DNA of 64,000 nt from Paramicrobacterium humi (GTDB lineage Bacteria; Actinomycetota; Actinomycetes; Actinomycetales; Microbacteriaceae). Under the pieces are notes generated by a model. The model was not told the origin of the DNA, made no database searches, and was given only the letters and a program-made list of their open reading frames with translations. Shown here in pieces: positions 1 through 64,000 of this stretch. The stretch covers positions 1,984,001 through 2,048,000 of the forward strand of contig NZ_FNRY01000001.1 in NCBI RefSeq assembly GCF_900105715.1, in the 5' to 3' direction. Within the stretch, counting starts at the first letter, position 1. Every line of letters starts with the position of its first letter. Position numbers and translations under genes: made by a program.

Positions 1-2130
1 GTCCCACGCGTCCCACATGTTCGGGAAGTCCTGGTGCAGCTGCAGCAGGTTCGCCGCGGCGCCCGATGCGATCGCATCGCGGCCGCTCGCCGCGTCGATC
101 GCGGAGGTCACGAGGCCCTCCGCCGAGACCGCGACCCGAACGCGGGCGTTCTCGAGCACGAACCCGTCGCCGTCGCGGCTCAGCCGGCTGGCGGCATCCG
201 ATCGTCTGATCTCGCCCGCGCCGAGGGGCACGGGTCCCGCCGTCGAGACAGGGGAGAACACGAGTTCGCGCTCACCGTTGCCCGCGAGCGCGCGCCGGGC
301 GGCATCGGCGAGGCGGTGGGCGTCCGTGACGATGCCGGCGAGCGTCGCGACCGCCTCGCGGTGCACCCACGCGATCGAGGTGCCCGGCAGGATGTCGTGG
401 AACTGCTGCAGCAGAAGCAGCTGCCACAGTCGGTCGAGCTCGTCGTACGGGTAGGCGAGGTCGCCGCGCACGGCGGCGGTCGTCGCCCACAGCTCGGCCT
501 CGAGGAGCGCGTGCTCGGCGCGGCGGTTGCCGGCCTTCGTCGCGTGCTGGCTCGTGAGCGTGCCACGGTGCAGCTCGAGGTAGAGCTCGCCGACCCAGAC
601 GGGCGGATGCCGAAGCTCCGCCTTGGCCTCGTCGAAGAAGTCGTCAGGATGCCGCCAGGCGACGCGCGCGCTGCCCTCGAGGTTCGCGAGGCGGTTCGCC
701 TTCCCCGTCATCTCACGCGTGGTGCCGCCTCCGCCGTCGCCCCAGCCGACGGGCGCGATCGAGCTCGACGCGACGCGGCTCTCGGTGAACTGGCGGGAGG
801 CCCTCGCGACCTCCGTCGCGGAGAGCTGCGAGCTGTAGGTGTCCATGGGCGGGAAGTGCGTGAACACGCGGGAGCCGTCGATGCCCTCCCACAGGAAGGA
901 GTGGTGCGGGAACGCGTTGCGCTGGTTCCACGAGATCTTCTGCGTGAAGAACCATTCGAAGCCCGCGCGGCGCATGAGCTGCGGCAGCGCGGGGGAGTAG
1001 CCGAAGCTGTCGGGCAGCCACACGCCGCGGCAGCGCTGCCCGAACTCGGCCTCGAAGAAGCGCTGCCCGTGCGAGAACTGGCGCACGAGCGACTCGCCCG
1101 TCGGCATGACCGTGTCGGATTCCACCCACATGCCGCCGAGGGGGAGGAAGCGGCCGGCGGCGACGGCGTCGGCGACGCGCGCGAACACGGCGGGACGGTG
1201 CTGCTTGAGCCACGCGTACTGCTGCGCGCTCGACATGCCGTACAGGAACTCGGGGTCCTCGTCGAGGAGCGCCGTCATCGACGAGGCCGTGCGGGCGACC
1301 TTGCGGATCGTCTCCCGCACGGGCCACAGCCACGCCGAGTCGATGTGGGAGTGGCCGATCGCGGCGATGCGGTGGGCGCTCGCCTCCGCGGGCGAGGCGA
1401 GCACGGCGGCGAGCTCGGCGCGCGCGGCCGCCGCGGTCTCGGGGATGCGTTGCAGGTCGAGCGCGTCGAGGGCGTCGTCGAGCGCCTGCAGAATGCGCAT
1501 GCGGCGCGGCGCCGTCTCGGGCAGCTCGCCCTGCAGGCCGTAGAGCACCTCGAGGTCGAGGGAGAGCTCGAACACCTCCGCCTCGAACACGGCGAGCTCC
1601 ATGCGGCGGGCGCGGTACAGCGGCTCCGTCGACGCCGTCGCGAGGTCGCCCTCGCGCGTCGGCAGGAACGGGTGGTGCTCGAGCAGCAGGGGGTTCGCGG
1701 CCGCCTCGAGGTAGAGCTCGACGCGCTCGCCGCCGGCCGCGGCCTCGGCGACGGGAATCCACTGGTTGCGCGGGTTGAGCGCCTTCACGGGCGTGCCGTC
1801 GGGCCGGTACACGAGCGCCTCGCACTGGAAGCCCGTGAGCGACTCGTCGAAGCCGAGGTCCACGCGCGCCTCCACGCGCCGCCCCGCCCACTCCGTCGGA
1901 ATCTCCCCGACAAGCCGGAACCACGTCGTCGACCACGCCGGTCCCCACGGGGCGGGCACGCGCGCGTCCTCGAACGGCAGCGCCATCGCGTCGCCGGGCG
2001 GGATCGGCTCGCCGGGCAGCTCGCGCGCCTGCACGCGGAACGGGACGGCCGCCGAGTACACGGCGGGCAGCACGCGCTCCGCGAGCACGCGCAGCACCCG
2101 GCCGACGGTGAGCGAGGTGTCGTCGTGCAT
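1..2130 (-). CDS. Alpha-mannosidase, GH38 family (3' end outside window)
   Basis: Hydrolyses alpha-linked mannose from glycans, probably in the cytoplasm because no signal peptide is seen. About 710 residues are visible of a family usually near 1000; the C-terminal beta domains lie beyond the window edge. An N-terminal beta-rich region (WSTTWFRL) precedes the GH38 catalytic domain. The metal-binding motif GHSHIDSAWLWP is near residue 259 and the segment WLPDSFGYSPALPQ near residue 373 holds the expected nucleophile Asp. The ATG at 2130 is preceded by GGAGGAG, a good ribosome site. The neighbouring acetyltransferase gene is upstream on the same strand, 26 nt away, so they may be co-transcribed. 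The family call is firm; the exact substrate is not known. Confidence 0.93.
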   Translation of the reverse strand, partial: MHDDTSLTVGRVLRVLAERVLPAVYSAAVPFRVQARELPGEPIPPGDAMALPFEDARVPAPWGPAWSTTWFRLVGEIPTEWAGRRVEARVDLGFDESLTGFQCEALVYRPDGTPVKALNPRNQWIPVAEAAAGGERVELYLEAAANPLLLEHHPFLPTREGDLATASTEPLYRARRMELAVFEAEVFELSLDLEVLYGLQGELPETAPRRMRILQALDDALDALDLQRIPETAAAARAELAAVLASPAEASAHRIAAIGHSHIDSAWLWPVRETIRKVARTASSMTALLDEDPEFLYGMSSAQQYAWLKQHRPAVFARVADAVAAGRFLPLGGMWVESDTVMPTGESLVRQFSHGQRFFEAEFGQRCRGVWLPDSFGYSPALPQLMRRAGFEWFFTQKISWNQRNAFPHHSFLWEGIDGSRVFTHFPPMDTYSSQLSATEVARASRQFTESRVASSSIAPVGWGDGGGGTTREMTGKANRLANLEGSARVAWRHPDDFFDEAKAELRHPPVWVGELYLELHRGTLTSQHATKAGNRRAEHALLEAELWATTAAVRGDLAYPYDELDRLWQLLLLQQFHDILPGTSIAWVHREAVATLAGIVTDAHRLADAARRALAGNGERELVFSPVSTAGPVPLGAGEIRRSDAASRLSRDGDGFVLENARVRVAVSAEGLVTSAIDAASGRDAIASGAAANLLQLHQDFPNMWDAWD

Positions 2131-2156
2131 GGCGGCTCCTCCGCGCGACGGCGGCG

Positions 2157-2672
2157 CTAGCGGACGAGCCGCACTTCGAGCAGGTCCTCGCCGAGGAACT
2201 GCTGCACTTGCTGGGCGCCGTCGCGCTCGAAGCCGTTGCGCTTGTAGAAGCCGTGCGCGCGCGGGTTGTCGTCGGCGACCCACAGGTAGCCGGGCCGGTC
2301 GCCGCACGCGGCGTCGAACAGCTTCTGCCCGATGCCCGTGCCGTGGTACGCGGCGAGCATGTAGATGAAGTACAGCTCACGCTCGCGCGGGGCGTCCTCG
2401 TCGCGCGCGGGACCCGAGCCGACGAAGCCGACGATCTCCCCGTCGACGAGGGCGGCGTACTGGTGGTACTCGTCGCCCTGGCTCGCCCAGTGCGTCCACA
2501 GCTCCGCCATGCGGCGCGGCGAGACGCGCTCGAGCGCGGCCTCGCTGATCAGGTGGTCGTACGTCTCATGCCAGCACTGGGCGTGAACGCGCCCGAGCGC
2601 CTCCGCGTCAACGTCGCGCACGGGTCGCACGATGACGTCGAGTGTGTCGATGGCAGCATCCTTGGTGTCCAT
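2157..2672 (-). CDS. GNAT family N-acetyltransferase
   Basis: A 171-residue protein with the Gcn5-related acetyltransferase fold, which moves an acetyl group from acetyl-CoA to an amine. The order RPVRDVDAEALGRVH (beta1/alpha1), AALVDGEIVGFVG (beta4), YFIYMLAAYHGTGIGQKLF (acetyl-CoA pyrophosphate loop, Q/RxxGxG/A type) and NPRAHGFYKRNGFE (C-terminal motif B) is typical. I chose the ATG at 2672; an in-frame GTG at 2696 would add eight residues of non-conserved sequence. The substrate cannot be read from sequence. It lies directly upstream of the alpha-mannosidase gene. Confidence 0.85.
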   Translation of the reverse strand: MDTKDAAIDTLDVIVRPVRDVDAEALGRVHAQCWHETYDHLISEAALERVSPRRMAELWTHWASQGDEYHQYAALVDGEIVGFVGSGPARDEDAPRERELYFIYMLAAYHGTGIGQKLFDAACGDRPGYLWVADDNPRAHGFYKRNGFERDGAQQVQQFLGEDLLEVRLVR

Positions 2673-2769
2673 ATCCAGACGGTACCGCGACTTCACGTCG
2701 GTTCATAATCGACCGGATGCCGCCGGCCGCAGCCGCTACTCTGGCACCAGGCGCGCGAGAGGGGGCCGC

Positions 2770-3795
2770 ATGGGCAGAAGGCGAACCACGGCCGCGGCTG
2801 CGGCATCCACCCCGCACCTGGCTCGCGTCGCCGTGTTCGAGGAGGGCCGCCGCATCGAGGTAGACGGCGCGCCGGATCTCGACGCCGTCGCGCGCTCGCT
2901 CGCGGCGCACGAGAAGCGGGTCGCGGTCGTCGCGTACGACCGGCCCGATGCGTCGCACGTGCGCGAGATCGCCGAGCGGCTGAGCCTGCACCCAGTGCTC
3001 GTGGAGGACCTGCTGCACGCCAGGCAGCGGCCGAAGATCGAACGCTACGGAGACGCGCTGTTCCTCGTGATGCGCGCCGTCGGCTACCTCGACGAGGCCG
3101 AGGACGTCGTCGTGAGCGAGTTCCACGTCGTCGTGCAGGGCCAGTGGGTCATCGTGCTGCGGCAGGGCGAACCCGGCGCGCCCGACTGGAGGCCGGAGCA
3201 GTTCCGGCAGGATCCGGCGCTGCTCGCGCACGGCACGGAGGCCGTGCTCTACACGGTCATCGACACGATCGTCGACACGTACTTCCCCGTTCTCGACGGC
3301 GTCGGCACGGACCTCGACGAGATCGAGGGGCAGGTGTTCACCGGTGACACCGCGGCGCCCGAGCGCATCTACCGGCTCGGCCGCGAGGTCATCGACCTGC
3401 AGCGCGCCGCCGTTCCGCTCCAGGCGGTGATCACGGAGCTCATCGCGGGCTTCGAGAAGTACAACACGAAGGCCGAGCTGCAGACGTACTTGCGCGACGT
3501 GTCCGACCACCTCGCCCGCATCACCTCACGGGTGGCCGAGATTCGGGAGCTGCTGACGCAGATCCTCACCGTCAACGCGACGCTCGTGGGGCAGCGGCAG
3601 AACGAGGACATGAAGCGCATCTCGTCGTGGGCGGCGATCCTGTTCGCGCCGACGCTCATCGGCGCGATCTACGGCATGAACTTCCGGGACATGCCCGAGC
3701 TGCACTGGGCGTTCGGCTACCCGATGGCGCTCGCGGCGATGCTGCTGCTCGGCGTCGTGCTGTACCTCGTGTTCAAGCGCAAGCACTGGATGTGA
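2770..3795 (+). CDS. corA: CorA-type magnesium/cobalt channel
   Basis: A 341-residue inner-membrane divalent-cation channel. A cytoplasmic domain of about 280 residues, rich in charged helices (VLVEDLLHARQRPKIERYGD is the conserved CorA block), precedes two C-terminal membrane segments. The selectivity signature YGMNF is near residue 302, followed by the periplasmic loop DMPELHW and the last helix ending in the basic tail KRKHW. The ATG at 2770 follows GAGAGGGGG; upstream in-frame codons lack conserved sequence. It converges on the RNA helicase gene, with a long palindrome between them. Confidence 0.93.
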   Translation: MGRRRTTAAAAASTPHLARVAVFEEGRRIEVDGAPDLDAVARSLAAHEKRVAVVAYDRPDASHVREIAERLSLHPVLVEDLLHARQRPKIERYGDALFLVMRAVGYLDEAEDVVVSEFHVVVQGQWVIVLRQGEPGAPDWRPEQFRQDPALLAHGTEAVLYTVIDTIVDTYFPVLDGVGTDLDEIEGQVFTGDTAAPERIYRLGREVIDLQRAAVPLQAVITELIAGFEKYNTKAELQTYLRDVSDHLARITSRVAEIRELLTQILTVNATLVGQRQNEDMKRISSWAAILFAPTLIGAIYGMNFRDMPELHWAFGYPMALAAMLLLGVVLYLVFKRKHWM

Positions 3796-3825
3796 GCGCG
3801 CCCCTGCCGCCGGGCCGGGCTTCGT

Positions 3826-3912
3826 GGGAGCCAGAAACGTCTTTCGGAGCCAGAAACGCAGTGGGGAGCCACGATGTCGTGACTCCCTACTGCGGAACTG
3901 GCTCCCGAAGGC
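3826..3912. repeat. Long imperfect palindrome between convergent corA and helicase genes
   Basis: The unit GGAGCCAGAAACG occurs twice in a row (about 3828 and 3846), then its inverse GAACTGGCTCC closes a hairpin at 3895-3905. The inner stem GGAGCCACGA (3865-3874) pairs with TCGTGACTCC (3877-3886). Arms of about 34 bases match at roughly four of five positions. It may be a bidirectional terminator or a dispersed palindromic repeat; no U-run follows the stem on either strand. Confidence 0.7.
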
Positions 3913-3916
3913 TGCG

Positions 3917-5449
3917 CTAGTGCGTTGAGACGCGGCGGTGGGTGCGCGCGCCGCCCGTCGCCTGGCCGCCGCCGGAGGTCGACGTGCTGTACACGCCGCG
4001 CGAGCCGCCCTGCCGTGCGGGCTGGCCGCTCCCGCGGGCGCCGCGCGGCTGGCCGGAGCGCTGCTGGCCCTGCTTGACGGCGGCGGGACGGCCGGAGCGG
4101 TCCTTGCGCGGCCGGTCGGCGGCGGAAGCGTCGCGAGTGCTGCGGGCGTTCGCCTGGTCGCGACCGCGGCCGGCGGCATCCGACCCTCGGGCTGCCCGCT
4201 TGCGGCGTGCGTTCGCGCCCTGCGAAGTGCCACCGCCGCGCTGCTGCACGGGCTTCGGCGCCGGCTTCACGTACGGCGCGGTCTCGCCGACGAGCTCCGT
4301 GACGACGGCCGACGACGCGGTGACGTTCTGCGGGGTCACCGTGATGGCGGCCTTGCGCAGCACCTTCTTGAGGTCGTCGCGCTGGTTCGGCAGGCACACC
4401 GTCGCGACGGTGCCCGAGCTGCCCGCGCGGGCCGTGCGGCCGGAGCGGTGCAGGTACGCCTTGTGCTCGATGGGCGGGTCGACGTGCACGACGAGCTCGA
4501 CGTTGTCGACGTGCACACCGCGCGCGGCGACGTCGGTCGCGACGAGGACACGGGCGCTGCCGTCGCTGAACGCCGCGAGGTTGCGGTCGCGCTGCGGCTG
4601 CGAGAGGTTGCCGTGCAGATCGACCGAGGGGATGCCGGAAGCGGTGAGCTGCTTCGCGAGCTTCTTCGCGTGGTGCTTCGTGCGCGTGAAGAGGATGCGG
4701 CGTCCCAGACCGGAGGCGAGCTTCTCGACGAGGTCCTTCTTGGCCTCGGCGCCGTCGATCATGAACACGTGGTGCGTCATGGCCTCGACGGGCGAGATCT
4801 CGTCGTCGATCGAGTGCAGAACCTCGTTGTGGAGGAACCGCTTCACGAGCTTGTCCACGCCGTTGTCGAGCGTGGCCGAGAACAGCATCCGCTGGCCGTG
4901 CTCGGGCGTCGCGGCGAGCAGACGGGTCACGACGGGGAGGAAGCCGAGGTCGGCCATGTGGTCGGCCTCGTCGAGAACCGTGACCTCGACGGCGTCGAGG
5001 CGCACGAAGCCCTGCTTCATGAGGTCCTCGAGGCGGCCGGGGCAGGCGACGACGATGTCGACGCCGGCGTTGAGGGCCTCGACCTGGCGGCGCTGGTTGA
5101 TTCCGCCGTAGATCGTGGTGGTCGTCATGCCGTATGCCGCGGCGAGGGGCGCGAGGACCGCGTCGATCTGCGTCGCGAGCTCGCGGGTCGGGGCGAGAAC
5201 GAGGCCGAGGGGACGGCCGGGACGGCGCTTGCCGCCCGCGAGCTGCGTGCCGAGGCGCGCCGCCATGGGAATGGAGAACGCGAGGGTCTTGCCGCTTCCG
5301 GTGCGGCCGCGGCCGAGCACGTCGCGCCCGGCGAGCGTGTCGGGCAGCGTGTCGACCTGGATCGGGAAGGCCGTCGTCTTGTCGTCCTTCGCGAGGGCGG
5401 CGACGAGGGGTGCGGGCACGCCGAGCGCGCCGAAGGTGGTGTCTTGCAT
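3917..5449 (-). CDS. DEAD-box ATP-dependent RNA helicase
   Basis: A 510-residue RNA helicase that uses ATP to open RNA duplexes in ribosome assembly or mRNA turnover. Motifs appear in order: Q-motif region (FPIQVDTLP), Walker A GRTGSGKT, PTRELA, GG, CPGRL, VLDEAD, SAT, then the second RecA domain with LFTRTKHHAKKL, ATDVAARGVHV and HRSGRTAR. The last 130 or so residues are a low-complexity Arg/Gly/Gln tail of the kind that binds RNA. The start ATG at 5449 follows GAAAGG; an upstream in-frame start at 5515 adds unconserved residues. It resembles the RhlE/DbpA-like helicases of actinobacteria; I do not assign a specific symbol. Confidence 0.93.
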   Translation of the reverse strand: MQDTTFGALGVPAPLVAALAKDDKTTAFPIQVDTLPDTLAGRDVLGRGRTGSGKTLAFSIPMAARLGTQLAGGKRRPGRPLGLVLAPTRELATQIDAVLAPLAAAYGMTTTTIYGGINQRRQVEALNAGVDIVVACPGRLEDLMKQGFVRLDAVEVTVLDEADHMADLGFLPVVTRLLAATPEHGQRMLFSATLDNGVDKLVKRFLHNEVLHSIDDEISPVEAMTHHVFMIDGAEAKKDLVEKLASGLGRRILFTRTKHHAKKLAKQLTASGIPSVDLHGNLSQPQRDRNLAAFSDGSARVLVATDVAARGVHVDNVELVVHVDPPIEHKAYLHRSGRTARAGSSGTVATVCLPNQRDDLKKVLRKAAITVTPQNVTASSAVVTELVGETAPYVKPAPKPVQQRGGGTSQGANARRKRAARGSDAAGRGRDQANARSTRDASAADRPRKDRSGRPAAVKQGQQRSGQPRGARGSGQPARQGGSRGVYSTSTSGGGQATGGARTHRRVSTH

Positions 5450-5578
5450 GGTGCCTTTCAGGCAAGGGATCCGCGCGTCATGGCGGAGAGATGGCGAAGG
5501 CGCGGGTCCGCGCATTCGTTCGCCGTATGATCTGTCTCGACCCGGTGACGGGGAGAGAGGAAGCGTCTACGACGCAGG

Positions 5579-5594
5579 GGGCACGAGCGTGCCC
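5579..5594. other. Short hairpin (7-bp stem) upstream of the helicase gene
   Basis: GGGCACG-AG-CGTGCCC is a perfect inverted repeat. It lies between the end of the gene at 5644 and the start of the helicase at 5449, both on the minus strand. It could be part of a terminator or of the helicase leader RNA. Confidence 0.45.
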
Positions 5595-5601
5595 GCAAGT
5601 T

Positions 5602-5630
5602 CTCCCAGTGTACTGGATGGATGCTGGGAG
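5602..5630 (-). terminator. Probable terminator of the 5644-6168 gene
   Basis: CTCCCAG (5602-5608) and CTGGGAG (5624-5630) form a perfect 7-bp stem with a 15-nt loop just after the stop codon of the minus-strand gene. There is no clear run of U, which is common in high-GC actinobacteria. Confidence 0.5.
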
Positions 5631-5643
5631 CCCGCCCGGCGGT

Positions 5644-6168
5644 TCAGGAGCCCGTGGCGGCATCCGATTCGTCTGTGGCGTCGGGAGGCACGAGCTGCGG
5701 GTCGAAGGCCCAGCTCGGTGCCATGTCGCGCAGGCGGGAGCCGCGCCACTGCCACATCGCCCAGAGCGGGTACCAATAGGCCGCGGCGGCAGGGCCGTGG
5801 AAGGTGAGGCGGTCGCGCAGCAGCGTGAGCCCCGGATGGCCGTCTGCGGGGGAGATCGCCATGCGGTGGTTCCAGCCGCGCAGCAGGGCGAGGGGTCCCG
5901 AGCGCGGGCCGCCCGTGTCGCGCATGATCTTCACGCCGGGGCGGCGCTCCTCGTCGTACTCGAGGTCGATGAGCTGGCGGCCGATCGGCACGAGCCCCGC
6001 GAGGCGCACGGGCACCTCGGCGCTCGTCGCGCCCCAGCGTGTCGCGGTCGACTCGGCGCCGATGTCGAGCAGCGGCGCATAGAGTTCACGCATCACCGTC
6101 GGCGAGCGAAGCGCGCGCCACGCGGCGGCCGGGTCGGTGGCGAGCACCATCTTCAGCTGCACGAACAT
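5644..6168 (-). CDS. Hypothetical protein, possibly SRPBCC-like
   Basis: A 174-residue soluble protein that I do not recognise with certainty. The opening MFVQLKMVLATDPAAAWRAL, followed by mixed beta strands (GVKIMRDTGGPRSG, GLTLLRDRLTFHG) and a C-terminal helix rich in Trp (YWYPLWAMWQWRGSRL), resembles START/SRPBCC proteins that hold lipids or hydrophobic ligands. That is inference from pattern only. It is divergent from the EVE-domain gene with only 45 nt between starts, so both promoters must lie in or overlap the coding ends. Confidence 0.6.
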   Translation of the reverse strand: MFVQLKMVLATDPAAAWRALRSPTVMRELYAPLLDIGAESTATRWGATSAEVPVRLAGLVPIGRQLIDLEYDEERRPGVKIMRDTGGPRSGPLALLRGWNHRMAISPADGHPGLTLLRDRLTFHGPAAAAYWYPLWAMWQWRGSRLRDMAPSWAFDPQLVPPDATDESDAATGS

Positions 6169-6213
6169 AGACCAATTGTGCCCCGCGTCGGTGATTACCG
6201 GTAGAAAGGCCTC

Positions 6214-6717
6214 ATGGCGATCCGATACTGGCTCGGGGTGGTGCAGCGCGACCACGTGCGCGAGGCAGTGCGCCTTGGCATCGGGCAGCTCAATCACGGC
6301 AGCCGCGACGACATCGCCCGACTCGCCGAGGCCGACGGGCTCGTCTACTACTCGCCGCGCGAGGAGATCGACGGCGAGCCGCTGCGGGCGTTCACCGCGA
6401 TCGGTCGCGTCGCCGACGCCGACGTGTATTCCGCCGACCGCCTGGCGGGCGCGGCCGCCCGGCACTGGCGGCGACGCATCGACTGGTACCGGCCCGCGGT
6501 CGAGGCGCCCATCCGGCCGCTGCGCGACCACCTCGAGTTCACGCGCAACAAGCGCAACTGGGGCATGCAGCTGCGCCGCGGCGTGCTCGAGCTCAGCCGC
6601 CACGACTGGGACGTCATCCGCGAGGCGATGCGCATGCCGGCCCCGGAAGACCGCCGCTGGGAGCGCATCGCGACCGACGTCATTCCCGAGCCGCCGCGCG
6701 AGCGCGAGTGGTTCTGA
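6214..6717 (+). CDS. EVE domain-containing protein (UPF0310 type)
   Basis: A 167-residue single-domain protein of the EVE/PUA-like superfamily, whose members read modified bases in DNA or RNA. Typical family landmarks are the start RYWLGVVQRDHVREAV, the segment GLVYYSPRE, AFTAIGRV, the strand YRPAVEAPIRPLRDHLEFT and WGMQLRRGVLELSRHDWDVI near the C-terminus. The ATG at 6214 follows AGAAAGG. EVE proteins are sometimes joined to restriction systems, but no nuclease or methylase gene is nearby, so this one is probably a stand-alone housekeeping reader. Confidence 0.88.
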   Translation: MAIRYWLGVVQRDHVREAVRLGIGQLNHGSRDDIARLAEADGLVYYSPREEIDGEPLRAFTAIGRVADADVYSADRLAGAAARHWRRRIDWYRPAVEAPIRPLRDHLEFTRNKRNWGMQLRRGVLELSRHDWDVIREAMRMPAPEDRRWERIATDVIPEPPREREWF

Positions 6718-6773
6718 CCGTCACACGCCGCAACACGGCCGCTCGCGGCATCCGCCCTCAGTACCCTGAGAGC

Positions 6774-7378
6774 ATGACCGAGAGCACCGCCACCGACCAG
6801 TCCGTGTACGAAGTGCGCTTTGACTGGGGCATGCCGGGCTCGATGCGATCGCGCCGGGGGCCGGAGTGATCATCGTCGTCGACGCGTTCTCCTCGCCCGA
6901 GTTCGACGACCACGCGCAAGCCACGGTGCCCGTCGCGGATGCCGCGGGCGACGCGATCGCGACCGCGGCGCGCCGTTACGGTGTCCCTGTGATCGCGGCA
7001 TCGCTGCGCAACCGCACGGCGGCGGCCCAGTGGGTGCTCGCGCAGCAGGTGTCCCAGGGCGACCGCGTGCGCGCCGCCATAGTCGCGGCGGGCTCGGATG
7101 CCGCTTCGCCGCGATTCTCGGTCGAGGACCTCCTTGCGGCGGGCGCCGTTATTGACGCCCTCGCCGAACTCGGCATCGACTACGCGGCGCCCGAGGCTGC
7201 AGCTGCGTGCGCGGCGTTCACCGGCCTCAAGCGCGCCGTCGGGCACTTGCTCACCGCGTCGGTCGCCGGCAAGGCACTCGCCGCGTCTGGCCGGCGCGAG
7301 CACGTCGTCGCCGCCGGGAAGCTCGATTCCTCGACCAACGTGCCCGTGCTCGGCGACGAAGGCTACGAGCGGGCCTGA
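6774..7378 (+). pseudogene. 2-phosphosulfolactate phosphatase-like (ComB family), apparent frameshift
   Basis: The ComB family removes phosphate from 2-phospho-3-sulfolactate; in non-methanogens its true substrate is unclear. Translation from the ATG at 6774 gives MTESTATDQSVYEVRFDWGMPG and then leaves frame. A second frame resumes at about 6839 with LDAIAPGAGVIIVVDAFSS and runs to 7378 through the usual VPVIAASLRNRTA and LDSSTNVPVL segments. Restoring one base in the CCGGGC run at 6834-6839 would fuse the two into a normal protein of about 201 residues. Either the gene is inactive, translation starts at the GTG at 6866, or the base is a sequencing error. It overlaps the next gene tail to tail by 16 nt. 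Confidence 0.7.
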
Positions 7379-7983
7379 GCCTTCTGCCTGGCGCGGTGCT
7401 GGCGCACCTTGTGCCGGTTGCCGCAGCGCTGCATCGAGCACCAGCGCCGCGAGCCGGCACGGGAGGTGTCGAGGTAGATCAGGGCGCAGTCCTCGCCGTC
7501 GCACGTGCGAATGCGCCCGGCGCGCTCACCGCTGAACACGGCGACGCCGTCGCGCGCGATCGTCGCGAGCGCCTGCGCCGCGCGGGCGCGCGTGCGACCG
7601 GCCTGCCGTGAGCCGCCGTCGAGGCGCGGCGGCAGGTCGGGAGTTGCCGCATAGAGGTTGACGACGTCGATGTCGCGTCTCGCGAGGGGGCGCCCCATCG
7701 CCGCGGCGAGGGTCGCGTGGCTGAGCGCGTCGCGCAGCGTGAGGGCGTCGCGCAGGTCCCGCTCGGAGCTCGGCGTGACGGTGAAGCGGTCGGCGAGCCA
7801 GTCGTCGAGATCGGCGGTGTTGACCAGCTGCTCCCAGCCGTGGCCGGGCTCGCCGGGCTGGGCGCCCATGCTGCCCGTGTACGCGAAGTCGAGGCTCAGC
7901 GCACCGGAGTCGAACCACCATCGGGTGCCCTCACGCGATTCGAACCACTGGCCGGTGTCTGACTGGCGTTCTCCCGAGATCAC
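7363..7983 (-). CDS. CGNR zinc-finger / ABATE-domain protein
   Basis: A 206-residue probable stress-linked transcription regulator. The N-terminal part, with WWFDSGALSLDFAYTG near residues 21-36, matches the ABATE domain. The C-terminal zinc finger runs from RTCDGEDCALIYLD to RRWCSMQRCGNRHKV and includes the signature CGNR followed by a basic DNA-contact tail. Function is inferred from the family only. It ends inside the last codons of the converging ComB-like gene. Confidence 0.88.
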   Translation of the reverse strand: MISGERQSDTGQWFESREGTRWWFDSGALSLDFAYTGSMGAQPGEPGHGWEQLVNTADLDDWLADRFTVTPSSERDLRDALTLRDALSHATLAAAMGRPLARRDIDVVNLYAATPDLPPRLDGGSRQAGRTRARAAQALATIARDGVAVFSGERAGRIRTCDGEDCALIYLDTSRAGSRRWCSMQRCGNRHKVRQHRARQKAQARS

Positions 7984-8019
7984 GTCACCACCATATGCGG
8001 TTACGCGGACAGCGGCAGA

Positions 8020-9033
8020 TCAGGCCCGTGGTGCAGCCGTCGACTCGCGCACGATGAGGGTGGTCGCGAGCTGGATGTGCATCGAGGGCGGAGTCGCTCC
8101 CCGCGCGAGGCTCAGCACCGTCTCGACGGCCATGGCCCCCATGCCGGGAAGCGGCTGCCGGATCGTCGTCAGCTGCGGCGTCGCGCGGCGGGCGGCCGCT
8201 GTGTCGTCGAAGCCGACGACCGACACGTCGCGCGGCACGGTGAGCCCGGCCTCGCGTGCGGCCTGGATCACCCCAAGGGCGATCTCGTCGTTGCCGCACA
8301 CGAATCCCGTGGGGGGTGCGTGTCGTTCAAGCAGGGGACGGGCACTGCCGTAGCCGGTGAGGAACGTGTAGTCGCCGCTCGCGATGAGCGCCTCGTCGAT
8401 CGGAAGCCCGGCGGTCTGCATCGCGGTGATGTAGCCCTGGTGACGTTCAATGGACGGGATGGAGCCGGCGAGCCCGCCGATCCACGCGACCCGCTCGTGA
8501 CCGAGGCCGATCAGGTGCTCGGTCGCCGTGCGGCCGCCGTCCCAGTTCGTCGCGCCGATCGACACGACCCGGCCGTCTCGCGTGTCGATCGGATCGATCA
8601 TCACGATCGGGACCCCGGCTGACTCCGCGGTCGTGATCGTCGCGTCGCTGAGGGTTCCGGTGAGCATGACGAGACCGGTCGTGTCCGCGATGTCGGCGAG
8701 CCACGCGTCCGATGTGCCCGAGTCGCTGTCAAGAGCAGGGGCGAGCTTGATCACGAGATCGAGGCCCAGCGGGGCGACGGCCTTCACCATGCCGTCGACG
8801 ATGCTCGCCGCATAGGCGGAGTCGAACCCTCGGGAGGCCGCAACGATCGCCGGGCGGCGATCGGGGGCCGCCTGGATGCTGCGCCGGTAACCGGTCTGCG
8901 CGATTGCGTCGAGAACGCGGCGCCGCGTGCTCTCGGCGATCCCGCCACGCTCGTTGAGCACTTTGGATGCCGTGGCTGCCGAGACGCCGGCGAGTTCGGC
9001 GACGGTCTGCAGCGTGGGCCGCGTCACCTCCAT
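8020..9033 (-). CDS. LacI-family transcription regulator of the 9.2-16.3 kb sugar operon
   Basis: A 337-residue repressor. The N-terminal helix-turn-helix TLQTVAELAGVSAATASKVL is followed by the hinge GYRRS and a periplasmic-binding-type sugar sensor ending with the usual ISIVGFDD-like block (VSVVGFDDTAAARRATPQLTTIRQP). It is divergent from the importer operon, with 164 nt between, and two palindromes of the GAAA...TTTC type in that gap are likely operators. The effector is probably the imported sugar or a metabolite of it; which one is not known. Confidence 0.93.
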   Translation of the reverse strand: MEVTRPTLQTVAELAGVSAATASKVLNERGGIAESTRRRVLDAIAQTGYRRSIQAAPDRRPAIVAASRGFDSAYAASIVDGMVKAVAPLGLDLVIKLAPALDSDSGTSDAWLADIADTTGLVMLTGTLSDATITTAESAGVPIVMIDPIDTRDGRVVSIGATNWDGGRTATEHLIGLGHERVAWIGGLAGSIPSIERHQGYITAMQTAGLPIDEALIASGDYTFLTGYGSARPLLERHAPPTGFVCGNDEIALGVIQAAREAGLTVPRDVSVVGFDDTAAARRATPQLTTIRQPLPGMGAMAVETVLSLARGATPPSMHIQLATTLIVRESTAAPRA

Positions 9034-9045
9034 GTGACCTCCTTA

Positions 9046-9056
9046 GAAACTATTTC
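9046..9056. promoter_or_regulatory. Putative LacI operator 1
   Basis: GAAA-CTA-TTTC is a short palindrome 13 nt upstream of the regulator start, well placed for autoregulation. It is one of two such sites in the divergent promoter region. Confidence 0.5.
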
Positions 9057-9155
9057 GACTCTATACCGCGTTCTGCTTCCGCAGAGCCCTCGACATTCCT
9101 CTTGTCGCCCGCTGATCGCTCTGCTACTCTCTCGAAACGGGACAGAAATACCTGC

Positions 9156-9167
9156 GGAAATATTTTC
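9156..9167. promoter_or_regulatory. Putative LacI operator 2
   Basis: GGAAATATTTTC, with the perfect core AAATATTT, lies about 30 nt upstream of the solute-binding-protein start. It would block the importer promoter when bound. Confidence 0.5.
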
Positions 9168-9197
9168 ACTGCAACACTCAACGAAGAGAGAGGGCGG

Positions 9198-10502
9198 ATG
9201 ATGGTTCACTCGCGAAGGAGACTGACGCTCGGCACGGCGCTTCTGGCGGCAGCCGCAATGGCGCTGACAGGCTGTGGCACGAGCGGGCCCGGTGAGAGCT
9301 CGGCGGCCGAGGCGAGCGCATGGGCGACGACCGGAAGCGTGCACGAGCAGATCTGGAAGAAGTCCTTCGAGACCTGGAACAGCGAGAACCCCGACTCCGA
9401 GATCGCCGTCGAATGGTTCAACAACGACGCGTACAAGGAGAAGGTCCGCACCGCGATCGGGGCGGGAACCGGGCCGAGCCTCGTCTTCGGCTGGGGCGGC
9501 GGCACCCTCGCCGACTACGTCGACAAAGGCAAAGTCGTCGACTTGACCGGGAAGGTCGACGATCTCGTCGCTCGCGTGCTGCCCTCCGTCGTCAAGAACG
9601 GAATGATCGGCGACAAGCTCTATGCGGTTCCCAACTCCCAGAGCCAGCCCGTCGTCCTCTACTACAACACCGAGCTGTTCGACGAGGTCGGCGTCGAGGT
9701 GCCGAAGACGTGGGACGAGCTCCTCTCCGCCGTCGACGCGTTCGTGGACGCCGGCGTCACGCCGTTCGCCCTCGCGGGAGCATCGAAGTGGCCCGAGCTC
9801 ATGTGGATCCAGTACCTGACCGATCGCATCGGCGGGCCGGAGGCGTTCAACGCCGTCCTCGCGGGAGAGGACGACGCGTGGTCGAACCCCGCGATCATCG
9901 AGGCCCTCGAGAAGATCCAGGAGCTCGTCGACCGCGGCGCGTTCGGAAACGGCTTCGGCTCCGTCGTGGCGGACACACGGGCGGATGCCGCCCTCCTGCA
10001 CACCGGCAAGGCCGCGATGCTGCTGCAGGGCAGCTGGCTGTACTCATCGTTCCTCACCGACGCCCCTGACTTCGTCGACCGCGGCGGCCTCGCCACGACG
10101 AGCTTCCCCACCATCGAGGGCGGCGCGGGCGACCCGGCCGACATCGTCGGGAACCCGGCCAACTACTGGTCGGTGAGCGCGGACGCGTCCGAGGATGTGC
10201 AGAAGACCGTCACGTCCTATCTCGATGAGATGGTGTTCTCCGACGACTACACCCAGCAGCTCATCGATGGCGGAGGCGTTCCGCCCGTCGCCGGCTTGGA
10301 AGACGCGCTCGCGAAGTCCGACAACGCCGACTTCCTGACCTTCGCGTACGACCTCGTCAAGAACGCGCCGCACTTCCAGCTGTCGTGGGACCAGGCGCTC
10401 CGGCCCGCCCAGGCGCAAGAGCTTCTGACCAACCTCGACCTGGTGTTCCTGGGCAAGTCGACTCCGCAGCAGTTCGCCGACGCCATGAACGGGACGCTCT
10501 AG
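9198..10502 (+). CDS. ABC sugar importer, solute-binding lipoprotein
   Basis: A 434-residue extracellular solute-binding protein (CUT1 type). A basic N-terminus and hydrophobic stretch end in the lipobox LTGC (Cys near 25), so it is anchored in the membrane outside the cell. The body has the usual type-1 pattern (EIAVEWFNNDAYKEKVRTAIG, SQPVVLYYNTELFDEVGVEVPKTWDEL, AAMLLQGSWL). ATG 9198 is followed at once by a second ATG, and GAGAGAGGG precedes both. It is the first gene of a run of seven that are tightly packed or overlap. The ligand is not evident. Confidence 0.92.
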   Translation: MMVHSRRRLTLGTALLAAAAMALTGCGTSGPGESSAAEASAWATTGSVHEQIWKKSFETWNSENPDSEIAVEWFNNDAYKEKVRTAIGAGTGPSLVFGWGGGTLADYVDKGKVVDLTGKVDDLVARVLPSVVKNGMIGDKLYAVPNSQSQPVVLYYNTELFDEVGVEVPKTWDELLSAVDAFVDAGVTPFALAGASKWPELMWIQYLTDRIGGPEAFNAVLAGEDDAWSNPAIIEALEKIQELVDRGAFGNGFGSVVADTRADAALLHTGKAAMLLQGSWLYSSFLTDAPDFVDRGGLATTSFPTIEGGAGDPADIVGNPANYWSVSADASEDVQKTVTSYLDEMVFSDDYTQQLIDGGGVPPVAGLEDALAKSDNADFLTFAYDLVKNAPHFQLSWDQALRPAQAQELLTNLDLVFLGKSTPQQFADAMNGTL

Positions 10503-11431
10503 TGGTGACAACCGTCACCGAACGGCTCGTCACGCGCGACGGGGCGCGGCCGGCGACGCGCTCGCGTCGCGGGCCCAGCCCCGTCATGGTGATCCCCGCG
10601 CTCGTGTTCTTCGCCGTGTTCGCGCTCATCCCGCTCGTCGGCGTGCTCGTGCTGAGCTTCATGAGCTGGGACGGCCTCGGCACGCCGACGTGGGCGGGCA
10701 TCGACAACTGGCTGCGCACGCTCAGCTCTCCCGAGACCGGGAACGCCGCGTGGCTCAGCTTCGTCGTGATGATCGCGAGCTGGCTGATCCAGGCGCCGAT
10801 CAGCCTTCTCCTCGGCGTGTTCACGGCCGGCCGTCAGCGGTATCGCGCGGTGCTGTCCGTGCTCTACTTCCTCCCGCTCGTGTTCTCCGCGGCAGCCGTC
10901 GCCATCGCGTTCAAGTCGCTTCTCGACCCGAACTTCGGCCTCGGCAGCGCGCTCGGCCTCGACATCCTGGCGCAGAACTGGCTCGGCGACCCGAAGCTCG
11001 CGCTCGGCGTCGTGCTCTTCGTCATCGCGTGGAGCTTCATCCCGTTCCACACGCTCCTCTACCAGGCGGGCGTCAAGCAGATCCCGGTGAGCCTCTACGA
11101 GGCGGCCATGATCGACGGCGCGAGCGTCATGCGGCGGTTCTGGGCGATCACGATCCCGCAGCTGCGCTACACGATCGTCACGTCGTCGACGCTCATGCTC
11201 GTCGGCTCGCTGACCTACTTCGACCTGATCTACGTGCTCACGGCGGGCGGGCCGGGCAACGCGACGCGCATCCTCCCGCTCGACATGTATCTCGTCGGAT
11301 TCCGCAGTTTCGACATGGGACGGGCGAGCGTGATCGCCGTCATCCTCGTCGCCGTCGGCCTGACGCTCTCGCTCATCCTCAACCGGATGAGCGGGGCGAG
11401 CCGCATGGAGAGCCAGATGGAGGGCGCATGA
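10502..11431 (+). CDS. ABC sugar importer, permease (MalF/UgpA type)
   Basis: A 309-residue inner-membrane permease with six predicted membrane helices. The conserved EAA loop that docks the ATPase is seen as YEAAMIDGASVMRRFWAITIPQL. The GTG start at 10502 shares its G with the preceding stop codon, and a second GTG follows; translational coupling is likely because no strong ribosome site is present. It pairs with the next permease to form the channel. Confidence 0.9.
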   Translation: MVTTVTERLVTRDGARPATRSRRGPSPVMVIPALVFFAVFALIPLVGVLVLSFMSWDGLGTPTWAGIDNWLRTLSSPETGNAAWLSFVVMIASWLIQAPISLLLGVFTAGRQRYRAVLSVLYFLPLVFSAAAVAIAFKSLLDPNFGLGSALGLDILAQNWLGDPKLALGVVLFVIAWSFIPFHTLLYQAGVKQIPVSLYEAAMIDGASVMRRFWAITIPQLRYTIVTSSTLMLVGSLTYFDLIYVLTAGGPGNATRILPLDMYLVGFRSFDMGRASVIAVILVAVGLTLSLILNRMSGASRMESQMEGA

Positions 11432-12255
11432 GCGCAGTGAGAACACGACCGAACATCATCGGCGGGCTGCTCGGCTGGGTGTGGCTCGCGATCATCATCG
11501 TGCCGATCTACTACGTCGTCGTCACGAGCATCCGCAAGCAGTCCTCGTTCTTCACCGAGAACCCGCTCATCCCGCCCGCCGAGCCCACTCTCGAGGCGTA
11601 CCTGACGGTGCTACAGAACGACTTCGCCCTCTACTTCATGAACAGCGTCATCGTGACGGTCTCGACCGTCGCGGTCGTGCTCATCGTGTGCGTCATGGCC
11701 GCCTACTACGTCGTGCGCAGTCGGAGCCGGTTCGCGAAGAACTCGTTCGCGCTCATCCTGCTCGGAATCGCAATTCCGCTGCAGGCGACGATCATCCCGA
11801 TCTACTACATGATCACGCAGCTGCGCCTGTATGACAGTCTGCTCGCGCTCATCCTGCCCTCGATCGCCTTCGCGATCCCGATCACGGTCCTCATCCTCGT
11901 GAACTTCATGCGCGATATTCCGGGCGAGCTGTTCGAGTCGATGCACATGGACGGCGCGGGGGACTGGCGGATGCTGCTCAGCCTAGTCGTGCCGCTGGCG
12001 AAGCCGGCGATCATCACCGTCGCGATCTACGACGGGCTCAACGTGTGGAACGGATTCCTGTTTCCGCTCGTTCTCACGCAGAGCGCCGACACGCGGGTGC
12101 TTCCCCTTTCACTCTGGGCGTACCAAGGTGAGTTCCAGATAAACATTCCCGCCGTGCTCGCCGCGGTCACGCTGTCGGCGCTGCCCATCGTCGTCCTGTA
12201 CGCGCTGGGCCGACGGCAGCTCGTGAGCGGGCTCACCGCGGGATTCGGAAAATGA
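11428..12255 (+). CDS. ABC sugar importer, permease (MalG/UgpE type)
   Basis: A 275-residue second permease with six membrane helices. Its EAA loop reads FESMHMDGAGDWRMLLSLVVPLAKPA, a slightly divergent version. ATG 11428 overlaps the previous stop by 4 nt (ATGA). No ATPase gene is found in the operon; as in other actinobacterial sugar importers, a shared MsiK-type ATPase encoded elsewhere is expected. Confidence 0.9.
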   Translation: MSAVRTRPNIIGGLLGWVWLAIIIVPIYYVVVTSIRKQSSFFTENPLIPPAEPTLEAYLTVLQNDFALYFMNSVIVTVSTVAVVLIVCVMAAYYVVRSRSRFAKNSFALILLGIAIPLQATIIPIYYMITQLRLYDSLLALILPSIAFAIPITVLILVNFMRDIPGELFESMHMDGAGDWRMLLSLVVPLAKPAIITVAIYDGLNVWNGFLFPLVLTQSADTRVLPLSLWAYQGEFQINIPAVLAAVTLSALPIVVLYALGRRQLVSGLTAGFGK

Positions 12256-12266
12256 CGGGAGAGACA

Positions 12267-13439
12267 ATGGCGAACAAGCTGCGGGTCGGGATGGTCGGCT
12301 ACGCGTTCATGGGAGCCGCGCACTCGCACGCGTGGCGAACCGCCCACCGGTTCTTCGACCTGCCTATGACGCCCGAGCTCACGGCCGTCGCGGGCCGCAA
12401 TGAGCAAGCGGTTCGCGAAGCGGCCGAGCGAATGGGCTGGAATTCGGTCGAGACCGACTGGCGTCGCCTCATCGAGCGCGACGACATCGACTTGATCGAC
12501 ATCTGCACCCCCGGCGACACGCACAAGGAGATCGCGCTCGCCGCGCTCGCCGCGGGCAAGCACGTGCTGTGCGAGAAGCCGCTCGCGAACTCCCTCGCCG
12601 AAGCGGAGGAGATGGCGGAGGCCGCGGCGCGCGCCGCCGAGAACGGCGTCCTCGCGATGTGCGGCTTCACCTACCGCCGCACGCCCGCGCTGACCCTCGC
12701 CAAGCGGTTCGTCGACGAGGGTCGGCTTGGCAGCATCCGCCACATCCGCGCCCAGTACCTGCAGGACTGGCTGAGCGACGAGAACGCGCCGCTGACCTGG
12801 CGGCTCGACAAGGAGAAGGCGGGAAGCGGGGCGCTCGGCGACATCGGCGCGCACAGCATCGACCTCGCGCAGTGGGTCACAGGGCAGCGGATCGAGGGCG
12901 TCTCCGCCCTCACGCACACGTTCGTCACCGAGCGTCCCGTCGGCGGCGAGTTCGTCGGACTCGGCGGCCACGGTGCTGACGCGGATGCCGAGAAGGGCCC
13001 CGTCACCGTCGACGACGCCGCGATCTTCAGCGCGCGCTTCTCCGACGGCGCGATCGGCGTGTTCGAGGCGACGCGCTTCGCGCTCGGACGCAAGAACGCC
13101 ATGCGTCTCGAGGTCAACGGAAGCGAAGGATCGATCGCGTTCGACTTCGAGGAGTCCAACATCGTGCACTACTACGACGCCCGCGACGATGCCGAGGCCA
13201 TCGGCTTCCGCCGCATCATCGTCACCGAGCCCGAGCACCCGTACGTCGGCCACTGGTGGCCGACCGGCCACGGTCTCGGCTACGAGCACGGATTCACGCA
13301 CCAGGTCGTCGACCTCGTGAACGACATCGCGGCTGGCCGCCAGCCGACGCCGTCGTTCGCCGACGCCGCGCAAGTGCAGCGGGTTCTGGATGCCGTCGAG
13401 CGCAGCGCCGAGAACGCATCGACCTGGCGTGAAGCCTGA
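12267..13439 (+). CDS. Gfo/Idh/MocA family sugar dehydrogenase
   Basis: A 390-residue NAD(P)-dependent oxidoreductase. The Rossmann start [18 protein letters not shown] carries the dinucleotide loop; [30 protein letters not shown] is the conserved block with the catalytic EKP Lys; [16 protein letters not shown] holds the active-site Asp and His. I prefer the ATG at 12267, preceded by GGGAGAG, over the one at 12252 that overlaps the permease stop. Its length and tail ([16 protein letters not shown]) are like those of enzymes that oxidise C3 of glucosides, such as levoglucosan dehydrogenase; the substrate here is inferred only. Confidence 0.88.
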
Positions 13440-13464
13440 ACACGAGAATCGAGAGGAGAGAGCA

Positions 13465-14475
13465 ATGGCGCGTCCGATCACCCTTTTCACAGGCCAGTGG
13501 GCCGACCTGCCGTTCGAGGAGGTCGCCCGCCTCGCCGGCGAGTGGGGCTATGACGGCCTCGAGATCGCGAGCTGGGGAGACCATCTCGACGTCCGCCGGG
13601 CGACATCCGACCCCGACTACGTTCGCGAGCGGCAGGAGATCCTCGAGCGCAACGGCCTGCAGGTCTTCGCGATCTCGAACCATCTCGTGGGGCAGGCGGT
13701 GTGCGACGACCCGATCGACGAGCGGCACCAGGGTATTCTTCCCGCCCACGTGTGGGGCGACGGGGATGCCGAGGGCGTGCGGCAGCGCGCCGCCGAGGAG
13801 ATGGCGGAGACGGCGCGGGCGGCGGCGGCGCTCGGCGCACGTGTGGTGACGGGGTTCAGCGGCTCGAAGATCTGGAAGACCGTCGCCGGCTTCCCGCCCG
13901 TTCCCGACGGCATGATCGACGCGGGGTACCAGGACTTCGCGGACCGCTGGAACCCGATCCTCGACGTCTTCGACGAGGTCGGGGTGCGGTTCGCGCTCGA
14001 AGTGCACCCGTCGGAGATCGCCTACGACTACTGGACCGCCAGGCGCGCCCTCGAGGCGATCGGCGACCGCGAGAGCTTCGGCTTCAACTTCGACCCGAGC
14101 CACTTCGTGTGGCAGCAGGTCGACCCCGTGACATTCCTCCTCGACTTCGCGTCGAAGATCTACCACGTGCACTGCAAGGAATCGGTGGTGCAGCTTCAGG
14201 GCGGTCGCAACGGCCGGCTCAGCTCGCACTTGCCGTGGGGGGACCCGCGGCGCGGCTGGGACTTCGTCTCCACCGGCCACGGCGACGTGCCGTGGGAGCC
14301 GATCTTCCGCACCCTCAACCACATCGGCTACGCCGGCCCGACGAGCGTCGAGTGGGAGGACGCCGGCATGGACCGCCTCGTCGGCGGCCCCGAGGCGCTC
14401 GCGTTCGTGCGCGCGCTCGCCGAGATCACCCCTCCCGAGGCCGCCTTCGACGCGGCGTTCTCGAGCAAGAACTGA
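13465..14475 (+). CDS. Sugar phosphate isomerase/epimerase-family TIM barrel
   Basis: A 336-residue protein of the AP-endonuclease-2-like (xylose isomerase-like) TIM-barrel family. Visible metal-site candidates are Glu/His in [15 protein letters not shown], Asp/His in [21 protein letters not shown], and the C-terminal Glu in [10 protein letters not shown]. The ATG at 13465 follows GAGAGGAGAG. In keto-sugar pathways members of this family act as lyases or hydratases on 3-keto-glycosides; others are simple epimerases. It lies between two Gfo/Idh/MocA genes, which favours a keto-sugar role here. Confidence 0.87.
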
Positions 14476-14489
14476 CAGGAAGCAGAGCC

Positions 14490-15194
14490 ATGAGCGACAC
14501 ACGCAAGAATGCCCTCATCGTGAGGGGCGGCTGGGACGGCCACCAGCCCGTCGAGACCACCGACAGCGTCATCCCGTTCCTCGAGCGGAACGGCTTCGAG
14601 GTGCGCGTCGAAGAGAACACGATGGTCTACATGGACGCCGCGTACCTGGCATCCGTCGATCTCATCGTGCAGACCAACACGATGAGCACGATCGGCGACG
14701 ACGAGCTCGCGGGGCTCATCGGCGCCGTGAAGAACGGCACCGGGCTCGGCGGCTGGCACGGCGGCATCGCCGACGCGTACCGCAACAGCGCCGACTACCT
14801 GCAGATGATCGGCGGCCAGTTCGCGCACCACGCGGCGAAGGCGCCGAAGGATCAGCTGAAGGGCGAGCAGGCCGACAACTACATCCGGCACACGATCAAC
14901 ATCGTGCCCGAGCGCGCCGGTCACCCCATCGTCGCCGGGCTCAGCGACTTCGAGCTCGAGACCGAGCAGTACTGGGTGCTGTCCGACGACTACAACGACG
15001 TGCTCGCGACGACGACTGTCGCGGCGCGCGAGTTCGACCCGTGGCACCGCCCCGTGACGACGCCGTCGGTGTGGACCCGCGAGTGGGGAGCCGGTCGCAT
15101 CTTCGTCTGCACGGCCGGGCACCGGCTCGAGGTACTCGACGACGCGAACGTCCGCACGATTGTGGAGAGGGGACTTCTGTGGGCGGCGCGCTGA
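14490..15194 (+). CDS. ThuA-like protein (trehalose-utilisation family)
   Basis: A 234-residue glutamine-amidotransferase-like fold protein. Landmarks are ALIVRGGWDGHQP at the start, LIVQTNTMSTIGDDEL, GTGLGGWHGGIADAY (the conserved GWHGG turn near residue 90) and HPIVAGLSDFELETEQYWV. ThuA of Sinorhizobium meliloti works with a Gfo/Idh dehydrogenase (ThuB) in trehalose breakdown through a keto-sugar. Here it sits with two such dehydrogenases. The next gene starts 16 nt before its stop, so translation is coupled. Confidence 0.88.
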   Translation: MSDTRKNALIVRGGWDGHQPVETTDSVIPFLERNGFEVRVEENTMVYMDAAYLASVDLIVQTNTMSTIGDDELAGLIGAVKNGTGLGGWHGGIADAYRNSADYLQMIGGQFAHHAAKAPKDQLKGEQADNYIRHTINIVPERAGHPIVAGLSDFELETEQYWVLSDDYNDVLATTTVAAREFDPWHRPVTTPSVWTREWGAGRIFVCTAGHRLEVLDDANVRTIVERGLLWAAR

Positions 15195-16258
15195 GGGTCG
15201 GCGTCATCGGCGTCGGCAACATCAGCGCACAGTACTTCGCGCAGCTCCCCGCGCTTCCGCAGCTTCGGCTCACGGCCGTCGCCGACATGGATGCCGCTCG
15301 CGCCGAGCAGGCCGCGACGGCGCAGGGCGTCACCGCGCTCAGCGTCGACGAGCTGCTCGCGAGCCCCGACGTCGACGTCGTGCTCAACCTCACGATTCCC
15401 GCCGCGCACGCGGAGATCGCGCGCCGCGCCCTCGAAGCGGGAAAGCACGTGTACGGCGAGAAGCCGCTCGCGCTGAGCCCCGAGGAGGCCGCGCCGCTGC
15501 TCGACCTCGCGCACGAGAAGGGGCTCCGCGTCGGCTGCGCTCCCGACACCGTGCTCGGCACCGGAGTGCAGTCCGCGCGGCGCGCTCTCGACGCGGGCCG
15601 CATCGGCGAGGCCGTCGCGGCATCCGTGCACTGGAGCGCCGCCGGCCACGAGCTGTGGCATCCCGCTCCGCAGTTCTACTACCAGCCGGGCGGCGGGCCC
15701 CTGTTCGACATGGGGCCGTACTACCTCACGAGCCTCGTCACGCTCTTCGGTCCCGTCGCCCGCGTCTCGGGAACCGTGCGGCGCTCGCAGCGTGAGCGCG
15801 CCGTCGCGACCGGTCCGCTCGCGGGGCAGCCCGTGCCCGTCGACGTCGACACGCACATCACGGCGCTGCTCGAGCACTCCAGCGGCGTGACCGCGACGGT
15901 GACGATGAGCTTCGAGGTGTGGGCGACGCGCGCGCCGCTGTTCGAGGTGTACGGCACGGCGGGCACGCTCGCGGTGCCCGACCCCAACCACTTCTCGAAG
16001 GTCGGCGAGGTGTGGACGCCCGACGTGCCCGAGTGGACGCCGCTCGAGGACGCTGCGGGCTACCGCGACGGCGGTCGCGGCATCGGGCTCGCCGACCTTG
16101 CCGACGCGATCGCCGAGAGCCGGCCGCACCGCGCGTCGGGCGAGCTCGCGTTCCACGTGCTCGAGGTCATGGACGCGATCCTGCGCGCCGGCCGCGAGCA
16201 CGCCGTGGTCGAGATCGGCAGCACGGTCGAGCGCCCCGAGGCGGTGCCGCTGCGCTGA
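15179..16258 (+). CDS. Gfo/Idh/MocA family dehydrogenase, second copy
   Basis: A 359-residue NAD(P)-dependent oxidoreductase that differs clearly from the one at 12267. Rossmann start RVGVIGVGNISAQYFAQLP, conserved LNLTIPAAHAEIARRALEAGKHVYGEKPLA with the EKP Lys, and active-site GPLFDMGPYYLTSLV (Asp plus Tyr in place of His). The GTG at 15179 is preceded by GAGAGGGG and overlaps thuA by 16 nt. As last gene of the operon it could reduce a keto-sugar product back to the free sugar, completing a redox-neutral cycle. That role is inference. Confidence 0.88.
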   Translation: MGGALRVGVIGVGNISAQYFAQLPALPQLRLTAVADMDAARAEQAATAQGVTALSVDELLASPDVDVVLNLTIPAAHAEIARRALEAGKHVYGEKPLALSPEEAAPLLDLAHEKGLRVGCAPDTVLGTGVQSARRALDAGRIGEAVAASVHWSAAGHELWHPAPQFYYQPGGGPLFDMGPYYLTSLVTLFGPVARVSGTVRRSQRERAVATGPLAGQPVPVDVDTHITALLEHSSGVTATVTMSFEVWATRAPLFEVYGTAGTLAVPDPNHFSKVGEVWTPDVPEWTPLEDAAGYRDGGRGIGLADLADAIAESRPHRASGELAFHVLEVMDAILRAGREHAVVEIGSTVERPEAVPLR

Positions 16259-16281
16259 GCGGTGCTCGCGAGCTTCAGCCG

Positions 16282-16325
16282 TCACGAAGTGCGACGTGGC
16301 ATCGATTTCATGGAGCACTTCGCGA
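16282..16325. repeat. Inverted repeat at a convergent gene junction
   Basis: TCACGAAGTGC (16282-16292) and GCACTTCGCGA (16315-16325) match at 10 of 11 positions around a 22-nt loop. The rest of the 97-nt gap between the two converging genes shows nothing else. It may end transcription in both directions; it partly resembles the element at 37835. Confidence 0.6.
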
Positions 16326-16355
16326 CAGCGGAACGGCACCCACCGCCCGCAGGCG

Positions 16356-17318
16356 TCAGCCGAGGCGCTCGCGGAAGAAGCGCAGCGCGTTCTGCCGGTC
16401 GAGGATGCCGCCGCCCTCGTGCCCGTTGTAGCGCCACAGGTTCACGCGCTTCTCGCCGCGCCACTCGTTGAAGGCGCCGTAGATCGTCGACGGCGGGCAG
16501 GTGTCGTCCATGAGGCTCGCCGAGAACAGCGTCGGCGCGCTCGCGCGGCGGGCGAAGTTGACGCCGTCGAAGTAGGCGAGCACCGCGTGCGCCCGCTCGA
16601 CCTTCTCGCGGTGCACCGCGAGATAGTTGCCGATCTCCTTGTAGGGGAAGCCGTCGGTGATCACCGTGGCCCGCGGGAAGTCGCACAGGAACGGCACGTA
16701 GGGCGCCGCCGCCGCGACCTCGGGAACGAGCCCCGCGACGGCGATCGCGATGCCGCCGCCCTGGCTGCCGCCCGTCACGGCGACGCGCGCGGCGTCGACG
16801 AGCTCGAGCTCGCGCGCGGTCTCGAAGGCGCGCACGGCGTCGGCGAACACGCGGCGGTAGTAGTAGCTCTCGCGCGAGTCGATGCCGCGCGTCATGACGC
16901 CCGGGTACTGCGGCCCCGTCCCGTCGGGGTCTGGCGTGTCGCCGGTCGCCCAGCCGGAGCCCTGCCCGCGCGTGTCCATCAGCAGGTGCGCGAATCCGGC
17001 CGATGCCCACAGCAGGTTGTCGAGCTCGTGGCCGCGGCCGCCGCCATAGCCGACGTACTCCACGACCGCGGGCAGCGGGCCGGCCGCGCCGCGCGGCACG
17101 CGCAGCCACGCCTTGACGGGCTGCCCCGCATAGCCGGAGAACGTGACGTCGTAGGTGTCGATCGTTGCGAGCCCCGTGTCGACCGGGGTCAGAACGGGGG
17201 CGGATGCCGCTTCGCGCGCCTCCTGCAGGGTCTGCGTCCAGAACGCGTCGAAATCGGCCGGCTCGACCTGCGAGCTGCTGTACTCGGGCAGGTCGGCCTC
17301 GGGCATGTCAACGAACAT
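16356..17318 (-). CDS. Acetyl xylan esterase / cephalosporin-C deacetylase family (CE7-like)
   Basis: A 320-residue alpha/beta hydrolase that removes acetyl groups from xylo-oligosaccharides inside the cell; no signal peptide is seen. The family's nucleophile motif is GGSQGG (Ser185), with Asp271 or Asp272 in LMDDTCPP and His300 in NGHEGG completing the triad. The oxyanion region VEYVGYGGGRG and MDTRGQGSG match CE7 enzymes. The ATG at 17318 follows AGGAG. It is divergent from the importer operon and shares its 210-nt control region, which has two LacI-type operators, so it probably belongs to the same regulon. Confidence 0.92.
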   Translation of the reverse strand: MFVDMPEADLPEYSSSQVEPADFDAFWTQTLQEAREAASAPVLTPVDTGLATIDTYDVTFSGYAGQPVKAWLRVPRGAAGPLPAVVEYVGYGGGRGHELDNLLWASAGFAHLLMDTRGQGSGWATGDTPDPDGTGPQYPGVMTRGIDSRESYYYRRVFADAVRAFETARELELVDAARVAVTGGSQGGGIAIAVAGLVPEVAAAAPYVPFLCDFPRATVITDGFPYKEIGNYLAVHREKVERAHAVLAYFDGVNFARRASAPTLFSASLMDDTCPPSTIYGAFNEWRGEKRVNLWRYNGHEGGGILDRQNALRFFRERLG

Positions 17319-17425
17319 CGGCGTGCGTTCTCCTGTCGTCGGAATCGAGTCAACAGTACCGGGAGTCGGACCGGTCGGACGGTCGGTTTGTGGTTTAACA
17401 CGACAAATCACTTGCAGAACGATCG

Positions 17426-17439
17426 TCGAAGCGTTTAGA
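17426..17439. promoter_or_regulatory. Putative LacI operator 1 of the alpha-xylosidase regulon
   Basis: TCGAAGCGTTTAGA is one of two near-identical sites 33 nt apart (about three helical turns) between divergent genes. The core resembles the AAACGTTT palindrome common to LacI-family operators. Confidence 0.6.
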
Positions 17440-17458
17440 CTCGCTTTCGCCCACTCAA

Positions 17459-17472
17459 TCGAAACGTTTAGA
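17459..17472. promoter_or_regulatory. Putative LacI operator 2 of the alpha-xylosidase regulon
   Basis: TCGAAACGTTTAGA contains the perfect palindrome AAACGTTT. It lies about 57 nt upstream of the GTG of the solute-binding protein. The regulator at 23120 is the natural candidate to bind it. Confidence 0.6.
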
Positions 17473-17528
17473 CACCACGTTTCGGCCGCGCATGCGCCGG
17501 CTCGCCGGCCCTTACAAGGAGGTAAACC

Positions 17529-18818
17529 GTGAAACGTCATCCGAAGGCCGCGGCGGGCATCGCCGCGCTTGGCCTCGGCGCCCTGCTGCTCTCCGGCTGC
17601 TCGGCGGGAGCCCAGCACGATGAGAACACCCTGACCCTGTGGCACTTCGAGAGCGAAGACTCCGCCATGGGCATCGCCTGGAACGAGGCGATCAAGACCT
17701 TCGAGAAGGAGACCGGCGCGACCGTCGAGTTCGAGGCGAAGAGCTTCGAGCAGATCCGCTCCACGGCGAGCCAGGTGCTCAACTCCAACGAGGCGCCCGA
17801 CATCCTCGAGTACAACAAGGGCAACGCGACAGCGGGCCTGCTCTCGAGCCAGGGACTGCTCTCGAGCCTCGACGACGCCGTCGACGAGTACGGCTGGGCC
17901 GACAAGCTCGCTCCCTCGCTGCAGACGACGGCGAAGTACGACGAGAACGGCATCATGGGCTCGGGCAGCTGGTACGGCGTGCCCAACTACGGCGAGTACG
18001 TCGAGGTCTACTACAACAAGGATATGTTCGCGAAGGCGGGTCTCGAGGTCCCGACGACGCTCGACGAGCTCGAGGACGTCATGCAGGCCTTCGCCGACGA
18101 GGGCGTGACGCCGCTCGCCGAGGCCGCCGCCGAGTATCCGCTCGGCCAGCTCTGGTACCAGCTCGCCCTCACAAAGGCCGACCGTGACTTCGTCGACGCG
18201 TACCAGCTCTACGCCGACGACGTCGACTTCTCCGGTCCGGAGCTGAGCTTCGCGACCCAGACCATCAAGGAATGGACCGACAAGGGCTACATCTCGAAGG
18301 AATCCACCGGGCTCAAGGCCGAAGACGCCGGCACGGCGTTCATCAACGGCACCTACCCGATCTTCTTCTCGGGCAGCTGGTGGTACAACCGCTTCACGAC
18401 CGAGATGAGCGACGACTGGGGCACGTTCCTGTTCCCCGGCGCCGAGATGTCGCCCGGCTCGGCCGGCAACATGTGGGTCGTGCCCGAGAAGGCGCAGAAC
18501 AAGGACCTCGCGTACAAGTTCATCGACATCACGATGCGCCCCGAGATCCAGGCGCTCATCGGCAACAACGGCGGCGTGCCCGTGGCAGCCGACCCGGCCG
18601 ACATCAGCGACCCGAAGAGCCAGGAGCTCATCGCCAACTTCAACACGCTCACCGAGCGCGACGGCATCGCCTTCTACCCCGACTGGCCCACGCCGACGTT
18701 CTACGACGAGCTGAACGCGGGACTCCAGGAGCTGCTCAACGGTTCGAAGGACCCGGCCGCCGTGCAGAAGGAGCTCGGCGAGAAGTACCAGTCAGGCGTC
18801 GACCAGATCGTCGGCTGA
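17529..18818 (+). CDS. ABC oligosaccharide importer, solute-binding lipoprotein
   Basis: A 429-residue CUT1 binding lipoprotein. Basic N-terminus, hydrophobic stretch and lipobox LSGC (Cys near 21) anchor it outside the membrane. Conserved segments include LTLWHFESEDS, FEQIRSTASQVLNSNEAPDILEY and EYVEVYYNKDMFAKAGLEVPTTLDEL. The start is GTG behind a perfect AGGAGG. With GH31 alpha-xylosidase and acetyl esterase in the same cluster, a decorated xylo- or xyloglucan oligosaccharide is the likely ligand. A strong hairpin follows the stop codon. Confidence 0.92.
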   Translation: MKRHPKAAAGIAALGLGALLLSGCSAGAQHDENTLTLWHFESEDSAMGIAWNEAIKTFEKETGATVEFEAKSFEQIRSTASQVLNSNEAPDILEYNKGNATAGLLSSQGLLSSLDDAVDEYGWADKLAPSLQTTAKYDENGIMGSGSWYGVPNYGEYVEVYYNKDMFAKAGLEVPTTLDELEDVMQAFADEGVTPLAEAAAEYPLGQLWYQLALTKADRDFVDAYQLYADDVDFSGPELSFATQTIKEWTDKGYISKESTGLKAEDAGTAFINGTYPIFFSGSWWYNRFTTEMSDDWGTFLFPGAEMSPGSAGNMWVVPEKAQNKDLAYKFIDITMRPEIQALIGNNGGVPVAADPADISDPKSQELIANFNTLTERDGIAFYPDWPTPTFYDELNAGLQELLNGSKDPAAVQKELGEKYQSGVDQIVG

Positions 18819-18825
18819 CAGCCCT

Positions 18826-18854
18826 GATGCCGCGGGGCCTCGCCCCGCGGCATC
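18826..18854 (+). terminator. Strong hairpin between binding-protein and permease genes
   Basis: GATGCCGCGGGG pairs perfectly over 12 bp with CCCCGCGGCATC around a 5-nt loop, 8 nt after the stop codon. Between a binding-protein gene and its permeases such a hairpin usually protects the upstream message or partly stops transcription, giving more binding protein than permease. Confidence 0.75.
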
Positions 18855-18900
18855 CGCCCCTGCCTTCCCTCACCGCACAACCACCCACGCGGAGGACCCC

Positions 18901-19875
18901 ATGGCCATTGCAGATGTGCAGTCGCGCACTGCCGGCAGCGCGCGCTCGCGACAGCGCACCCCGGCCGGACTGATTCCCGGCGCCTCGAGGAAGTCGTACT
19001 GGCTCTACCTCATTCCCGGCCTCGCCCTGCTCGCCGTCATCATCGTCATCCCGCTCGGCTGGAACGTCTACTTGTCGTTCACCGACTACCGCGGCATCAA
19101 GCCGCCGGAGTGGACGGGGCTCGACAACTGGGTGAAGCTCTTCGGCGACGCGACGTTCTGGACCTCGTTCGGCAACTCGATCGCGATGATCCTCGCGATG
19201 GTGATCCTGCCGACCGTGCTCGGCCTCGTGCTCGCGGCCATGCTCTTCGACCTCATCGGCCGCAAGTTCGGCGGCAAGCTCGCGAGCTTCCTACGCGCGA
19301 CCTACTACCTGCCGCAGATCCTGCCCTCGGTCATCGCCGCGATCGTGATCGGCTGGATCCTGCGCCCGCAGAACGGCGCCCTCAACAACGTGCTCGGCGC
19401 CGTCGGCCTCGAGAACCTGCAGCACAACTGGCTCGGCAGCCCCGACACCGCGCTCATCAGCATCATGGTCATCATGATCTGGGTGCAGCTCGGCTACCCG
19501 GTCGTGATCTTCATGGCGGCGCTGCAGCGCGTCGATCCGGAACTCTACGAGGCGGCGGAGCTCGACGGCGCGAACTGGTTCCAGCGCTTCCGCTCCATCA
19601 CCATCAGCATCATCCGACCCGAGGTGTTCGTCGTCGTGCTCACCTGCACGATCGCGGCGCTCAAGGTGTTCGGCCCCGTCTACGCGCTCACGCGCGGCGG
19701 CCCCGGAACCTCGACGATCGTTCCCGCGTACTACGCGTACAGCGAGTTCTTCCAGTCGCAGCAGGTCGGCTACGGAGCCACGATCGCGACGGCCCTCACC
19801 GTCGTGATCGCGATCGTGAGCGTCGTGTTCATCTCGTTTCAGACGAAACTCGAGCGCAAGGAGGAGGAGCGCTGA
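18901..19875 (+). CDS. ABC oligosaccharide importer, permease (MalF/UgpA type)
   Basis: A 324-residue permease with a basic cytoplasmic N-terminus of about 35 residues and six membrane helices. The ATPase-docking EAA loop is YEAAELDGANWFQRFRSITI. The ATG at 18901 follows CGGAGGA. Its TGA overlaps the ATG of the next permease by one base. Confidence 0.92.
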   Translation: MAIADVQSRTAGSARSRQRTPAGLIPGASRKSYWLYLIPGLALLAVIIVIPLGWNVYLSFTDYRGIKPPEWTGLDNWVKLFGDATFWTSFGNSIAMILAMVILPTVLGLVLAAMLFDLIGRKFGGKLASFLRATYYLPQILPSVIAAIVIGWILRPQNGALNNVLGAVGLENLQHNWLGSPDTALISIMVIMIWVQLGYPVVIFMAALQRVDPELYEAAELDGANWFQRFRSITISIIRPEVFVVVLTCTIAALKVFGPVYALTRGGPGTSTIVPAYYAYSEFFQSQQVGYGATIATALTVVIAIVSVVFISFQTKLERKEEER

Positions 19876-20756
19876 TGGCCACCGTCATGATGACGACCGG
19901 AACCGCGCAGAAGCGCCGTCCCGGCGGAAAGAACCGCAAGACCGCGGGCGACTGGCTGATCCTCGCGATCGCGATCGTGATCGGCTTCTTCATCGCCGTG
20001 CCGTTCCTGATGATCCTCATCAACTCGTTCAAGTCGCCCGCCGACTACAACGCCTCCGGCCCGCTCGCCCTGCCGACGGAGATCTACACCGACGGCATCG
20101 TCAAGTTCTGGGAGCGCGTCAACTTCCCCGAGAAGCTGTGGAACAGCGTCTTCATCTCCGGCCTCGTCGCCGTGTTCGCCGTCGTGATCTCGATGTTCAA
20201 CGCGTTCGCGCTCGGCATCGGCCGCATCAAGGGGCGCACGTGGATCGTCGTGCTCATCCTGCTCGCGAACATGCTGCCGCAGGAGGTGCTGCTCTACCCG
20301 CTGTACTTCATGTTCAAGCAGGTCGGGCTGTACGACAGCCAGTGGGCCGTGATCATCATCTTCACCGTCATCCAGTCCGCGTTCGGCACCTACTTGCTCG
20401 CGTCGGTGTACGGCACGTTCCCGAAGGAGCTGCTCGAGGCGGCATCCCTCGACGGCGCGAGCCGCTGGCGCATCCTCTGGAACGTGGTCTTCCCCATCTC
20501 GCGGCCGACGCTGAGCGTTCTGCTCATCTTCTTCTTCATCTGGACCTGGAACGAGTTCCTGATCCCGCTCACCTTCCTCGTGAGCAACGCGACACAGACC
20601 GTGCCCGTGGCGATCACGGTGCTGCAGGGCGACCGGCTCATGGACGTGACCACGACGAGCGCCTCGGCGCTGCTCGGCCTGATCCCCACGCTCATCTTCT
20701 TCCTCATCTTCCAACGCACCCTCACTCGGGGCATCACCGCAGGAGCAGTCAAGTAA
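19875..20756 (+). CDS. ABC oligosaccharide importer, permease (MalG/UgpE type)
   Basis: A 293-residue partner permease with six helices. EAA loop LEAASLDGASRWRILWNVVFPISRP. The ribosome site AAGGAGGAG lies inside the end of the preceding gene. The TAA stop is followed directly by the ATG of the alpha-xylosidase, so import and hydrolysis are co-translated. Confidence 0.92.
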   Translation: MATVMMTTGTAQKRRPGGKNRKTAGDWLILAIAIVIGFFIAVPFLMILINSFKSPADYNASGPLALPTEIYTDGIVKFWERVNFPEKLWNSVFISGLVAVFAVVISMFNAFALGIGRIKGRTWIVVLILLANMLPQEVLLYPLYFMFKQVGLYDSQWAVIIIFTVIQSAFGTYLLASVYGTFPKELLEAASLDGASRWRILWNVVFPISRPTLSVLLIFFFIWTWNEFLIPLTFLVSNATQTVPVAITVLQGDRLMDVTTTSASALLGLIPTLIFFLIFQRTLTRGITAGAVK

Positions 20757-23063
20757 ATGAAGTTCACCGACGGATTCTGGCAGATCCGGCCAGGCATCGA
20801 CGCCCTCTACGCCCAGGAGGCGCACGACATCGAGCACATCGGCGACAGGGTGCGCGTCACCGCGCCGACCCGGGTGATCGCCACGCGCGGTGACACGCTC
20901 AACCGGCCCGCGCTCACGGTGACCCTCTCGAGCCCGCTCGAGGGCGTCGTTCGCGTGCGCATCGAGAACCACCGCGGCTCCGCGCACGACCGCGGCTTCG
21001 AACTCGTCGGCGCGACGGACCCCGCGGTCGACATCCGGGTGTCCGAGTCGGAGGGCGTGCTGACGAGCGGGTCGCTCACGGCGCGCGTCACCGCGGGGAC
21101 GCCGTGGAACCTCGCGTTCGAATCCGCGGGCCGCGTGCTCACGCGAAGCGGGGCGAAGTCGATCGGCCGCATCGACGCGGGGGCGGATGCCGCTCTCGCG
21201 GTCGAGCCGGTCGGCGAAGTGGGCGCGTCCGAGAACGGTCGCCCCACGGCATCCCGATACCTGCACAGTCAGCTGTCGCTCGGCGTCGGGGAGCTCGTCT
21301 ACGGACTGGGGGAGCGCTTCGGCCCGTTCGTGAAGAACGGGCAGAGCGTCGACATCTGGAACGCCGACGGCGGAACCTCGAGCGAGCAGTCGTACAAGAA
21401 CGTCCCGTTCTATCTCACGAACCGCGGCTACGGGGTGCTCGTGAATCACCCCGAGCACGTGTCGTTCGAGGTGGGCAGCGAGGCCGTCGAGCAAGTGCAG
21501 TTCTCGGTCGCGGGCGAGGTGCTCGAGTACCTCGTCATCGACGGGCCGACGCCGAAGGACGTGCTCGAGCGGTACACGCGCCTCACCGGTCGGCCGGCGA
21601 AGGTTCCGGCGTGGTCGTACGGGCTGTGGCTCTCGACGAGCTTCACGACCGACTACGACGAGAAGACCGTGTCGAGCTTCATCGACGGCATGGCGAGCCG
21701 CGACCTGCCGCTCTCGGTGTTCCACTTCGACTGCTTCTGGATGCGCGAGTTCAACTGGACGGACTTCGAGTGGGACGCGCGCGTGTTCCCCGACCCCGAC
21801 GGAATGCTTCGTCGCCTGCACGACAAGGACCTGCGCATCAGCGTGTGGATGAACCCGTACATCGCGCAGCGCGGCTCCGCGTACGACGAGGCCGTCGCGG
21901 GCGACTTCCTCGTGAAGAAGCCGAACGGCGACATCTGGCAGTGGGACATGTGGCAGGCGGGCATGGCGCTCGTCGACTTCACAAACCCCGCCGCCGTCGC
22001 GTGGTACCAGGGCAAGCTGCGCGCGCTTCTCGAGCAGGGCGTGGATGCGATCAAGACCGACTTCGGCGAGCGCATCCCGACCGACGTCGTCTGGCATGAC
22101 GGCACGGACCCCGGCATCATGCACAACCTCTACACGCAGCTCTACAACCGGGCCGTGTTCGACGTGCTCGAGGAGTTCCGCGGCGAGGGCGAGGCCGTGC
22201 TGTTCGCGCGAAGCGCGACGGCGGGTGGCCAGCAGATGCCCGTGCACTGGGGCGGCGACAACTCGTCGTCGTTCGAGTCGATGGCGGAGACCCTGCGCGG
22301 CGGCCTCTCGCTCGCGATGAGCGGCTTCGGCTTCTGGAGCCACGACATCGGCGGGTTCGAGGGCATGCCGGATGCCGCGGTCTTCAAGCGCTGGGTCGCC
22401 TTCGGGCTGCTCTCGAGCCACTCCCGGCTGCACGGCTCGACGAGCTACCGCGTGCCGTGGCTGTTCGACGACGGCACGGAGGAGGCCGGCCAGAGCGCCG
22501 TCGACGTGACGCGCCGCTTCACACGGCTCAAGCTCGAGCTCATGCCCTACCTCTACCAGGTGGGCCTCGAGGCGCACGCGACGGGGCTTCCGTTCATGCG
22601 GCCCATGCAGCTCGAGTTCGCGGGCGACCCCGCCGTCGACAACCTCGACCGGCAGTACATGATCGGCGACAGCCTCCTCGTCGCTCCCGTGTTCAGCGCG
22701 ACCGGCGAGGTGCAGTACTACCTGCCCGCGGGGCGCTGGACCAACTACCTCACAGGGGAGAGCGCAGACGGCGGCGTGTGGCGCACCGAGACGCACGGCT
22801 TCGACAGCATCCCGCTGTGGGTGCGCGAGGGCTCCGTCATTCCGGTCGGCGCGCGCGCCGACCGACCCGACTACGACTACCTCGACGGGCTCACCGTGAA
22901 GGTGTTCCCCGGCGGCGGAGCGGGCGGTCGCGATGTGACGGTGACCACTCCCGAGGGAGGGGCCGCGACGTTCCACGCGACATGGGACGGCGAGAGCGTC
23001 GCCGTGACGTCGGACGCGACGGGCGCGTGGACGTGGGAGAGCGCCGCTCCGGCGGGACGGTGA
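20757..23063 (+). CDS. yicI: Alpha-xylosidase, GH31 family (YicI type)
   Basis: A 768-residue cytoplasmic glycosidase that releases alpha-linked xylose, for instance from isoprimeverose units of xyloglucan. The nucleophile is Asp435 in DAIKTDFGERIP and the acid/base Asp501 in HWGGDNSSSF; the 66-residue spacing equals that of E. coli YicI (Asp416/Asp482). FDCFWMREFNWTDFEWD is the YicI-type substrate loop. There is no signal peptide, so its substrate must be imported by the adjacent ABC system. The start follows GGAGCAGTCAAGTAA. Family and activity class are firm; the natural oligosaccharide is inferred. Confidence 0.93.
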   Translation: MKFTDGFWQIRPGIDALYAQEAHDIEHIGDRVRVTAPTRVIATRGDTLNRPALTVTLSSPLEGVVRVRIENHRGSAHDRGFELVGATDPAVDIRVSESEGVLTSGSLTARVTAGTPWNLAFESAGRVLTRSGAKSIGRIDAGADAALAVEPVGEVGASENGRPTASRYLHSQLSLGVGELVYGLGERFGPFVKNGQSVDIWNADGGTSSEQSYKNVPFYLTNRGYGVLVNHPEHVSFEVGSEAVEQVQFSVAGEVLEYLVIDGPTPKDVLERYTRLTGRPAKVPAWSYGLWLSTSFTTDYDEKTVSSFIDGMASRDLPLSVFHFDCFWMREFNWTDFEWDARVFPDPDGMLRRLHDKDLRISVWMNPYIAQRGSAYDEAVAGDFLVKKPNGDIWQWDMWQAGMALVDFTNPAAVAWYQGKLRALLEQGVDAIKTDFGERIPTDVVWHDGTDPGIMHNLYTQLYNRAVFDVLEEFRGEGEAVLFARSATAGGQQMPVHWGGDNSSSFESMAETLRGGLSLAMSGFGFWSHDIGGFEGMPDAAVFKRWVAFGLLSSHSRLHGSTSYRVPWLFDDGTEEAGQSAVDVTRRFTRLKLELMPYLYQVGLEAHATGLPFMRPMQLEFAGDPAVDNLDRQYMIGDSLLVAPVFSATGEVQYYLPAGRWTNYLTGESADGGVWRTETHGFDSIPLWVREGSVIPVGARADRPDYDYLDGLTVKVFPGGGAGGRDVTVTTPEGGAATFHATWDGESVAVTSDATGAWTWESAAPAGR

Positions 23064-23119
23064 TGGTGTTCTAGACTCCGAGCGGGGCGAAAGCGCCGGT
23101 CGGAGCGGATGGGGGAGCG

Positions 23120-24145
23120 TTGGCGAACATTCACGATGTCGCGAAGGCGGCCGGCGTGTCGATCAGCACCGTCTCGTACGCGCTGAGCGGCAAACGGTCG
23201 ATCGGGGAGGAGACCCGGCGGCGCATCGCCGACGCGGTGCGCGAGCTCGGCTACCGGCCGAACGCGGGTGCGCGCATGCTCGCGAGCACGCGGACGAACA
23301 TCTTCGCCGTGACCGCCCCGCTGCATTCCGGCACGTACGAGCCCGCGCACATGGCGTTCGTGCTCGCCGTGACGCGCGCGGCCCGCGCGTACGACTACGA
23401 CGTGCTGCTGCTCACAGAGGACGAGGCCACGAAGGGACTGCGCCGGGTCGCGGCGAGCCGCCTCGTCGACGGGGTGATCGTCCTCGACGTGTCGAAGGAC
23501 GACGAGCGCACGAAGCTGCTGCGGGAGCTCGACATCCCCGCTGTCGTCATCGGGATTCCCGACGACACCGAGGAGCTCGTGTGCGTCGACCTCGACTTCC
23601 GCGCCGCGGCCGAGCAGTCGGTGCGTCGCCTCGCGGACCTGGGGCACCGCCGCATCGGACTCCTCGGCCACCCGGAGCAGATCTACGCGCGCGGCTCGAA
23701 CTTCCCGCACCGCTTCCGCGCCGGCTTCCTCGACGCCGCGTCTGCGCTCGGCGTCGACGCAGCCTTCGCCATGCCGGGGCACGGCCCGGTCGGGGTCCGC
23801 GCGGCTCTCGACGAGCTGTTCGAGAAGCAGCCCGACATGACGGGGCTCGTTCTCAATTGCGAGGAGCCGATCCAGGCCTCCGTTCTCGACATCCTCGCCG
23901 ACCGCGGCGTGCGCGTGCCCGAAGACCTCTCGGTCATCTCGGCGTGCTCGAGCTTCGACACGACGCGATTCCACCCGCCGCTCGACGTCATCCCGCTCGT
24001 GGCCGCCGAGACGTGCGTGCGCGCCGTCGAGCTCGTCGTCGAGCAGATCGCGGGAGCGGAGGGACCGCACGTCGAGCTCGTACCGCCGCACTACAGCGAG
24101 CACGGCTCGACGGCTCCCGTCCCCGACCTGCGCGACGCTCGCTAG
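23120..24145 (+). CDS. LacI-family regulator, local control of alpha-xylosidase island
   Basis: A 341-residue repressor. Helix-turn-helix NIHDVAKAAGVSISTVSYAL, hinge GYRPNAGARMLAS, then a sugar-sensing domain ending with the conserved LSVISACSSFDTTRFHPPLDV segment. The start is TTG at 23120 behind GGGGGAG. It follows the alpha-xylosidase by 56 nt on the same strand and probably binds the two AAACGTTT-type sites at 17426-17472. Confidence 0.92.
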   Translation: MANIHDVAKAAGVSISTVSYALSGKRSIGEETRRRIADAVRELGYRPNAGARMLASTRTNIFAVTAPLHSGTYEPAHMAFVLAVTRAARAYDYDVLLLTEDEATKGLRRVAASRLVDGVIVLDVSKDDERTKLLRELDIPAVVIGIPDDTEELVCVDLDFRAAAEQSVRRLADLGHRRIGLLGHPEQIYARGSNFPHRFRAGFLDAASALGVDAAFAMPGHGPVGVRAALDELFEKQPDMTGLVLNCEEPIQASVLDILADRGVRVPEDLSVISACSSFDTTRFHPPLDVIPLVAAETCVRAVELVVEQIAGAEGPHVELVPPHYSEHGSTAPVPDLRDAR

Positions 24146-24148
24146 AGT
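24143..24148 (+). promoter_or_regulatory. -10 hexamer for a leaderless ROK transcript
   Basis: TAGAGT ends 7 nt before the GTG start and no ribosome-binding sequence is present. RNA starting about 6-7 nt after a -10 box would begin at the start codon. Confidence 0.45.
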
Positions 24149-24154
24149 CTGACT

Positions 24155-25324
24155 GTGGCAGTTCGCGGCAACAACCTCGACACCGTCCGCCGGCACAACC
24201 TGTCGACCGTCATCGGCCTTGTGCACCGCGACGGTCCGCTGTCGCGCTCAGAACTGACCGCGCTCACGGGACTCAACCGGTCAACCGTCGCAGCCCTCGT
24301 CACCGAGCTCACCGAGCTCGGCCTCGCTGTCGAGCTCTCGCCCGATGCGACCCGCAAGGTCGGCCGCCCCTCGCCGCTCGTCACGGCGAACCGCAACGCT
24401 GTCGCCCTCGCCGTGAACCCCGAGATCGACGCCATCACCGTCGCCGTCGTCGGCCTCGACATGTCGGTGCGCTCCCTCGTGCGCCGGGAAGTCGAGGCCG
24501 CCCCGAGCCCGAGCGAGGCCGTACGCATGACGGCGAGCCTCGTCGCCGAGCTCCGAGACGAGCTCCCGACCGGAGCGGCCGTGCTGGGTCTCGGGGCGGC
24601 GGTCCCCGGCCTCGTGCACAGCGCCGACGGTGTCGTGCGGCTCGCCCCGCACCTCGGCTGGCAGGACGTCCCGATCGCCGAGATGCTGCGCGAAGCGACG
24701 GGACTTCCCGCGTGGGCCGGCAACGACGCGAGCCTCGGCGCGGTCGCCGAGAGACTCTTCGGAGCGGGGAACGGCGTCACCGACCTCATCTACCTCAACG
24801 GCGGCGCGAGCGGCATCGGCGGCGGGATGATCTTCGGCGGTGAGCTGCTCGGCGGCATCGGCGGATTCGCCGGCGAATTCGGCCACACGCGCGTCGCCGG
24901 CGCGGCCGTTCCCGGCGCCGCCCTCGAGGACGAGGTCAATCGGGCCCGGCTGCTCGAGGCGCTCGGTCTCGGGGTCGCTGACGCCGATCAGCTCGAGGCC
25001 GCGCTTCTGTCCGCGACCGACGCCGACGCCGTCGAGGAGATCGACCGGCAGGTCGACATGCTCTCGACGGCGCTGCGGAACGCGATAAACATCCTGAACC
25101 CCGCGCTCGTCGTGCTCGGCGGCTTCCTCGGCAGCCTGCACGCCGCCCGCACCGAGCAGATGACGCGGCTCGTCGGACTGCAGACGCTCGGGCCCGCCTT
25201 CGAGGACGTCGCGATCACGCGCGCCGCTCTCGGCGACGAGATCCTCGTCATCGGCGCGGCGGAGCTCGTGTTCCAGAACGTGCTGTCGGATCCGGCGGCG
25301 CGGCGCGGCTCCGGCATCCAGTAA
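24155..25324 (+). CDS. ROK-family (XylR/NagC-like) regulator
   Basis: A 389-residue protein with an N-terminal winged helix (SRSELTALTGLNRSTVAALV) and a sugar-kinase-like ROK domain (GLGAAVPGLVHSADG, NDASLGAVAERLFG, GGGMIFGGELLGG). The usual zinc-binding motif CxCGxxGCxE after the conserved His (GEFGHTRV) is replaced by AGAAVPGAALED with no cysteine, so it lacks the structural zinc; it may still sense sugar. Its position after the LacI gene suggests a second input to the xylose/xyloglucan island. Confidence 0.88.
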   Translation: MAVRGNNLDTVRRHNLSTVIGLVHRDGPLSRSELTALTGLNRSTVAALVTELTELGLAVELSPDATRKVGRPSPLVTANRNAVALAVNPEIDAITVAVVGLDMSVRSLVRREVEAAPSPSEAVRMTASLVAELRDELPTGAAVLGLGAAVPGLVHSADGVVRLAPHLGWQDVPIAEMLREATGLPAWAGNDASLGAVAERLFGAGNGVTDLIYLNGGASGIGGGMIFGGELLGGIGGFAGEFGHTRVAGAAVPGAALEDEVNRARLLEALGLGVADADQLEAALLSATDADAVEEIDRQVDMLSTALRNAINILNPALVVLGGFLGSLHAARTEQMTRLVGLQTLGPAFEDVAITRAALGDEILVIGAAELVFQNVLSDPAARRGSGIQ

Positions 25325-25333
25325 AGTAGGACT

Positions 25334-25349
25334 CTCGAATCGATTCGAG
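25334..25349. promoter_or_regulatory. Perfect 16-bp palindrome upstream of MFS exporter gene
   Basis: CTCGAATCGATTCGAG is a perfect palindrome 10 nt after the ROK stop codon and about 68 nt before the exporter start. It has the look of an operator for a dimeric repressor; no TetR or MarR gene is adjacent. Confidence 0.55.
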
Positions 25350-25416
25350 TCGGGTTGCGGCTCGACCGATGGCATCCGCTTTCCACACTGGCACCACTAG
25401 AGGCAGGACACCCCTC

Positions 25417-26643
25417 GTGACCACCGTCGTGCATCCCGGTGACGCGCTCACCGGCCGTCAGAGGCTCGTCTACATCCTCGTGCTCGGCGGCCTCACCGCG
25501 CTCGGCCCCTTCACGATCGACCTGTACCTGCCCGCGTTCCCCGTGCTCACCGAGGAGTTCGGGGTCCCGGACTCGGTGATCCAGCTCACCCTCACGGGAA
25601 CGACGATCGGTTTCGCCGTCGGTCAGCTGTTCATGGGGCCGTGGAGCGACAAGGTAGGTCGTCGGCTGCCGCTCATCATCGCGACGAGCGTGCACGTGTT
25701 CGCGAGCCTCGCCGCCTCCGTCTCGCAAGACGTCATCGTCCTCACGGTGTTCCGCGTGCTGCAGGGTGCGGGAGCGGCGGCGGGCGGCGTCGTCGCGATG
25801 GCGATGGTGCGCGACCTGTTCGGCGGCAAGCCGCTCGTGCGGATGCTGTCGCGCCTCGCTCTTGTGAACGGCCTCGCGCCGATCCTCGCTCCCGTCATCG
25901 GCTCGCAGCTGCTGCTGCTCATGCCCTGGCGCGGGCTGTTCTGGTTCCTCGCGGCCTACGGCATCGTCGTCGTCTCCTGCGTCGCCGCGTTCATCGTCGA
26001 GACCCTCCCGACCGAGCGCCGCGTCGGGAAGGGGCACAGCACGACCCTCGAGCGCTATCGCAATGTCTTCGGCGACCGCATCTTCGTCGGCGTCGCCATC
26101 ATGGGCGCCATGAACTTCTCCGGCCTGTTCTCGTACCTGTCGAGCTCGCCGTTCCTTTTCCAGGAGCTCTACGCGCTCGACGCGCAGCAGTATGGCCTGC
26201 TGTTCGGCGTGAACTCGCTCGGCGTCGTCATCGGCGTGCAGATCTCATCGCGGCTCATGCGCTGGTACGGCCCGCAGTGGGTGCTCGCGACGACGACGAT
26301 CGTGCAGCTGCTGTCAGCGGCATCCATGTTCATTCTCGCCACGACCGACGCCGGCCTGCTCGGAGTGCTCATCCCGCTGTTCTTCTACATCATGGCGTGC
26401 GGATTCAGCTTCCCGGCCGTGCAAGTGCTCGGCCTCGTGAACCACGGCCACGAGGCGGGGACCGCGGCGTCTCTGCTCGGCGCGCTCAACTTCGGCGTCG
26501 CCGGCATCACCTCGCCGCTCGTCGGCGCGCTCGGGGTGAGCACGCAGACGATGTCGTCGGTGATGGCCGGAACGGCTGTCGTGTCGATCGCCTCCCTGTG
26601 GGCGATCGTGCGGCCGCGCTCGGTGCCCGCGCTCAGCGACTAG
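25417..26643 (+). CDS. MFS drug exporter, Bcr/CflA family
   Basis: A 408-residue inner-membrane proton-driven exporter with twelve predicted helices. GPFTIDLYLPAFP in helix 1, GQLFMGPWSDKVGRRLPL (motif A, loop 2-3) and VFRVLQGAGAAAGGVVAMAMVRD (motif B/helix 4-5) are diagnostic of the Bcr/CflA branch. I chose the GTG at 25417, behind GAGGCAGGA; an ATG at 25369 has no ribosome site and adds hydrophilic residues. Substrate unknown. A good terminator follows. Confidence 0.9.
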   Translation: MTTVVHPGDALTGRQRLVYILVLGGLTALGPFTIDLYLPAFPVLTEEFGVPDSVIQLTLTGTTIGFAVGQLFMGPWSDKVGRRLPLIIATSVHVFASLAASVSQDVIVLTVFRVLQGAGAAAGGVVAMAMVRDLFGGKPLVRMLSRLALVNGLAPILAPVIGSQLLLLMPWRGLFWFLAAYGIVVVSCVAAFIVETLPTERRVGKGHSTTLERYRNVFGDRIFVGVAIMGAMNFSGLFSYLSSSPFLFQELYALDAQQYGLLFGVNSLGVVIGVQISSRLMRWYGPQWVLATTTIVQLLSAASMFILATTDAGLLGVLIPLFFYIMACGFSFPAVQVLGLVNHGHEAGTAASLLGALNFGVAGITSPLVGALGVSTQTMSSVMAGTAVVSIASLWAIVRPRSVPALSD

Positions 26644-26660
26644 CCGATCGCGAACGCGAC

Positions 26661-26691
26661 GACGCCCGCTCGGATGAACCGGGCGGGCGTC
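26661..26691. terminator. Bidirectional terminator hairpin
   Basis: GACGCCCGC (26661-26669) and GCGGGCGTC (26683-26691) form a perfect 9-bp stem between the converging exporter and ABC-permease genes. Confidence 0.75.
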
Positions 26692-26708
26692 TCGCTGTTC
26701 GGATGCCG

Positions 26709-27578
26709 CTACACGTCGCGGCGCTTCGTCAGAATGGCGCCGAGAACCAGGCCGACCACGATCCACGCGGCGAACACGACGAGCGACCACGTCTGATCGA
26801 GAACGAGCACGCCGTCGACGACGCCCGGCTCCGGGGCCGGTCCGGAGCCCTCTCCGGTGTAGGCGTACAGGGCGGCGCCCACGTTGCCCGGCAGGATCGT
26901 GCCGATGTTCTGCGCCCAGGCGGCTCCCGTGAATCCGCCGACGAGGCTGATGCCGATCGGCGCGACGAACAGGAGTCCGACGGCCGCGGCGATGCCGCCC
27001 GCCGAGTTGCGCAGGATCGCGCCGAGCGAGAACGACAGAAGCGCGATCAGGGCGAGGAAGCCCGCTGCGCCGACAAGAGGCAGCGCGACGGCCGGGTCGC
27101 CGAGATCGGGCGAGACGCCGTTCGCGGCGAACAGCGGGAGCGAGACCGCGAGCGCCGCCGCGATCGAGGCGAGCCCGACGATGAAGGTGACGACCGTGAG
27201 CACGACGGCTTTCGCGGCATACGCGCTCAAGCGCCCCGGCGCGGCCGTGTAGGTCGTGCGGATCATTCCGGTCGTGTACTCGCCGCTGATGACGAGAACC
27301 CCGAGCACCGCTGCGATCAGCGACGTGAAGTTGCCGCCGACGGTCAGATACTGCACGGTCATCGCGTTCTGCGTCGCCTGCGGCAGAACATCCCCGCCGA
27401 CGTTGGAAGACAGCGCCATGAGCGCCGCGAAGCCCGCTGTCGCGAGGATGATGAGCAGATAGCACCAGAGCGTGGAGCGCAGGCTGCGCAGCTTGATCCA
27501 CTCCGAGCGCAGCAGGCCGCTGAAGCGAAGGCGGATGCCGTCGAGCGGCGAGGTGGGGGTGGCGACTGCGGTGGTCAT
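26709..27578 (-). CDS. ABC-2 type exporter permease
   Basis: A 289-residue membrane protein with six predicted helices and the opening SEWIKLRSLRSTLW, typical of actinobacterial ABC-2 permeases. ISGEYTTGMIRTTYTAAPGR is the conserved cytoplasmic segment after the second helix. The start overlaps the stop of the ATPase gene by 4 nt. Together they form an exporter or a lipid/antibiotic-resistance pump of unknown substrate. Confidence 0.9.
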   Translation of the reverse strand: MTTAVATPTSPLDGIRLRFSGLLRSEWIKLRSLRSTLWCYLLIILATAGFAALMALSSNVGGDVLPQATQNAMTVQYLTVGGNFTSLIAAVLGVLVISGEYTTGMIRTTYTAAPGRLSAYAAKAVVLTVVTFIVGLASIAAALAVSLPLFAANGVSPDLGDPAVALPLVGAAGFLALIALLSFSLGAILRNSAGGIAAAVGLLFVAPIGISLVGGFTGAAWAQNIGTILPGNVGAALYAYTGEGSGPAPEPGVVDGVLVLDQTWSLVVFAAWIVVGLVLGAILTKRRDV

Positions 27579-28486
27579 CGTGCGTCCTCCGAACGGTACT
27601 CGACGGCGTCATGCGTCAGTTCAAGGTAGGCGTCCTCGAGCGAGGCGCCGACAGGGGTGAGCTCGTGCAGCACTATGCCGGCCGCCGCGGCGGCCTCGCC
27701 GATCTGGCGGGCCTCAAGCCCCGCGACGGCGAGCAGCCCGTCGTCGAGCGGGTTGACGGTGACATCGGGGCCGGCGAGCGTCTCCGCGAGCGCGGTCGCC
27801 TGCGGCGTGCGCACGTGCACGAGGTTGCCGTGCGACGCGGCGAGCAGCTCGCCGATCGGCGCGTCGGCGAGGATGCGACCGCGACCGAGCACGATCACGT
27901 GATCGGCGGTCTGCGCCATCTCGCTCATGAGGTGCGAGGAGAGGAAGACGGTGCGTCCTTCGCTCGCCAGATGCCGAGTGAGGCCGCGCACCCACAGCAC
28001 GCCTTCCGGGTCAAGCCCGTTCACGGGCTCGTCGAGAATCAGCGTGTGGGGGTCGCCGAGCAGCGCCGCGGCGATGCCGAGGCGCTGGCCCATGCCGAGC
28101 GAGAAGCCGCCGACGCGCTTGTTCGCGACGGGACCGAGCCCCGTCAGCTCGATGACCTCGGTGACGCGCTTCTTGGAGATGCCGTGGGTCGCCGCGAGGG
28201 CGAGCAAGTGGTTGAACGCGGTGCGGCCCGTGTGAACGGCCTTGGCCTCGAGCAGAGCGCCGACCTCGCGCAGGGGAGCGGCGTGCTCCACGTACGGCTT
28301 CCCGCCGATGAGGGCCGAGCCCGACAGCGGCCGGTCGAGCCCCATGATCATGCGCATCGTCGTGGACTTGCCGGCACCGTTCGGTCCGAGAAAGCCCGTG
28401 ACGACGCCGGGCCGGATCGTTGTCGTGATGTCGTCGACGGCCAGTTTTGAACCGTACCGTTTGCTCAGGTGCTGGAGTTCGATCAT
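27575..28486 (-). CDS. ABC exporter ATP-binding protein
   Basis: A 303-residue ATPase. Walker A GPNGAGKST (near residue 36), a degenerate signature FSLGMGQRLGIA in place of LSGGQ, Walker B TLILDEPVNGLDPEG, H-loop SSHLMSEM. A C-terminal extension of about 90 residues resembles the regulatory tail of bacitracin- and daunorubicin-type exporters. Partner of the ABC-2 permease downstream. Confidence 0.92.
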   Translation of the reverse strand: MIELQHLSKRYGSKLAVDDITTTIRPGVVTGFLGPNGAGKSTTMRMIMGLDRPLSGSALIGGKPYVEHAAPLREVGALLEAKAVHTGRTAFNHLLALAATHGISKKRVTEVIELTGLGPVANKRVGGFSLGMGQRLGIAAALLGDPHTLILDEPVNGLDPEGVLWVRGLTRHLASEGRTVFLSSHLMSEMAQTADHVIVLGRGRILADAPIGELLAASHGNLVHVRTPQATALAETLAGPDVTVNPLDDGLLAVAGLEARQIGEAAAAAGIVLHELTPVGASLEDAYLELTHDAVEYRSEDAR

Positions 28487-28620
28487 GACCTCAACGTTAC
28501 GGATGCCGCTCCCGGCCGCGCGTCAGCCGACAGAGTGACATGGCGCGACGCCCGGATGACATGTGACAGCGTCGGTGGCGCATCGCATACTTGAGCAGAC
28601 CGCGAGCGAACGGAGACGAT

Positions 28621-29010
28621 ATGACTCTTCCCCTTCCCGTCGATCCGCCCCACCTGGCGACGAGCCCCGCCTTTGCCCACGGCATGATCGCCCCGCCCGG
28701 TCGCACGCTGTACGTCGGCGGTCAGAACGGCGTCGATGGCCACGGGGCCCTGCTCGATGGCCTCGGTTCGCAGACGGAGCAGGCGCTGCGGAACCTGCTC
28801 GCCGTGCTCGCCGAGGCGGGCAGCGGGCCCGAGTACGTCGTCAAGCTCACGATCTACCTCGCGAGCGGAGTCGACCCGACGGAAGCGTACGCCGCGACCG
28901 CGTCGGTGTGGGGCGGCCGGCGCACAGCAGTGACGGTGCTCGCCGTGACGCCCGCGAAGCCCGGTGCTCTCGTGGAGATCGACGCTGTCGCCGTCGTCCC
29001 CGAGCGCTGA
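28621..29010 (+). CDS. RidA/YjgF family protein
   Basis: A 129-residue enamine/imine deaminase-like protein. GRTLYVGGQNGVDGHG, EQALRNLLAVLAEAGSGPEYVVKLTIYL and the terminal ALVEIDAVAV match the family. The conserved Arg of true RidA enzymes (RxxxxxxK block) appears as GGRRTAVTVLAV and the C-terminal Glu is present (VEID), so deaminase activity is plausible. The ATG at 28621 follows CGGAGA; an in-frame start at 28591 adds ten unconserved residues. Confidence 0.9.
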   Translation: MTLPLPVDPPHLATSPAFAHGMIAPPGRTLYVGGQNGVDGHGALLDGLGSQTEQALRNLLAVLAEAGSGPEYVVKLTIYLASGVDPTEAYAATASVWGGRRTAVTVLAVTPAKPGALVEIDAVAVVPER

Positions 29011-29015
29011 CCCGC

Positions 29016-30020
29016 TCAGCCCTCAGGGGGAGGAGCGGTCGTCGCTCGCACGACGAGCGCCGTCGGCAGCCGGATGTGCGTGTTCTCCGGCGTGTGCCCG
29101 TCCATGAGCGTGAGCAGCATCGAGAGCGCCTCCTCGCCGAGTCGCTGCATGGACTGCCGCACCGTCGTGAGCGGAACGGCGCGGCGTGCCGCCTCGGGGA
29201 CGTCATCGAAGCCCACGATCGAGAGGTCGCGGGGGACGGAGAGCCCGAGGCTCGTCGCGAGCTCGTGCACCGCGATGGCCGAGATGTCGTTGGCAGCGAA
29301 GACCGCGGTCGGGCGGTCGGCGCTCGCGAGCAACGAGCCGGTGCGCTCGCGAGCGGCATCCGGTTCATATCGTCCGACGCGCACAAGAGCCGGATCGAAG
29401 GCGATTCCGGCATCGCTCAGCGCCTGGCGATAGCCGGCCTCGCGCAGCGACGAGGAGCGCAGGTCGGGGCGGCCCGCGACGAACCCGATGCGCCGGTGGC
29501 CGAGCTGGATGAGGTGGCGTGTCGCCTGGAGGGCGCCGCCGAAGTTGTCGGATTCGACTGTCGGCAGATCCGCGCGTCCCGTGTGCGGGTCGATAGCGAC
29601 GATGGGGATGTCGGAGCTCGCGCCGACGACGGTCGGAGTGACCATGATGGCGCCGTCGATGAGAGTCCCGCTCAGGCGACTGAGGGAGCGTCGCTCCCAG
29701 CCCTCGCTGTCGCGCTGGCGTGAACCGCTGTAGGCGAGAAGGTCGAGCTCGGAATCGTGCAGGGCCGCTCCGACGCCCTTGAGGATCTCGGCGCTGAACG
29801 GTTCGAAATCGGCGACGAGCACGCCGATCACGCCCGTGTGCCGGGAGCGCATGCTGCTCGCGACGAGACTGGAGGCATAGCCGAGCTTCTCGACCGCGTC
29901 CATCACGCGGCGAGCCGTGTCGGCCGCGATGCCGTAGCGTCCGTTCACCGCCTTGGAGACGGTCGCGACGGAGACGCCGGCCTCTCTCGCCACGTCGTGG
30001 ATTGTCGCTCGTCGAGCCAT
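29016..30020 (-). CDS. LacI-family regulator of the GH3 island
   Basis: A 334-residue repressor. Helix-turn-helix TIHDVAREAGVSVATVSKAV, hinge GYASSLVASSMRS, sensor domain ending in LSIVGFDDVPEAARRAVPLTTVRQ. It is divergent from the third importer operon with 187 nt between. An overlapping pair of palindromes (30044-30059) 24 nt upstream of its start is the likely operator. The ATG at 30020 is chosen because the helix-turn-helix begins right after it. Confidence 0.93.
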   Translation of the reverse strand: MARRATIHDVAREAGVSVATVSKAVNGRYGIAADTARRVMDAVEKLGYASSLVASSMRSRHTGVIGVLVADFEPFSAEILKGVGAALHDSELDLLAYSGSRQRDSEGWERRSLSRLSGTLIDGAIMVTPTVVGASSDIPIVAIDPHTGRADLPTVESDNFGGALQATRHLIQLGHRRIGFVAGRPDLRSSSLREAGYRQALSDAGIAFDPALVRVGRYEPDAARERTGSLLASADRPTAVFAANDISAIAVHELATSLGLSVPRDLSIVGFDDVPEAARRAVPLTTVRQSMQRLGEEALSMLLTLMDGHTPENTHIRLPTALVVRATTAPPPEG

Positions 30021-30043
30021 GTCAGGACGATAGCATGGAAAAG

Positions 30044-30059
30044 GTTTTCGAAAACGTTT
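30044..30059. promoter_or_regulatory. Overlapping LacI-type operator palindromes
   Basis: GTTTTCGAAAAC (perfect, 30044-30055) overlaps AAACGTTT (perfect, 30052-30059). Both are classic LacI-family operator cores, close to the regulator start and upstream of the importer. Confidence 0.65.
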
Positions 30060-30207
30060 GACAGGTTTCCGACGGATTGTCATCATCGAGTCAATGATCG
30101 CGCGCTCACAGCTACGACTGCGCGGATTCTAACGGCGGGCCCCTCGCCCGCACGCACCGCGTCCTCCCTTCAGAGGGACGTCGCTCAACGAAGAGAAAAG
30201 GTGAGAC

Positions 30208-31500
30208 ATGAAGGCAAGAAAGATTCTCGCCGGGTCTGCAGCGCTTCTGGCTGGAGCACTCGTGCTGAGTGGATGCAGCAGTTCAGGCTCAGGTGATGGC
30301 GGCGATGGCGGCGACGTCACCATGACCTTCTGGCACAACTCGACGACCGGGCCGGGCAAGCAGTACTGGGCCGACACGGCAAAGGCGTTCGAAGACGCCA
30401 ATCCGGGCGTGACGATCAAGATCCAGTCCATCCAGAACGAGGACATGGACGGCAAGCTTCAGACCGCCCTCAACTCGGGCGACGCGCCGGACATCTTCAT
30501 GGCGCGCGGCGGCGGAAAGCTCGCGGCGGTCGTCGCGGCCGGGCAGGCGATGGACATCACGGACAAGCTGACGGATGACACGAAGAACGCCCTCGGCGAC
30601 GCGGCGCTCAGCTCGCTCTCGGTCGACGGGAAGATCTACGGCGTACCGACGTCGATCCTCCCGGGCGGCATCTATTACAGCAAGGATCTGTTCAAGCAGG
30701 CCGGGATCACGGACACGCCGAAGACGATGGCCGACCTCGACGACGCGGTCACGAAGCTGAAGGACGCCGGTATCGACCCGATCGCGCTCGGCGCGAAGGA
30801 CGCGTGGCCCGCCGCGCACTGGTACTACTTCTTCGCGCTGCGTGAATGCTCCCAGGACGTCATCGCGAAGGCCGCGAGCGACCCGAACTTCGACGACGAG
30901 TGCTGGCTTCGCGCGGGCGAGGACCTGCAGAAGTTCTCCAAGACCGACCCGTTCAACAAGGGCTTCCTGACCACCTCCGCCCAGCAGGGCGCGGGAAGCT
31001 CCGCCGGACTGGTCGCCAACCACAAGGCGGCGATGGAGCTCATGGGCGCGTGGGACCCGGGCGTGATCGCCTCCCTGACTCCCGACAAGAAGCCGCTGCC
31101 GGACCTCGGCTGGTTCCCGTTCCCCGCCACCGCGCAAGGTGAAGGCGACCCGAGCGCGATGATGGGCGGCGTCGACGGCTTCACCTGCTGGGTCAACGCG
31201 CCCGAGCAGTGCGCCGACTTCCTCAACTTCATCGCCGAGAAGAAGAACCAGGAAGGCTACGCCGACGCGTTCGTCACCCTCCCCGCAAGCCAGGAGGCGC
31301 AGGGCGTCGTCACGGACCCCGCGCTCAAGGACGTGCTGGCCTCGTACAACGACGCCGCCTACGTCTCGGTCTGGCTCGACACCCTGCTCGGGCAGAACGT
31401 CGGCAACGCGCTCAACGTCGCAGTCGTCGACATGCTCGCCGGCAAGGGCACGCCGCAAGGCATCGTCGATGGCGTGACGAACGCGCTCAAGAAGGGATAA
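30208..31500 (+). CDS. ABC sugar importer, solute-binding lipoprotein (GH3 island)
   Basis: A 430-residue binding lipoprotein with lipobox LSGC (Cys near 22) followed by a Ser/Gly/Asp linker. TFWHNSTTGPGKQYWADTAKAFEDANPGV is the family start; four later cysteines (RECSQ, DECW, FTCWV, EQCADF) may form disulfides outside the cell, an uncommon feature compared with the other two binding proteins here. With GH3 glycosidase downstream the ligand is probably a beta-linked oligosaccharide. Confidence 0.92.
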   Translation: MKARKILAGSAALLAGALVLSGCSSSGSGDGGDGGDVTMTFWHNSTTGPGKQYWADTAKAFEDANPGVTIKIQSIQNEDMDGKLQTALNSGDAPDIFMARGGGKLAAVVAAGQAMDITDKLTDDTKNALGDAALSSLSVDGKIYGVPTSILPGGIYYSKDLFKQAGITDTPKTMADLDDAVTKLKDAGIDPIALGAKDAWPAAHWYYFFALRECSQDVIAKAASDPNFDDECWLRAGEDLQKFSKTDPFNKGFLTTSAQQGAGSSAGLVANHKAAMELMGAWDPGVIASLTPDKKPLPDLGWFPFPATAQGEGDPSAMMGGVDGFTCWVNAPEQCADFLNFIAEKKNQEGYADAFVTLPASQEAQGVVTDPALKDVLASYNDAAYVSVWLDTLLGQNVGNALNVAVVDMLAGKGTPQGIVDGVTNALKKG

Positions 31501-31511
31501 GGCACCACGTC

Positions 31512-32522
31512 ATGACCGCTCGCGCGATCCCCTCGTCCTCGCGGCGAGCGAACGTGACTGAGACGTCTGCCGGGGGAGGCGTTCCCACGCCGCCCCCGGC
31601 CAGGCGCCGCCGCGCCCCGCTGGGGTGGAGGACTCGACTTGAGATCGTGCTCCTCGTCGGGCCGGCGCTCGTCATGTTCCTCGCCTTCGTCATCTACCCC
31701 GTCGTCATGGCGGCGTACTACGGGTTCTTCCGCTGGCACGGCTACGGGCCCGCCACCGACTTCGTCGGGCTGCAGAACTACATCACGATCATCCAGGACC
31801 CGTCGTTCCAGGAAGCGCTCATGCACAACGGCATCATCGTCGTGCTCTCGCTCGTCCTGCAGGGTCCCGCGGCGATTCTGCTCGCCTTGCTTCTCAACCG
31901 CCGGATGCGCGGCCAATCGCTCATCCGGGTCCTCATCTTCGTCCCGTACGTGATCTCGGAAGTCGTCGTCGGAACCGGCTGGAGCCTCATGCTCCAGACC
32001 ACCGGAGCGCTCAACAGCTTCCTCGAGAAGATCGGCCTCGGCTCTCTCGCGACCGACTGGCTCGCCGACCCGAACATCGCGATCTGGACGCTCATGCTCA
32101 TCATCACGTGGAAGTACGTCGGCTTCGCCGTCATCATCTTCCTCGCCGGGCTGCAGGGCATCCCCGACGAGCTCACCGAGGCCGCCCAGATCGACGGCGC
32201 CTCCTACTGGCAGATCCAGCGCCAGATCATGTTCCCGCTCCTCGGGCCGACGCTGCGCATCTGGGCCTTCCTGTCGATCATCGGATCGCTTCAACTGTTC
32301 GACCTCGTCTACATCGTCTGGGGCCAGTACGTCGCCTCCACGGCGGGAACCTCCACGATGGCCACCTACATGGTCGCCAACGGACGCAACGCGGGAAGCT
32401 ACGGCTACGGCAACGCAGTCGCCGTCGTCCTGTTCCTCATCTCGCTCGTCGTCGCTCTCGTCTACCAGCGTTTCGTGCTTCGACGCGACACGGCAGGCGC
32501 TCTCACGGAAAGGAACGGCTGA
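31512..32522 (+). CDS. ABC sugar importer, permease (MalF type, GH3 island)
   Basis: A 336-residue permease with a Pro/Arg-rich cytoplasmic tail of about 45 residues at the N-terminus and six helices. EAA loop LTEAAQIDGASYWQIQRQIMFP. The ATG at 31512 has a weak ribosome site; GTG at 31554 is a possible alternative. Its TGA shares a base with the next ATG. Confidence 0.9.
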   Translation: MTARAIPSSSRRANVTETSAGGGVPTPPPARRRRAPLGWRTRLEIVLLVGPALVMFLAFVIYPVVMAAYYGFFRWHGYGPATDFVGLQNYITIIQDPSFQEALMHNGIIVVLSLVLQGPAAILLALLLNRRMRGQSLIRVLIFVPYVISEVVVGTGWSLMLQTTGALNSFLEKIGLGSLATDWLADPNIAIWTLMLIITWKYVGFAVIIFLAGLQGIPDELTEAAQIDGASYWQIQRQIMFPLLGPTLRIWAFLSIIGSLQLFDLVYIVWGQYVASTAGTSTMATYMVANGRNAGSYGYGNAVAVVLFLISLVVALVYQRFVLRRDTAGALTERNG

Positions 32523-33391
32523 TGGCCACGTCGACCATGCGCATGAGCCTTGGCGCTCGCCGAGGCCGCCCCAAGCTCGCGTGGGGAAGTCCCGTCGTCT
32601 ACTTCGTCGCGCTCGTCGTGATAGCGCTCATGCTCGCGCCGATCGCCTACATCATCCTCGGCGGGTTCCGCACGAACGCGCAGATCACGACCGACCCCTC
32701 CGGGTTCCCTGCGCCCTGGGAGATCGGCAACTACCTCACGGTTCTGTTCGGCAGCGTGTTCTGGCAGCAAGTGCTCAACTCGACGATCGCGGCGCTCGGC
32801 ACGACGCTCGGGGCCGTCGTGCTCGGTCTCGCCGCGAGCTACGTGATCGCGCGGTACCGATTCCGGGCGAGCGGCGTGCTGTACGCCATCTTCGCCGCGG
32901 GACTCATGTTTCCGATCACCGTCGCGATCACGCCGCTGTACCTCGTTGTGAAGAACCTCGGGCTCATGAACTCGCTCGCGGGAGTCATCCTCCCGCAGAT
33001 CGCGTTCGCGCTCCCGACGACGATCATCATCCTCGTGCCCTTCCTCCGCGCGATTCCGAGCGAGATCGAAGAGGCCGCGTTCATCGACGGCTGCTCCCGG
33101 CTCGGCTTCTTCTGGCGCATGGTCGTGCCCCTCGCGGTCCCCGGCGTCATCACGACCGGGATCCTCGCCTTCATCGGCAGCTGGAACGGGTACATCCTTC
33201 CCCTGTTCATCCTCAACGACGCGTCCACGTTCACGCTGCCGCTCGGCGTGCAGGCCTTCGCGTCCCAGTACTCGGTGGACACGGCGAAGGTGCTCGCCTT
33301 CACCTCGCTGTCGATGATTCCCGCGCTCGTGTTCTTCAGCCTGTTCGAGCGTCGCATCGTCGGCGGTCTCACCGGCGCGGTCAAGGGCTGA
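32522..33391 (+). CDS. ABC sugar importer, permease (MalG type, GH3 island)
   Basis: A 289-residue permease with six helices; EAA loop IEEAAFIDGCSRLGFFWRMVVPL. GGAAAGGA precedes the start. No ATPase gene is present in this operon either. Confidence 0.9.
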   Translation: MATSTMRMSLGARRGRPKLAWGSPVVYFVALVVIALMLAPIAYIILGGFRTNAQITTDPSGFPAPWEIGNYLTVLFGSVFWQQVLNSTIAALGTTLGAVVLGLAASYVIARYRFRASGVLYAIFAAGLMFPITVAITPLYLVVKNLGLMNSLAGVILPQIAFALPTTIIILVPFLRAIPSEIEEAAFIDGCSRLGFFWRMVVPLAVPGVITTGILAFIGSWNGYILPLFILNDASTFTLPLGVQAFASQYSVDTAKVLAFTSLSMIPALVFFSLFERRIVGGLTGAVKG

Positions 33392-33449
33392 CGTGTCAGC
33401 GCCGTCACCGCGCGTCCGCAGTTCGCATCATCGCAGAGAAGAGAAACAC

Positions 33450-35759
33450 ATGGATCGCTCCGGCCTGCCGCAGTACTCGGCCCGCGTGCGGGACTTGCAC
33501 GCGCGCATGACCCTCGAGGAGAAGCTCGCCCAGATCGTCGGCTTCTGGGTCGACCAGGGCGGAGAAGTCGTCGCCCCTCTCGCGGGCGAGATGGCGACCT
33601 CGACGAAGTACGAGGAAGCGACGCGGCACGGCATCGGGCACCTGACGCGCGTGTACGGCACCCGCCCGGTCGATCCCGCCGAGCGCGCTGCCTGGCTCGC
33701 CAGGGAGCAGCGTCGCCTGCGCACGCAGACCCGGCTCGGCATCCCCGCGATCGTGCACGAGGAGTGCCTCACGGGACTCGCCGCCTGGAAGGCCGCCGCG
33801 TTCCCGACACCACTTGCCTGGGGCGCCTCCTTCGACCCGCAGCTCGTTGAGCGCATGGCGGGGCTCATCGGCTCGTCGATGCGCTCCCTCGGCATCCACC
33901 AGGGACTCGCGCCCGTGCTCGACGTCATCCGCGATCCGCGGTGGGGTCGCGTCGACGAGTGCATCGCCGAGGACCCGTACGTCGTCGGAACCATCGGCAC
34001 CGCATACGTGCGCGGCCTCCAAGCGGAAGGCGTGCACGCGACCCTCAAGCACTTCGTCGGCTACTCAGCCTCGCAGGCCGGACGCAACCACGCTCCCGTG
34101 CACGCGGGGCCGCGCGAGATCGCGGACGTGCTGCTCCCGCCGTTCGAGATGGCCGTGCGCGACGGCGGCGTGCGCTCGGTCATGAACTCGTACGCCGAGA
34201 TCGACGGCGTCCCCGTCGGCGCCGATCCGGCCTACCTCACCGAGCTGCTGCGCGGAGAATGGGGCTTCGACGGCGTCGTGGTCTCGGACTACTTCGCCGT
34301 CGCGTTCCTGCACATGATGCACGCGATCGCCGCCGACGACGGCGAAGCGGCCCAGCTCGCGCTGACCGCGGGCATCGACGTCGAGCTGCCGACCGGCGAC
34401 GCCTATCTCGAACCGCTCGCGGCGCGCGTGCGTGCGGGTCTCGCCGACGAAGCGCTCATCGACACGGCCGTGCTCCGGCTGCTCGCGCAGAAGGAGGATC
34501 TCGGTCTGCTCGAGGAGGACTTCGCGTTCGAGCCCGAGCCCGTCGACCTCGACTCGCCCGAGCACCGCGCGGTCGCGCGCGAGCTCGCGGAGGAGTCGGT
34601 CGTGCTGCTCAGCAACGACGGCACTCTGCCGCTTCCAGAGGGCGACCCCCGGTCGCGGCGCATCGCGCTGATCGGCCCGAACGCGGACTCCCGCGACGCG
34701 CTCATGGGCTGCTACTCGTTCGCCAACCACGTGCTCGCGCACCACCCCGACGTGCCGCTCGGCGTCGAGATCCCGACGCTCGCCGAGTCGCTGCGCGCCG
34801 AGTGGCCGCTCGCCGAGATCAGCCAGGTCGCCGGCTGCGCCGTCGACGGCGATGACCGCTCGGGCATCCCGGCAGCCGTCGCCGCCGCGCGTGAGTCCGA
34901 CGTCGCGATCATCGTCGCGGGCGACCGTGCGGGCCTGTTCGGACGCGGAACCGTCGGTGAGGGAAACGATGCCGAGAGCCTCGAGCTGCCGGGAGTGCAG
35001 CGCGAGCTCGTCGAGGCGGTCGTCGCGACCGGGACGCCCGTCGTGCTCGTGCTCGTCACCGGCCGGCCCTACGCCATCGGCTGGGCGATCGAGGGCGAGC
35101 ACGCGCCACGCGCTGTCGTGCAGGCCTTCTTCCCCGGCGAAGAGGGGGCCGGCGCGATCGCCGGCATCCTCTCGGGTCGAGTGACGCCCTCCGGGCGGCT
35201 TCCCGTCTCGCTGCCGCGCTCGGCCGGGGCGCAGCCGTACTCGTATCTGCACCCGATCCTCGGCGGCAACTCAGAGATCACCGCGACAAACACCACTCCC
35301 GTGCTGCCGTTCGGGCATGGACTCTCCTACACGACGTTCGAGCACTCGGACCTCGCTGTCGACGCCGTCGAGGTTCCCGCGGGCGGCACGTTCGGGGTGA
35401 GCGTCACCGTGCGAAACACGGGAGAGCGCGCGGGCGCCGACGTCGTGCAGCTGTACGCGCACGACGAGTTCGCGAGCGTCACGCGCCCTGTCGCGCAATT
35501 GCTCGGCTACGCTCGCGTGGACCTCGAACCCGGAGAATCGGCCGCCGTCGAGTTCCGCGTGCCGACGTCGCGGCTCGCCTTCTCCGACCGTTCGCTTCGC
35601 CGCGTGATCGAGCCTGGCGGCATCCAACTCTGGGTCGGACCCTCGTGCGACAAGCGGGAGACCGAGACGCGCCTCGAGATAACGGGCGACACCGTCGCTG
35701 TGGGGGTGCACGACGAGCGCCTTGTCGGCGTATCGGTCGTCGCGGCCGTCGCACTGTAA
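33450..35759 (+). CDS. Beta-glucosidase/beta-xylosidase, GH3 family
   Basis: A 769-residue cytoplasmic glycosidase. The N-terminal (alpha/beta)8 domain holds the substrate block DPRWGRVDECIAEDP, KHFVGYSASQAGRNHAPV and the nucleophile Asp280 in VVVSDYFAV. A second alpha/beta domain carries the likely general acid (VGEGNDAESLELPG) and a C-terminal fibronectin-III-like domain follows. The ATG at 33450 after GAGAAGAGAAA is favoured over the GTG at 33393. No signal peptide, so it acts on imported oligosaccharides. Beta-xylosidase versus beta-glucosidase cannot be settled by eye. Confidence 0.92.
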   Translation: MDRSGLPQYSARVRDLHARMTLEEKLAQIVGFWVDQGGEVVAPLAGEMATSTKYEEATRHGIGHLTRVYGTRPVDPAERAAWLAREQRRLRTQTRLGIPAIVHEECLTGLAAWKAAAFPTPLAWGASFDPQLVERMAGLIGSSMRSLGIHQGLAPVLDVIRDPRWGRVDECIAEDPYVVGTIGTAYVRGLQAEGVHATLKHFVGYSASQAGRNHAPVHAGPREIADVLLPPFEMAVRDGGVRSVMNSYAEIDGVPVGADPAYLTELLRGEWGFDGVVVSDYFAVAFLHMMHAIAADDGEAAQLALTAGIDVELPTGDAYLEPLAARVRAGLADEALIDTAVLRLLAQKEDLGLLEEDFAFEPEPVDLDSPEHRAVARELAEESVVLLSNDGTLPLPEGDPRSRRIALIGPNADSRDALMGCYSFANHVLAHHPDVPLGVEIPTLAESLRAEWPLAEISQVAGCAVDGDDRSGIPAAVAAARESDVAIIVAGDRAGLFGRGTVGEGNDAESLELPGVQRELVEAVVATGTPVVLVLVTGRPYAIGWAIEGEHAPRAVVQAFFPGEEGAGAIAGILSGRVTPSGRLPVSLPRSAGAQPYSYLHPILGGNSEITATNTTPVLPFGHGLSYTTFEHSDLAVDAVEVPAGGTFGVSVTVRNTGERAGADVVQLYAHDEFASVTRPVAQLLGYARVDLEPGESAAVEFRVPTSRLAFSDRSLRRVIEPGGIQLWVGPSCDKRETETRLEITGDTVAVGVHDERLVGVSVVAAVAL

Positions 35760-35791
35760 CCGGGCGCGCCGGGCGATGGCAGGATGGAGGA

Positions 35792-36514
35792 ATGTACCGC
35801 ACGCGTGAGGAAGCCCGTTTGGCCACGCGCCGCATCTCCCGTCGCTGGCCGCTCATCTCGGGCATCATCGCGGCGGTCCTCGTGGCGGTTCTCGGACTGC
35901 TCGTATGGCTGCGGCAGGGCCCGTTCAGCGTGGACACCGAGTGGGCGGTGGAAGTGCGCGAAGACCCGACCGGATTCCTCGACATCGTCAGCAACGTGAT
36001 GAATCAGCTCGGCGGCGGTCCCGTCGCGGTCTGGGTCATCCCGCTCCTCGGCGTCGCCGCTCTGCTCATCGTCAAGCGGCCGTTCGCCGCGCTGTACTGG
36101 CTGCTCGCGATCGCCGCGAGCGCGGGAGTCGTGCAGCTCGTCAAGCATCTCATCGGCCGGGAACGACCCGAGGACATGCTCGTCACGAGCGACTTCGGCT
36201 CGTTCCCGTCGGGTCACACGGCGAACGCCGCGACGGTAGCGCTCGTGCTCGGCGTGCTGTTCCCGCGCGTGCTCGTATGGCTCGCCGGCGCCGCGGGCGT
36301 CGCTCTCATGGCGTTCACGCGCACCTACCTCGGTGCGCACTGGCTCACCGACACGATCGGCGGCGTGCTCATCGGCGTGTGCGTCGCCCTCATCATCGGC
36401 GCGCCGTTCGCCGACCGGCTGTTCCGTGAACGGCACCGGCTGCCGGCGCGCCCCCGAACCTCCGCCGCGACCGCGGCGCCCGACGAAAAGAGAAGGAAAC
36501 CGCGTGATCGCTGA
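35792..36514 (+). CDS. PAP2-family membrane phosphatase
   Basis: A 240-residue membrane phosphatase with about five or six helices. The three-part acid-phosphatase signature is clear: KHLIGRERP, PSGHTANA and RTYLGAHWLTD, which supply the catalytic His residues. Probable substrates are undecaprenyl pyrophosphate or phosphatidic-acid-type lipids. The ATG at 35792 follows GGATGGAGG. The next gene starts inside its last 11 nt. Confidence 0.92.
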   Translation: MYRTREEARLATRRISRRWPLISGIIAAVLVAVLGLLVWLRQGPFSVDTEWAVEVREDPTGFLDIVSNVMNQLGGGPVAVWVIPLLGVAALLIVKRPFAALYWLLAIAASAGVVQLVKHLIGRERPEDMLVTSDFGSFPSGHTANAATVALVLGVLFPRVLVWLAGAAGVALMAFTRTYLGAHWLTDTIGGVLIGVCVALIIGAPFADRLFRERHRLPARPRTSAATAAPDEKRRKPRDR

Positions 36515-37769
36515 GATCGGACGAAACTGGGCGGGCAACCTCGCCTTCACCGCCGAACGGCTCGTCTCCCCGGCGAACGTCGACGAGGTGCGACTCGCTC
36601 TCGCCGCCGCGAGCCGTGCGCGCGCCGTGGGCACGCGGCACTCGTTCAACACGATCGCGGACACCCCTGGCCTCCTGCTCTCCACAGCGCGCCTGACCGA
36701 CGCCCCCGTCATCGACGAGACGGCGCGCACCGTCACGGTCGGCGCGGGCGTGCGCTACGGCGAGCTCGGCCGCGAGCTCGAGGCGGCCGGCTGGGCGCTC
36801 GCCAACCTCGCCTCGCTCCCGCACATCTCGGTCGCCGGCGCGATCGCCACGGGAACCCACGGCTCGGGCGATGGCGTGCGCTCCCTCGCCGCCGCCGTCG
36901 CGGGCCTCGAGTTCGTGACTGCGGCCGGCGAGGTCGTGACCCTGCGCCGCGGCGACGCGGACTTCGACGGCGCCGTCGTCTCCCTCGGCGCCCTCGGCAT
37001 CGTCACGCGCGTCACGCTCGACATCGAGCCGAGCTTCCACGTCGCCCAGCACGTGTTCGAGCAGCTGCCGCTTCAGAACGCGCTCGAGAACCTCGACGCC
37101 GTCACGGGCGCGGCATACAGCGTGAGCCTTTTCACCACCTGGCGGGACCCTGACACGATCGACATGGCCTGGCTCAAGAGACGAGCGGATGCCGCCACGG
37201 GCGTGCCCGCGACCCTCCTCGGCGCACGTCCCGCGACAATCGCCCGGCACCCCCTCCCCGGTCTGCCGGGCGACATCTGCACGACGCAGCTCGGCGAGGC
37301 GGGCGCCTGGATCGACCGACTGCCGCACTTCCGCCTCGACTTCACGCCCTCCAACGGCGACGAGCTGCAGACCGAGTACCTCGTGCCGCGCGATCGCGCC
37401 GTCGAGGCGCTGCGCCACGTGCGCGAGCTCTCGGCGCAGATCGCGCCGCTGCTGCTCGTGAACGAGATCCGCACGGTCGCGGCCGATGAGCTGTGGCTGA
37501 GCCCCGCGTACCGGCAGGACGTCGTCGGCCTGCACTTCACCTGGCAGTCGCGGCAGGCGGAGGTGGAGCGGCTGCTCGTCGACCTCGAGCAGCGACTGCT
37601 GCCGCTCGCCGCCCGCCCGCACTGGGGCAAGCTGTTCATGGCCGACGCCGTCGCCCTGCGCGAGGCGTACCCGCGGCTCGACGACTTCCGGGCGCTCGCC
37701 GACCGCTACGATCCGCAGCACGTGTTCCGCAACCGGTTCCTCGACGCGGTCTTCGGCGACGAGGGCTGA
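36504..37769 (+). CDS. FAD-dependent alditol oxidase-like (VAO family)
   Basis: A 421-residue flavoprotein. His46 in VGTRHSFNT sits exactly where Streptomyces coelicolor alditol oxidase binds FAD covalently, and the length is almost the same (418). GATGTHGSG is the pyrophosphate-binding loop (near residues 112-122), and the C-terminal HWGKLF and RYDPQHVFRNRFL are typical of the sugar-lactone/alditol oxidase group. It would oxidise a polyol such as xylitol with O2. GTG start at 36504 behind AGAAGGAAA. Close to xylan-related islands, a xylitol role is plausible but unproven. Confidence 0.9.
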   Translation: MIAEIGRNWAGNLAFTAERLVSPANVDEVRLALAAASRARAVGTRHSFNTIADTPGLLLSTARLTDAPVIDETARTVTVGAGVRYGELGRELEAAGWALANLASLPHISVAGAIATGTHGSGDGVRSLAAAVAGLEFVTAAGEVVTLRRGDADFDGAVVSLGALGIVTRVTLDIEPSFHVAQHVFEQLPLQNALENLDAVTGAAYSVSLFTTWRDPDTIDMAWLKRRADAATGVPATLLGARPATIARHPLPGLPGDICTTQLGEAGAWIDRLPHFRLDFTPSNGDELQTEYLVPRDRAVEALRHVRELSAQIAPLLLVNEIRTVAADELWLSPAYRQDVVGLHFTWQSRQAEVERLLVDLEQRLLPLAARPHWGKLFMADAVALREAYPRLDDFRALADRYDPQHVFRNRFLDAVFGDEG

Positions 37770-37783
37770 GCTGTCTGAGTCGG

Positions 37784-37810
37784 CTGATCCGCCTGATCTT
37801 GCTGATCCGA
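37784..37810. repeat. Three-copy 9-bp tandem repeat
   Basis: CTGATCCGC, CTGATCTTG and CTGATCCGA follow one another directly, 14 nt after the oxidase stop codon. A degenerate fourth unit precedes them. No function seen. Confidence 0.6.
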
Positions 37811-37834
37811 ACGTCGCCCCGAGTCATCTCATTT

Positions 37835-37879
37835 GTGGCAAAGTGTCCACGTCGGGCTCCTCTGTGAGCACATTGCCAC
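37835..37879. repeat. Imperfect palindrome at a convergent junction
   Basis: GTGGCAAAGTGTCCAC (37835-37850) and GTGAGCACATTGCCAC (37864-37879) pair at 13 of 16 positions. It lies between the converging oxidase and kinase genes and may terminate both. Confidence 0.65.
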
Positions 37880-37904
37880 GAACGAACGAGCCTTCGCCTA
37901 AGAA

Positions 37905-38735
37905 TCATCCCGCCGTGCGAGCCAGCTGCGACGCCGCGACCTCGCCGATGCGACGCACGCCGTGCGCCCTGGCCGGGTCGGAGCTCTCCGCCCAGACGGC
38001 GCTGAGGCCGCTCCACGCGATCGTCCAGGCCAGCAGCGACTCCCGGTCGATGCCGGCGCGCTCGCCGATGAGCGCCACGCGGCGATCCAGCAGCGGAACC
38101 GCCGCCACCGGCTCAGGATTGCACAGGATGTTCGCGAAGTCGAAGACGCGGTCGCCGTGCAGCCCCTTGGGGTCGATGGCGAGCCAGCCGTGCTCGCCGA
38201 AGTCGAGAACGTTGCCGTGGTGCACGTCCCCGTGCAGCGCGATCGGCTCCCGCGCGCCCTCGAATAGCTCGCGGGCGATGCCCGCCGCTCGGCCGAGGAA
38301 TCCCCGATCGTCCACGCGCGCGAGCAGCTCCCTGAACCACCTGTCGAGGGGGATGAGGTCGCCGGGAAGCGGGCGAGAGACGGATGCCGCATGCAGCCGC
38401 AGCACGGTGTCGCACAGGATCGCGGTGGCCTCGTCGTCGTGACCCGTCGCGCTCAGCCCCGCGAGGCTCCGGACGCCGCGCGCCCGTTCGAGCAGCACCG
38501 CGGTGTCGTCGTGCTCGAGCACCGGTGCGGCACCGAAGCCGGCGAACCACGCGAGCACGCGTCCGCCGCGCGCCTCCTCGGCGATACGGGCGACCTTCAG
38601 CATCGCGCGCGCCCCGTCGGTCCTCAGCACCGGCTGCAGCCACGACGACGGGGTCTCGACGACCTCGCCGTCCGGCGTCAGCGTCCACCGTCGGCGGTGC
38701 GCAGCGAGCGATCGCGCACGCGAGAGCCCCGTCAT
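37905..38735 (-). CDS. Aminoglycoside/hydroxyurea phosphotransferase-like kinase
   Basis: A 276-residue kinase of the APH fold. HGDVHHGNVL is the catalytic loop with the base Asp, and WLAIDPKGLHGDRVFDFANI supplies the metal-binding Asp. The family includes streptomycin 6-phosphotransferases and hydroxyurea kinase; chromosomal members like this often act on small metabolites, so resistance should not be assumed. The ATG at 38735 has a TACAGT -10 box 7 nt upstream and no ribosome site, so it may be leaderless. Confidence 0.87.
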   Translation of the reverse strand: MTGLSRARSLAAHRRRWTLTPDGEVVETPSSWLQPVLRTDGARAMLKVARIAEEARGGRVLAWFAGFGAAPVLEHDDTAVLLERARGVRSLAGLSATGHDDEATAILCDTVLRLHAASVSRPLPGDLIPLDRWFRELLARVDDRGFLGRAAGIARELFEGAREPIALHGDVHHGNVLDFGEHGWLAIDPKGLHGDRVFDFANILCNPEPVAAVPLLDRRVALIGERAGIDRESLLAWTIAWSGLSAVWAESSDPARAHGVRRIGEVAASQLARTAG

Positions 38736-38741
38736 GTGCCC

Positions 38742-38747
38742 ACTGTA
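38742..38747 (-). promoter_or_regulatory. -10 hexamer for leaderless kinase transcript
   Basis: TACAGT on the minus strand ends 7 nt before the ATG at 38735; transcription would begin at or next to the start codon. Confidence 0.45.
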
Positions 38748-38793
38748 GCGAGCGGCTCCGCCCGAGCGGGGGAGCGCGCCGTAGACTGCGAGC

Positions 38794-39384
38794 GTGAGCA
38801 GCATCCGCCCCTATCGACCTGCCGACCGCGACGCCGTCTACGACATCTGCGTGCGCACCGGCGACAGCGGCCGGGACGCGACCGGCCGGTACTCACGACC
38901 CGACCTGCTGCCCGACATCTACGCGGGGCCGTACCTCGAGTTCGAGCCCGGGCTCGCGTTCGTCGTCGATCGCGGCGATCGCGCGATCGGCTACGTGATC
39001 GCGACCTCGGACACGCGCGCGTTCGTGCGCTGGTACGCCGACACGTGGTGGCCGTCGGTCGAGGGGAAGTACCCGGCGTCACCGGAGGAGGAACCGGGGG
39101 AGCGTGAGCTCGTGGCGACGGGAGCGAACGCCGATCGGATGCTGGTGCCCGCGGTGGACGCGTATCCGGCGCACTTGCACATCGACTTGCTGCCCGAGAC
39201 GCAGGGACAGGGCTTCGGGCGGCGCCTCGTGGACACGCTCGCGGATGCGCTGCGCGCCCGAGGGGTGCCGGGACTGCACTTGACGGCGGGCGCCTCCAAC
39301 ACGGGTGCGCTCGCGTTCTACGAGCGGCTCGGCATGAAGGTGCTCGAGCGCGGCGGCGGCGTCACGTTCGGTCTGCGCCTCTGA
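38794..39384 (+). CDS. GNAT family N-acetyltransferase
   Basis: A 196-residue acetyltransferase. SIRPYRPADRDAVYDICVRTG is the start of the fold, HLHIDLLPETQGQGFGRRLVDTL contains the acetyl-CoA loop QGQGFG, and GASNTGALAFYERLGMKVL is motif B. GTG start at 38794 with TAGACT 6 nt upstream and no clear ribosome site, so it is probably leaderless. The insertion between strands (YADTWWPSVEGKYPASPEE) is typical of the subgroup related to OGA-like acetyltransferases. Substrate unknown. Confidence 0.87.
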   Translation: MSSIRPYRPADRDAVYDICVRTGDSGRDATGRYSRPDLLPDIYAGPYLEFEPGLAFVVDRGDRAIGYVIATSDTRAFVRWYADTWWPSVEGKYPASPEEEPGERELVATGANADRMLVPAVDAYPAHLHIDLLPETQGQGFGRRLVDTLADALRARGVPGLHLTAGASNTGALAFYERLGMKVLERGGGVTFGLRL

Positions 39385-39385
39385 G

Positions 39386-39940
39386 TCAGCGGCTGCGCTG
39401 CGGGAGCCGTTCGAACCAGTAGAGCATGTCGGGGTTCGTGCGCTGCAGCTCGTCGAGCGGGACGGTGCCCTGAATGTGCTCGATCGGCACGGTCACGAGC
39501 CGCTCGGCAATGGCGTTGATGTCGTCATCGCTCCAGTACTCGCCGCGCATGCGCAGCACGAGCCTGCCCTCGGAATCGAGAACGAACATCTGCATCGTCG
39601 GCGGCATCGACGCGTTGCGCCGGAGTGACATCACGATCGCACGGCCGATCGTCTCGGTGGGCGTGCGGCGGGTGGCGCCGAAGAAGCTGACCTCCTCGAG
39701 CGTGTCAGCCGTCACGCGGATGCGCGCGCGGAAGTAGCGGACGAGCACGACGATGCCGACCACGAGGAAGAGCGTCTGCGCGCCGAACACCCACCAGAAC
39801 GCGCCGGCCGGAATGGCGAGCCAGTACAGCGTCACGAGGGTCGGCACCGCGAGCGCGACGGACACCCCAATGCCCTGCCACAGCACGGATCGTCGCACAT
39901 GCACCGTCATCGACGTGGATGCGTCGGCCGTTTCCCCCAT
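39386..39940 (-). CDS. Hypothetical two-helix membrane protein
   Basis: A 184-residue protein with two adjacent membrane helices near residues 20-65 (GIGVSVALAVPTLVTLYWL and WVFGAQTLFLVVGIVVLVRY), followed by a soluble beta-rich domain that may be PH-like (RIRVTADTLEEVSFFGATRRT). GTGGAGG precedes the ATG at 39940. I do not recognise a function. It converges on the GNAT gene with only one base between stops. Confidence 0.7.
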   Translation of the reverse strand: MGETADASTSMTVHVRRSVLWQGIGVSVALAVPTLVTLYWLAIPAGAFWWVFGAQTLFLVVGIVVLVRYFRARIRVTADTLEEVSFFGATRRTPTETIGRAIVMSLRRNASMPPTMQMFVLDSEGRLVLRMRGEYWSDDDINAIAERLVTVPIEHIQGTVPLDELQRTNPDMLYWFERLPQRSR

Positions 39941-40129
39941 CGGTCCTCCACGTACATCTTCGTACGAAATCATCGACGTCGCCGTCCTCTCTTTGGCGGA
40001 CACGCCCCCCGCGTCTCCGTCCGGTAGACAGTCTGCCATCTGCCGCCGACACGTCGGGCACGCCCTTGGGGGGACGCGCGAGCAGCCGGACGGAGCGGAG
40101 CGAAGGCTGCCGCGCACGAGGCCAGAAAT

Positions 40130-40217
40130 TGGCGGAGAATGGGGGATTCGAACCCCCGAGGGCGTTAACCCAACACGCTTTCCAAGCGTGCGCCATAGGC
40201 CACTAGGCGAATTCTCC
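40130..40217 (-). tRNA. tRNA-Ser (anticodon GGA)
   Basis: Read on the minus strand it begins GGAGAATT and ends ATTCTCC-G-CCA, with the CCA encoded. The anticodon stem-loop CGCTTGGAAAGCG gives anticodon GGA. A long variable arm (about 17 nt, GTTGGGTTAACGCCCTC) and T-arm GGGGGTTCGAATCCCCC confirm a class II serine tRNA. Confidence 0.95.
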
Positions 40218-40311
40218 TCGGCCGTCGTTCCCGACGGGCCTTGGCTATCCTACCCGAGAGCGAGGGCCGCTGCTGACACAGGGGCGTGCGCCGGGCGGCA
40301 TCCGGAATCTG

Positions 40312-40317
40312 TACAAT
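40312..40317 (+). promoter_or_regulatory. -10 hexamer of the SRP RNA gene
   Basis: TACAAT lies about 7 nt before the presumed 5' end of the 4.5S RNA; it is among the best -10 matches in the window. Confidence 0.6.
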
Positions 40318-40323
40318 GGATGG

Positions 40324-40420
40324 TGGCTCCTCGCGTGGCGCCATCCAGGCCAACTCCCCCAGGACGGAAACGTAGCAAGGGTAACCGGGCTCTGGCGGGT
40401 GCGCGAGGGGTCCTTTTCTT
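40324..40420 (+). ncRNA. ffs: Signal recognition particle 4.5S RNA
   Basis: The apical domain is unmistakable: CCCAGGACGGAAACGTAGCA (GGAA tetraloop and conserved A-C motif for Ffh binding). The 5' arm CTCCTCGCG pairs with the 3' arm CGCGAGGGG, and TCCTTTTCTTTG follows as a U-rich terminator. Length about 97 nt, the short bacterial type. Ends are approximate. Confidence 0.93.
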
Positions 40421-40449
40421 TGTCCGCTCGTCGCGGCCCACGCAGAGAC

Positions 40450-40481
40450 GCGGGCGGCCCGACCGAAGCCGAACCGCCCGC
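40450..40481. terminator. Hairpin ending the nar operon
   Basis: GCGGGCGG (40450-40457) and CCGCCCGC (40474-40481) form a perfect 8-bp stem right after the narI stop codon and after the SRP RNA, so it can serve both converging units. Confidence 0.65.
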
Positions 40482-40495
40482 AAAGAGGCAGTGCG

Positions 40496-41257
40496 TCAGA
40501 ACCGGCGCTGCTGCGGCGTCTTCTCGGGCAGGGTCGAGCCCTCCCAGCCGCGGCGCACCGAGCGGGAGCCGCGGTGCTCGTCGCGCGAGCGGTACACGAT
40601 GTATGGCCGGAACAGGTAGCCGATCGGCGCCGAGAACACGTGCACGAGGCGCGTGAACGGCCACAGGATGAACAGCAGCGTCGCGCAGATCGCGTGCAGC
40701 TGGAACAGCACGGGCACGTCGAGCATGAGTGTAGGGTCGGGCTGGAACAGGATGATGCTGCGCACCCACGGCGACACCGTCTCGCGGTAGTCGTAGCCGC
40801 CGCCGGCGATCTGGTGCACGACGGTCGCGCTCGTGCCGAGCAGGATCGTCGCGGCGAGGAAGACGTACATGATCTTGTCCATGACCGTCGTCGCGAGGAA
40901 CACCGTGCCGACCGTGCGGCGCCGGTAGATGAGCACGGCGAGGCCGAACACGAGCATCGCCGCGGCCGCCGTGCCGAGCACCGTCGCGCCCCAGTGGTAC
41001 ATGTGCTCGTCGATGCCGATCGCGTACAGCCACTCGGCGGGCACGAGCAGTCCGACGACGTGGCCGCCGAGCACGAGCAGGATGCCGAAGTGGAACATGG
41101 GCGAGCCGATGCGCAGCAACCGGCTCTCGTAGACCTCGCTCGAACGCGTCGTCCAGCCGAACTTGTCGTAGCGGTAGCGCCACAGGTGCCCCACGATGAA
41201 CACGGCGATGCCCGCGTACGGCAGCGCCACCCAGAGGACGAAGTCGAGCGCGTTCAT
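40496..41257 (-). CDS. narI: Respiratory nitrate reductase gamma subunit (cytochrome b)
   Basis: A 253-residue membrane subunit with five helices that takes electrons from menaquinol and passes them through two b hemes to NarH. The heme-ligand His residues are seen in MFHFGILLVLGGHVVGLL and LFQLHAICATLLFILWPFTRLVHVFSAP. The start overlaps the narJ stop by 4 nt. Last gene of narKGHJI. Confidence 0.95.
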   Translation of the reverse strand: MNALDFVLWVALPYAGIAVFIVGHLWRYRYDKFGWTTRSSEVYESRLLRIGSPMFHFGILLVLGGHVVGLLVPAEWLYAIGIDEHMYHWGATVLGTAAAAMLVFGLAVLIYRRRTVGTVFLATTVMDKIMYVFLAATILLGTSATVVHQIAGGGYDYRETVSPWVRSIILFQPDPTLMLDVPVLFQLHAICATLLFILWPFTRLVHVFSAPIGYLFRPYIVYRSRDEHRGSRSVRRGWEGSTLPEKTPQQRRF

Positions 41258-41934
41258 GCGCGGGCCTCCTCGCGTGCGGAGAACGGTTTCAGGTTGCCGA
41301 GGAACGTCAGGCCGACGGTCTCGGTGGGCGGTCCGTCGTTGACGAGGCTCAGATAGCGCTCCCTGACCTCGTTGGAAATCGCCGGGAGGGATGCCGCTAC
41401 CGCCTCGATCAGGTGCACGTAGGGGCTGCGGTACCCCGTGAGTGCCGCGCGCAGCACTTCGATGCCGTCGCGGTGCGCGGCGAGCAGGTCGACGGCGACG
41501 GGGGAGGCGGATGCCGCCGAGAACTCGAGAACCTCGGGCAGGAAGTCGGGCAGCTCCTCCTCCGAGGGCGTCCAGCCGACCGCGCGGTACGCCTCGATGA
41601 AGCGCACGAGCGCCATGCCGCGTCGGCGCGTGTCGCCGGCCGCGTAGTAGGTGAGGTACATCGCGCACTTGCGCTTGAGGTCGAACGTCTCGACGTAGCC
41701 CCGCTGCAGCTGCTCGGGAGCGGCATCCGTCGTCTCGGCGAAGAATCGCGCGAACCGCTCCGCGAGCGGCGCCGGCAGGTGCGCCGCCGCCTCGGCGACA
41801 GCGGGCCAGTGCGACAGGCGCAGCTCGTCGGGATAGTCGAGCAGAATGGATGCCGCCATGTGCGCGATGCGCCGCTGGTCATCGCTGAGCGGCAGCGGCG
41901 CGACCGGCTCGGGAAGCGGCCTGACCGGGCTCAT
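41254..41934 (-). CDS. narJ: Nitrate reductase assembly chaperone
   Basis: A 226-residue all-helical chaperone that holds NarG until the molybdenum cofactor is inserted; it is not part of the final enzyme. RGYVETFDLKRKCAMYLTYYAAGDTRRRGMAL is the conserved TorD/NarJ-family core. The start overlaps the narH stop by 4 nt. Confidence 0.94.
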   Translation of the reverse strand: MSPVRPLPEPVAPLPLSDDQRRIAHMAASILLDYPDELRLSHWPAVAEAAAHLPAPLAERFARFFAETTDAAPEQLQRGYVETFDLKRKCAMYLTYYAAGDTRRRGMALVRFIEAYRAVGWTPSEEELPDFLPEVLEFSAASASPVAVDLLAAHRDGIEVLRAALTGYRSPYVHLIEAVAASLPAISNEVRERYLSLVNDGPPTETVGLTFLGNLKPFSAREEARA

Positions 41935-43580
41935 GACTCGTCGTTCCTGTCTTTCGGCGGGAACATGCCTGTCGGGGTGCCGTTGCCGTCCCAGTTCAGC
42001 AGGTTCACGCGGCCCGGCGTGGACGGCCGGTCGGCGGTCTGCCGGTCCTTCAGCACGTGGAAGTTCTCCACCGACACCGGCTGCGGGCCGTGGCCGCTCG
42101 AGAGGCCGAGCGGGCCCGCGCCGCCCATGCCCGGGCCGCCCTCGTAGTCGAGCGAGCACGCGAGCTCGTCGAGCTCCCGCGCCTGCTCCGAGTGCGCCTG
42201 CGGGATGACGTAGCGGTCCTCGTACTTCGCGATCGCGAGCAGCCGGTACATCGCCTCGACCTCGGTGCCCGTCATGCCGATCGCCTCCGCGATCGACTCG
42301 TCGCGCTCCTCGCCGAGGTTGATGTTGCGCATGTACGAGCGCATCGCCGCGAGCTTCTGCAGCGACTCGGTGACCGGGCCGAGGTCGCCGGCGCTGAACA
42401 GCCCGGCGAGGTACTCCATGGGGATGCGGAGCTTGTCGATCGCGGCGAACAGGTTGCGCACGTCCTCGCCGTCGTTGCCGCTTCCCGCGACGACGTCGAC
42501 GACGGGCGACAGTGGCGGGATGTACCAGACCATCGGCATCGTGCGGTACTCGGGGTGCAGCGGCAGCGCGACCTTGTACTCCTTGATGAGCTTGTAGATC
42601 GGGCTGTTCTGCGCCGCCTCGATCCAGTCCTCGGGGATGCCCTCGGCGCGGGCGGCCTCGATGATCGCGGGGTCGTGCGGGTCGAGGATGATGTCGCGCT
42701 GTGCGTCGAGCAGGTCCTTCTCGTCCTCGACGGATGCCGCGGCGAGCACGCCGTCGGCGTCGTACAGCACGAGGCCGAGGTACCGCAGTCGGCCGACGCA
42801 CGTCTCGGAGCAGACGGTCGGCAGGCCGACCTCGATGCGCGGGTAGCATAGCGTGCACTTCTCGGCCTTGCCGGTCTTGTGGTTGAAGTACATCTTCTTG
42901 TACGGGCAGCCCGAGACGCACATGCGCCAGCCGCGGCACTGGTCCTGGTCGACGAGCACGATGCCGTCCTCGGAGCGCTTGTAGATCGCGCCCGACGGGC
43001 ATGACGCCATGCAGGAGGGGTTGAGGCAGTGCTCGCAGATGCGCGGCAGGTAGAACATGAACGCCTGCTCGAACTCCATCGAGACGTGGTCGCTCATGTG
43101 CTTGAGGATCGGGTCCTCCGCCGCCGTCTCGGTCGAGCCGCCCAGGTTGTCGTCCCAGTTCGCCGACCAGCCGATCTTCATGTCGTTGCCCGTGAGCAGC
43201 GACTTCGGCTTCGCGACGGGCGTGTGCTCGCCGGCCGGGGCGTTGAGCAGCATGTCGTAGTCATACGTCCACGGCTCGTAGTAGTCCTCGATCTCGGGCA
43301 GCTTCGGGTTGTAGAAGATGTTCGCGAGCTTCTGCAGGCGACCGCCGGCGCGCAGCTTGAGCCGCCCGCGCTTCGTGCGAACCCAGCCGCCGCCCCACTT
43401 CTCCTGGTCCTCGTAGGTGCGCGGGTAGCCGAGGCCGGGCTTGGTCTCGACGTTGTTGAACCACACGTACTCCATGCCGGTGCGGTTCGTCCACGCCTGC
43501 TTGCAGGTGACGGAGCACGTGTGGCATCCGATGCACTTGTCGATGTTCATCACCATCGACATCTGGGCCATGACTCGCAT
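41931..43580 (-). CDS. narH: Respiratory nitrate reductase beta subunit (Fe-S)
   Basis: A 549-residue electron-transfer subunit. Cysteine groups for one [3Fe-4S] and three [4Fe-4S] clusters are intact: CIGCHTCSVTCKQAW near the N-terminus, CEHCLNPSCMASCPSGAI, the CRGWRMCVSGCPY group (Trp in the third position marks the 3Fe site) and CTLCYPR with CSETC. The ATG at 43580 shares a base with the narG stop. Cytoplasmic face of the membrane. Confidence 0.96.
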   Translation of the reverse strand: MRVMAQMSMVMNIDKCIGCHTCSVTCKQAWTNRTGMEYVWFNNVETKPGLGYPRTYEDQEKWGGGWVRTKRGRLKLRAGGRLQKLANIFYNPKLPEIEDYYEPWTYDYDMLLNAPAGEHTPVAKPKSLLTGNDMKIGWSANWDDNLGGSTETAAEDPILKHMSDHVSMEFEQAFMFYLPRICEHCLNPSCMASCPSGAIYKRSEDGIVLVDQDQCRGWRMCVSGCPYKKMYFNHKTGKAEKCTLCYPRIEVGLPTVCSETCVGRLRYLGLVLYDADGVLAAASVEDEKDLLDAQRDIILDPHDPAIIEAARAEGIPEDWIEAAQNSPIYKLIKEYKVALPLHPEYRTMPMVWYIPPLSPVVDVVAGSGNDGEDVRNLFAAIDKLRIPMEYLAGLFSAGDLGPVTESLQKLAAMRSYMRNINLGEERDESIAEAIGMTGTEVEAMYRLLAIAKYEDRYVIPQAHSEQARELDELACSLDYEGGPGMGGAGPLGLSSGHGPQPVSVENFHVLKDRQTADRPSTPGRVNLLNWDGNGTPTGMFPPKDRNDES

Positions 43581-46500
43581 CAGTATTCGACCTCCTGGCT
43601 GCGGCGGCGGATAACCGTCACTTCGTCTCTCTGGTTTCCTGTGGGTCCGAGGTAGTTGAACGCGAACGACAGCTGACCGTAGCCGCCGATCAGGTGGCTC
43701 GGCTTGAGCAGAACGCGCGTGAGCGAGTTGTGGATGCCGCCGCGCAGCCCGCTCGTCTCGGCCTTCGGCACATCGACCGTTCGGTCCTTCGCGTGGTACA
43801 TGTACACCGTGCCCTCGGGCATGCGGTGCGACACGTTCGCGCGGGCGACGACGACGCCGTTGCGGTTGTACGCCTCGATCCACTCGTTGTCGCGCACGCC
43901 GATCTTCGCGGCATCCTGTGGCGACATCCAGATCGTGGGGCCGCCGCGACTGAGCGAGAGCATGAACAGGTTGTCCTGGTACTCCGAGTGGATCGACCAC
44001 TTCGAGTGCGGCGTGAGGTAGCGCACCGCGACCTCCGCATGCCCCTCGGAGCCTGCGGCGCCGGTCGGCTTCGTCGAGCCGACCTTCGCGTCGCCGTATA
44101 GGCGATACAGGTCGAGCGGCGGCCGGTAGATCGGCATCGACTCGCCGAGCTCGAGCATCCAGTCGTGGTCGAGGTAGAAGTGCATGCGCCCAGTGAGCGT
44201 GTGCCACGGCTTCTTGTGCTCGACGTTGATCGCGAACGCCGTGTAGCGGCGGCCGCCGTGCTCGCTGCCCGACCACTCCGGCGACGTGATGACGGGGACC
44301 GGCCGGGACTGCACGTCGGGGAAGGTCACGCGGTTGTCCTCGTTGCCGGCGGCGAGCTCCGCCATCGACTGGCCGGTGTGCTTCTCGAGCGACTTGAAGC
44401 CCTGCACGGCGAGGCGGCCGTTCGTCGTTCCCGAGAGGGCGAGGATCAGCTCGCACGCGCGCACGTCGGTGTCGAGGCGGACCTGACCGGCGTAGGGGCC
44501 GGCCGCGACGACGCCGTTGCTGCGCGCGAGGCGCTCGATCTCCGGCGTCGGGTCGTAGGTGATGCCCTTCGTGACCATGCCGGCCTTCGCCGTGAGCGGG
44601 CCGAGCGCGGTCATCTGGTTGGCGAGGTTCGGGTAGTCGCGCTCGACGACGATGAGCTTCGGCATCGTGACGCCCGGCACGAGAGGCAGGTCATCCTCGA
44701 CGGTGCCGTGCGGCGTCGCCATCGCGTCGGCCGTGTCGTGCGTGAGCGGCGCGGCGATGAGATCCTCCCGCACACCGAGGTGGGTGGCGGCGAGCTCGCT
44801 GAAGCGCTTCGCGATCGTCTGGAAGATGTCGAAGTCGGAGCGCGTCTGCCACGGCGGCTGGATCGCCGGGTTGAACGAGTGCACGAACGGGTGCATGTCG
44901 GTCGAGGACAGATCGTACTTCTCGTACCACGTCGCCGTGGGCAGCACGACGTCGGAGAACAGCGTCGTGCTCGTCATGCGGAAGTCGGAGGTGACGAGCA
45001 GGTCGAGCTTGCCCTCCGGAGCCTCCTCGTGCCACGTCATGGTGCTCGGCCGGCGGTCTCCCTCCGACTCGGGGGCGCGCACCGCGGCATCCGTTCCGAG
45101 CAAGTGCTTGAGGAAGTACTCGTTGCCCTTGCCGGACGAGCCGAGGAGGTTGCTGCGCCACACGTTGAGCACGCGCGGGAAGTTCTCGGGGGAGTCCGGG
45201 TCTTCGCACGCGAAGCGCAGGCTGCCGTCGGTGAGGCTGTCGATGACGTACTGCTGCGGCTCGACGCCCTTCGCGCGCGCCTCGTCGACGATGTTGAGCG
45301 GGCTCTTGTCGAACGTGGGGTAGCTCGGCATCCAGCCGCGCTTCGCCGACTCGACGAGGCAGTCGGCCGTCGTGCGGCCTTCGAACATGCCCCGCGCGAG
45401 GGGAGAGGCGAGCTGGTCGGCGGGCAGGCCGTCGTAGCGCCACTGGTCGGTCGCGAGGTACCAGAATGCGGTGCCGATCATGTTGCGGGCGGGTCGCACC
45501 CAGTCGGCGGCGAGCTGGTACTGGTTGTACCCGGTGAGCGGGCGGACCTTCTCCTGGCCGACGTAGTGCGCCCAGCCGCCGCCGTTGACGCCCTGGCAGC
45601 CGGTGATGGTCGTGAGGGTCAGGAAGGTGCGGTAGATCGTGTCGGAGTGGAACCAGTGGTTCGTTCCGGCGCCCATGATGATCATGGAACGGCCGCCGCT
45701 TCGCTCCGCGTTGTCGGCGAACTCGCGGCCGATGCGGGCCACCTGCTCGGCGGGAACCGACGTGATCTCCTCCTGCCACGCGGGTGTTCCCGGCGACGTG
45801 GGGTCGTCGTAGCCGGTCGGCCACGTTCCGGGCAGGCCGTCGCGGCCGACGCCGTACTGCGCGAGGAGGAGGTCGAAGACCGTGGTCACCGTCTTGCCGG
45901 CGACGGTCATGACGGGCACGCCGCGGCGGATGACGCCCGTGCCGCCCTCCTGCTCCTCGCCGGCCTCGGGCGTCACGTCGAAGCGCGGGAGGTCGATGGC
46001 GGCGGTCTGGCCGCCCCACGAGGGGGAGTCGAGGATCGACAGCAGCGGGTCGACGTCGCCGAGGTCGAGGTTCCACTTGCCCTCGTCCTCCTTGGCGAAC
46101 CGGTGCCCGAGCGAACCGTTCGGCACGACGGGAGTGCCGTCCTTGTCGAGAAGAACCGTCTTGAACTCGGGGTTCGCCGTGGCGGCATCCGCACCGCCGA
46201 GGTCGGAGGCGGTGACGAACTTGCCGGGCACGAATGCGTCCTCACGCTCGTCGAGAGCGACGAGGTACGGCGCGTCGGCGTAGCGCTTGAGGTACTCGGC
46301 GAAGTACGGGGTGCGGCGATCGACGAGGAACTCGCGCAGGATGACGTGGCCCATGGCCATGGCGAGGGCGCCATCGGTTCCCGGGTGCGGGGCGAGCCAC
46401 TCGTCGGCGAACTTCGAGTTGTCGGCGTAGTCGGGGGAGACCGTGATGACCTTCTGGCCGCGGTAGCGCGCCTCCGTCATGAAGTGCGCGTCAGGGGTGC

Positions 46501-47347
46501 GTGTCACGGGGACGTTCGAACCCCACATCATGAGGTACGAGGAGTTGAACCAGTCGGCAGACTCGGGCACGTCGGTCTGGTCGCCGAACACCTGCGGGCT
46601 CGCGACGGGGAGGTCCGCGTACCAGTCGTAGAACGACTGCATGGTTCCGCCGAGCAGGTTGATGAATCGCGCGCCGACGCCGTGGGACACCATCGACATC
46701 GCGGGGATCGGGGAGAAGCCGGCGACGCGGTCGGGCCCGTACTCCTTCACGGTGTGCACGTGCGCGGCGGCGACGATCTCGATCGCCTCGCTCCAGTCGG
46801 CGCGGACGAGGCCGCCCTTGCCGCGTGCCGACTTGTACGTGCGCGCACGCTCGGGGTCGGAGGTGATATCCGCCCACGCCTCGACGGGGTCGCCGAGCCG
46901 AGCCTTCGCCTCGCGGTACATCTGCAGCAGCGACGCGCGGATGTAGGGGTAGCGCACGCGCGTGGGGGAGTAGGTGTACCAGCTGAACGCGGCGCCGCGG
47001 GGGCAGCCGCGCGGCTCGTACTCGGGAGAGTCCGGCCCGACGGTCGGATAGTCGGTCTGCTGCGTCTCCCACGTGATGATGCCGTCCTTGACGTACACCT
47101 TCCACGAGCACGAGCCCGTGCAGTTGACGCCGTGGGTGGAGCGCACGACCTTGTCGTGCGACCAGCGGTCGCGGTAGAAGGAGTCGCCCGCGCGGCCGCC
47201 CTTGAGGTAGACGGAGCGCAAGTCATCGGACACTTCGCCCGGCCGCAGGTACCGGCCGAGACTCACGAGGGAGTCGGCGAGCGGCCCGTCCGTTCGTGCA
47301 CCCGAGTCGGTGCGGCTGAGCGTCGTGCCCCGATTACGTTTCGCCAT
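43580..47347 (-). CDS. narG: Respiratory nitrate reductase alpha subunit (Mo-bisMGD)
   Basis: A 1255-residue catalytic subunit that reduces nitrate to nitrite in the cytoplasm. N-terminal THGVNCTGSCSW holds the His/Cys ligands of the FS0 [4Fe-4S] cluster. YDWYADLPVASP carries the Asp that binds molybdenum (Asp222 in E. coli NarG). GAGTNHWFHSDT and NGGGWAHYVGQEK are cofactor-contact segments. There is no twin-arginine signal, as expected for the membrane-bound Nar type. ATG 47347 follows AAAGGACA. Needs the Mo-cofactor genes encoded just downstream in the window. Confidence 0.97.
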   Translation of the reverse strand: MAKRNRGTTLSRTDSGARTDGPLADSLVSLGRYLRPGEVSDDLRSVYLKGGRAGDSFYRDRWSHDKVVRSTHGVNCTGSCSWKVYVKDGIITWETQQTDYPTVGPDSPEYEPRGCPRGAAFSWYTYSPTRVRYPYIRASLLQMYREAKARLGDPVEAWADITSDPERARTYKSARGKGGLVRADWSEAIEIVAAAHVHTVKEYGPDRVAGFSPIPAMSMVSHGVGARFINLLGGTMQSFYDWYADLPVASPQVFGDQTDVPESADWFNSSYLMMWGSNVPVTRTPDAHFMTEARYRGQKVITVSPDYADNSKFADEWLAPHPGTDGALAMAMGHVILREFLVDRRTPYFAEYLKRYADAPYLVALDEREDAFVPGKFVTASDLGGADAATANPEFKTVLLDKDGTPVVPNGSLGHRFAKEDEGKWNLDLGDVDPLLSILDSPSWGGQTAAIDLPRFDVTPEAGEEQEGGTGVIRRGVPVMTVAGKTVTTVFDLLLAQYGVGRDGLPGTWPTGYDDPTSPGTPAWQEEITSVPAEQVARIGREFADNAERSGGRSMIIMGAGTNHWFHSDTIYRTFLTLTTITGCQGVNGGGWAHYVGQEKVRPLTGYNQYQLAADWVRPARNMIGTAFWYLATDQWRYDGLPADQLASPLARGMFEGRTTADCLVESAKRGWMPSYPTFDKSPLNIVDEARAKGVEPQQYVIDSLTDGSLRFACEDPDSPENFPRVLNVWRSNLLGSSGKGNEYFLKHLLGTDAAVRAPESEGDRRPSTMTWHEEAPEGKLDLLVTSDFRMTSTTLFSDVVLPTATWYEKYDLSSTDMHPFVHSFNPAIQPPWQTRSDFDIFQTIAKRFSELAATHLGVREDLIAAPLTHDTADAMATPHGTVEDDLPLVPGVTMPKLIVVERDYPNLANQMTALGPLTAKAGMVTKGITYDPTPEIERLARSNGVVAAGPYAGQVRLDTDVRACELILALSGTTNGRLAVQGFKSLEKHTGQSMAELAAGNEDNRVTFPDVQSRPVPVITSPEWSGSEHGGRRYTAFAINVEHKKPWHTLTGRMHFYLDHDWMLELGESMPIYRPPLDLYRLYGDAKVGSTKPTGAAGSEGHAEVAVRYLTPHSKWSIHSEYQDNLFMLSLSRGGPTIWMSPQDAAKIGVRDNEWIEAYNRNGVVVARANVSHRMPEGTVYMYHAKDRTVDVPKAETSGLRGGIHNSLTRVLLKPSHLIGGYGQLSFAFNYLGPTGNQRDEVTVIRRRSQEVEY

Positions 47348-47365
47348 CCCACTGTCCTTTCGATG

Positions 47366-47371
47366 TTCTAC
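47366..47371. promoter_or_regulatory. Half-site TTCTAC in the narK-narG gap
   Basis: TTCTAC stands alone; the expected GTAGAA five bases later is replaced by CGAACT. It may be a weak site or chance. Confidence 0.25.
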
Positions 47372-47400
47372 TTCCGCGAACTCTTCATCCTCGCGAATTC

Positions 47401-48729
47401 TCAGCTCGGCTTCTCCGCGTTCGGCCGTGTGTAATACCACCAGGCCAGCCACGAGCACACGGCGCACCAGATCGCGCACACGATGAAGAACGCGAGCGGG
47501 CTCATGACCGAGAGCGCCATTCCGACCAGGAACGGGCCGAAAGCGCCGATGGATGCCGTCCAGCCGATCGTGCCGCCCGCCTGCACCTTCGTGAAGATCA
47601 TCGGCATCTGTTTGAAGGTTCCGGCGTTGGCGAAGCCGGAGAAGAAGAAGATGATCATCATCCCGGTGAGGAAGCCCCAGAACTGGTTCACGCTCGTCGG
47701 AGTGAGGAAGAAGGCGGTGACGACGGTTCCGAGGGTCATGCCGAGACCGCCGATGAAGGTGAAGATCGCGCCGCCCCACTTGTCGCACAGGGGACCGCAC
47801 GCGGCGCGGATGCCGGCACCGAGCAGCGGGCCGATCCAGGCCCACGCGAGCGGGTTCGGGGCGTTCTCGAAGCCGCCGTAGACGTTGCGGATGATGAGGC
47901 CCGTCTGCGCGGCGAGGCCGGAGAAGGCTCCGAAGGACATGAGGTAGAGGGCCGACATGATCCACGTGTGCTTGAGGCGGAAGATGTCGAGCTGCTGTCG
48001 GAAGTTCGCGGTCACGGGCACGCGACGCAGGAAGACGATCGCGGCGACCGCGGCGAGCAGCACCCAGGGGATGAGGACGAGGCCGCCGTTGTGCAGCCAG
48101 ACGAGCGTGCCGTCGGTCTGCGACTGCGGCGTGAGCGCGGCGGTGCCGAGGAGGCCGAACCCGACGACCCACGGCACGAGCAGCTGCACGACGCCGATGC
48201 CGAAGTTGCCGATGCCGGCCTGCAGGCCGAGCGCGGTGCCCGAGAGCCGCTTCGGGAAGAAGTAGCTCGTGGAGGCCATGAGGCCGCTGAAGCTGCCGCC
48301 GCCGACGCCCGCGCTGAACGAGAGCGTCATGAGGAACCAGAACGGAATCGTGGGGTCGCGCACCGCGAACGTCCAGCCGAGCATGGGCAGCACGAGCAGC
48401 AGCGCCGACAGTGTCACGAGCGTGCGCGTGCCGAGGATCGGCGGCAGGAACATGAACACGAGGCGGATGAGCCCGCCCGCGAGACCGGGAAGCGCGACGA
48501 GCCAGTACAACTGCTGGTCGGTGAGGTCGTACCCGATGTCGTTGAGCCGCGGCGCGATGGCGCTCACGAGATACCACGTCGCGAACGCGAGGATCATCGT
48601 GTACGTCGTGATCCACAGCGTGCGCCACGCGAGCTTGCTGTCCCAGGTCTCCGGGTTCTCCGGGTTCCAGTTCGACAGGTCGGATTTCAGGCCAGCGGAA
48701 ACTCCCCCGATGTCGGCCTTTGCGTCCAC
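47401..48729 (-). CDS. narK: Nitrate/nitrite transporter (MFS, NNP family)
   Basis: A 442-residue transporter with twelve helices. The nitrate signature in helix 5 is AGVGGGSFSGLMAS and its helix-11 partner is FSGFANAGTFKQMPMIF. The start is GTG at 48729 behind AAGGGAGG. First gene of narKGHJI; 53 nt separate it from narG. The region upstream holds two copies of TTCTAC-N5-GTAGAA. It imports nitrate and exports nitrite. Confidence 0.95.
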   Translation of the reverse strand: MDAKADIGGVSAGLKSDLSNWNPENPETWDSKLAWRTLWITTYTMILAFATWYLVSAIAPRLNDIGYDLTDQQLYWLVALPGLAGGLIRLVFMFLPPILGTRTLVTLSALLLVLPMLGWTFAVRDPTIPFWFLMTLSFSAGVGGGSFSGLMASTSYFFPKRLSGTALGLQAGIGNFGIGVVQLLVPWVVGFGLLGTAALTPQSQTDGTLVWLHNGGLVLIPWVLLAAVAAIVFLRRVPVTANFRQQLDIFRLKHTWIMSALYLMSFGAFSGLAAQTGLIIRNVYGGFENAPNPLAWAWIGPLLGAGIRAACGPLCDKWGGAIFTFIGGLGMTLGTVVTAFFLTPTSVNQFWGFLTGMMIIFFFSGFANAGTFKQMPMIFTKVQAGGTIGWTASIGAFGPFLVGMALSVMSPLAFFIVCAIWCAVCSWLAWWYYTRPNAEKPS

Positions 48730-48873
48730 AGCGCCTCCCTTGACGGTATACGCCGAGCCCGACCGTCCCTCCCGATCGGGCTGCCTTGTCGGGAGCCTAG
48801 CGCACTACCAGTGGGGCAGGACAGGCTAACTCGGCGTGGCCCCGACTCGTATTCGAGGCCTCGTTACGCTAAT

Positions 48874-48890
48874 TTCTACAGCTCGTAGAA
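48874..48890. promoter_or_regulatory. Palindrome TTCTAC-N5-GTAGAA, copy 1
   Basis: TTCTAC-AGCTC-GTAGAA lies in the 255-nt gap between divergent narK and mogA, about 145 nt from the narK start. Same arms and spacing as copies at 48939 and 61696. Likely binding site of a dimeric regulator; which one is not known. Confidence 0.7.
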
Positions 48891-48938
48891 CGCTTTCGAG
48901 GGGGCGCGCGACCGTGTTTAATCGGGAATCCTCCCGTT

Positions 48939-48955
48939 TTCTACGAGTCGTAGAA
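48939..48955. promoter_or_regulatory. Palindrome TTCTAC-N5-GTAGAA, copy 2
   Basis: TTTCTACGAGTCGTAGAAA is a perfect 19-nt palindrome around one central G. It covers the expected -35 position of the mogA promoter (-10 TACACT at 48973), so binding would repress mogA or place an activator next to polymerase. Confidence 0.75.
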
Positions 48956-48972
48956 ATCTCGCCGCCATCGCC

Positions 48973-48978
48973 TACACT
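48973..48978 (+). promoter_or_regulatory. -10 hexamer of mogA (leaderless)
   Basis: TACACT ends 6 nt before the mogA ATG and no ribosome site is present, so the transcript probably starts at the ATG. Confidence 0.5.
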
Positions 48979-48984
48979 GTCGGT

Positions 48985-49470
48985 ATGAGCCGCCCAACGG
49001 ACCAGGCCGCCGTCATCACCGTCTCCGACCGCGCGGCGGCCGGAACCTACGCAGACGCCTCGGGTCCGCTCGCCGCGGAGCTGCTCGGCGCCGCCGGCTG
49101 GACGACGAGCGTCACCGTCGTGCCCGACGAGCAGGACGCCATCGCGGGCGGCATCCGCTCGGCCATCGACGCCGGCGCCCGGCTCGTCGTGACGACCGGT
49201 GGCACGGGCATCGGGGCGCGCGACGTGACGCCCGAGGCCACGGCGCCGCTCCTGCGCCTGCGCCTGCCCGGCATCGCCGAGCAGATCCGTCGCGTCGGCG
49301 CCGAGAAGCTGCCGCAGGCTCTGCTCTCGCGCGGCATCGCCGGCATCTGCGGCGACGCGCTCATCGTCAACCTCGCCGGCTCGCCCGGCGCCGTCCGCGA
49401 CGGCATTCCGGTCGTCCTCGGGGTCGCCGCCCACGTCGTCGCGCAGCTGGACGGTGGTGACCACTCGTGA
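48985..49470 (+). CDS. mogA: Molybdopterin adenylyltransferase (MogA/MoaB family)
   Basis: A 161-residue cytoplasmic enzyme that adenylates molybdopterin before metal insertion. AAVITVSDRAAAGTYADASGP, LVVTTGGTGIGARDVTPEA and the late NLAGSPGAVRDGI match the family and its MPT-binding loop. Single-domain form. Its stop overlaps the moaE start (GTGA). Confidence 0.93.
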   Translation: MSRPTDQAAVITVSDRAAAGTYADASGPLAAELLGAAGWTTSVTVVPDEQDAIAGGIRSAIDAGARLVVTTGGTGIGARDVTPEATAPLLRLRLPGIAEQIRRVGAEKLPQALLSRGIAGICGDALIVNLAGSPGAVRDGIPVVLGVAAHVVAQLDGGDHS

Positions 49471-49901
49471 TCGCCTTCGCGCGCGTCAGCGACGCCGACC
49501 TCGATCCCGCCGCGCACCTCGATGCTGTCGCGGCGCCCGAGCAGGGTGCGACGGCCCTGTTCGTGGGGACCGTGCGGGACAACGATCCGGATGCCGCCGG
49601 CCGCGTCGTGCGACTCGACTACTCCGCGCACCCCGACGCCGAGCGGATCCTCGCCGAGATCGCGGCCGGACTCGACGGACCGGGACTGCGCATCGCGGTG
49701 AGCCATCGGGTCGGATCGCTCGACGTGGGTGGCCTTGCCATCGTCGCCGCGGTATCGTCGGTGCACCGGGCTGATGCCTTCGACGTGAGCCGCGCGCTCG
49801 TGGAACGCGTGAAGGCGGAGCTCCCGGTGTGGAAGAAGCAGGTCGAGAGCGACGGGTCCTCGTCGTGGGTCGGCCTGGGGAGGCTGGCTCGTGAGCACTG
49901 A
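49467..49901 (+). CDS. moaE: Molybdopterin synthase catalytic subunit
   Basis: A 144-residue large subunit of MPT synthase, which adds two sulfurs from MoaD thiocarboxylate to cPMP. GATALFVGTVRDNDPDA, SHRVGSLDVGG and the active-site Lys in ELPVWKKQ are present. GTG start, coupled to mogA by a 4-nt overlap; its own stop lies inside moaA. Confidence 0.94.
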   Translation: MIAFARVSDADLDPAAHLDAVAAPEQGATALFVGTVRDNDPDAAGRVVRLDYSAHPDAERILAEIAAGLDGPGLRIAVSHRVGSLDVGGLAIVAAVSSVHRADAFDVSRALVERVKAELPVWKKQVESDGSSSWVGLGRLAREH

Positions 49902-50904
49902 TCCGTTCGAGGGCCCGCTCGTCGACCGGTTCGGCCGCGTGCACCGCGACCTGCGCATCTCGCTCACCGACAAGTGCAACCTGCGCTGCACGTACTGCAT
50001 GCCCGCTGAGGGCGTTCCGTGGCTCGCGAAGCAGAACCTGCTCACGACCGACGAGATCGAACGCGTCGCCCGCGTGCTCGCTCGCCTCGGCATCGTCGAG
50101 ACCCGGCTCACGGGCGGCGAACCGCTCTTGCGGCCCGACGTCGTCGACGTCGTGCGCCGCCTCGCGCGAATCGAGGGGGAGCGCGGCCCGCTGCGGGTCT
50201 CGATGACGACGAACGGCATCCGCCTCGACCGGCTCATGGACGACCTCGTCGACGCCGGCCTCGAGCGGCTCAACATCAGCCTCGACACCGTGCGGCCCGA
50301 CCGCTTCGCCGAGCTCACCCGCCGCGACAAGATCGAGGACGTCTTCGCGGGAATCGAGGCCGCTCGCGCCTCCGGTCTTCGCCCGCTCAAGCTCAACACG
50401 GTCGCGATGCGCGATGTCAACGACGACGAGTTCTGCGACCTGCTGCGCTTCGCGAAGGCTCACGACGCGGAGCTGCGCTTCATCGAGCAGATGCCGCTCG
50501 ACGCGGGCCACATCTGGTCGCGCGTGAAGATGGTGCAGGGTGAGGAGATCCTCGAGAAGCTCTCGGCCGAGTTCACGCTCGAGGAAGTGGGCGAGCGCGG
50601 CTCGAGCCCCGCGCAGCTGTTCCTCGTCGACGGCGGTCCGACGACGGTGGGCGTCATCGCCTCGGTCACCGCGCCGTTCTGCGGAGCCTGCGACCGCGTT
50701 CGGCTTACGGCCGACGGTCAGCTGCGCAATTGCCTGTTCGCCCGCGAGGAGTCCGACCTGCTCGGGCTGCTGCGCGCCGGCGGAAGCGACGAGGACATCG
50801 CCCGGATGCTGCGGCAGAACATCGAGGGCAAGCGCGCCGGGCACGGCATCGACGATCCCGGGTTCCTGCAGCCCGACCGCCCGATGTCGGCGATCGGCGG
50901 CTGA
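49891..50904 (+). CDS. moaA: GTP 3',8-cyclase, radical SAM
   Basis: A 337-residue enzyme that makes the first Moco intermediate from GTP with MoaC. The radical-SAM cluster is C29-NLR-C33-TY-C36. The C-terminal second cluster CGACDRVRLTADGQLRNC is complete, and the protein ends in the Gly-Gly tail (SAIGG) that MoaA needs for catalysis. GTG start overlaps moaE by 11 nt. Confidence 0.96.
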   Translation: MSTDPFEGPLVDRFGRVHRDLRISLTDKCNLRCTYCMPAEGVPWLAKQNLLTTDEIERVARVLARLGIVETRLTGGEPLLRPDVVDVVRRLARIEGERGPLRVSMTTNGIRLDRLMDDLVDAGLERLNISLDTVRPDRFAELTRRDKIEDVFAGIEAARASGLRPLKLNTVAMRDVNDDEFCDLLRFAKAHDAELRFIEQMPLDAGHIWSRVKMVQGEEILEKLSAEFTLEEVGERGSSPAQLFLVDGGPTTVGVIASVTAPFCGACDRVRLTADGQLRNCLFAREESDLLGLLRAGGSDEDIARMLRQNIEGKRAGHGIDDPGFLQPDRPMSAIGG

Positions 50905-51007
50905 GTCATGCGGCGTAATGTGACGGCGCGGTGCGCTAGCCAAGCCGTGTGACGCGGCATCCGTAACACTCGACCGATGCGGGCCGGCACAGTGTGAGGA
51001 TCGGGAC

Positions 51008-52036
51008 ATGACTTCCTCACTCGACTCGCTTCCCATCCTTGACCTGTCCCGACTCGACGCCGGCCCCGACGAGGCCGACGCGTTCCGCGCCGAACTGCGT
51101 CAGGTGACGCACGACGTCGGCTTCTTCTACCTCGTCGGGCACGGCGTGCCGCAGGACCTCATCGACGAGGTGCTCGCGGTCTCGCGCCGCTTCTTCGACC
51201 TGCCCGAGGAGCAGAAGCTCGCGATCGAGAACACGGGCAGCGCTCAGTTCCGCGGCTACACGCGCGTCGGCGGCGAGCTGACCCACGGCGACGTCGACTG
51301 GCGTGAGCAGATCGATATCGGCGTCGAACGGGATGCCGTGACGGCCGAGGGCGCCGCCGACTACTGGCGGCTCGAGGGGCCGAACCTGTGGCCCGAGCAG
51401 CTGCCCGAGCTGCAGCAGGTCGCGACGCGCTGGATGAACGAGCTCGGCGCCGTCGCGCTTCGCCTGCTGCGCACGTGGGCGCAAGCGCTCGGCGCGCCCG
51501 ACGACGTGTTCGACGAGGCGTTCGCCGAGGACCCGTTCTCGCTGCTCAAGATCGTGCGCTACCCCGGCGAGTCGAACCCCGAGCCCAAGCAGGGCGTCGG
51601 CGCCCACCGCGACGGCGGCGTGCTCACGCTCCTGCTCGTGGAGCCCGGGAAGGGCGGGCTGCAGGTCGAGCACGAGGGGGAGTGGATCGAGGCGCCCTCC
51701 GTGTCCGGCGCGTTCGTCGTCAACATCGGCGAGATGTTCGAGCTCGCGACGGGCGGCTACCTCAAGGCGACGCTGCACCGCGTGATCTCGCCGATCATCG
51801 GCACCGATCGCATCTCGATCCCGTTCTTCTTCAACCCGAAGCTCGACACCGTCATGCCGCAGCTTCCGCTCAGCCCCGAGCTCGCCGCGGAGGCGCGCGG
51901 ACTCTCGGTCGATCCGACGAACAGCCCCATCCTCGACACGTACGGCGACAACGCGCTGCGCTACCGGCTGCGCGCCCACCCGAACGTGGCCGAGGTGCAC
52001 CACGCCGACCTGCTCGCGGCACGCGCCGCGCAGTAG
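51008..52036 (+). CDS. 2-oxoglutarate/Fe(II) dioxygenase, isopenicillin-N-synthase-like
   Basis: A 342-residue non-heme iron oxygenase. Iron ligands are His and Asp in GVGAHRDGGVLTLLL and a distal His in KATLHRVISP; the co-substrate Arg-x-Ser is in GTDRISIPFFFNP. The N-terminal FFYLVGHGVPQDLIDEVLAVSRRFF is the DIOX_N domain. The family includes plant-like hydroxylases and ACC-oxidase relatives; the substrate cannot be told. It sits between two Moco gene groups but has no known part in that pathway. A start at 51008 follows GTGAGGATCGGGAC. Confidence 0.9.
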   Translation: MTSSLDSLPILDLSRLDAGPDEADAFRAELRQVTHDVGFFYLVGHGVPQDLIDEVLAVSRRFFDLPEEQKLAIENTGSAQFRGYTRVGGELTHGDVDWREQIDIGVERDAVTAEGAADYWRLEGPNLWPEQLPELQQVATRWMNELGAVALRLLRTWAQALGAPDDVFDEAFAEDPFSLLKIVRYPGESNPEPKQGVGAHRDGGVLTLLLVEPGKGGLQVEHEGEWIEAPSVSGAFVVNIGEMFELATGGYLKATLHRVISPIIGTDRISIPFFFNPKLDTVMPQLPLSPELAAEARGLSVDPTNSPILDTYGDNALRYRLRAHPNVAEVHHADLLAARAAQ

Positions 52037-52054
52037 AAGGGCGCGCGCGCCGCG

Positions 52055-52291
52055 CTACCCGCCGGCGAAGGGCGGCAGCACGTCGACCGTCGCGGCATCC
52101 GGAACCGTGTCGTCGTCGGTGAGACGGCTGCCGTCGACGAGAAGCGAGCAGCGGCCGAGCACGCGCGCGAACTCGGCGCCGTGCTCGGCCGTGAGCGCCG
52201 TGCGCAGCGCGCCGAGCGTGATCGGGCCGGCGAGGCTGCCTTCCTCGCGCCCGGCCGCGTCGGCGGCGCCGGCGAAGTAGCGGATCCTCAC
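52055..52291 (-). CDS. moaD: Molybdopterin synthase sulfur carrier subunit
   Basis: A 78-residue ubiquitin-like protein (MRIRYFAGAADAAGREE...) ending in PPFAGG. The Gly-Gly tail is activated by MoeB and carries the sulfur given to MoaE. Overlaps the upstream DUF6457-like gene by 4 nt. Confidence 0.92.
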   Translation of the reverse strand: MRIRYFAGAADAAGREEGSLAGPITLGALRTALTAEHGAEFARVLGRCSLLVDGSRLTDDDTVPDAATVDVLPPFAGG

Positions 52292-52530
52292 GACTGCCTC
52301 CGCTCGATGAGCTCGCGGGTCGTCGCGGCGGCGGCATCCGGTGTCATGCCCTTCGCGACGGCGAGGCCGACGAGGTAGGTCGTGAGCGGACCGGCGGGGC
52401 GCGTGATGCCGTGCGCGGCGTCGCGCGTGAGATCGAGCAGCAGGCCCGTCGGCACGTCGGCGGGGTCGAGCCCGAGCGCGGGAGCCAGCTCGGCGACCCA
52501 GGCGTCGAGGTCCTCAGGTGTGTCAGGCAT
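52288..52530 (-). CDS. Small DUF6457-like protein linked to mobA
   Basis: An 80-residue helical protein (LDAWVAELAPALGLDPADVP, LLLDLTRDAAHGITRPAGPLTTYLVGLAVA). Proteins of this kind are found next to, or fused with, molybdopterin guanylyltransferases in actinobacteria. Its start lies inside the end of mobA (8-nt overlap), and it overlaps moaD. Function unknown. Confidence 0.78.
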   Translation of the reverse strand: MPDTPEDLDAWVAELAPALGLDPADVPTGLLLDLTRDAAHGITRPAGPLTTYLVGLAVAKGMTPDAAAATTRELIERRQS

Positions 52531-53179
52531 GGGGTTCCCTTCTCGTGCTTCGATAGTGGTCGATGGCCGCCCAGGTATCAAGGTCGACGGCGGCGCCGTG
52601 CGCGTCGGGCACCAGGACGGTGCGGATGCCGCCGACGAGGCGCCTCATCGACGCGTCGTGCGGGGTGGGCAGCGCCGCGAGCGCCGTGCGCAGCGCGGCC
52701 GTGCGGTAGCGGCCCGCGAGCCACTGCGGCCGGCCGTCCGCGTCGGCGAGGATCACGGCGTCGGCCTCGTCGGGGATCGGCACGGGGCGAAGCAGCGCGA
52801 CGATGTCGGCCGCGCGCGGCAGGTCGCACGCGAGCAGCCACGTCTCTTCCGCCGCCGCGTTTTTCTGCAGATCGTCGCGGCGCGCCGTGTCGAGGGCACC
52901 ACGTGCGGCGTGTCGCGGCGTTCTGCAGAAATTAGCCCCGAGCGCGCCAAGAGCGGCGGCGAGCCCGGCAACGGGGCCGCCGTACGGCGGATCCTCGCGC
53001 ACGACCGTGACGCCCGGTCGGGCGAGGTGCGCCGGGCCCGCGACGACGACGGGGGAGCAGTCGGCGACAGCCGCGAGCACGTGGTCGAGCAGCATCCGCC
53101 CGTCGACCTCGACGGAGGCCTTGTCGGCCCCGCCGAGCCGGGACGCGCGCCCGCCGCCGAGCACGATCGCCGCGGTCAT
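52523..53179 (-). CDS. mobA: Molybdenum cofactor guanylyltransferase with in-frame palindromic insertion
   Basis: A 218-residue nucleotidyltransferase that attaches GMP to Mo-molybdopterin to make the bis-MGD needed by Nar[26 protein letters not shown] is the GTP-binding start and [11 protein letters not shown] the metal-binding strand. Between [11 protein letters not shown] and the latter strand lie about 28 extra residues ([20 protein letters not shown] and following) that family members lack; these are encoded by a palindromic repeat (52858-52938). The insertion is at a surface loop position before the LACDLP strand, so the enzyme may stay active. Overlaps moaC by 4 nt. Confidence 0.9.
52858..52938. 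repeat. Palindromic repeat inside mobA, copy 1
   Basis: TTTCTGCAGA at 52862-52871 is mirrored by TCTGCAGAAA at 52922-52931, and the inner arms keep pairing through CGTCGCGGCGCGCCG with G-T wobbles. The right arm is 28 of 30 identical to the copy at 58537-58566. The frame of mobA stays open through it. Confidence 0.75.
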
Positions 53180-53658
53180 GGCCGCGCCCAGTCGCCGCTC
53201 TTGCCGCCCGTCTTGCGCAGCAGCTCGACGCGTTCGATCGACACGGACTTGTCGAGGCCCTTGACCATGTCGATCACGGTGAGCGCCGCGACGCTCGCGG
53301 CCGTGAGAGCCTCCATCTCGACGCCCGTGCGATCGGCCGTGCGCACGGTGGCCTCGATCGCGACCCCGTCGTCGACGATCTCGAGGTCGACGGCCGCGCC
53401 GTGCACGCCGATCACGTGCGCGAGGGGCAGCAGCTCGGGCGTGCGCTTGGCGGCCTGGATGCCTGCGATGCGCGCGACCGCGAGCACGTCGCCCTTCGGC
53501 ACGCTGCCGCCGCGCAGCGCCGCGATGATGTGCGGCGCCGCCCGCACGAACGCCCGCGCGGTCGCGCTGCGCACGGTCGGAGTCTTCTCGGTCACGTCGA
53601 CCATGCGCGCGTTGCCGGCGGCGTCGAGGTGGGTGAAGGGCTGGGCGGCATCCGTCAT
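53176..53658 (-). CDS. moaC: Cyclic pyranopterin monophosphate synthase
   Basis: A 160-residue enzyme that converts the MoaA product into c[48 protein letters not shown] and the catalytic [22 protein letters not shown] with KTGGKSG at the end are all conserved. Overlaps moeA by 4 nt. Confidence 0.95.
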
Positions 53659-54863
53659 GAGAGCACCATCACCGTCACGGCATCGCCCTCGGCGACGCGC
53701 TCGATGTCGGCGGGCACGATCGCGAAGCCCTCGGCGTCGGCGAGCGAGCTCACGAGGTGCGAGCCGCTCCCGCCCGCGGACGCCGGCTGCGCGATCTGGT
53801 CGTTGAATACGACGGGCAGCACTTGCGTGCGGTTCGGCGGCGTCGTCCAGCTTGCGCCGGCCGTGCGCGTGATGAGCGGCCGGTCGATGTCGGCGTGCCC
53901 GGCCATGGCGCGCAGCGCGGGCCGCACGAACATCTCGAACGACACGGCGACGCTCACGGGATTCCCGGGCAGGCAGAACAGCAGCGCCCCCGACGCGGCC
54001 GTGCCGAAGCCCTGCGGTTTGCCCGGCTGCATCGCGACGGCGTCGAAGTCGACGGATGCCAGGGGGCCCAGCACCGCCTTCACGACGTCGAACGCGCCCA
54101 CGCTCGCGCCGCCCGAGAGCACGACGGCGTCGGAGTCGGCCGTCGCCGTCTCGAGCACGCGACGCAGCTCGTCCTCATCGTCGGGCACGGTGAGCGTGTG
54201 CGTGACGAGCGCTCCCGCGTCGCGCAGCGCGGCGCCCAGGAGCACGGAGTTCGATTCGGGGATCTGCCCGCGCCCCGGCGTGGCCGAGGGGGCGACGAGC
54301 TCGGAGCCGGTGGAGATCACGGCCACGCGCGGCCGGCGGACGACCGCGACCGTGTCGTGGCCGGCGGAGGCGATCGCCGACAGCTGCCATGCGCCGAGCT
54401 TCGTGCCCGCCTCGACCGTGACCGTGCCGGCGGGGGAGTCCTCGGCCGCGTGGCGGATGTGCGCGCCTGGCTTCGGCTCGGCCGTCACAATGATCCACTC
54501 GGGCGGGGCCGTGCTGATCGCGGTGCCGAGGTCGGTGGCCTCAAGCGGCACGATCGCGTCGGCGTCGGAGGGGACGGGAGCGCCCGTCATGATGCGCGCG
54601 GCCTCGCCGGCGCCGAGCGCGGGATCGAGCGCGGAGCCGGCGGGCACATCGGCGACGACCCGCAGGCGGGCGCCCTCGGCGGCATCCGCTCGCCTGACGG
54701 CGTAGCCGTCCATGGCCGAGTTGTCGAACAGCGGGACGGCGAATCGGCTCACGACCTGCTCGGCGAGCACGAGGCCGAGCGCGTCGGCGAGGGGGACGCG
54801 CTCGGTCGGCAGCTCGGTCGCGGCGGCGAGGATGCGGTCGCGGTGCTGCTGGATGGGGATCAT
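53655..54863 (-). CDS. moeA: Molybdopterin molybdotransferase
   Basis: A 402-residue enzyme that inserts molybdate into adenylated molybdopterin. [13 protein letters not shown] near residue 45, [38 protein letters not shown] and [19 protein letters not shown] follow the standard order of the four MoeA domains. ATG 54863 overlaps the moeB stop by 4 nt. An in-frame start 21 nt upstream is possible. Confidence 0.95.
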
Positions 54864-55966
54864 GCCCGGCTCCTCGACGACCATTCGGCGTAGCCGCCGT
54901 CGAGCACGCGGATGTCGGCGCCCGGATGCGCGGCGGCGAGGGCGCGGGCGGCGGCGCGGGCGCGCGGTCCCTCTTGGCAGAACACCACGAGCGTGCCGTC
55001 GACGGTGACGGATGCCGGGTCGCCCAGCACCCCGGACAGGGGAAGCGACACGGCGCCGGGGATGCTGCCGCGCGCGAACTCGTGCGGTTCGCGCACGTCG
55101 AGAAGCGTCGCGCCGGAAAGCGCGTCGAGCTCGTCGACCCCGATGCGAGACACGGCGGGCCTGCCGGGCGAGGCGGGAGCGGCATCCGGAACCCGTCTCG
55201 TCGTGGGGGCGAGAGGCACCTCCCGCATGCGCATGCTCAGGGCGTCGAGCACGAGCATGCGGCCGAGCAGGCTGTCGCCGGCGCCGCAGATGAGCTTGAC
55301 GGCCTCGGCCGCGAGGATGCCGCCGAGCTGGCCGCAGAGGGCGCCGAGCACGCCGGCCTCCGCACAGGAGGGGACCTCGCCGGCAGCGGGCGGTGTGGGG
55401 AACACGTCGCGCAGCGTGACGGCGGGGCCGGCCGGCGGTTTCGACCAGAACACGGTGGCCTGGGCGTCGAAGCGCAGCACGGATCCCCAGACGAGCGGGA
55501 CGCCGATCGCGGCGCACGCGTCGGCGACGGCGTAGCGGGTGTCGAAGCTGTCGCTGCCGTCGATGATGAGGTCGTAGCCGCCGAGCATCGTCTCGGCGTT
55601 GGCTGGCGTGAGCCGCTCGCGGTGCTCGATCACGCGGGTGTGCGGGGAGAGCTCGCGGATGCGGCGCGCGGCGACCGTCGCCTTCGGCTGCCCGACGTCG
55701 GCGGTGCCGAAGATGACCTGCCGCTGCAGGTTGGTGATGTCGACGGTGTCGTCGTCGACGATGCCGATCGTGCCGACGCCGGCCGACGCGAGATAGAGCA
55801 GCACGGGGGAGCCGAGGCCTCCCGCGCCGAGAACGCCGACCTTCGCGGCGAACAGGCGGCGCTGCGCGAGCTCGCCGAGCTCGGGCAGCTTGAGCTGCCG
55901 GGCGGCGCGCACGAGCTCGTCGGCGGGAAGCTCCGCGACGGGGTCCACGAGGGGAGGAAGAGCCAT
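54860..55966 (-). CDS. moeB: MoeB/ThiF adenylyltransferase fused to rhodanese domain
   Basis: A 368-residue sulfur-carrier activator. The ThiF domain has GAGGLGSPVLLYLASAGVGTIGIVDDD (ATP loop) and SDSFDTRYAVADAC; the C-terminal rhodanese domain (LLDVREPHEFARGSIPGAVSLPL) bears the sulfur-accepting Cys in VVFCQEGPRA. The CxxC pairs that bind zinc in E. coli MoeB are not seen. It adenylates MoaD and probably supplies its sulfur itself. First gene of moeB-moeA-moaC-mobA-DUF-moaD. Confidence 0.93.
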   Translation of the reverse strand: MALPPLVDPVAELPADELVRAARQLKLPELGELAQRRLFAAKVGVLGAGGLGSPVLLYLASAGVGTIGIVDDDTVDITNLQRQVIFGTADVGQPKATVAARRIRELSPHTRVIEHRERLTPANAETMLGGYDLIIDGSDSFDTRYAVADACAAIGVPLVWGSVLRFDAQATVFWSKPPAGPAVTLRDVFPTPPAAGEVPSCAEAGVLGALCGQLGGILAAEAVKLICGAGDSLLGRMLVLDALSMRMREVPLAPTTRRVPDAAPASPGRPAVSRIGVDELDALSGATLLDVREPHEFARGSIPGAVSLPLSGVLGDPASVTVDGTLVVFCQEGPRARAAARALAAAHPGADIRVLDGGYAEWSSRSRA

Positions 55967-56038
55967 GCTCCCACGCTAGCGCGCAGCGCGCTTCCGTGGG
56001 TCCCTCGTCGTCGTGACTATTGGACGGCCGCGGCCTCC

Positions 56039-57025
56039 TCAGCGCTCGCTGTCCAACTCCGCCATGGCGGGCGCCGGGTAGCGCTCGCCCTTCGCGGCTC
56101 CCTGTGGCACCAGCGCGTCGATTCGTGCGAGCTCGTCATCGTCGAGCGTGACGTCGCAGCTGCCGATCATCGATTCGATCTGATCGATCCGCCGCGCGCC
56201 GACGATCGGCACGATCGACTCGTCTTGCGCCGCGACCCACGCTATGGCGAGCTGCGCGAGCGTTGCGCCGTGGGCGTCGGCGATCTCGCGGAGCGGCGCG
56301 ACGAGCGCCCGATTGTGTTCGAGGTTCGCGCCTTGGAGACGAGGGAACAGGGCCCGGGCGCCTCCGGTCGTCCCTCCGCCGATGATGCCCTTCGCGAGCA
56401 CGCTGTAGGCGGTGATCCCGATGCCGAGCTCGCGGCAGGTGTCGAGGATGCCGTTGCGCTCGATGTCGCGGCTGAGGAACGAGTACTCGATCTGCACGTC
56501 GCTGATCGGGGCGACGGCCGCTGCGCGGCGGATCGTGTCCGCGCCGACTTCGCTCAGGCCGATGTGGCGGACGTACCCGCCCTCGACGAGCTCCTGCACG
56601 GCGCCGACGGTGTCCTCGATCGGCACGTGCGGGTCGAGCCGTGCCGGTCGGTAGATGTCGACGTGGTCGGTGCCGAGTCGCTGCAGCGAGTAGGTCAGCG
56701 AGCTCTTCACCGCTTGCGGACGACCGTCGAAGCCGGAGGGTATGCCGGTCGGCGTCACGTGGGCGCCGAACTTCACCGAGAGGACGGCGTCGTCGCGGTG
56801 CCGCTCGCGGAGCGCACCGGCGATGAGCATCTCGTTGTGGCCCGCCGCATAGAAGTCGGCAGTGTCGATGAGCGTGCCCCCGGCGTCGAGATACGCGTGG
56901 ATGACCCGCACGCTCGCCTCGTCGTCCACGGGACCGTACGCCCCTGAGAGGCTCATGCCGCCGAGAGCGGGCGAAGTGACGTGGGGGCCGTTCGCGCCGA
57001 GCCGGCGCCTGTTGAGTTTCGTCAT
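56039..57025 (-). CDS. Aldo/keto reductase
   Basis: A 328-residue NADPH-dependent reductase. Catalytic Asp and Tyr lie in LIDTADFYAAG, Lys in VLSVKFGAH, and the usual His near VDIYRPARLDPHVP is replaced by Arg in that segment (YRPARLD instead of YxxHRxD), which is seen in some AKR13-like members. LGIGITAYSVLAKGIIGG and GARRIDQIESMIGS bind the cofactor. It is divergent from the XRE regulator, 101 nt away, and is probably controlled by it. Confidence 0.9.
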   Translation of the reverse strand: MTKLNRRRLGANGPHVTSPALGGMSLSGAYGPVDDEASVRVIHAYLDAGGTLIDTADFYAAGHNEMLIAGALRERHRDDAVLSVKFGAHVTPTGIPSGFDGRPQAVKSSLTYSLQRLGTDHVDIYRPARLDPHVPIEDTVGAVQELVEGGYVRHIGLSEVGADTIRRAAAVAPISDVQIEYSFLSRDIERNGILDTCRELGIGITAYSVLAKGIIGGGTTGGARALFPRLQGANLEHNRALVAPLREIADAHGATLAQLAIAWVAAQDESIVPIVGARRIDQIESMIGSCDVTLDDDELARIDALVPQGAAKGERYPAPAMAELDSER

Positions 57026-57126
57026 GGCATCCAGCTTCGGCCGCCAGCGCGATCGGCGGCAGGCACGATCTATCCAGGGAGGCGCCGTCCCTGGATACCG
57101 GGACGGCCGAGGCGCAGGATGGGTAC

Positions 57127-58023
57127 GTGTTCGATCGCACAGGCCTTGCCGACTTCCTCCGCCGACGCCGCGAGACACTGCGGCCGGTCGATGCCGGCAT
57201 CCCCGTGGGAAACCGGCGACGCACTCCCGGGCTGCGCCGCGAGGAGGTGGCGGCCCTCGCCGGTATCTCCACCGACTACTACTCCCGGCTCGAGCAGGCC
57301 CGCGGCTCTACGCCATCGGCATCCGTCATCGCCTCACTTGCTCGAGCGCTCCAGTGCGATCTCGACCAACGCGACCATCTCTTTCACCTCGCCGGCGTGG
57401 CAGCGCCTCCTCGCCGCGCCGGCGGCCACGTCCGCCCGGGCCTCATCGCCTTGGCCAATCGCCTCGTCGACATCCCCGTCATGATCACCACCGACCTGGG
57501 TGAGCTCGTCTGGCGCAACGCGCTTGCCCAAGCCCTCATGCGCGACTTTCCCGAAGGGTCCGAGGGGCCGCGGAACGTGATCTGGCGGTGGTTCGCTGAG
57601 CCGATGTCGCGGCCGATGCCCGAAGCGGAGTGGGCGCGGATCTCCGCCTCGCACGTGAGTGACTTGAGAGCGGCGCACGCGCGCCGTTCCGCGGATGCCG
57701 AGGTGACGAGACTCGTCAACGACCTGGTAGCCCGTAGTGCCGAGTTCCGCGAGCTCTGGAGCCGGCACGACGTCGGGGTTCGGCGGTCGGACATCAAGAC
57801 CGTGGTTCACCCGGAGGTCGGACTCGTCCAGCTTCGCTGCGAGGTGCTGCTCACTCCGGCCGAAGACGTGGAACTGATCGCGTTCTTCCCGCTCGAGGGA
57901 ACCGACGCCGACGAGAAGCTCCAGCTACTGCGGGTCATCGGCAGCCAGCAGTTCTCGTCAGCGGGTGGAGCTCTTCCTGCCCCCGCACGAGAAGAGGGCT
58001 CCGACCACGATCCTGGCCGCTGA
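57127..58023 (+). CDS. XRE-family regulator with MmyB-like ligand domain
   Basis: A 298-residue regulator. Helix-turn-helix RTPGLRREEVAALAGISTDYYSRLEQARG is near residues 32-60; the rest (VMITTDLGELVWRNALAQALM, PEVGLVQLRCEVLLTPAEDVELIAFFP) is the MmyB-like domain that binds a small, probably fatty, ligand. GTG start. Members of this group usually control the divergent oxidoreductase, here the aldo/keto reductase. Confidence 0.9.
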   Translation: MFDRTGLADFLRRRRETLRPVDAGIPVGNRRRTPGLRREEVAALAGISTDYYSRLEQARGSTPSASVIASLARALQCDLDQRDHLFHLAGVAAPPRRAGGHVRPGLIALANRLVDIPVMITTDLGELVWRNALAQALMRDFPEGSEGPRNVIWRWFAEPMSRPMPEAEWARISASHVSDLRAAHARRSADAEVTRLVNDLVARSAEFRELWSRHDVGVRRSDIKTVVHPEVGLVQLRCEVLLTPAEDVELIAFFPLEGTDADEKLQLLRVIGSQQFSSAGGALPAPAREEGSDHDPGR

Positions 58024-58069
58024 CGCGACCGATCTCGACGCGCAGCAGCCGACGAGGAAGAATGGGCGC

Positions 58070-58482
58070 ATGAGCGATGTCGCGAAAGTCACCTCATCCG
58101 TCGTGTTCGTCACCGAGCTGGATCGGACGGTCGAGTTCTATTCCGCGGTCTTCGGGTGCGAGGTCGCCCTCAACGAAGACTCGGGCGCCCTGCTTCTCGC
58201 TCGGGAGGATTCCAGCTTTACATCATCGCCAAGGGAGAGAGAGCGGCGCATCCCTCCGGCGACATCGGAACGCAGTACTTGATGTGGGGGACCGACACTA
58301 GTGAGGCGTTGGGCCGGTTCACGAAGGAGCTTTCGTCCCGCAACTGCTACATCGACACCCACACGAGCGGCGACGTGACATTCGTCGAGGGGCGCGACCC
58401 GGACGACATCCGCATCGTCATCGCCTATCCGAGCCCGAGCGAACGGCCGCGCTCGATCCTGGACAGCCGCTTCTACAGCTGA
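58070..58482 (+). pseudogene. VOC/glyoxalase-family protein, apparent frameshift
   Basis: Frame one runs from the ATG at 58070 (SSVVFVTELDRTVEFYSAVFGCEVALNEDSGALLLARED) and then leaves the family pattern. The pattern resumes in another frame at about 58212 with GFQLYIIAKGERAAHPSG and runs to YCY-like IDTHTSGDVTFVEGRDPDDI and the end at 58482. One missing base in CGGGAGGATT (58203-58212) explains it. A restored protein would be about 138 residues, the usual one-domain VOC size. Either a recent pseudogene or a base-calling error. Confidence 0.72.
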
Positions 58483-58513
58483 TTCGGCGAAGCGCCCTCA
58501 GTTCGGCCAGTAG

Positions 58514-58570
58514 CACGGCGCGTCGAGCGTGGCAGACGGCGTGTCGACGCGTTCTGCAGAAATTAGGGAG
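58514..58570. repeat. Palindromic repeat, copy 2 (intergenic)
   Basis: Contains CGGCGTGTCG then GCGTTCTGCAGAAATTAG (28 of 30 bases as in the mobA copy, same strand) and the flanking GTCGAG. Its left arm is more decayed than in the mobA copy. The remaining bases of the 186-nt gap show no gene. Confidence 0.7.
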
Positions 58571-58668
58571 AGGGGCACACCGTCAGCCGACGCAGTATGA
58601 CGACCCGGAGTCGCAAATGCGGAATAAAGGCCATGTCTGTTCCGCAGATGCGGTGCTAGCGTGGCCGC

Positions 58669-59070
58669 ATGACCACGTTTCGCATCAGCGAGGCCGCACC
58701 CCTGCTCGGTGTGAGTGACGACACGCTCCGCCGCTGGATCGACCAGGGCCAGCTCCCGTCGGCGAAGGACGCCGTGGGCCGCACGGTGGTCGACGGCGCC
58801 GACCTCGCCGCGCACTTGACGAGCGCGGCATCCGGTCCCGATGACCCCGTGTCCCGTGCGTCGAGCGCCCGCAACCGTTTCGTCGGCATCGTCACGAACG
58901 TCATCAGCGACACCGTCATGGCGCAAGTGGAGATGCAGTGCGGTCCGCACCGCGTCGTCTCGCTCATGTCCAGCGAGGCGGTGCGCGAGCTCGGCCTCGA
59001 GGTCGGTTCCCTCGCGACCGCGATCGTCAAGGCCACGACCGTGATCGTCGAAACGCCGGAGAGGAAGTGA
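58669..59070 (+). CDS. Molybdate-sensing regulator: MerR-like HTH plus TOBE (Mop) domain
   Basis: A 133-residue protein. The first 55 residues (TFRISEAAPLLGVSDDTLRRWIDQGQLP) form an excisionase/MerR-type DNA-binding helix-turn-helix; the last 65 (SARNRFVGIVTNVISDTVMAQVEMQCGPHRVVSLMSSEAV) form a molybdate-binding TOBE/Mop domain. Proteins of this build sit in front of modABC and regulate it. The stop overlaps the modA start by 4 nt (GTGA). TAGCGT 6-7 nt before the ATG suggests a leaderless transcript. Confidence 0.9.
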   Translation: MTTFRISEAAPLLGVSDDTLRRWIDQGQLPSAKDAVGRTVVDGADLAAHLTSAASGPDDPVSRASSARNRFVGIVTNVISDTVMAQVEMQCGPHRVVSLMSSEAVRELGLEVGSLATAIVKATTVIVETPERK

Positions 59071-59849
59071 TCGCCGTGCGTCGATTCCCGAAGGCTCTCG
59101 CGGTGCTCGCCGCGGCGGCTCTGCTCACGGGGTGCGCCGGCTCGGCGCCCGCCGGCGAACGGAGCGCAGCGGCATCCGACCCCCTCATCATCTTCGCGGC
59201 CGCGTCGCTGCAGGGCTCCTTCGACGAGCTCGCGGCCGAGTTCACGGCTGCGCATCCCGAGTACCCTGTCGCCCCGATCACGTATGACGGCTCGCAGGCC
59301 CTCGCGACGCAGATCGTGGACGGCGCCGACGTCGACGTGATCGCGTTCGCGAACGAGCCGAGCCTGACGCCGGTGACGGACGCCGGCGCCGTTGACGACA
59401 GCACCATCTTCGCCACGAACACGCTGCAGATCGCCGTCGCGCCGGGGAACCCGAAGGGGATCACGGACCTGTCCGACCTCGCGAACTCCGATCTCACGGT
59501 CGTGCTGTGCGCCGCGGAGGTGCCGTGCGGCACCGCCTCGCACACGCTGCTCGATGACGCGGGCGTCTCCGTGTCGCCCGCGAGCGAGGAGACGAACGTC
59601 ACGAGCGTCGTGACGCGCGTGGAGAACGGCGAGGCCGACGCGGGGCTCGTGTACGCGACCGACGTCGCCGCATCCGACGGCAAGCTCGACGGCGTGACGC
59701 CGGCGAACGCCGACAAGGCCGTCAACCGGTACCCCATCGCCGTGTCGAAGAACGCGCCGAGCCCGACGGCGGCGAAGGCCTTCGTCGACTTCGTGCTCTC
59801 GGACGCCGGACAGGGTGTGCTGAAGAAGTACGGATTCGGGCGGCCGTGA
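59067..59849 (+). CDS. modA: Molybdate ABC importer, binding lipoprotein
   Basis: A 260-residue lipoprotein with lipobox LTGC (Cys near 24). IIFAAASLQGSFDELAAEFTAAHP is the ModA start with the oxyanion-binding Ser/Ala loop; ITYDGSQALATQIVDGADVDVIAFAN and AGLVYATDVAA are further conserved parts. GTG start at 59067 behind GGAGAGGA; the GTG at 59076 is an alternative. Confidence 0.94.
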   Translation: MIAVRRFPKALAVLAAAALLTGCAGSAPAGERSAAASDPLIIFAAASLQGSFDELAAEFTAAHPEYPVAPITYDGSQALATQIVDGADVDVIAFANEPSLTPVTDAGAVDDSTIFATNTLQIAVAPGNPKGITDLSDLANSDLTVVLCAAEVPCGTASHTLLDDAGVSVSPASEETNVTSVVTRVENGEADAGLVYATDVAASDGKLDGVTPANADKAVNRYPIAVSKNAPSPTAAKAFVDFVLSDAGQGVLKKYGFGRP

Positions 59850-60634
59850 CGCTGCCGCGCGGCCTCTACCTCCCGGCGATCGGCGCGCTCGCGCTCCTCG
59901 TGCTGCCGATCGTGGGGCTCGTGTCGCGCGTGCACTGGGCGACGCTGTGGCAAGACCTGTTCTCGGTCTCGTCGCTCACGGCCCTGTGGCTGTCGATCTC
60001 GACGGCGGCGTGCGCGACGGCCGTCTGCGTCGTGCTCGGGATGCCGCTCGCGGTCGTGATCGCCCGGTCCTCCGCGCGCACGGCGGCGGTGCTGCGCACG
60101 ATCGTTCTCGTGCCGCTCGTGCTGCCGCCCATGGTCGGCGGTCTCGCGCTGCTCGCCCTGCTCGGCCGGTCGGGGCTCGTCGGCAAGCCGATCTTCGAGG
60201 CGACGGGTTTCAGCCTGCCGTACACGACCGCGGCCGTCGTCGTCGCGCAGGCGTTCGTGGCCATGCCGTTCCTCGTGATCACGCTCGAGGGGACGCTGCG
60301 CACCTCCGGCGTGTCGCACGAGCAGCGCGCCGCGACGCTCGGAGCGGGACGCTGGCGGGTGCTCACGCGCGTGACGCTGCCGCTCATTCTCCCAGGGCTC
60401 GCCGCGGGCACCGTGCTGTGCTTCGCCCGCGCGCTCGGCGAGTTCGGCGCGACGGCGCTGTTCGCGGGCAATGCCGCGGGCGTGACCCGCACGATGCCCC
60501 TCGCCATCTACACCGCCTTCAACGGCGTCGGCGTGACGCAGGACTCCGCCGTCGCGCTCTCCCTCCTGCTTCTCGTGTGCGCGGCGATCATCGTGGGCGG
60601 CATGCGCTCGTGGCGAGCGGACGCCGTGCGATGA
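59846..60634 (+). CDS. modB: Molybdate ABC importer, permease
   Basis: A 262-residue permease with five or six helices. The ATPase-docking loop is EQRAATLGAGRWRVLTRVTLPLILPG, followed by FARALGEFGATALFAGN, the diagnostic ModB block. GTG start overlaps modA (GTGA). Confidence 0.95.
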   Translation: MTLPRGLYLPAIGALALLVLPIVGLVSRVHWATLWQDLFSVSSLTALWLSISTAACATAVCVVLGMPLAVVIARSSARTAAVLRTIVLVPLVLPPMVGGLALLALLGRSGLVGKPIFEATGFSLPYTTAAVVVAQAFVAMPFLVITLEGTLRTSGVSHEQRAATLGAGRWRVLTRVTLPLILPGLAAGTVLCFARALGEFGATALFAGNAAGVTRTMPLAIYTAFNGVGVTQDSAVALSLLLLVCAAIIVGGMRSWRADAVR

Positions 60635-61710
60635 GCCGCGTGGACAATCGCCTCGCCGCGTATGTCACCGTCGCGCGCGCCGACTTCGAGGTCGATGTCG
60701 CGCTCGAGGTCCCCGCGGGTGAGTGTCTCGCCATCCTCGGCGAGAACGGCGCGGGAAAATCGACGCTTCTGCACGCGCTCGCCGGGCTCACCCCGCTCGA
60801 CGCGGGAGAGGTTCGCCTCGGCGCGCGGCTGCTCGAGCGCGCGGGTGGCGAGCGGCTGCGCCCCGAGCAGCGCCGCGTGGGCCTGCTCGACCAGAAGCCG
60901 CGCCTGTTCCCGCACCTGACGATCGCGCGCAACATCGCGTTCGGGCCGCGCTCGCAGGGCATCGGTCGGCGAGAATCCCGGCAGATCGCCCTCGACTGGC
61001 TGCGCCGCGTCGGCCTCGAGGCCCGCGCGGACGCGAAGCCGCACGAACTCTCCGGCGGGCAGCAGCAGCGCGTCGCGATCGCACGCGCGTTCGCGTCGCA
61101 GCCGCACGTGCTGCTGCTCGATGAGCCGTTCGCGGCGCTCGACGCCGAGAGCGTGCCGACCGTGCGCCGCATGCTCGTCGACGAGCTCGCCCGCACGAGC
61201 ACCACGAGCGTCGTCGTCACGCACGACCTCGCCGACGCCTGGCAGCTCGCGGGCAGCTGCCTCGTTGTCGCGCGGGGGCGTGTGATCGACAGCGGCTCCC
61301 CGGCGGAGCTCGCGGTGCGCCCGCGGCATCCGTTCACCGCCGCCCTCGCCGGATACGGCGTGGTGCGCGGAACGCACTCCGGGGGAGGGCTCGAGGTCGG
61401 CGGAAGACGCCTCGCCGGAACCGTCGAGGGGGACATCGGCGAGGGGCACGCCGCGATCGGAATCCTCGCGCCCTCGGCGGTGCGCGTGAGCGCGACGGAC
61501 GGTAGCTGGCCCGCCGTGCTGACCGCGGTCTCGGCGCGCGCGGGCGTCGTGAAGCTCGAAGACGGCGCGGGCTTCGCCGCGGAGATCGGCCTCGACGAGG
61601 CGGTGCGTCTCGCGGGCGGTCGCCTCCCGGCATCCGGTGATCGTCTCTGGTTCACGCCCGAGCCCGCGCACCTGAGAATCGTCTCGGCAACCATGTTCTA
61701 CGACGCGTAG
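60631..61710 (+). CDS. modC: Molybdate ABC importer, ATPase with Mop domain
   Basis: A 359-residue ATPase. Walker A GENGAGKST, signature LSGGQQQRVAIARA, Walker B LLLDEPFAALDAE and H-loop VVVTHDL are intact; the C-terminal 70 residues (GILAPSAVRVSATDGSWPAVLTAV) form a molybdate-binding TOBE domain for feedback control. ATGA overlap with modB. The last five codons carry the third TTCTAC-N5-GTAGAA palindrome. Confidence 0.94.
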   Translation: MSRVDNRLAAYVTVARADFEVDVALEVPAGECLAILGENGAGKSTLLHALAGLTPLDAGEVRLGARLLERAGGERLRPEQRRVGLLDQKPRLFPHLTIARNIAFGPRSQGIGRRESRQIALDWLRRVGLEARADAKPHELSGGQQQRVAIARAFASQPHVLLLDEPFAALDAESVPTVRRMLVDELARTSTTSVVVTHDLADAWQLAGSCLVVARGRVIDSGSPAELAVRPRHPFTAALAGYGVVRGTHSGGGLEVGGRRLAGTVEGDIGEGHAAIGILAPSAVRVSATDGSWPAVLTAVSARAGVVKLEDGAGFAAEIGLDEAVRLAGGRLPASGDRLWFTPEPAHLRIVSATMFYDA

Positions 61711-61712
61711 AA
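61696..61712. promoter_or_regulatory. Palindrome TTCTAC-N5-GTAGAA, copy 3
   Basis: TTCTAC-GACGC-GTAGAA spans the modC stop codon (the TAG lies within the right arm) and ends 42 nt before the pta start. Arms and spacing are the same as in the two nar-mog copies. Confidence 0.7.
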
Positions 61713-61754
61713 CAGTGTAGGTTTAAACCGCACGCTTGCGCAGAAGGGGTGACT

Positions 61755-63860
61755 GTGTCCCGATCGATCTACATCACATCCGCTGAAGGCCACACGGGCA
61801 AGTCCACGATCGCGCTCGGGGCGCTCGACACTCTCTCGCACGAAGTGAAGCGCGTCGGAGTGTTCCGGCCCATCGCTCGCTCGACAGTCGAACGCGACTA
61901 CGTCGTCGAGCTGCTGCTCGAGCACGACGGCGTCGACCTCGACTACGACGACTGCATCGGCGTGACCTATGACGACGTGCACGCGGATCCGGATGCCGCT
62001 CTCGCGACGATCGTGCAACGGTACAAGGCCGTTGAGGCGCAGTGCGATTCCGTCGTCGTGCTCGGCTCCGACTACACCGACGTCGGCAGCCCCACCGAGC
62101 TGAGCTACAACGCCCGCATCGCGGCGAACCTCGGCGCTCCCGTTCTGCTCGTTCTCGGAGGGAGAAGCGACCAGGGAAACGGCGAGCGGCTGGGCCAGGC
62201 CGACCCGCGCACGCCGAGCGAGATGAGGCAGATCGCCGAGCTCGCGCTTCTCGAGCTGCGCGAGGCGCACGCGGGGCTGCTCGCGATCGTCGCGAACCGC
62301 GCGGACCCCGACAGCCTTGACGAGATCGTCTCGAACATCGCGACCGTCGCACCGGACGTGCCGGTGTGGGCGATTCCCGAGGACCCGTACCTTGTCGCCC
62401 CGACCGTCGGCACCATCATGGCGGCCGTCGACGGCACGCTCATCAAGGGAGACCCCGAGCTGCTCTCGCGAGAGGCGCTCGGCGTGGTGATCGCGGGGAT
62501 GAGCATGGAGAACGTGCTGCCCCGGCTCGGCGAGGGCGCCGTGCTCATCATCGCGGCCGACCGCACCGAGACGCTCCTGGCGGTTCTGCTGTCACAGCAG
62601 TCGGCGGCGTTCCCGTCGATCTCGGGCGTGGTGCTGAACGGCGGCTTCCCGCTGCCCGAGCCGATCGAGCAGCTCATCGACGGGCTCAAGCTCGCGCTGC
62701 CCATCATCTCGACCAAGTGGGGAACCTACGACACGGCGGTGCGCATCACCCACACGCGCGGGAAGCTCGCCGCCGACTCGCAGCGCAAGTTCGACGCCGC
62801 GCTCGCCGCGTTCGAGAAGCACGTCGACCGCGAGGAACTGACAAGTCGGCTCGACGTGTCGAAGACCGACGTCGTCACCCCCCTCATGTTCGAGTACGGG
62901 CTGCTCTCGCAGGCCCGCAGCAATCGCCGGCACATCGTGCTGCCCGAGGGCGATGACGACCGCGTTCTGCGCGCGGCGCACACGCTGCTCGCGCGCGAGG
63001 TCGCGGAGCTCACGATCCTCGGCGAGCGGTTCGAGGTCATGGCGCGGGCGATCGAGCTCGGCCTCGACCTCTCGAAGGCGGAGGTGCTCTCACCGTTCGA
63101 CCCGGTGCTCTCGACGCGGTTCGCCGAGGAGTACCACCGTCTACGCGTCCACAAGGGCGTCACGATCGAACAGGCTCGCGAGATCGTCACCGACGTGTCG
63201 TACTTCGGAACCATGATGGTGCACCTGGGCCTCGCCGACGGCATGGTGTCGGGCGCCAGCCACACGACGGCGCACACGATCCGGCCCGGCTTCGAGATCA
63301 TCAAGACGAAGCCCGACACCTCCGTCGTGTCGAGCGTGTTCCTCATGGCCCTCGAGGATCGCGTGCTCGTGTACGGCGACTGCGCGGTCATCCCCGACCC
63401 TACGGCAGAGCAGCTGGCCGACATCGCGATCTCGTCGACGGCGACGGCGCAGCAGTTCGGCATCGAGCCGCGCGTCGCGATGCTCTCGTACTCGACGGGG
63501 GAGTCGGGCTCGGGCGCCGACGTTGAGAAAGTGCGCGAAGCGACCGCTCTCGTGCGCGAGCGGATGCCGGAGCTGCCCGTCGAGGGGCCCATCCAGTATG
63601 ACGCGGCCGCGGATGCGGCCGTCGCCGCGACGAAGATGCCCGAGTCGCAGGTCGCGGGACGCGCGACGGTGTTCATCTTCCCCGACCTCAACACGGGCAA
63701 CAACACGTACAAGGCCGTGCAGCGCTCGGCCGGCGCTGTCGCGATCGGCCCCGTGCTGCAGGGGTTGAACAAGCCGATCAACGACCTCTCGAGAGGGGCT
63801 CTCGTGCAAGACATCGTGAACACCGTTGCGATCACCGCGATCCAGGCGGCGACAGCATGA
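61755..63860 (+). CDS. pta: Phosphate acetyltransferase (long form)
   Basis: A 701-residue enzyme that makes acetyl phosphate from acetyl-CoA. The N-terminal 220 or so residues are a BioD-like P-loop domain ([19 protein letters not shown]), then a DRTGG domain, then the catalytic domain ([55 protein letters not shown]). I chose GTG 61755, behind GAAGGGG; GTG 61749 would put the ribosome site on the start codon. The stop overlaps ackA. Confidence 0.95.
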
Positions 63861-64000
63861 CCGCCGTCCTCGTCATCAACTCGGGCTCGTCGTCGTTCAA
63901 ATACCAGCTGCTCGAGATGGACAGCGAGACGATGCTCGCCCACGGCCTCGTCGAGCGCATCGGCACGCCCGAAGCCCATCTCGTGCACGACATGAGCGAG
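63857..64000 (+). CDS. ackA: Acetate kinase (5' part only)
   Basis: Forty-eight residues are visible before the window ends. [18 protein letters not shown] is the unmistakable acetate-kinase N-terminus (phosphate-binding NSGSSSxK). It overlaps pta by 4 nt (ATGA); together they convert acetyl-CoA to acetate with ATP gain. Confidence 0.95.

What the first reader, a model, noticed from the sequence alone, without database searches (positions are those of the whole stretch)
52858..52938. Palindromic repeat inserted in frame in mobA
An ~80-bp palindrome interrupts mobA between the second and third conserved blocks and adds about 28 residues without breaking the frame. The same element occurs at 58514-58570 in a non-coding gap (28/30 identity in the right arm). 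In-frame palindromic insertions that survive inside proteins are well known in Rickettsia (RPE elements) but I know of no such description for this actinobacterial group.
Basis: partly seen in the sequence, partly recalled or inferred. Interest (0 to 1): 0.72.

Follow-up and report, generated by a model that had tools for sequence, protein, structure and literature searches.

The report
Repeated palindromic DNA site at gene ends
The palindrome inside this molybdenum-cofactor gene is one of 13 copies of a fixed-geometry DNA site that this bacterium and many relatives keep just downstream of genes, probably as docking places for an unknown protein, and the copy inside the gene is a tolerated exception.

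Summary
The palindrome is real and is not confined to two copies. It belongs to a family of about 80-bp sites, 13 in this genome (some with one decayed arm), with one layout: outer block (13 bp) - 8 bp - CGACACGCCG - 18/19 bp - CGGCGTGTCG - 8 bp - outer block reversed. Twelve of the 13 are intergenic; mobA holds the only intragenic one. The inner pair recurs in 57 of 299 family genomes (31 of 85 genera; reversed control 2 of 299) and in 14 of 274 sampled genomes of other families of the order. The outer block is a lineage-specific "dialect": TTTCTGCA here, ATTCGGAA in congeners, GGATCCGCAG or GGATCAGGACG elsewhere. Both arms share one dialect in 75 of 75 elements of two genomes. At 12 orthologous positions outer blocks are 94% identical, spacers 46-58%, which points to selection on the blocks. 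Sites hug stop codons, often between convergent genes. No RAYT transposase was found in 15 element-bearing genomes. Best reading: REPIN-like binding sites of an unknown protein. In mobA the site sits in a hypervariable loop, predicted disordered, where three of four congeners carry other extra residues: an incidental insertion, not a Rickettsia-type system.

The parts
52523..53179 (-). mobA, molybdenum cofactor guanylyltransferase-like, 218 aa, frame intact
   Evidence: weak matches to MobA families, TIGR02665 E 1.3e-11 but 44.9 bits, below its cut-off of 151.85; MobA structures, best E 3.5e-7
52857..52936 (-). 80-bp four-block palindromic element inside mobA
52924..52936 (-). outer block, perfect dialect copy GCTAATTTCTGCA (read on the mobA strand)
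52906..52915 (-). inner block CGACACGCCG, perfect
52878..52887 (+). inner block of the other arm, degenerate (CGGCGCGCCG, 8 of 10)
52857..52869 (+). outer block of the other arm, degenerate (TTTCTGCA part kept)
58537..58567 (-). second copy: one intact half-site (outer block, 8 bp, inner block); the other arm is not recognisable

Best explanation
The palindrome is one member of a family of dispersed DNA recognition sites that work like REPINs/BIMEs. A still unknown sequence-specific protein, probably as a dimer or larger array, would bind two half-sites. Each half-site is a 13-bp outer block, 8 bp of loosely constrained spacer and the 10-bp inner block CGACACGCCG, and the halves face each other across 18-19 bp of free sequence. 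The inner contact is conserved across families of the order; the outer contact drifts by lineage together with its reader. Shown: block geometry, matched arms, divergent spacers, block conservation at orthologous places, position right behind stop codons. Inferred: that a protein reads the site; that its use is at gene ends (stopping, insulating or relieving supercoiling between convergent transcription units); that new copies arise by rare copying. The mobA copy would be such a rare gain that landed in frame in a disordered loop and does nothing for MobA.
For: 13 sites in this genome; apart from the half-site the core is 70-71 bp. Inner pair in 57 of 299 family genomes, reversed control 2; 26 of the 31 sites in the 30 loci L086-L115 kept from that search have 17-19 bp between the inner blocks though 10-40 was allowed. 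Arms of 83 elements are strongly complementary at offsets 8-20 from the inner block. Arms of the same dialect in 35 of 35 (G160) and 40 of 40 (G099) elements (the stricter script mis-scored 7 of G099 because of a 1-nt shift). 12 orthologous pairs: outer blocks 293/312 identical, 8-bp spacers 111/192, centres 103/224 against 36% for unrelated centres. Gaps with an element are convergent in 37 of 72 cases, other gaps of the same loci in 13 of 124, p 5e-10; 93 of 102 facing stop codons lie within 30 nt of the element edge (my own gene calls). An extra outer block exactly 19 bp out, on exactly one side, in 33 of 35 G160 elements and 16 of 18 dialect-A elements of G099, but 0 of 22 dialect-C ones.
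Against: No reader protein was found; no gene family recurs beside the sites examined (largest cluster 3 of 282 neighbour proteins). Inner blocks are exact by construction of the searches, so their conservation was not measured independently, and orthologous pairs were only sought where both genomes keep them. Across genomes the three spacer positions next to the outer block also show some arm complementarity (z 3.6-4.4; at most 2.4 within G160 and G099 alone), so the spacer is not wholly free. Centres of different copies are on average slightly more alike than shuffled ones in all three genomes tested. 4 of 4 congeners lack TTTCTGCA half-sites at up to 1 mismatch, so sites turn over faster in this genus than in g16. 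Only 14 of 274 genomes of other families have the inner pair, and in 7 of these 14 the first site has clearly matched outer blocks at the expected offset (no null computed).
Confidence: 0.5

Rival explanations
1. Selfish miniature element: a REPIN- or MITE-like unit mobilised by a non-RAYT transposase that recognises the two-block ends; position behind genes reflects where insertion is tolerated.
For: Copy in mobA absent from 4 of 4 congeners; patchy copy number 0-46; dialects never mixed within an element in two genomes; REPIN doublets likewise have conserved ends and spacers constrained mainly in length and hairpin capacity (PMC3116915, passages); slight excess likeness between centres of different copies.
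Against: No Y1 transposase (PF01797) in 15 of 15 element-bearing genomes searched, while 1 of 11 element-free ones has it (one of the 15, G268, has only pairs with 26-27 bp between the blocks); best centre pairs are only 67%, 79% and 67% identical in G160, G099 and G000 (shuffled best 67%, 70%, 58%); blocks conserved at 12 orthologous places while spacers diverged, which transposition need alone does not explain; target duplication not established.
Confidence: 0.32
2. RNA-level element: a 3'-UTR hairpin that stabilises or terminates transcripts from both sides.
For: Behind stop codons and between convergent genes; both block pairs could pair as stems; across genomes the outer arms covary; in this genome 2 of 8 outer pairs change on both sides, one sequence each.
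Against: No both-sided change in the inner stem in this genome (0 of 9 pairs; 77.8% of cells paired); centres show no clear excess pairing (z at most 2.9); within a genome the sequence of the blocks, not only pairing, is conserved; the far side is AAATTAG rather than a T run.
Confidence: 0.12
3. RPE-like element whose role is to add peptides to proteins.
For: In-frame reading through mobA.
Against: 1 of 13 copies intragenic here; most of the insert is predicted disordered (residues 83-97 and 99-107, pLDDT under 50); dialect ends carry TAA/TAG in some frames.
Confidence: 0.03

Closest known systems
REPINs / REP doublets with RAYT (Pseudomonas; PMC3116915, abstract and passages read)
   Same: Short inverted doublets in extragenic DNA, constrained spacer length, several subfamilies per genome that are rarely mixed.
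   Different: No RAYT (Y1_Tnp) in the 15 element-bearing genomes searched; each half has two blocks with an 8-bp spacer; centre not clearly a compensated hairpin; an inner block shared across families with a lineage-specific outer block; tens rather than hundreds of copies.
CGTC- and GTAG-tagged REPs (PMC3733652, abstract, outline and a word search of the main text)
   Same: Downstream of genes, between convergent or tandem ORFs, some inside genes; [quoted passage not shown]
   Different: Larger unit of about 80-100 bp; no GTAG/CGTC tag seen in the consensus by eye; Actinobacteria, Clavibacter, Leifsonia, Microbacter- and Arthrobacter do not occur in that paper's main text.
Rickettsia palindromic elements (PMC10969869, passages read)
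   Same: Palindromic repeat read in frame inside a conserved enzyme.
   Different: 80 bp against about 150 bp; one intragenic copy of 13. Sequences were not compared.
DNA uptake sequence dialects of Neisseriaceae (PMC3630211, search listing and start of abstract only)
   Same: A recurring genomic word that differs by lineage; co-evolution with its reader and inverted pairs behind genes are recalled.
   Different: Far fewer copies (recalled for DUS); much longer composite site; no test of competence here.

Membership tests
REPIN/RAYT | Inverted doublet with fixed spacing in extragenic DNA | tested here: met
REPIN/RAYT | Subfamilies not mixed within a doublet | tested here: met
   75 of 75 elements in G160 and G099; but in this genome two end variants do mix, in 3 of 13 elements by eye
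REPIN/RAYT | Spacer folds into a hairpin with compensatory changes | tested here: inconclusive
   centre z at most 2.9; spacer positions beside the outer block z up to 4.4 across genomes, 2.4 within g16
REPIN/RAYT | RAYT (Y1 transposase) in the genome | tested here: not met
   0 of 15 element-bearing genomes, 1 of 11 element-free ones; controls ring in 5 of 14
GTAG/CGTC REP | Unpaired GTAG or CGTC tag at one end | tested here: not met
   by inspection of half-sites; no systematic scan
MITE | Shared interior between copies | tested here: not met
   mean identity of centres 0.40-0.43, shuffled 0.36-0.41; best pairs 0.67-0.79, shuffled best 0.58-0.70: at most a slight excess
MITE | Target-site duplication | tested here: inconclusive
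   mobA flanks against congeners too diverged
Rickettsia palindromic element | Mostly in-frame inside ORFs, about 150 bp | tested here: not met
Intrinsic terminator | Stem followed by a T run | tested here: not met
   outer flanks read CTAATTT...AAATTAG, A-rich on the far side, in most copies here; the terminator scan tool was not run
Rfam families | Match to a curated RNA family | tested here: not met
   two weak matches in window 50000-60000, both far below the gathering score and not at the element

The most novel reading that the evidence does not exclude
An order-wide actinobacterial system in which an unknown DNA-binding protein (or array of them) occupies composite sites of 80-100 bp at gene ends, with an inner word frozen across families and an outer word that diversifies by lineage, so that each species speaks its own dialect; a new class of chromosomal boundary or topology site.
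Probability: 0.35. Interest if true: 0.87.

Novelty: new variant of a known kind. Interest (0 to 1): 0.66.

Why it matters
Dispersed palindromes behind genes are common but mostly tied to RAYT transposases or left unexplained. Here the parts that matter can be read off directly, because spacers diverge and blocks do not. Several dialects coexist in one genome, so the reader protein and its specificity changes should be findable by comparison. Genomes with 40 sites and relatives of the same family in which the exact pair is not found make the function testable.

Tried and rejected
Exact-word view (TTCTGCAGAAATTAG): only two exact copies, misleading. Half-site pattern in genome contigs (13 stretches in unrelated taxa) and viral contigs (1): I take these as chance, being about what an 18-base word would give in collections of that size (my own estimate, not a call); only the viral one was read. 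The viral match to the inner pair has no matched outer blocks. G261 half-match at one mismatch: judged chance (own estimate). RAYT idea tested and dropped. Neighbour-gene search for a reader or transposase: nothing recurrent. Clustering of sites on the chromosome: Rayleigh R 0.449, p 0.07, inconclusive. Spacer likeness between mobA and the second copy: among half-sites of this genome 5 pairs of 8-bp spacers agree at 6 or more bases against 7.0 (sd 2.5) by column shuffling, so no sign of recent copying there. Covariance model R1 was built but not used for any search. The organism could not be named; genomes carry handles only, and in a plasmid search of window 40000-60000 the 8 rows shown of 44 were other actinobacteria at about 75%, the named features being nitrate reductase. 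Paper searches on palindromes in Microbacteriaceae, Microbacterium, Clavibacter, Micrococcales and actinobacteria, and on the inner word, gave nothing relevant in their listings; the library lacks most subscription papers.

Full report
What was checked. The window is bases 1984001-2048000 of contig 1 of a 3.36-Mb genome. The palindrome in mobA is there, the frame is open, and its best word TTCTGCAGAAATTAG occurs twice exactly in the window and in the genome. A BLASTN search with the whole insert against the own genome gave 45 alignments at E up to 10. Reading 18 of those places outside the window showed one layout in nine of them and in the two window copies: TTTCTGCA, 8 bases, CGACACGCCG, about 18 bases, then the mirror image. 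The other nine lack it. A search with the half-site at up to 3 mismatches found 21 half-sites against 1 for the reversed control. They add two places (644 and 880 kb), which makes 13; one weak half-site at 2349910 was dropped unexamined. In four of the 13 (149, 644, 1858 and 2042 kb) one arm is decayed or shifted. The outer block is really 13 bp, mostly [G/C]CTAATTTCTGCA or CTATTTTCTGCA, with a second variant GCTTCRTTCTGCA.

Where the copies lie. With a codon-usage gene caller of my own, none of the 11 sites outside the window overlaps a gene. The copy at 58.5 kb is in a gap and keeps only one arm. mobA is the only gene hit.

mobA itself. Against four congeners the insert falls between GPVAG and [11 protein letters not shown]. 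That stretch is 44 residues long here, 19 in G001, 44 in G004, 54 in G002 and 79 in G003, with no TTTCTGCA, CGACACGCC or congener-dialect words in the others. So the element is specific to this genome, but extra residues in this loop are not. AlphaFold2 on a thin alignment (own protein and three congeners) gives mean pLDDT 74.4, with residues 83-97 and 99-107 under 50, between a helix and the strand leading to CDLPR. The insert most likely sits in a floppy surface loop.

Relatives. The half-site at up to 1 mismatch was found in 2 of 398 family genomes, this one and one doubtful single match. Dropping the outer block changed the picture. CGACACGCCG-N10-40-CGGCGTGTCG occurs in 57 of 299 family genomes and 31 of 85 genera, up to 46 copies, reversed control in 2 of 299. 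Of the 31 sites in the 30 loci L086-L115, 26 have 17-19 bases between the blocks; the other 5 have 15, 26, 29, 31 and 35. The tools name no taxa; I believe the family is Microbacteriaceae, but that is recalled, not tested. In a sample of the order, 14 of 274 genomes outside the family also have the pair (N16-21), up to 13 copies. By a simple 13-base comparison 7 of these 14 have clearly matched outer blocks (9 or more of 13, small shifts allowed, no null computed) at the first site. In G571 the outer word GTGGGTGCA touches the inner block directly in 14 of 14 halves of the seven sites fetched (of 13 in that genome).

Dialects. Outer blocks differ by lineage but agree between the arms of an element. 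In 35 elements of G160 (of 40 there), 31 are GGATCCGCAG on both arms and 4 GGATCCGGAG on both; in 40 of G099, 18 are GGATCCGCAG on both and 22 GGATCAGGACG on both. None is mixed (a stricter first script mis-scored seven because of a one-base shift). Complementarity between arms across 83 elements is high at offsets 8-20 from the inner block. In the spacer it is weaker: z 3.6-4.4 at the three positions next to the outer block over all genomes, at most 2.4 within G160 and G099; in the centre z is at most 2.9. Congeners of the window genome use ATTCGGAA; one such site is at the same place in all four.

Selection. Twelve elements of G160 have an orthologous element in G099. Outer blocks are 293/312 identical, 8-bp spacers 111/192, centres 103/224, unrelated centres 36%. 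The inner blocks are exact because the search demanded it, so they give no independent evidence, and places where one genome has lost them were not looked for. Centres of different copies in one genome are only slightly more alike than shuffled ones: means 0.41 against 0.39 in G160, 0.43 against 0.41 in G099, 0.40 against 0.36 in this genome; best pairs 0.67, 0.79 and 0.67 against 0.67, 0.70 and 0.58. On the whole this is what one expects of recognition blocks held by selection at each place, and not of recent copies of one element.

Position. In the G160 and G099 loci the gaps that hold an element are convergent in 37 of 72 cases, other gaps of the same loci in 13 of 124 (Fisher p 5e-10), and 93 of 102 stop codons facing an element lie within 30 nt of its edge. 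A further outer block lies exactly 19 bp outside, on exactly one side, in 33 of 35 G160 elements and 16 of 18 dialect-A elements of G099, in none of 22 dialect-C elements. Those sites are thus about 100 bp and asymmetric.

Mechanism. REPINs are the nearest relatives in behaviour, but the transposase that defines them was not found: Y1_Tnp in 0 of 15 element-bearing genomes (one of them, G268, only with 26-27 bp between the blocks) and in 1 of 11 element-free ones. I therefore favour protein-binding sites at gene ends and rate a selfish element with another transposase second. RNA function is less likely because within a genome the blocks are kept as sequence; pairing in this genome shows no both-sided change in the inner stem and one sequence each at two outer pairs. 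None of this identifies the protein. That, and how a copy came to lie in mobA, remain open.

Literature. I read passages of PMC10969869 and PMC3116915, the abstract and outline of PMC3733652, and found none of the searched actinobacterial names in its main text; PMC3630211 was seen only in the search listing. My searches for palindromic repeats in this group found no description, which does not prove that none exists.

Noticed in passing
window 55967-58668: A 2.7-kb segment (aldo-keto reductase-like, XRE-type regulator-like and VOC-like ORFs, names mostly from reading the sequence) splits a gene pair that is about 155-160 bp apart in all four congeners; the second element copy lies near its right edge.
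   Followed up: partly
L069 and L070 (mobA loops of G002 and G003): The same MobA loop carries a different imperfect palindrome (GTGCCGG..ACGAGG arms, by eye) in two congeners, plus a short tandem repeat in G003: a tolerant insertion spot.
   Followed up: no
G160 and G099 loci L130-L213: Extra outer block exactly 19 bp out on only one side of dialect-A and -B elements; absent in dialect C.
   Followed up: partly
L172, L175, L178, L180: One element is at the same place in all four congeners; part of their flank also lies next to this genome's site at 948 kb, though the other side differs.
   Followed up: partly
L231-L237 (G571): In another family of the order the outer word GTGGGTGCA touches the inner block with no 8-bp spacer, and some centres look palindromic by eye.
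   Followed up: no
G000 contig 1, 149394-2191886: 12 of 13 sites fall between 0.64 and 2.19 Mb of 3.05 Mb; Rayleigh p 0.07, origin position unknown.
   Followed up: partly
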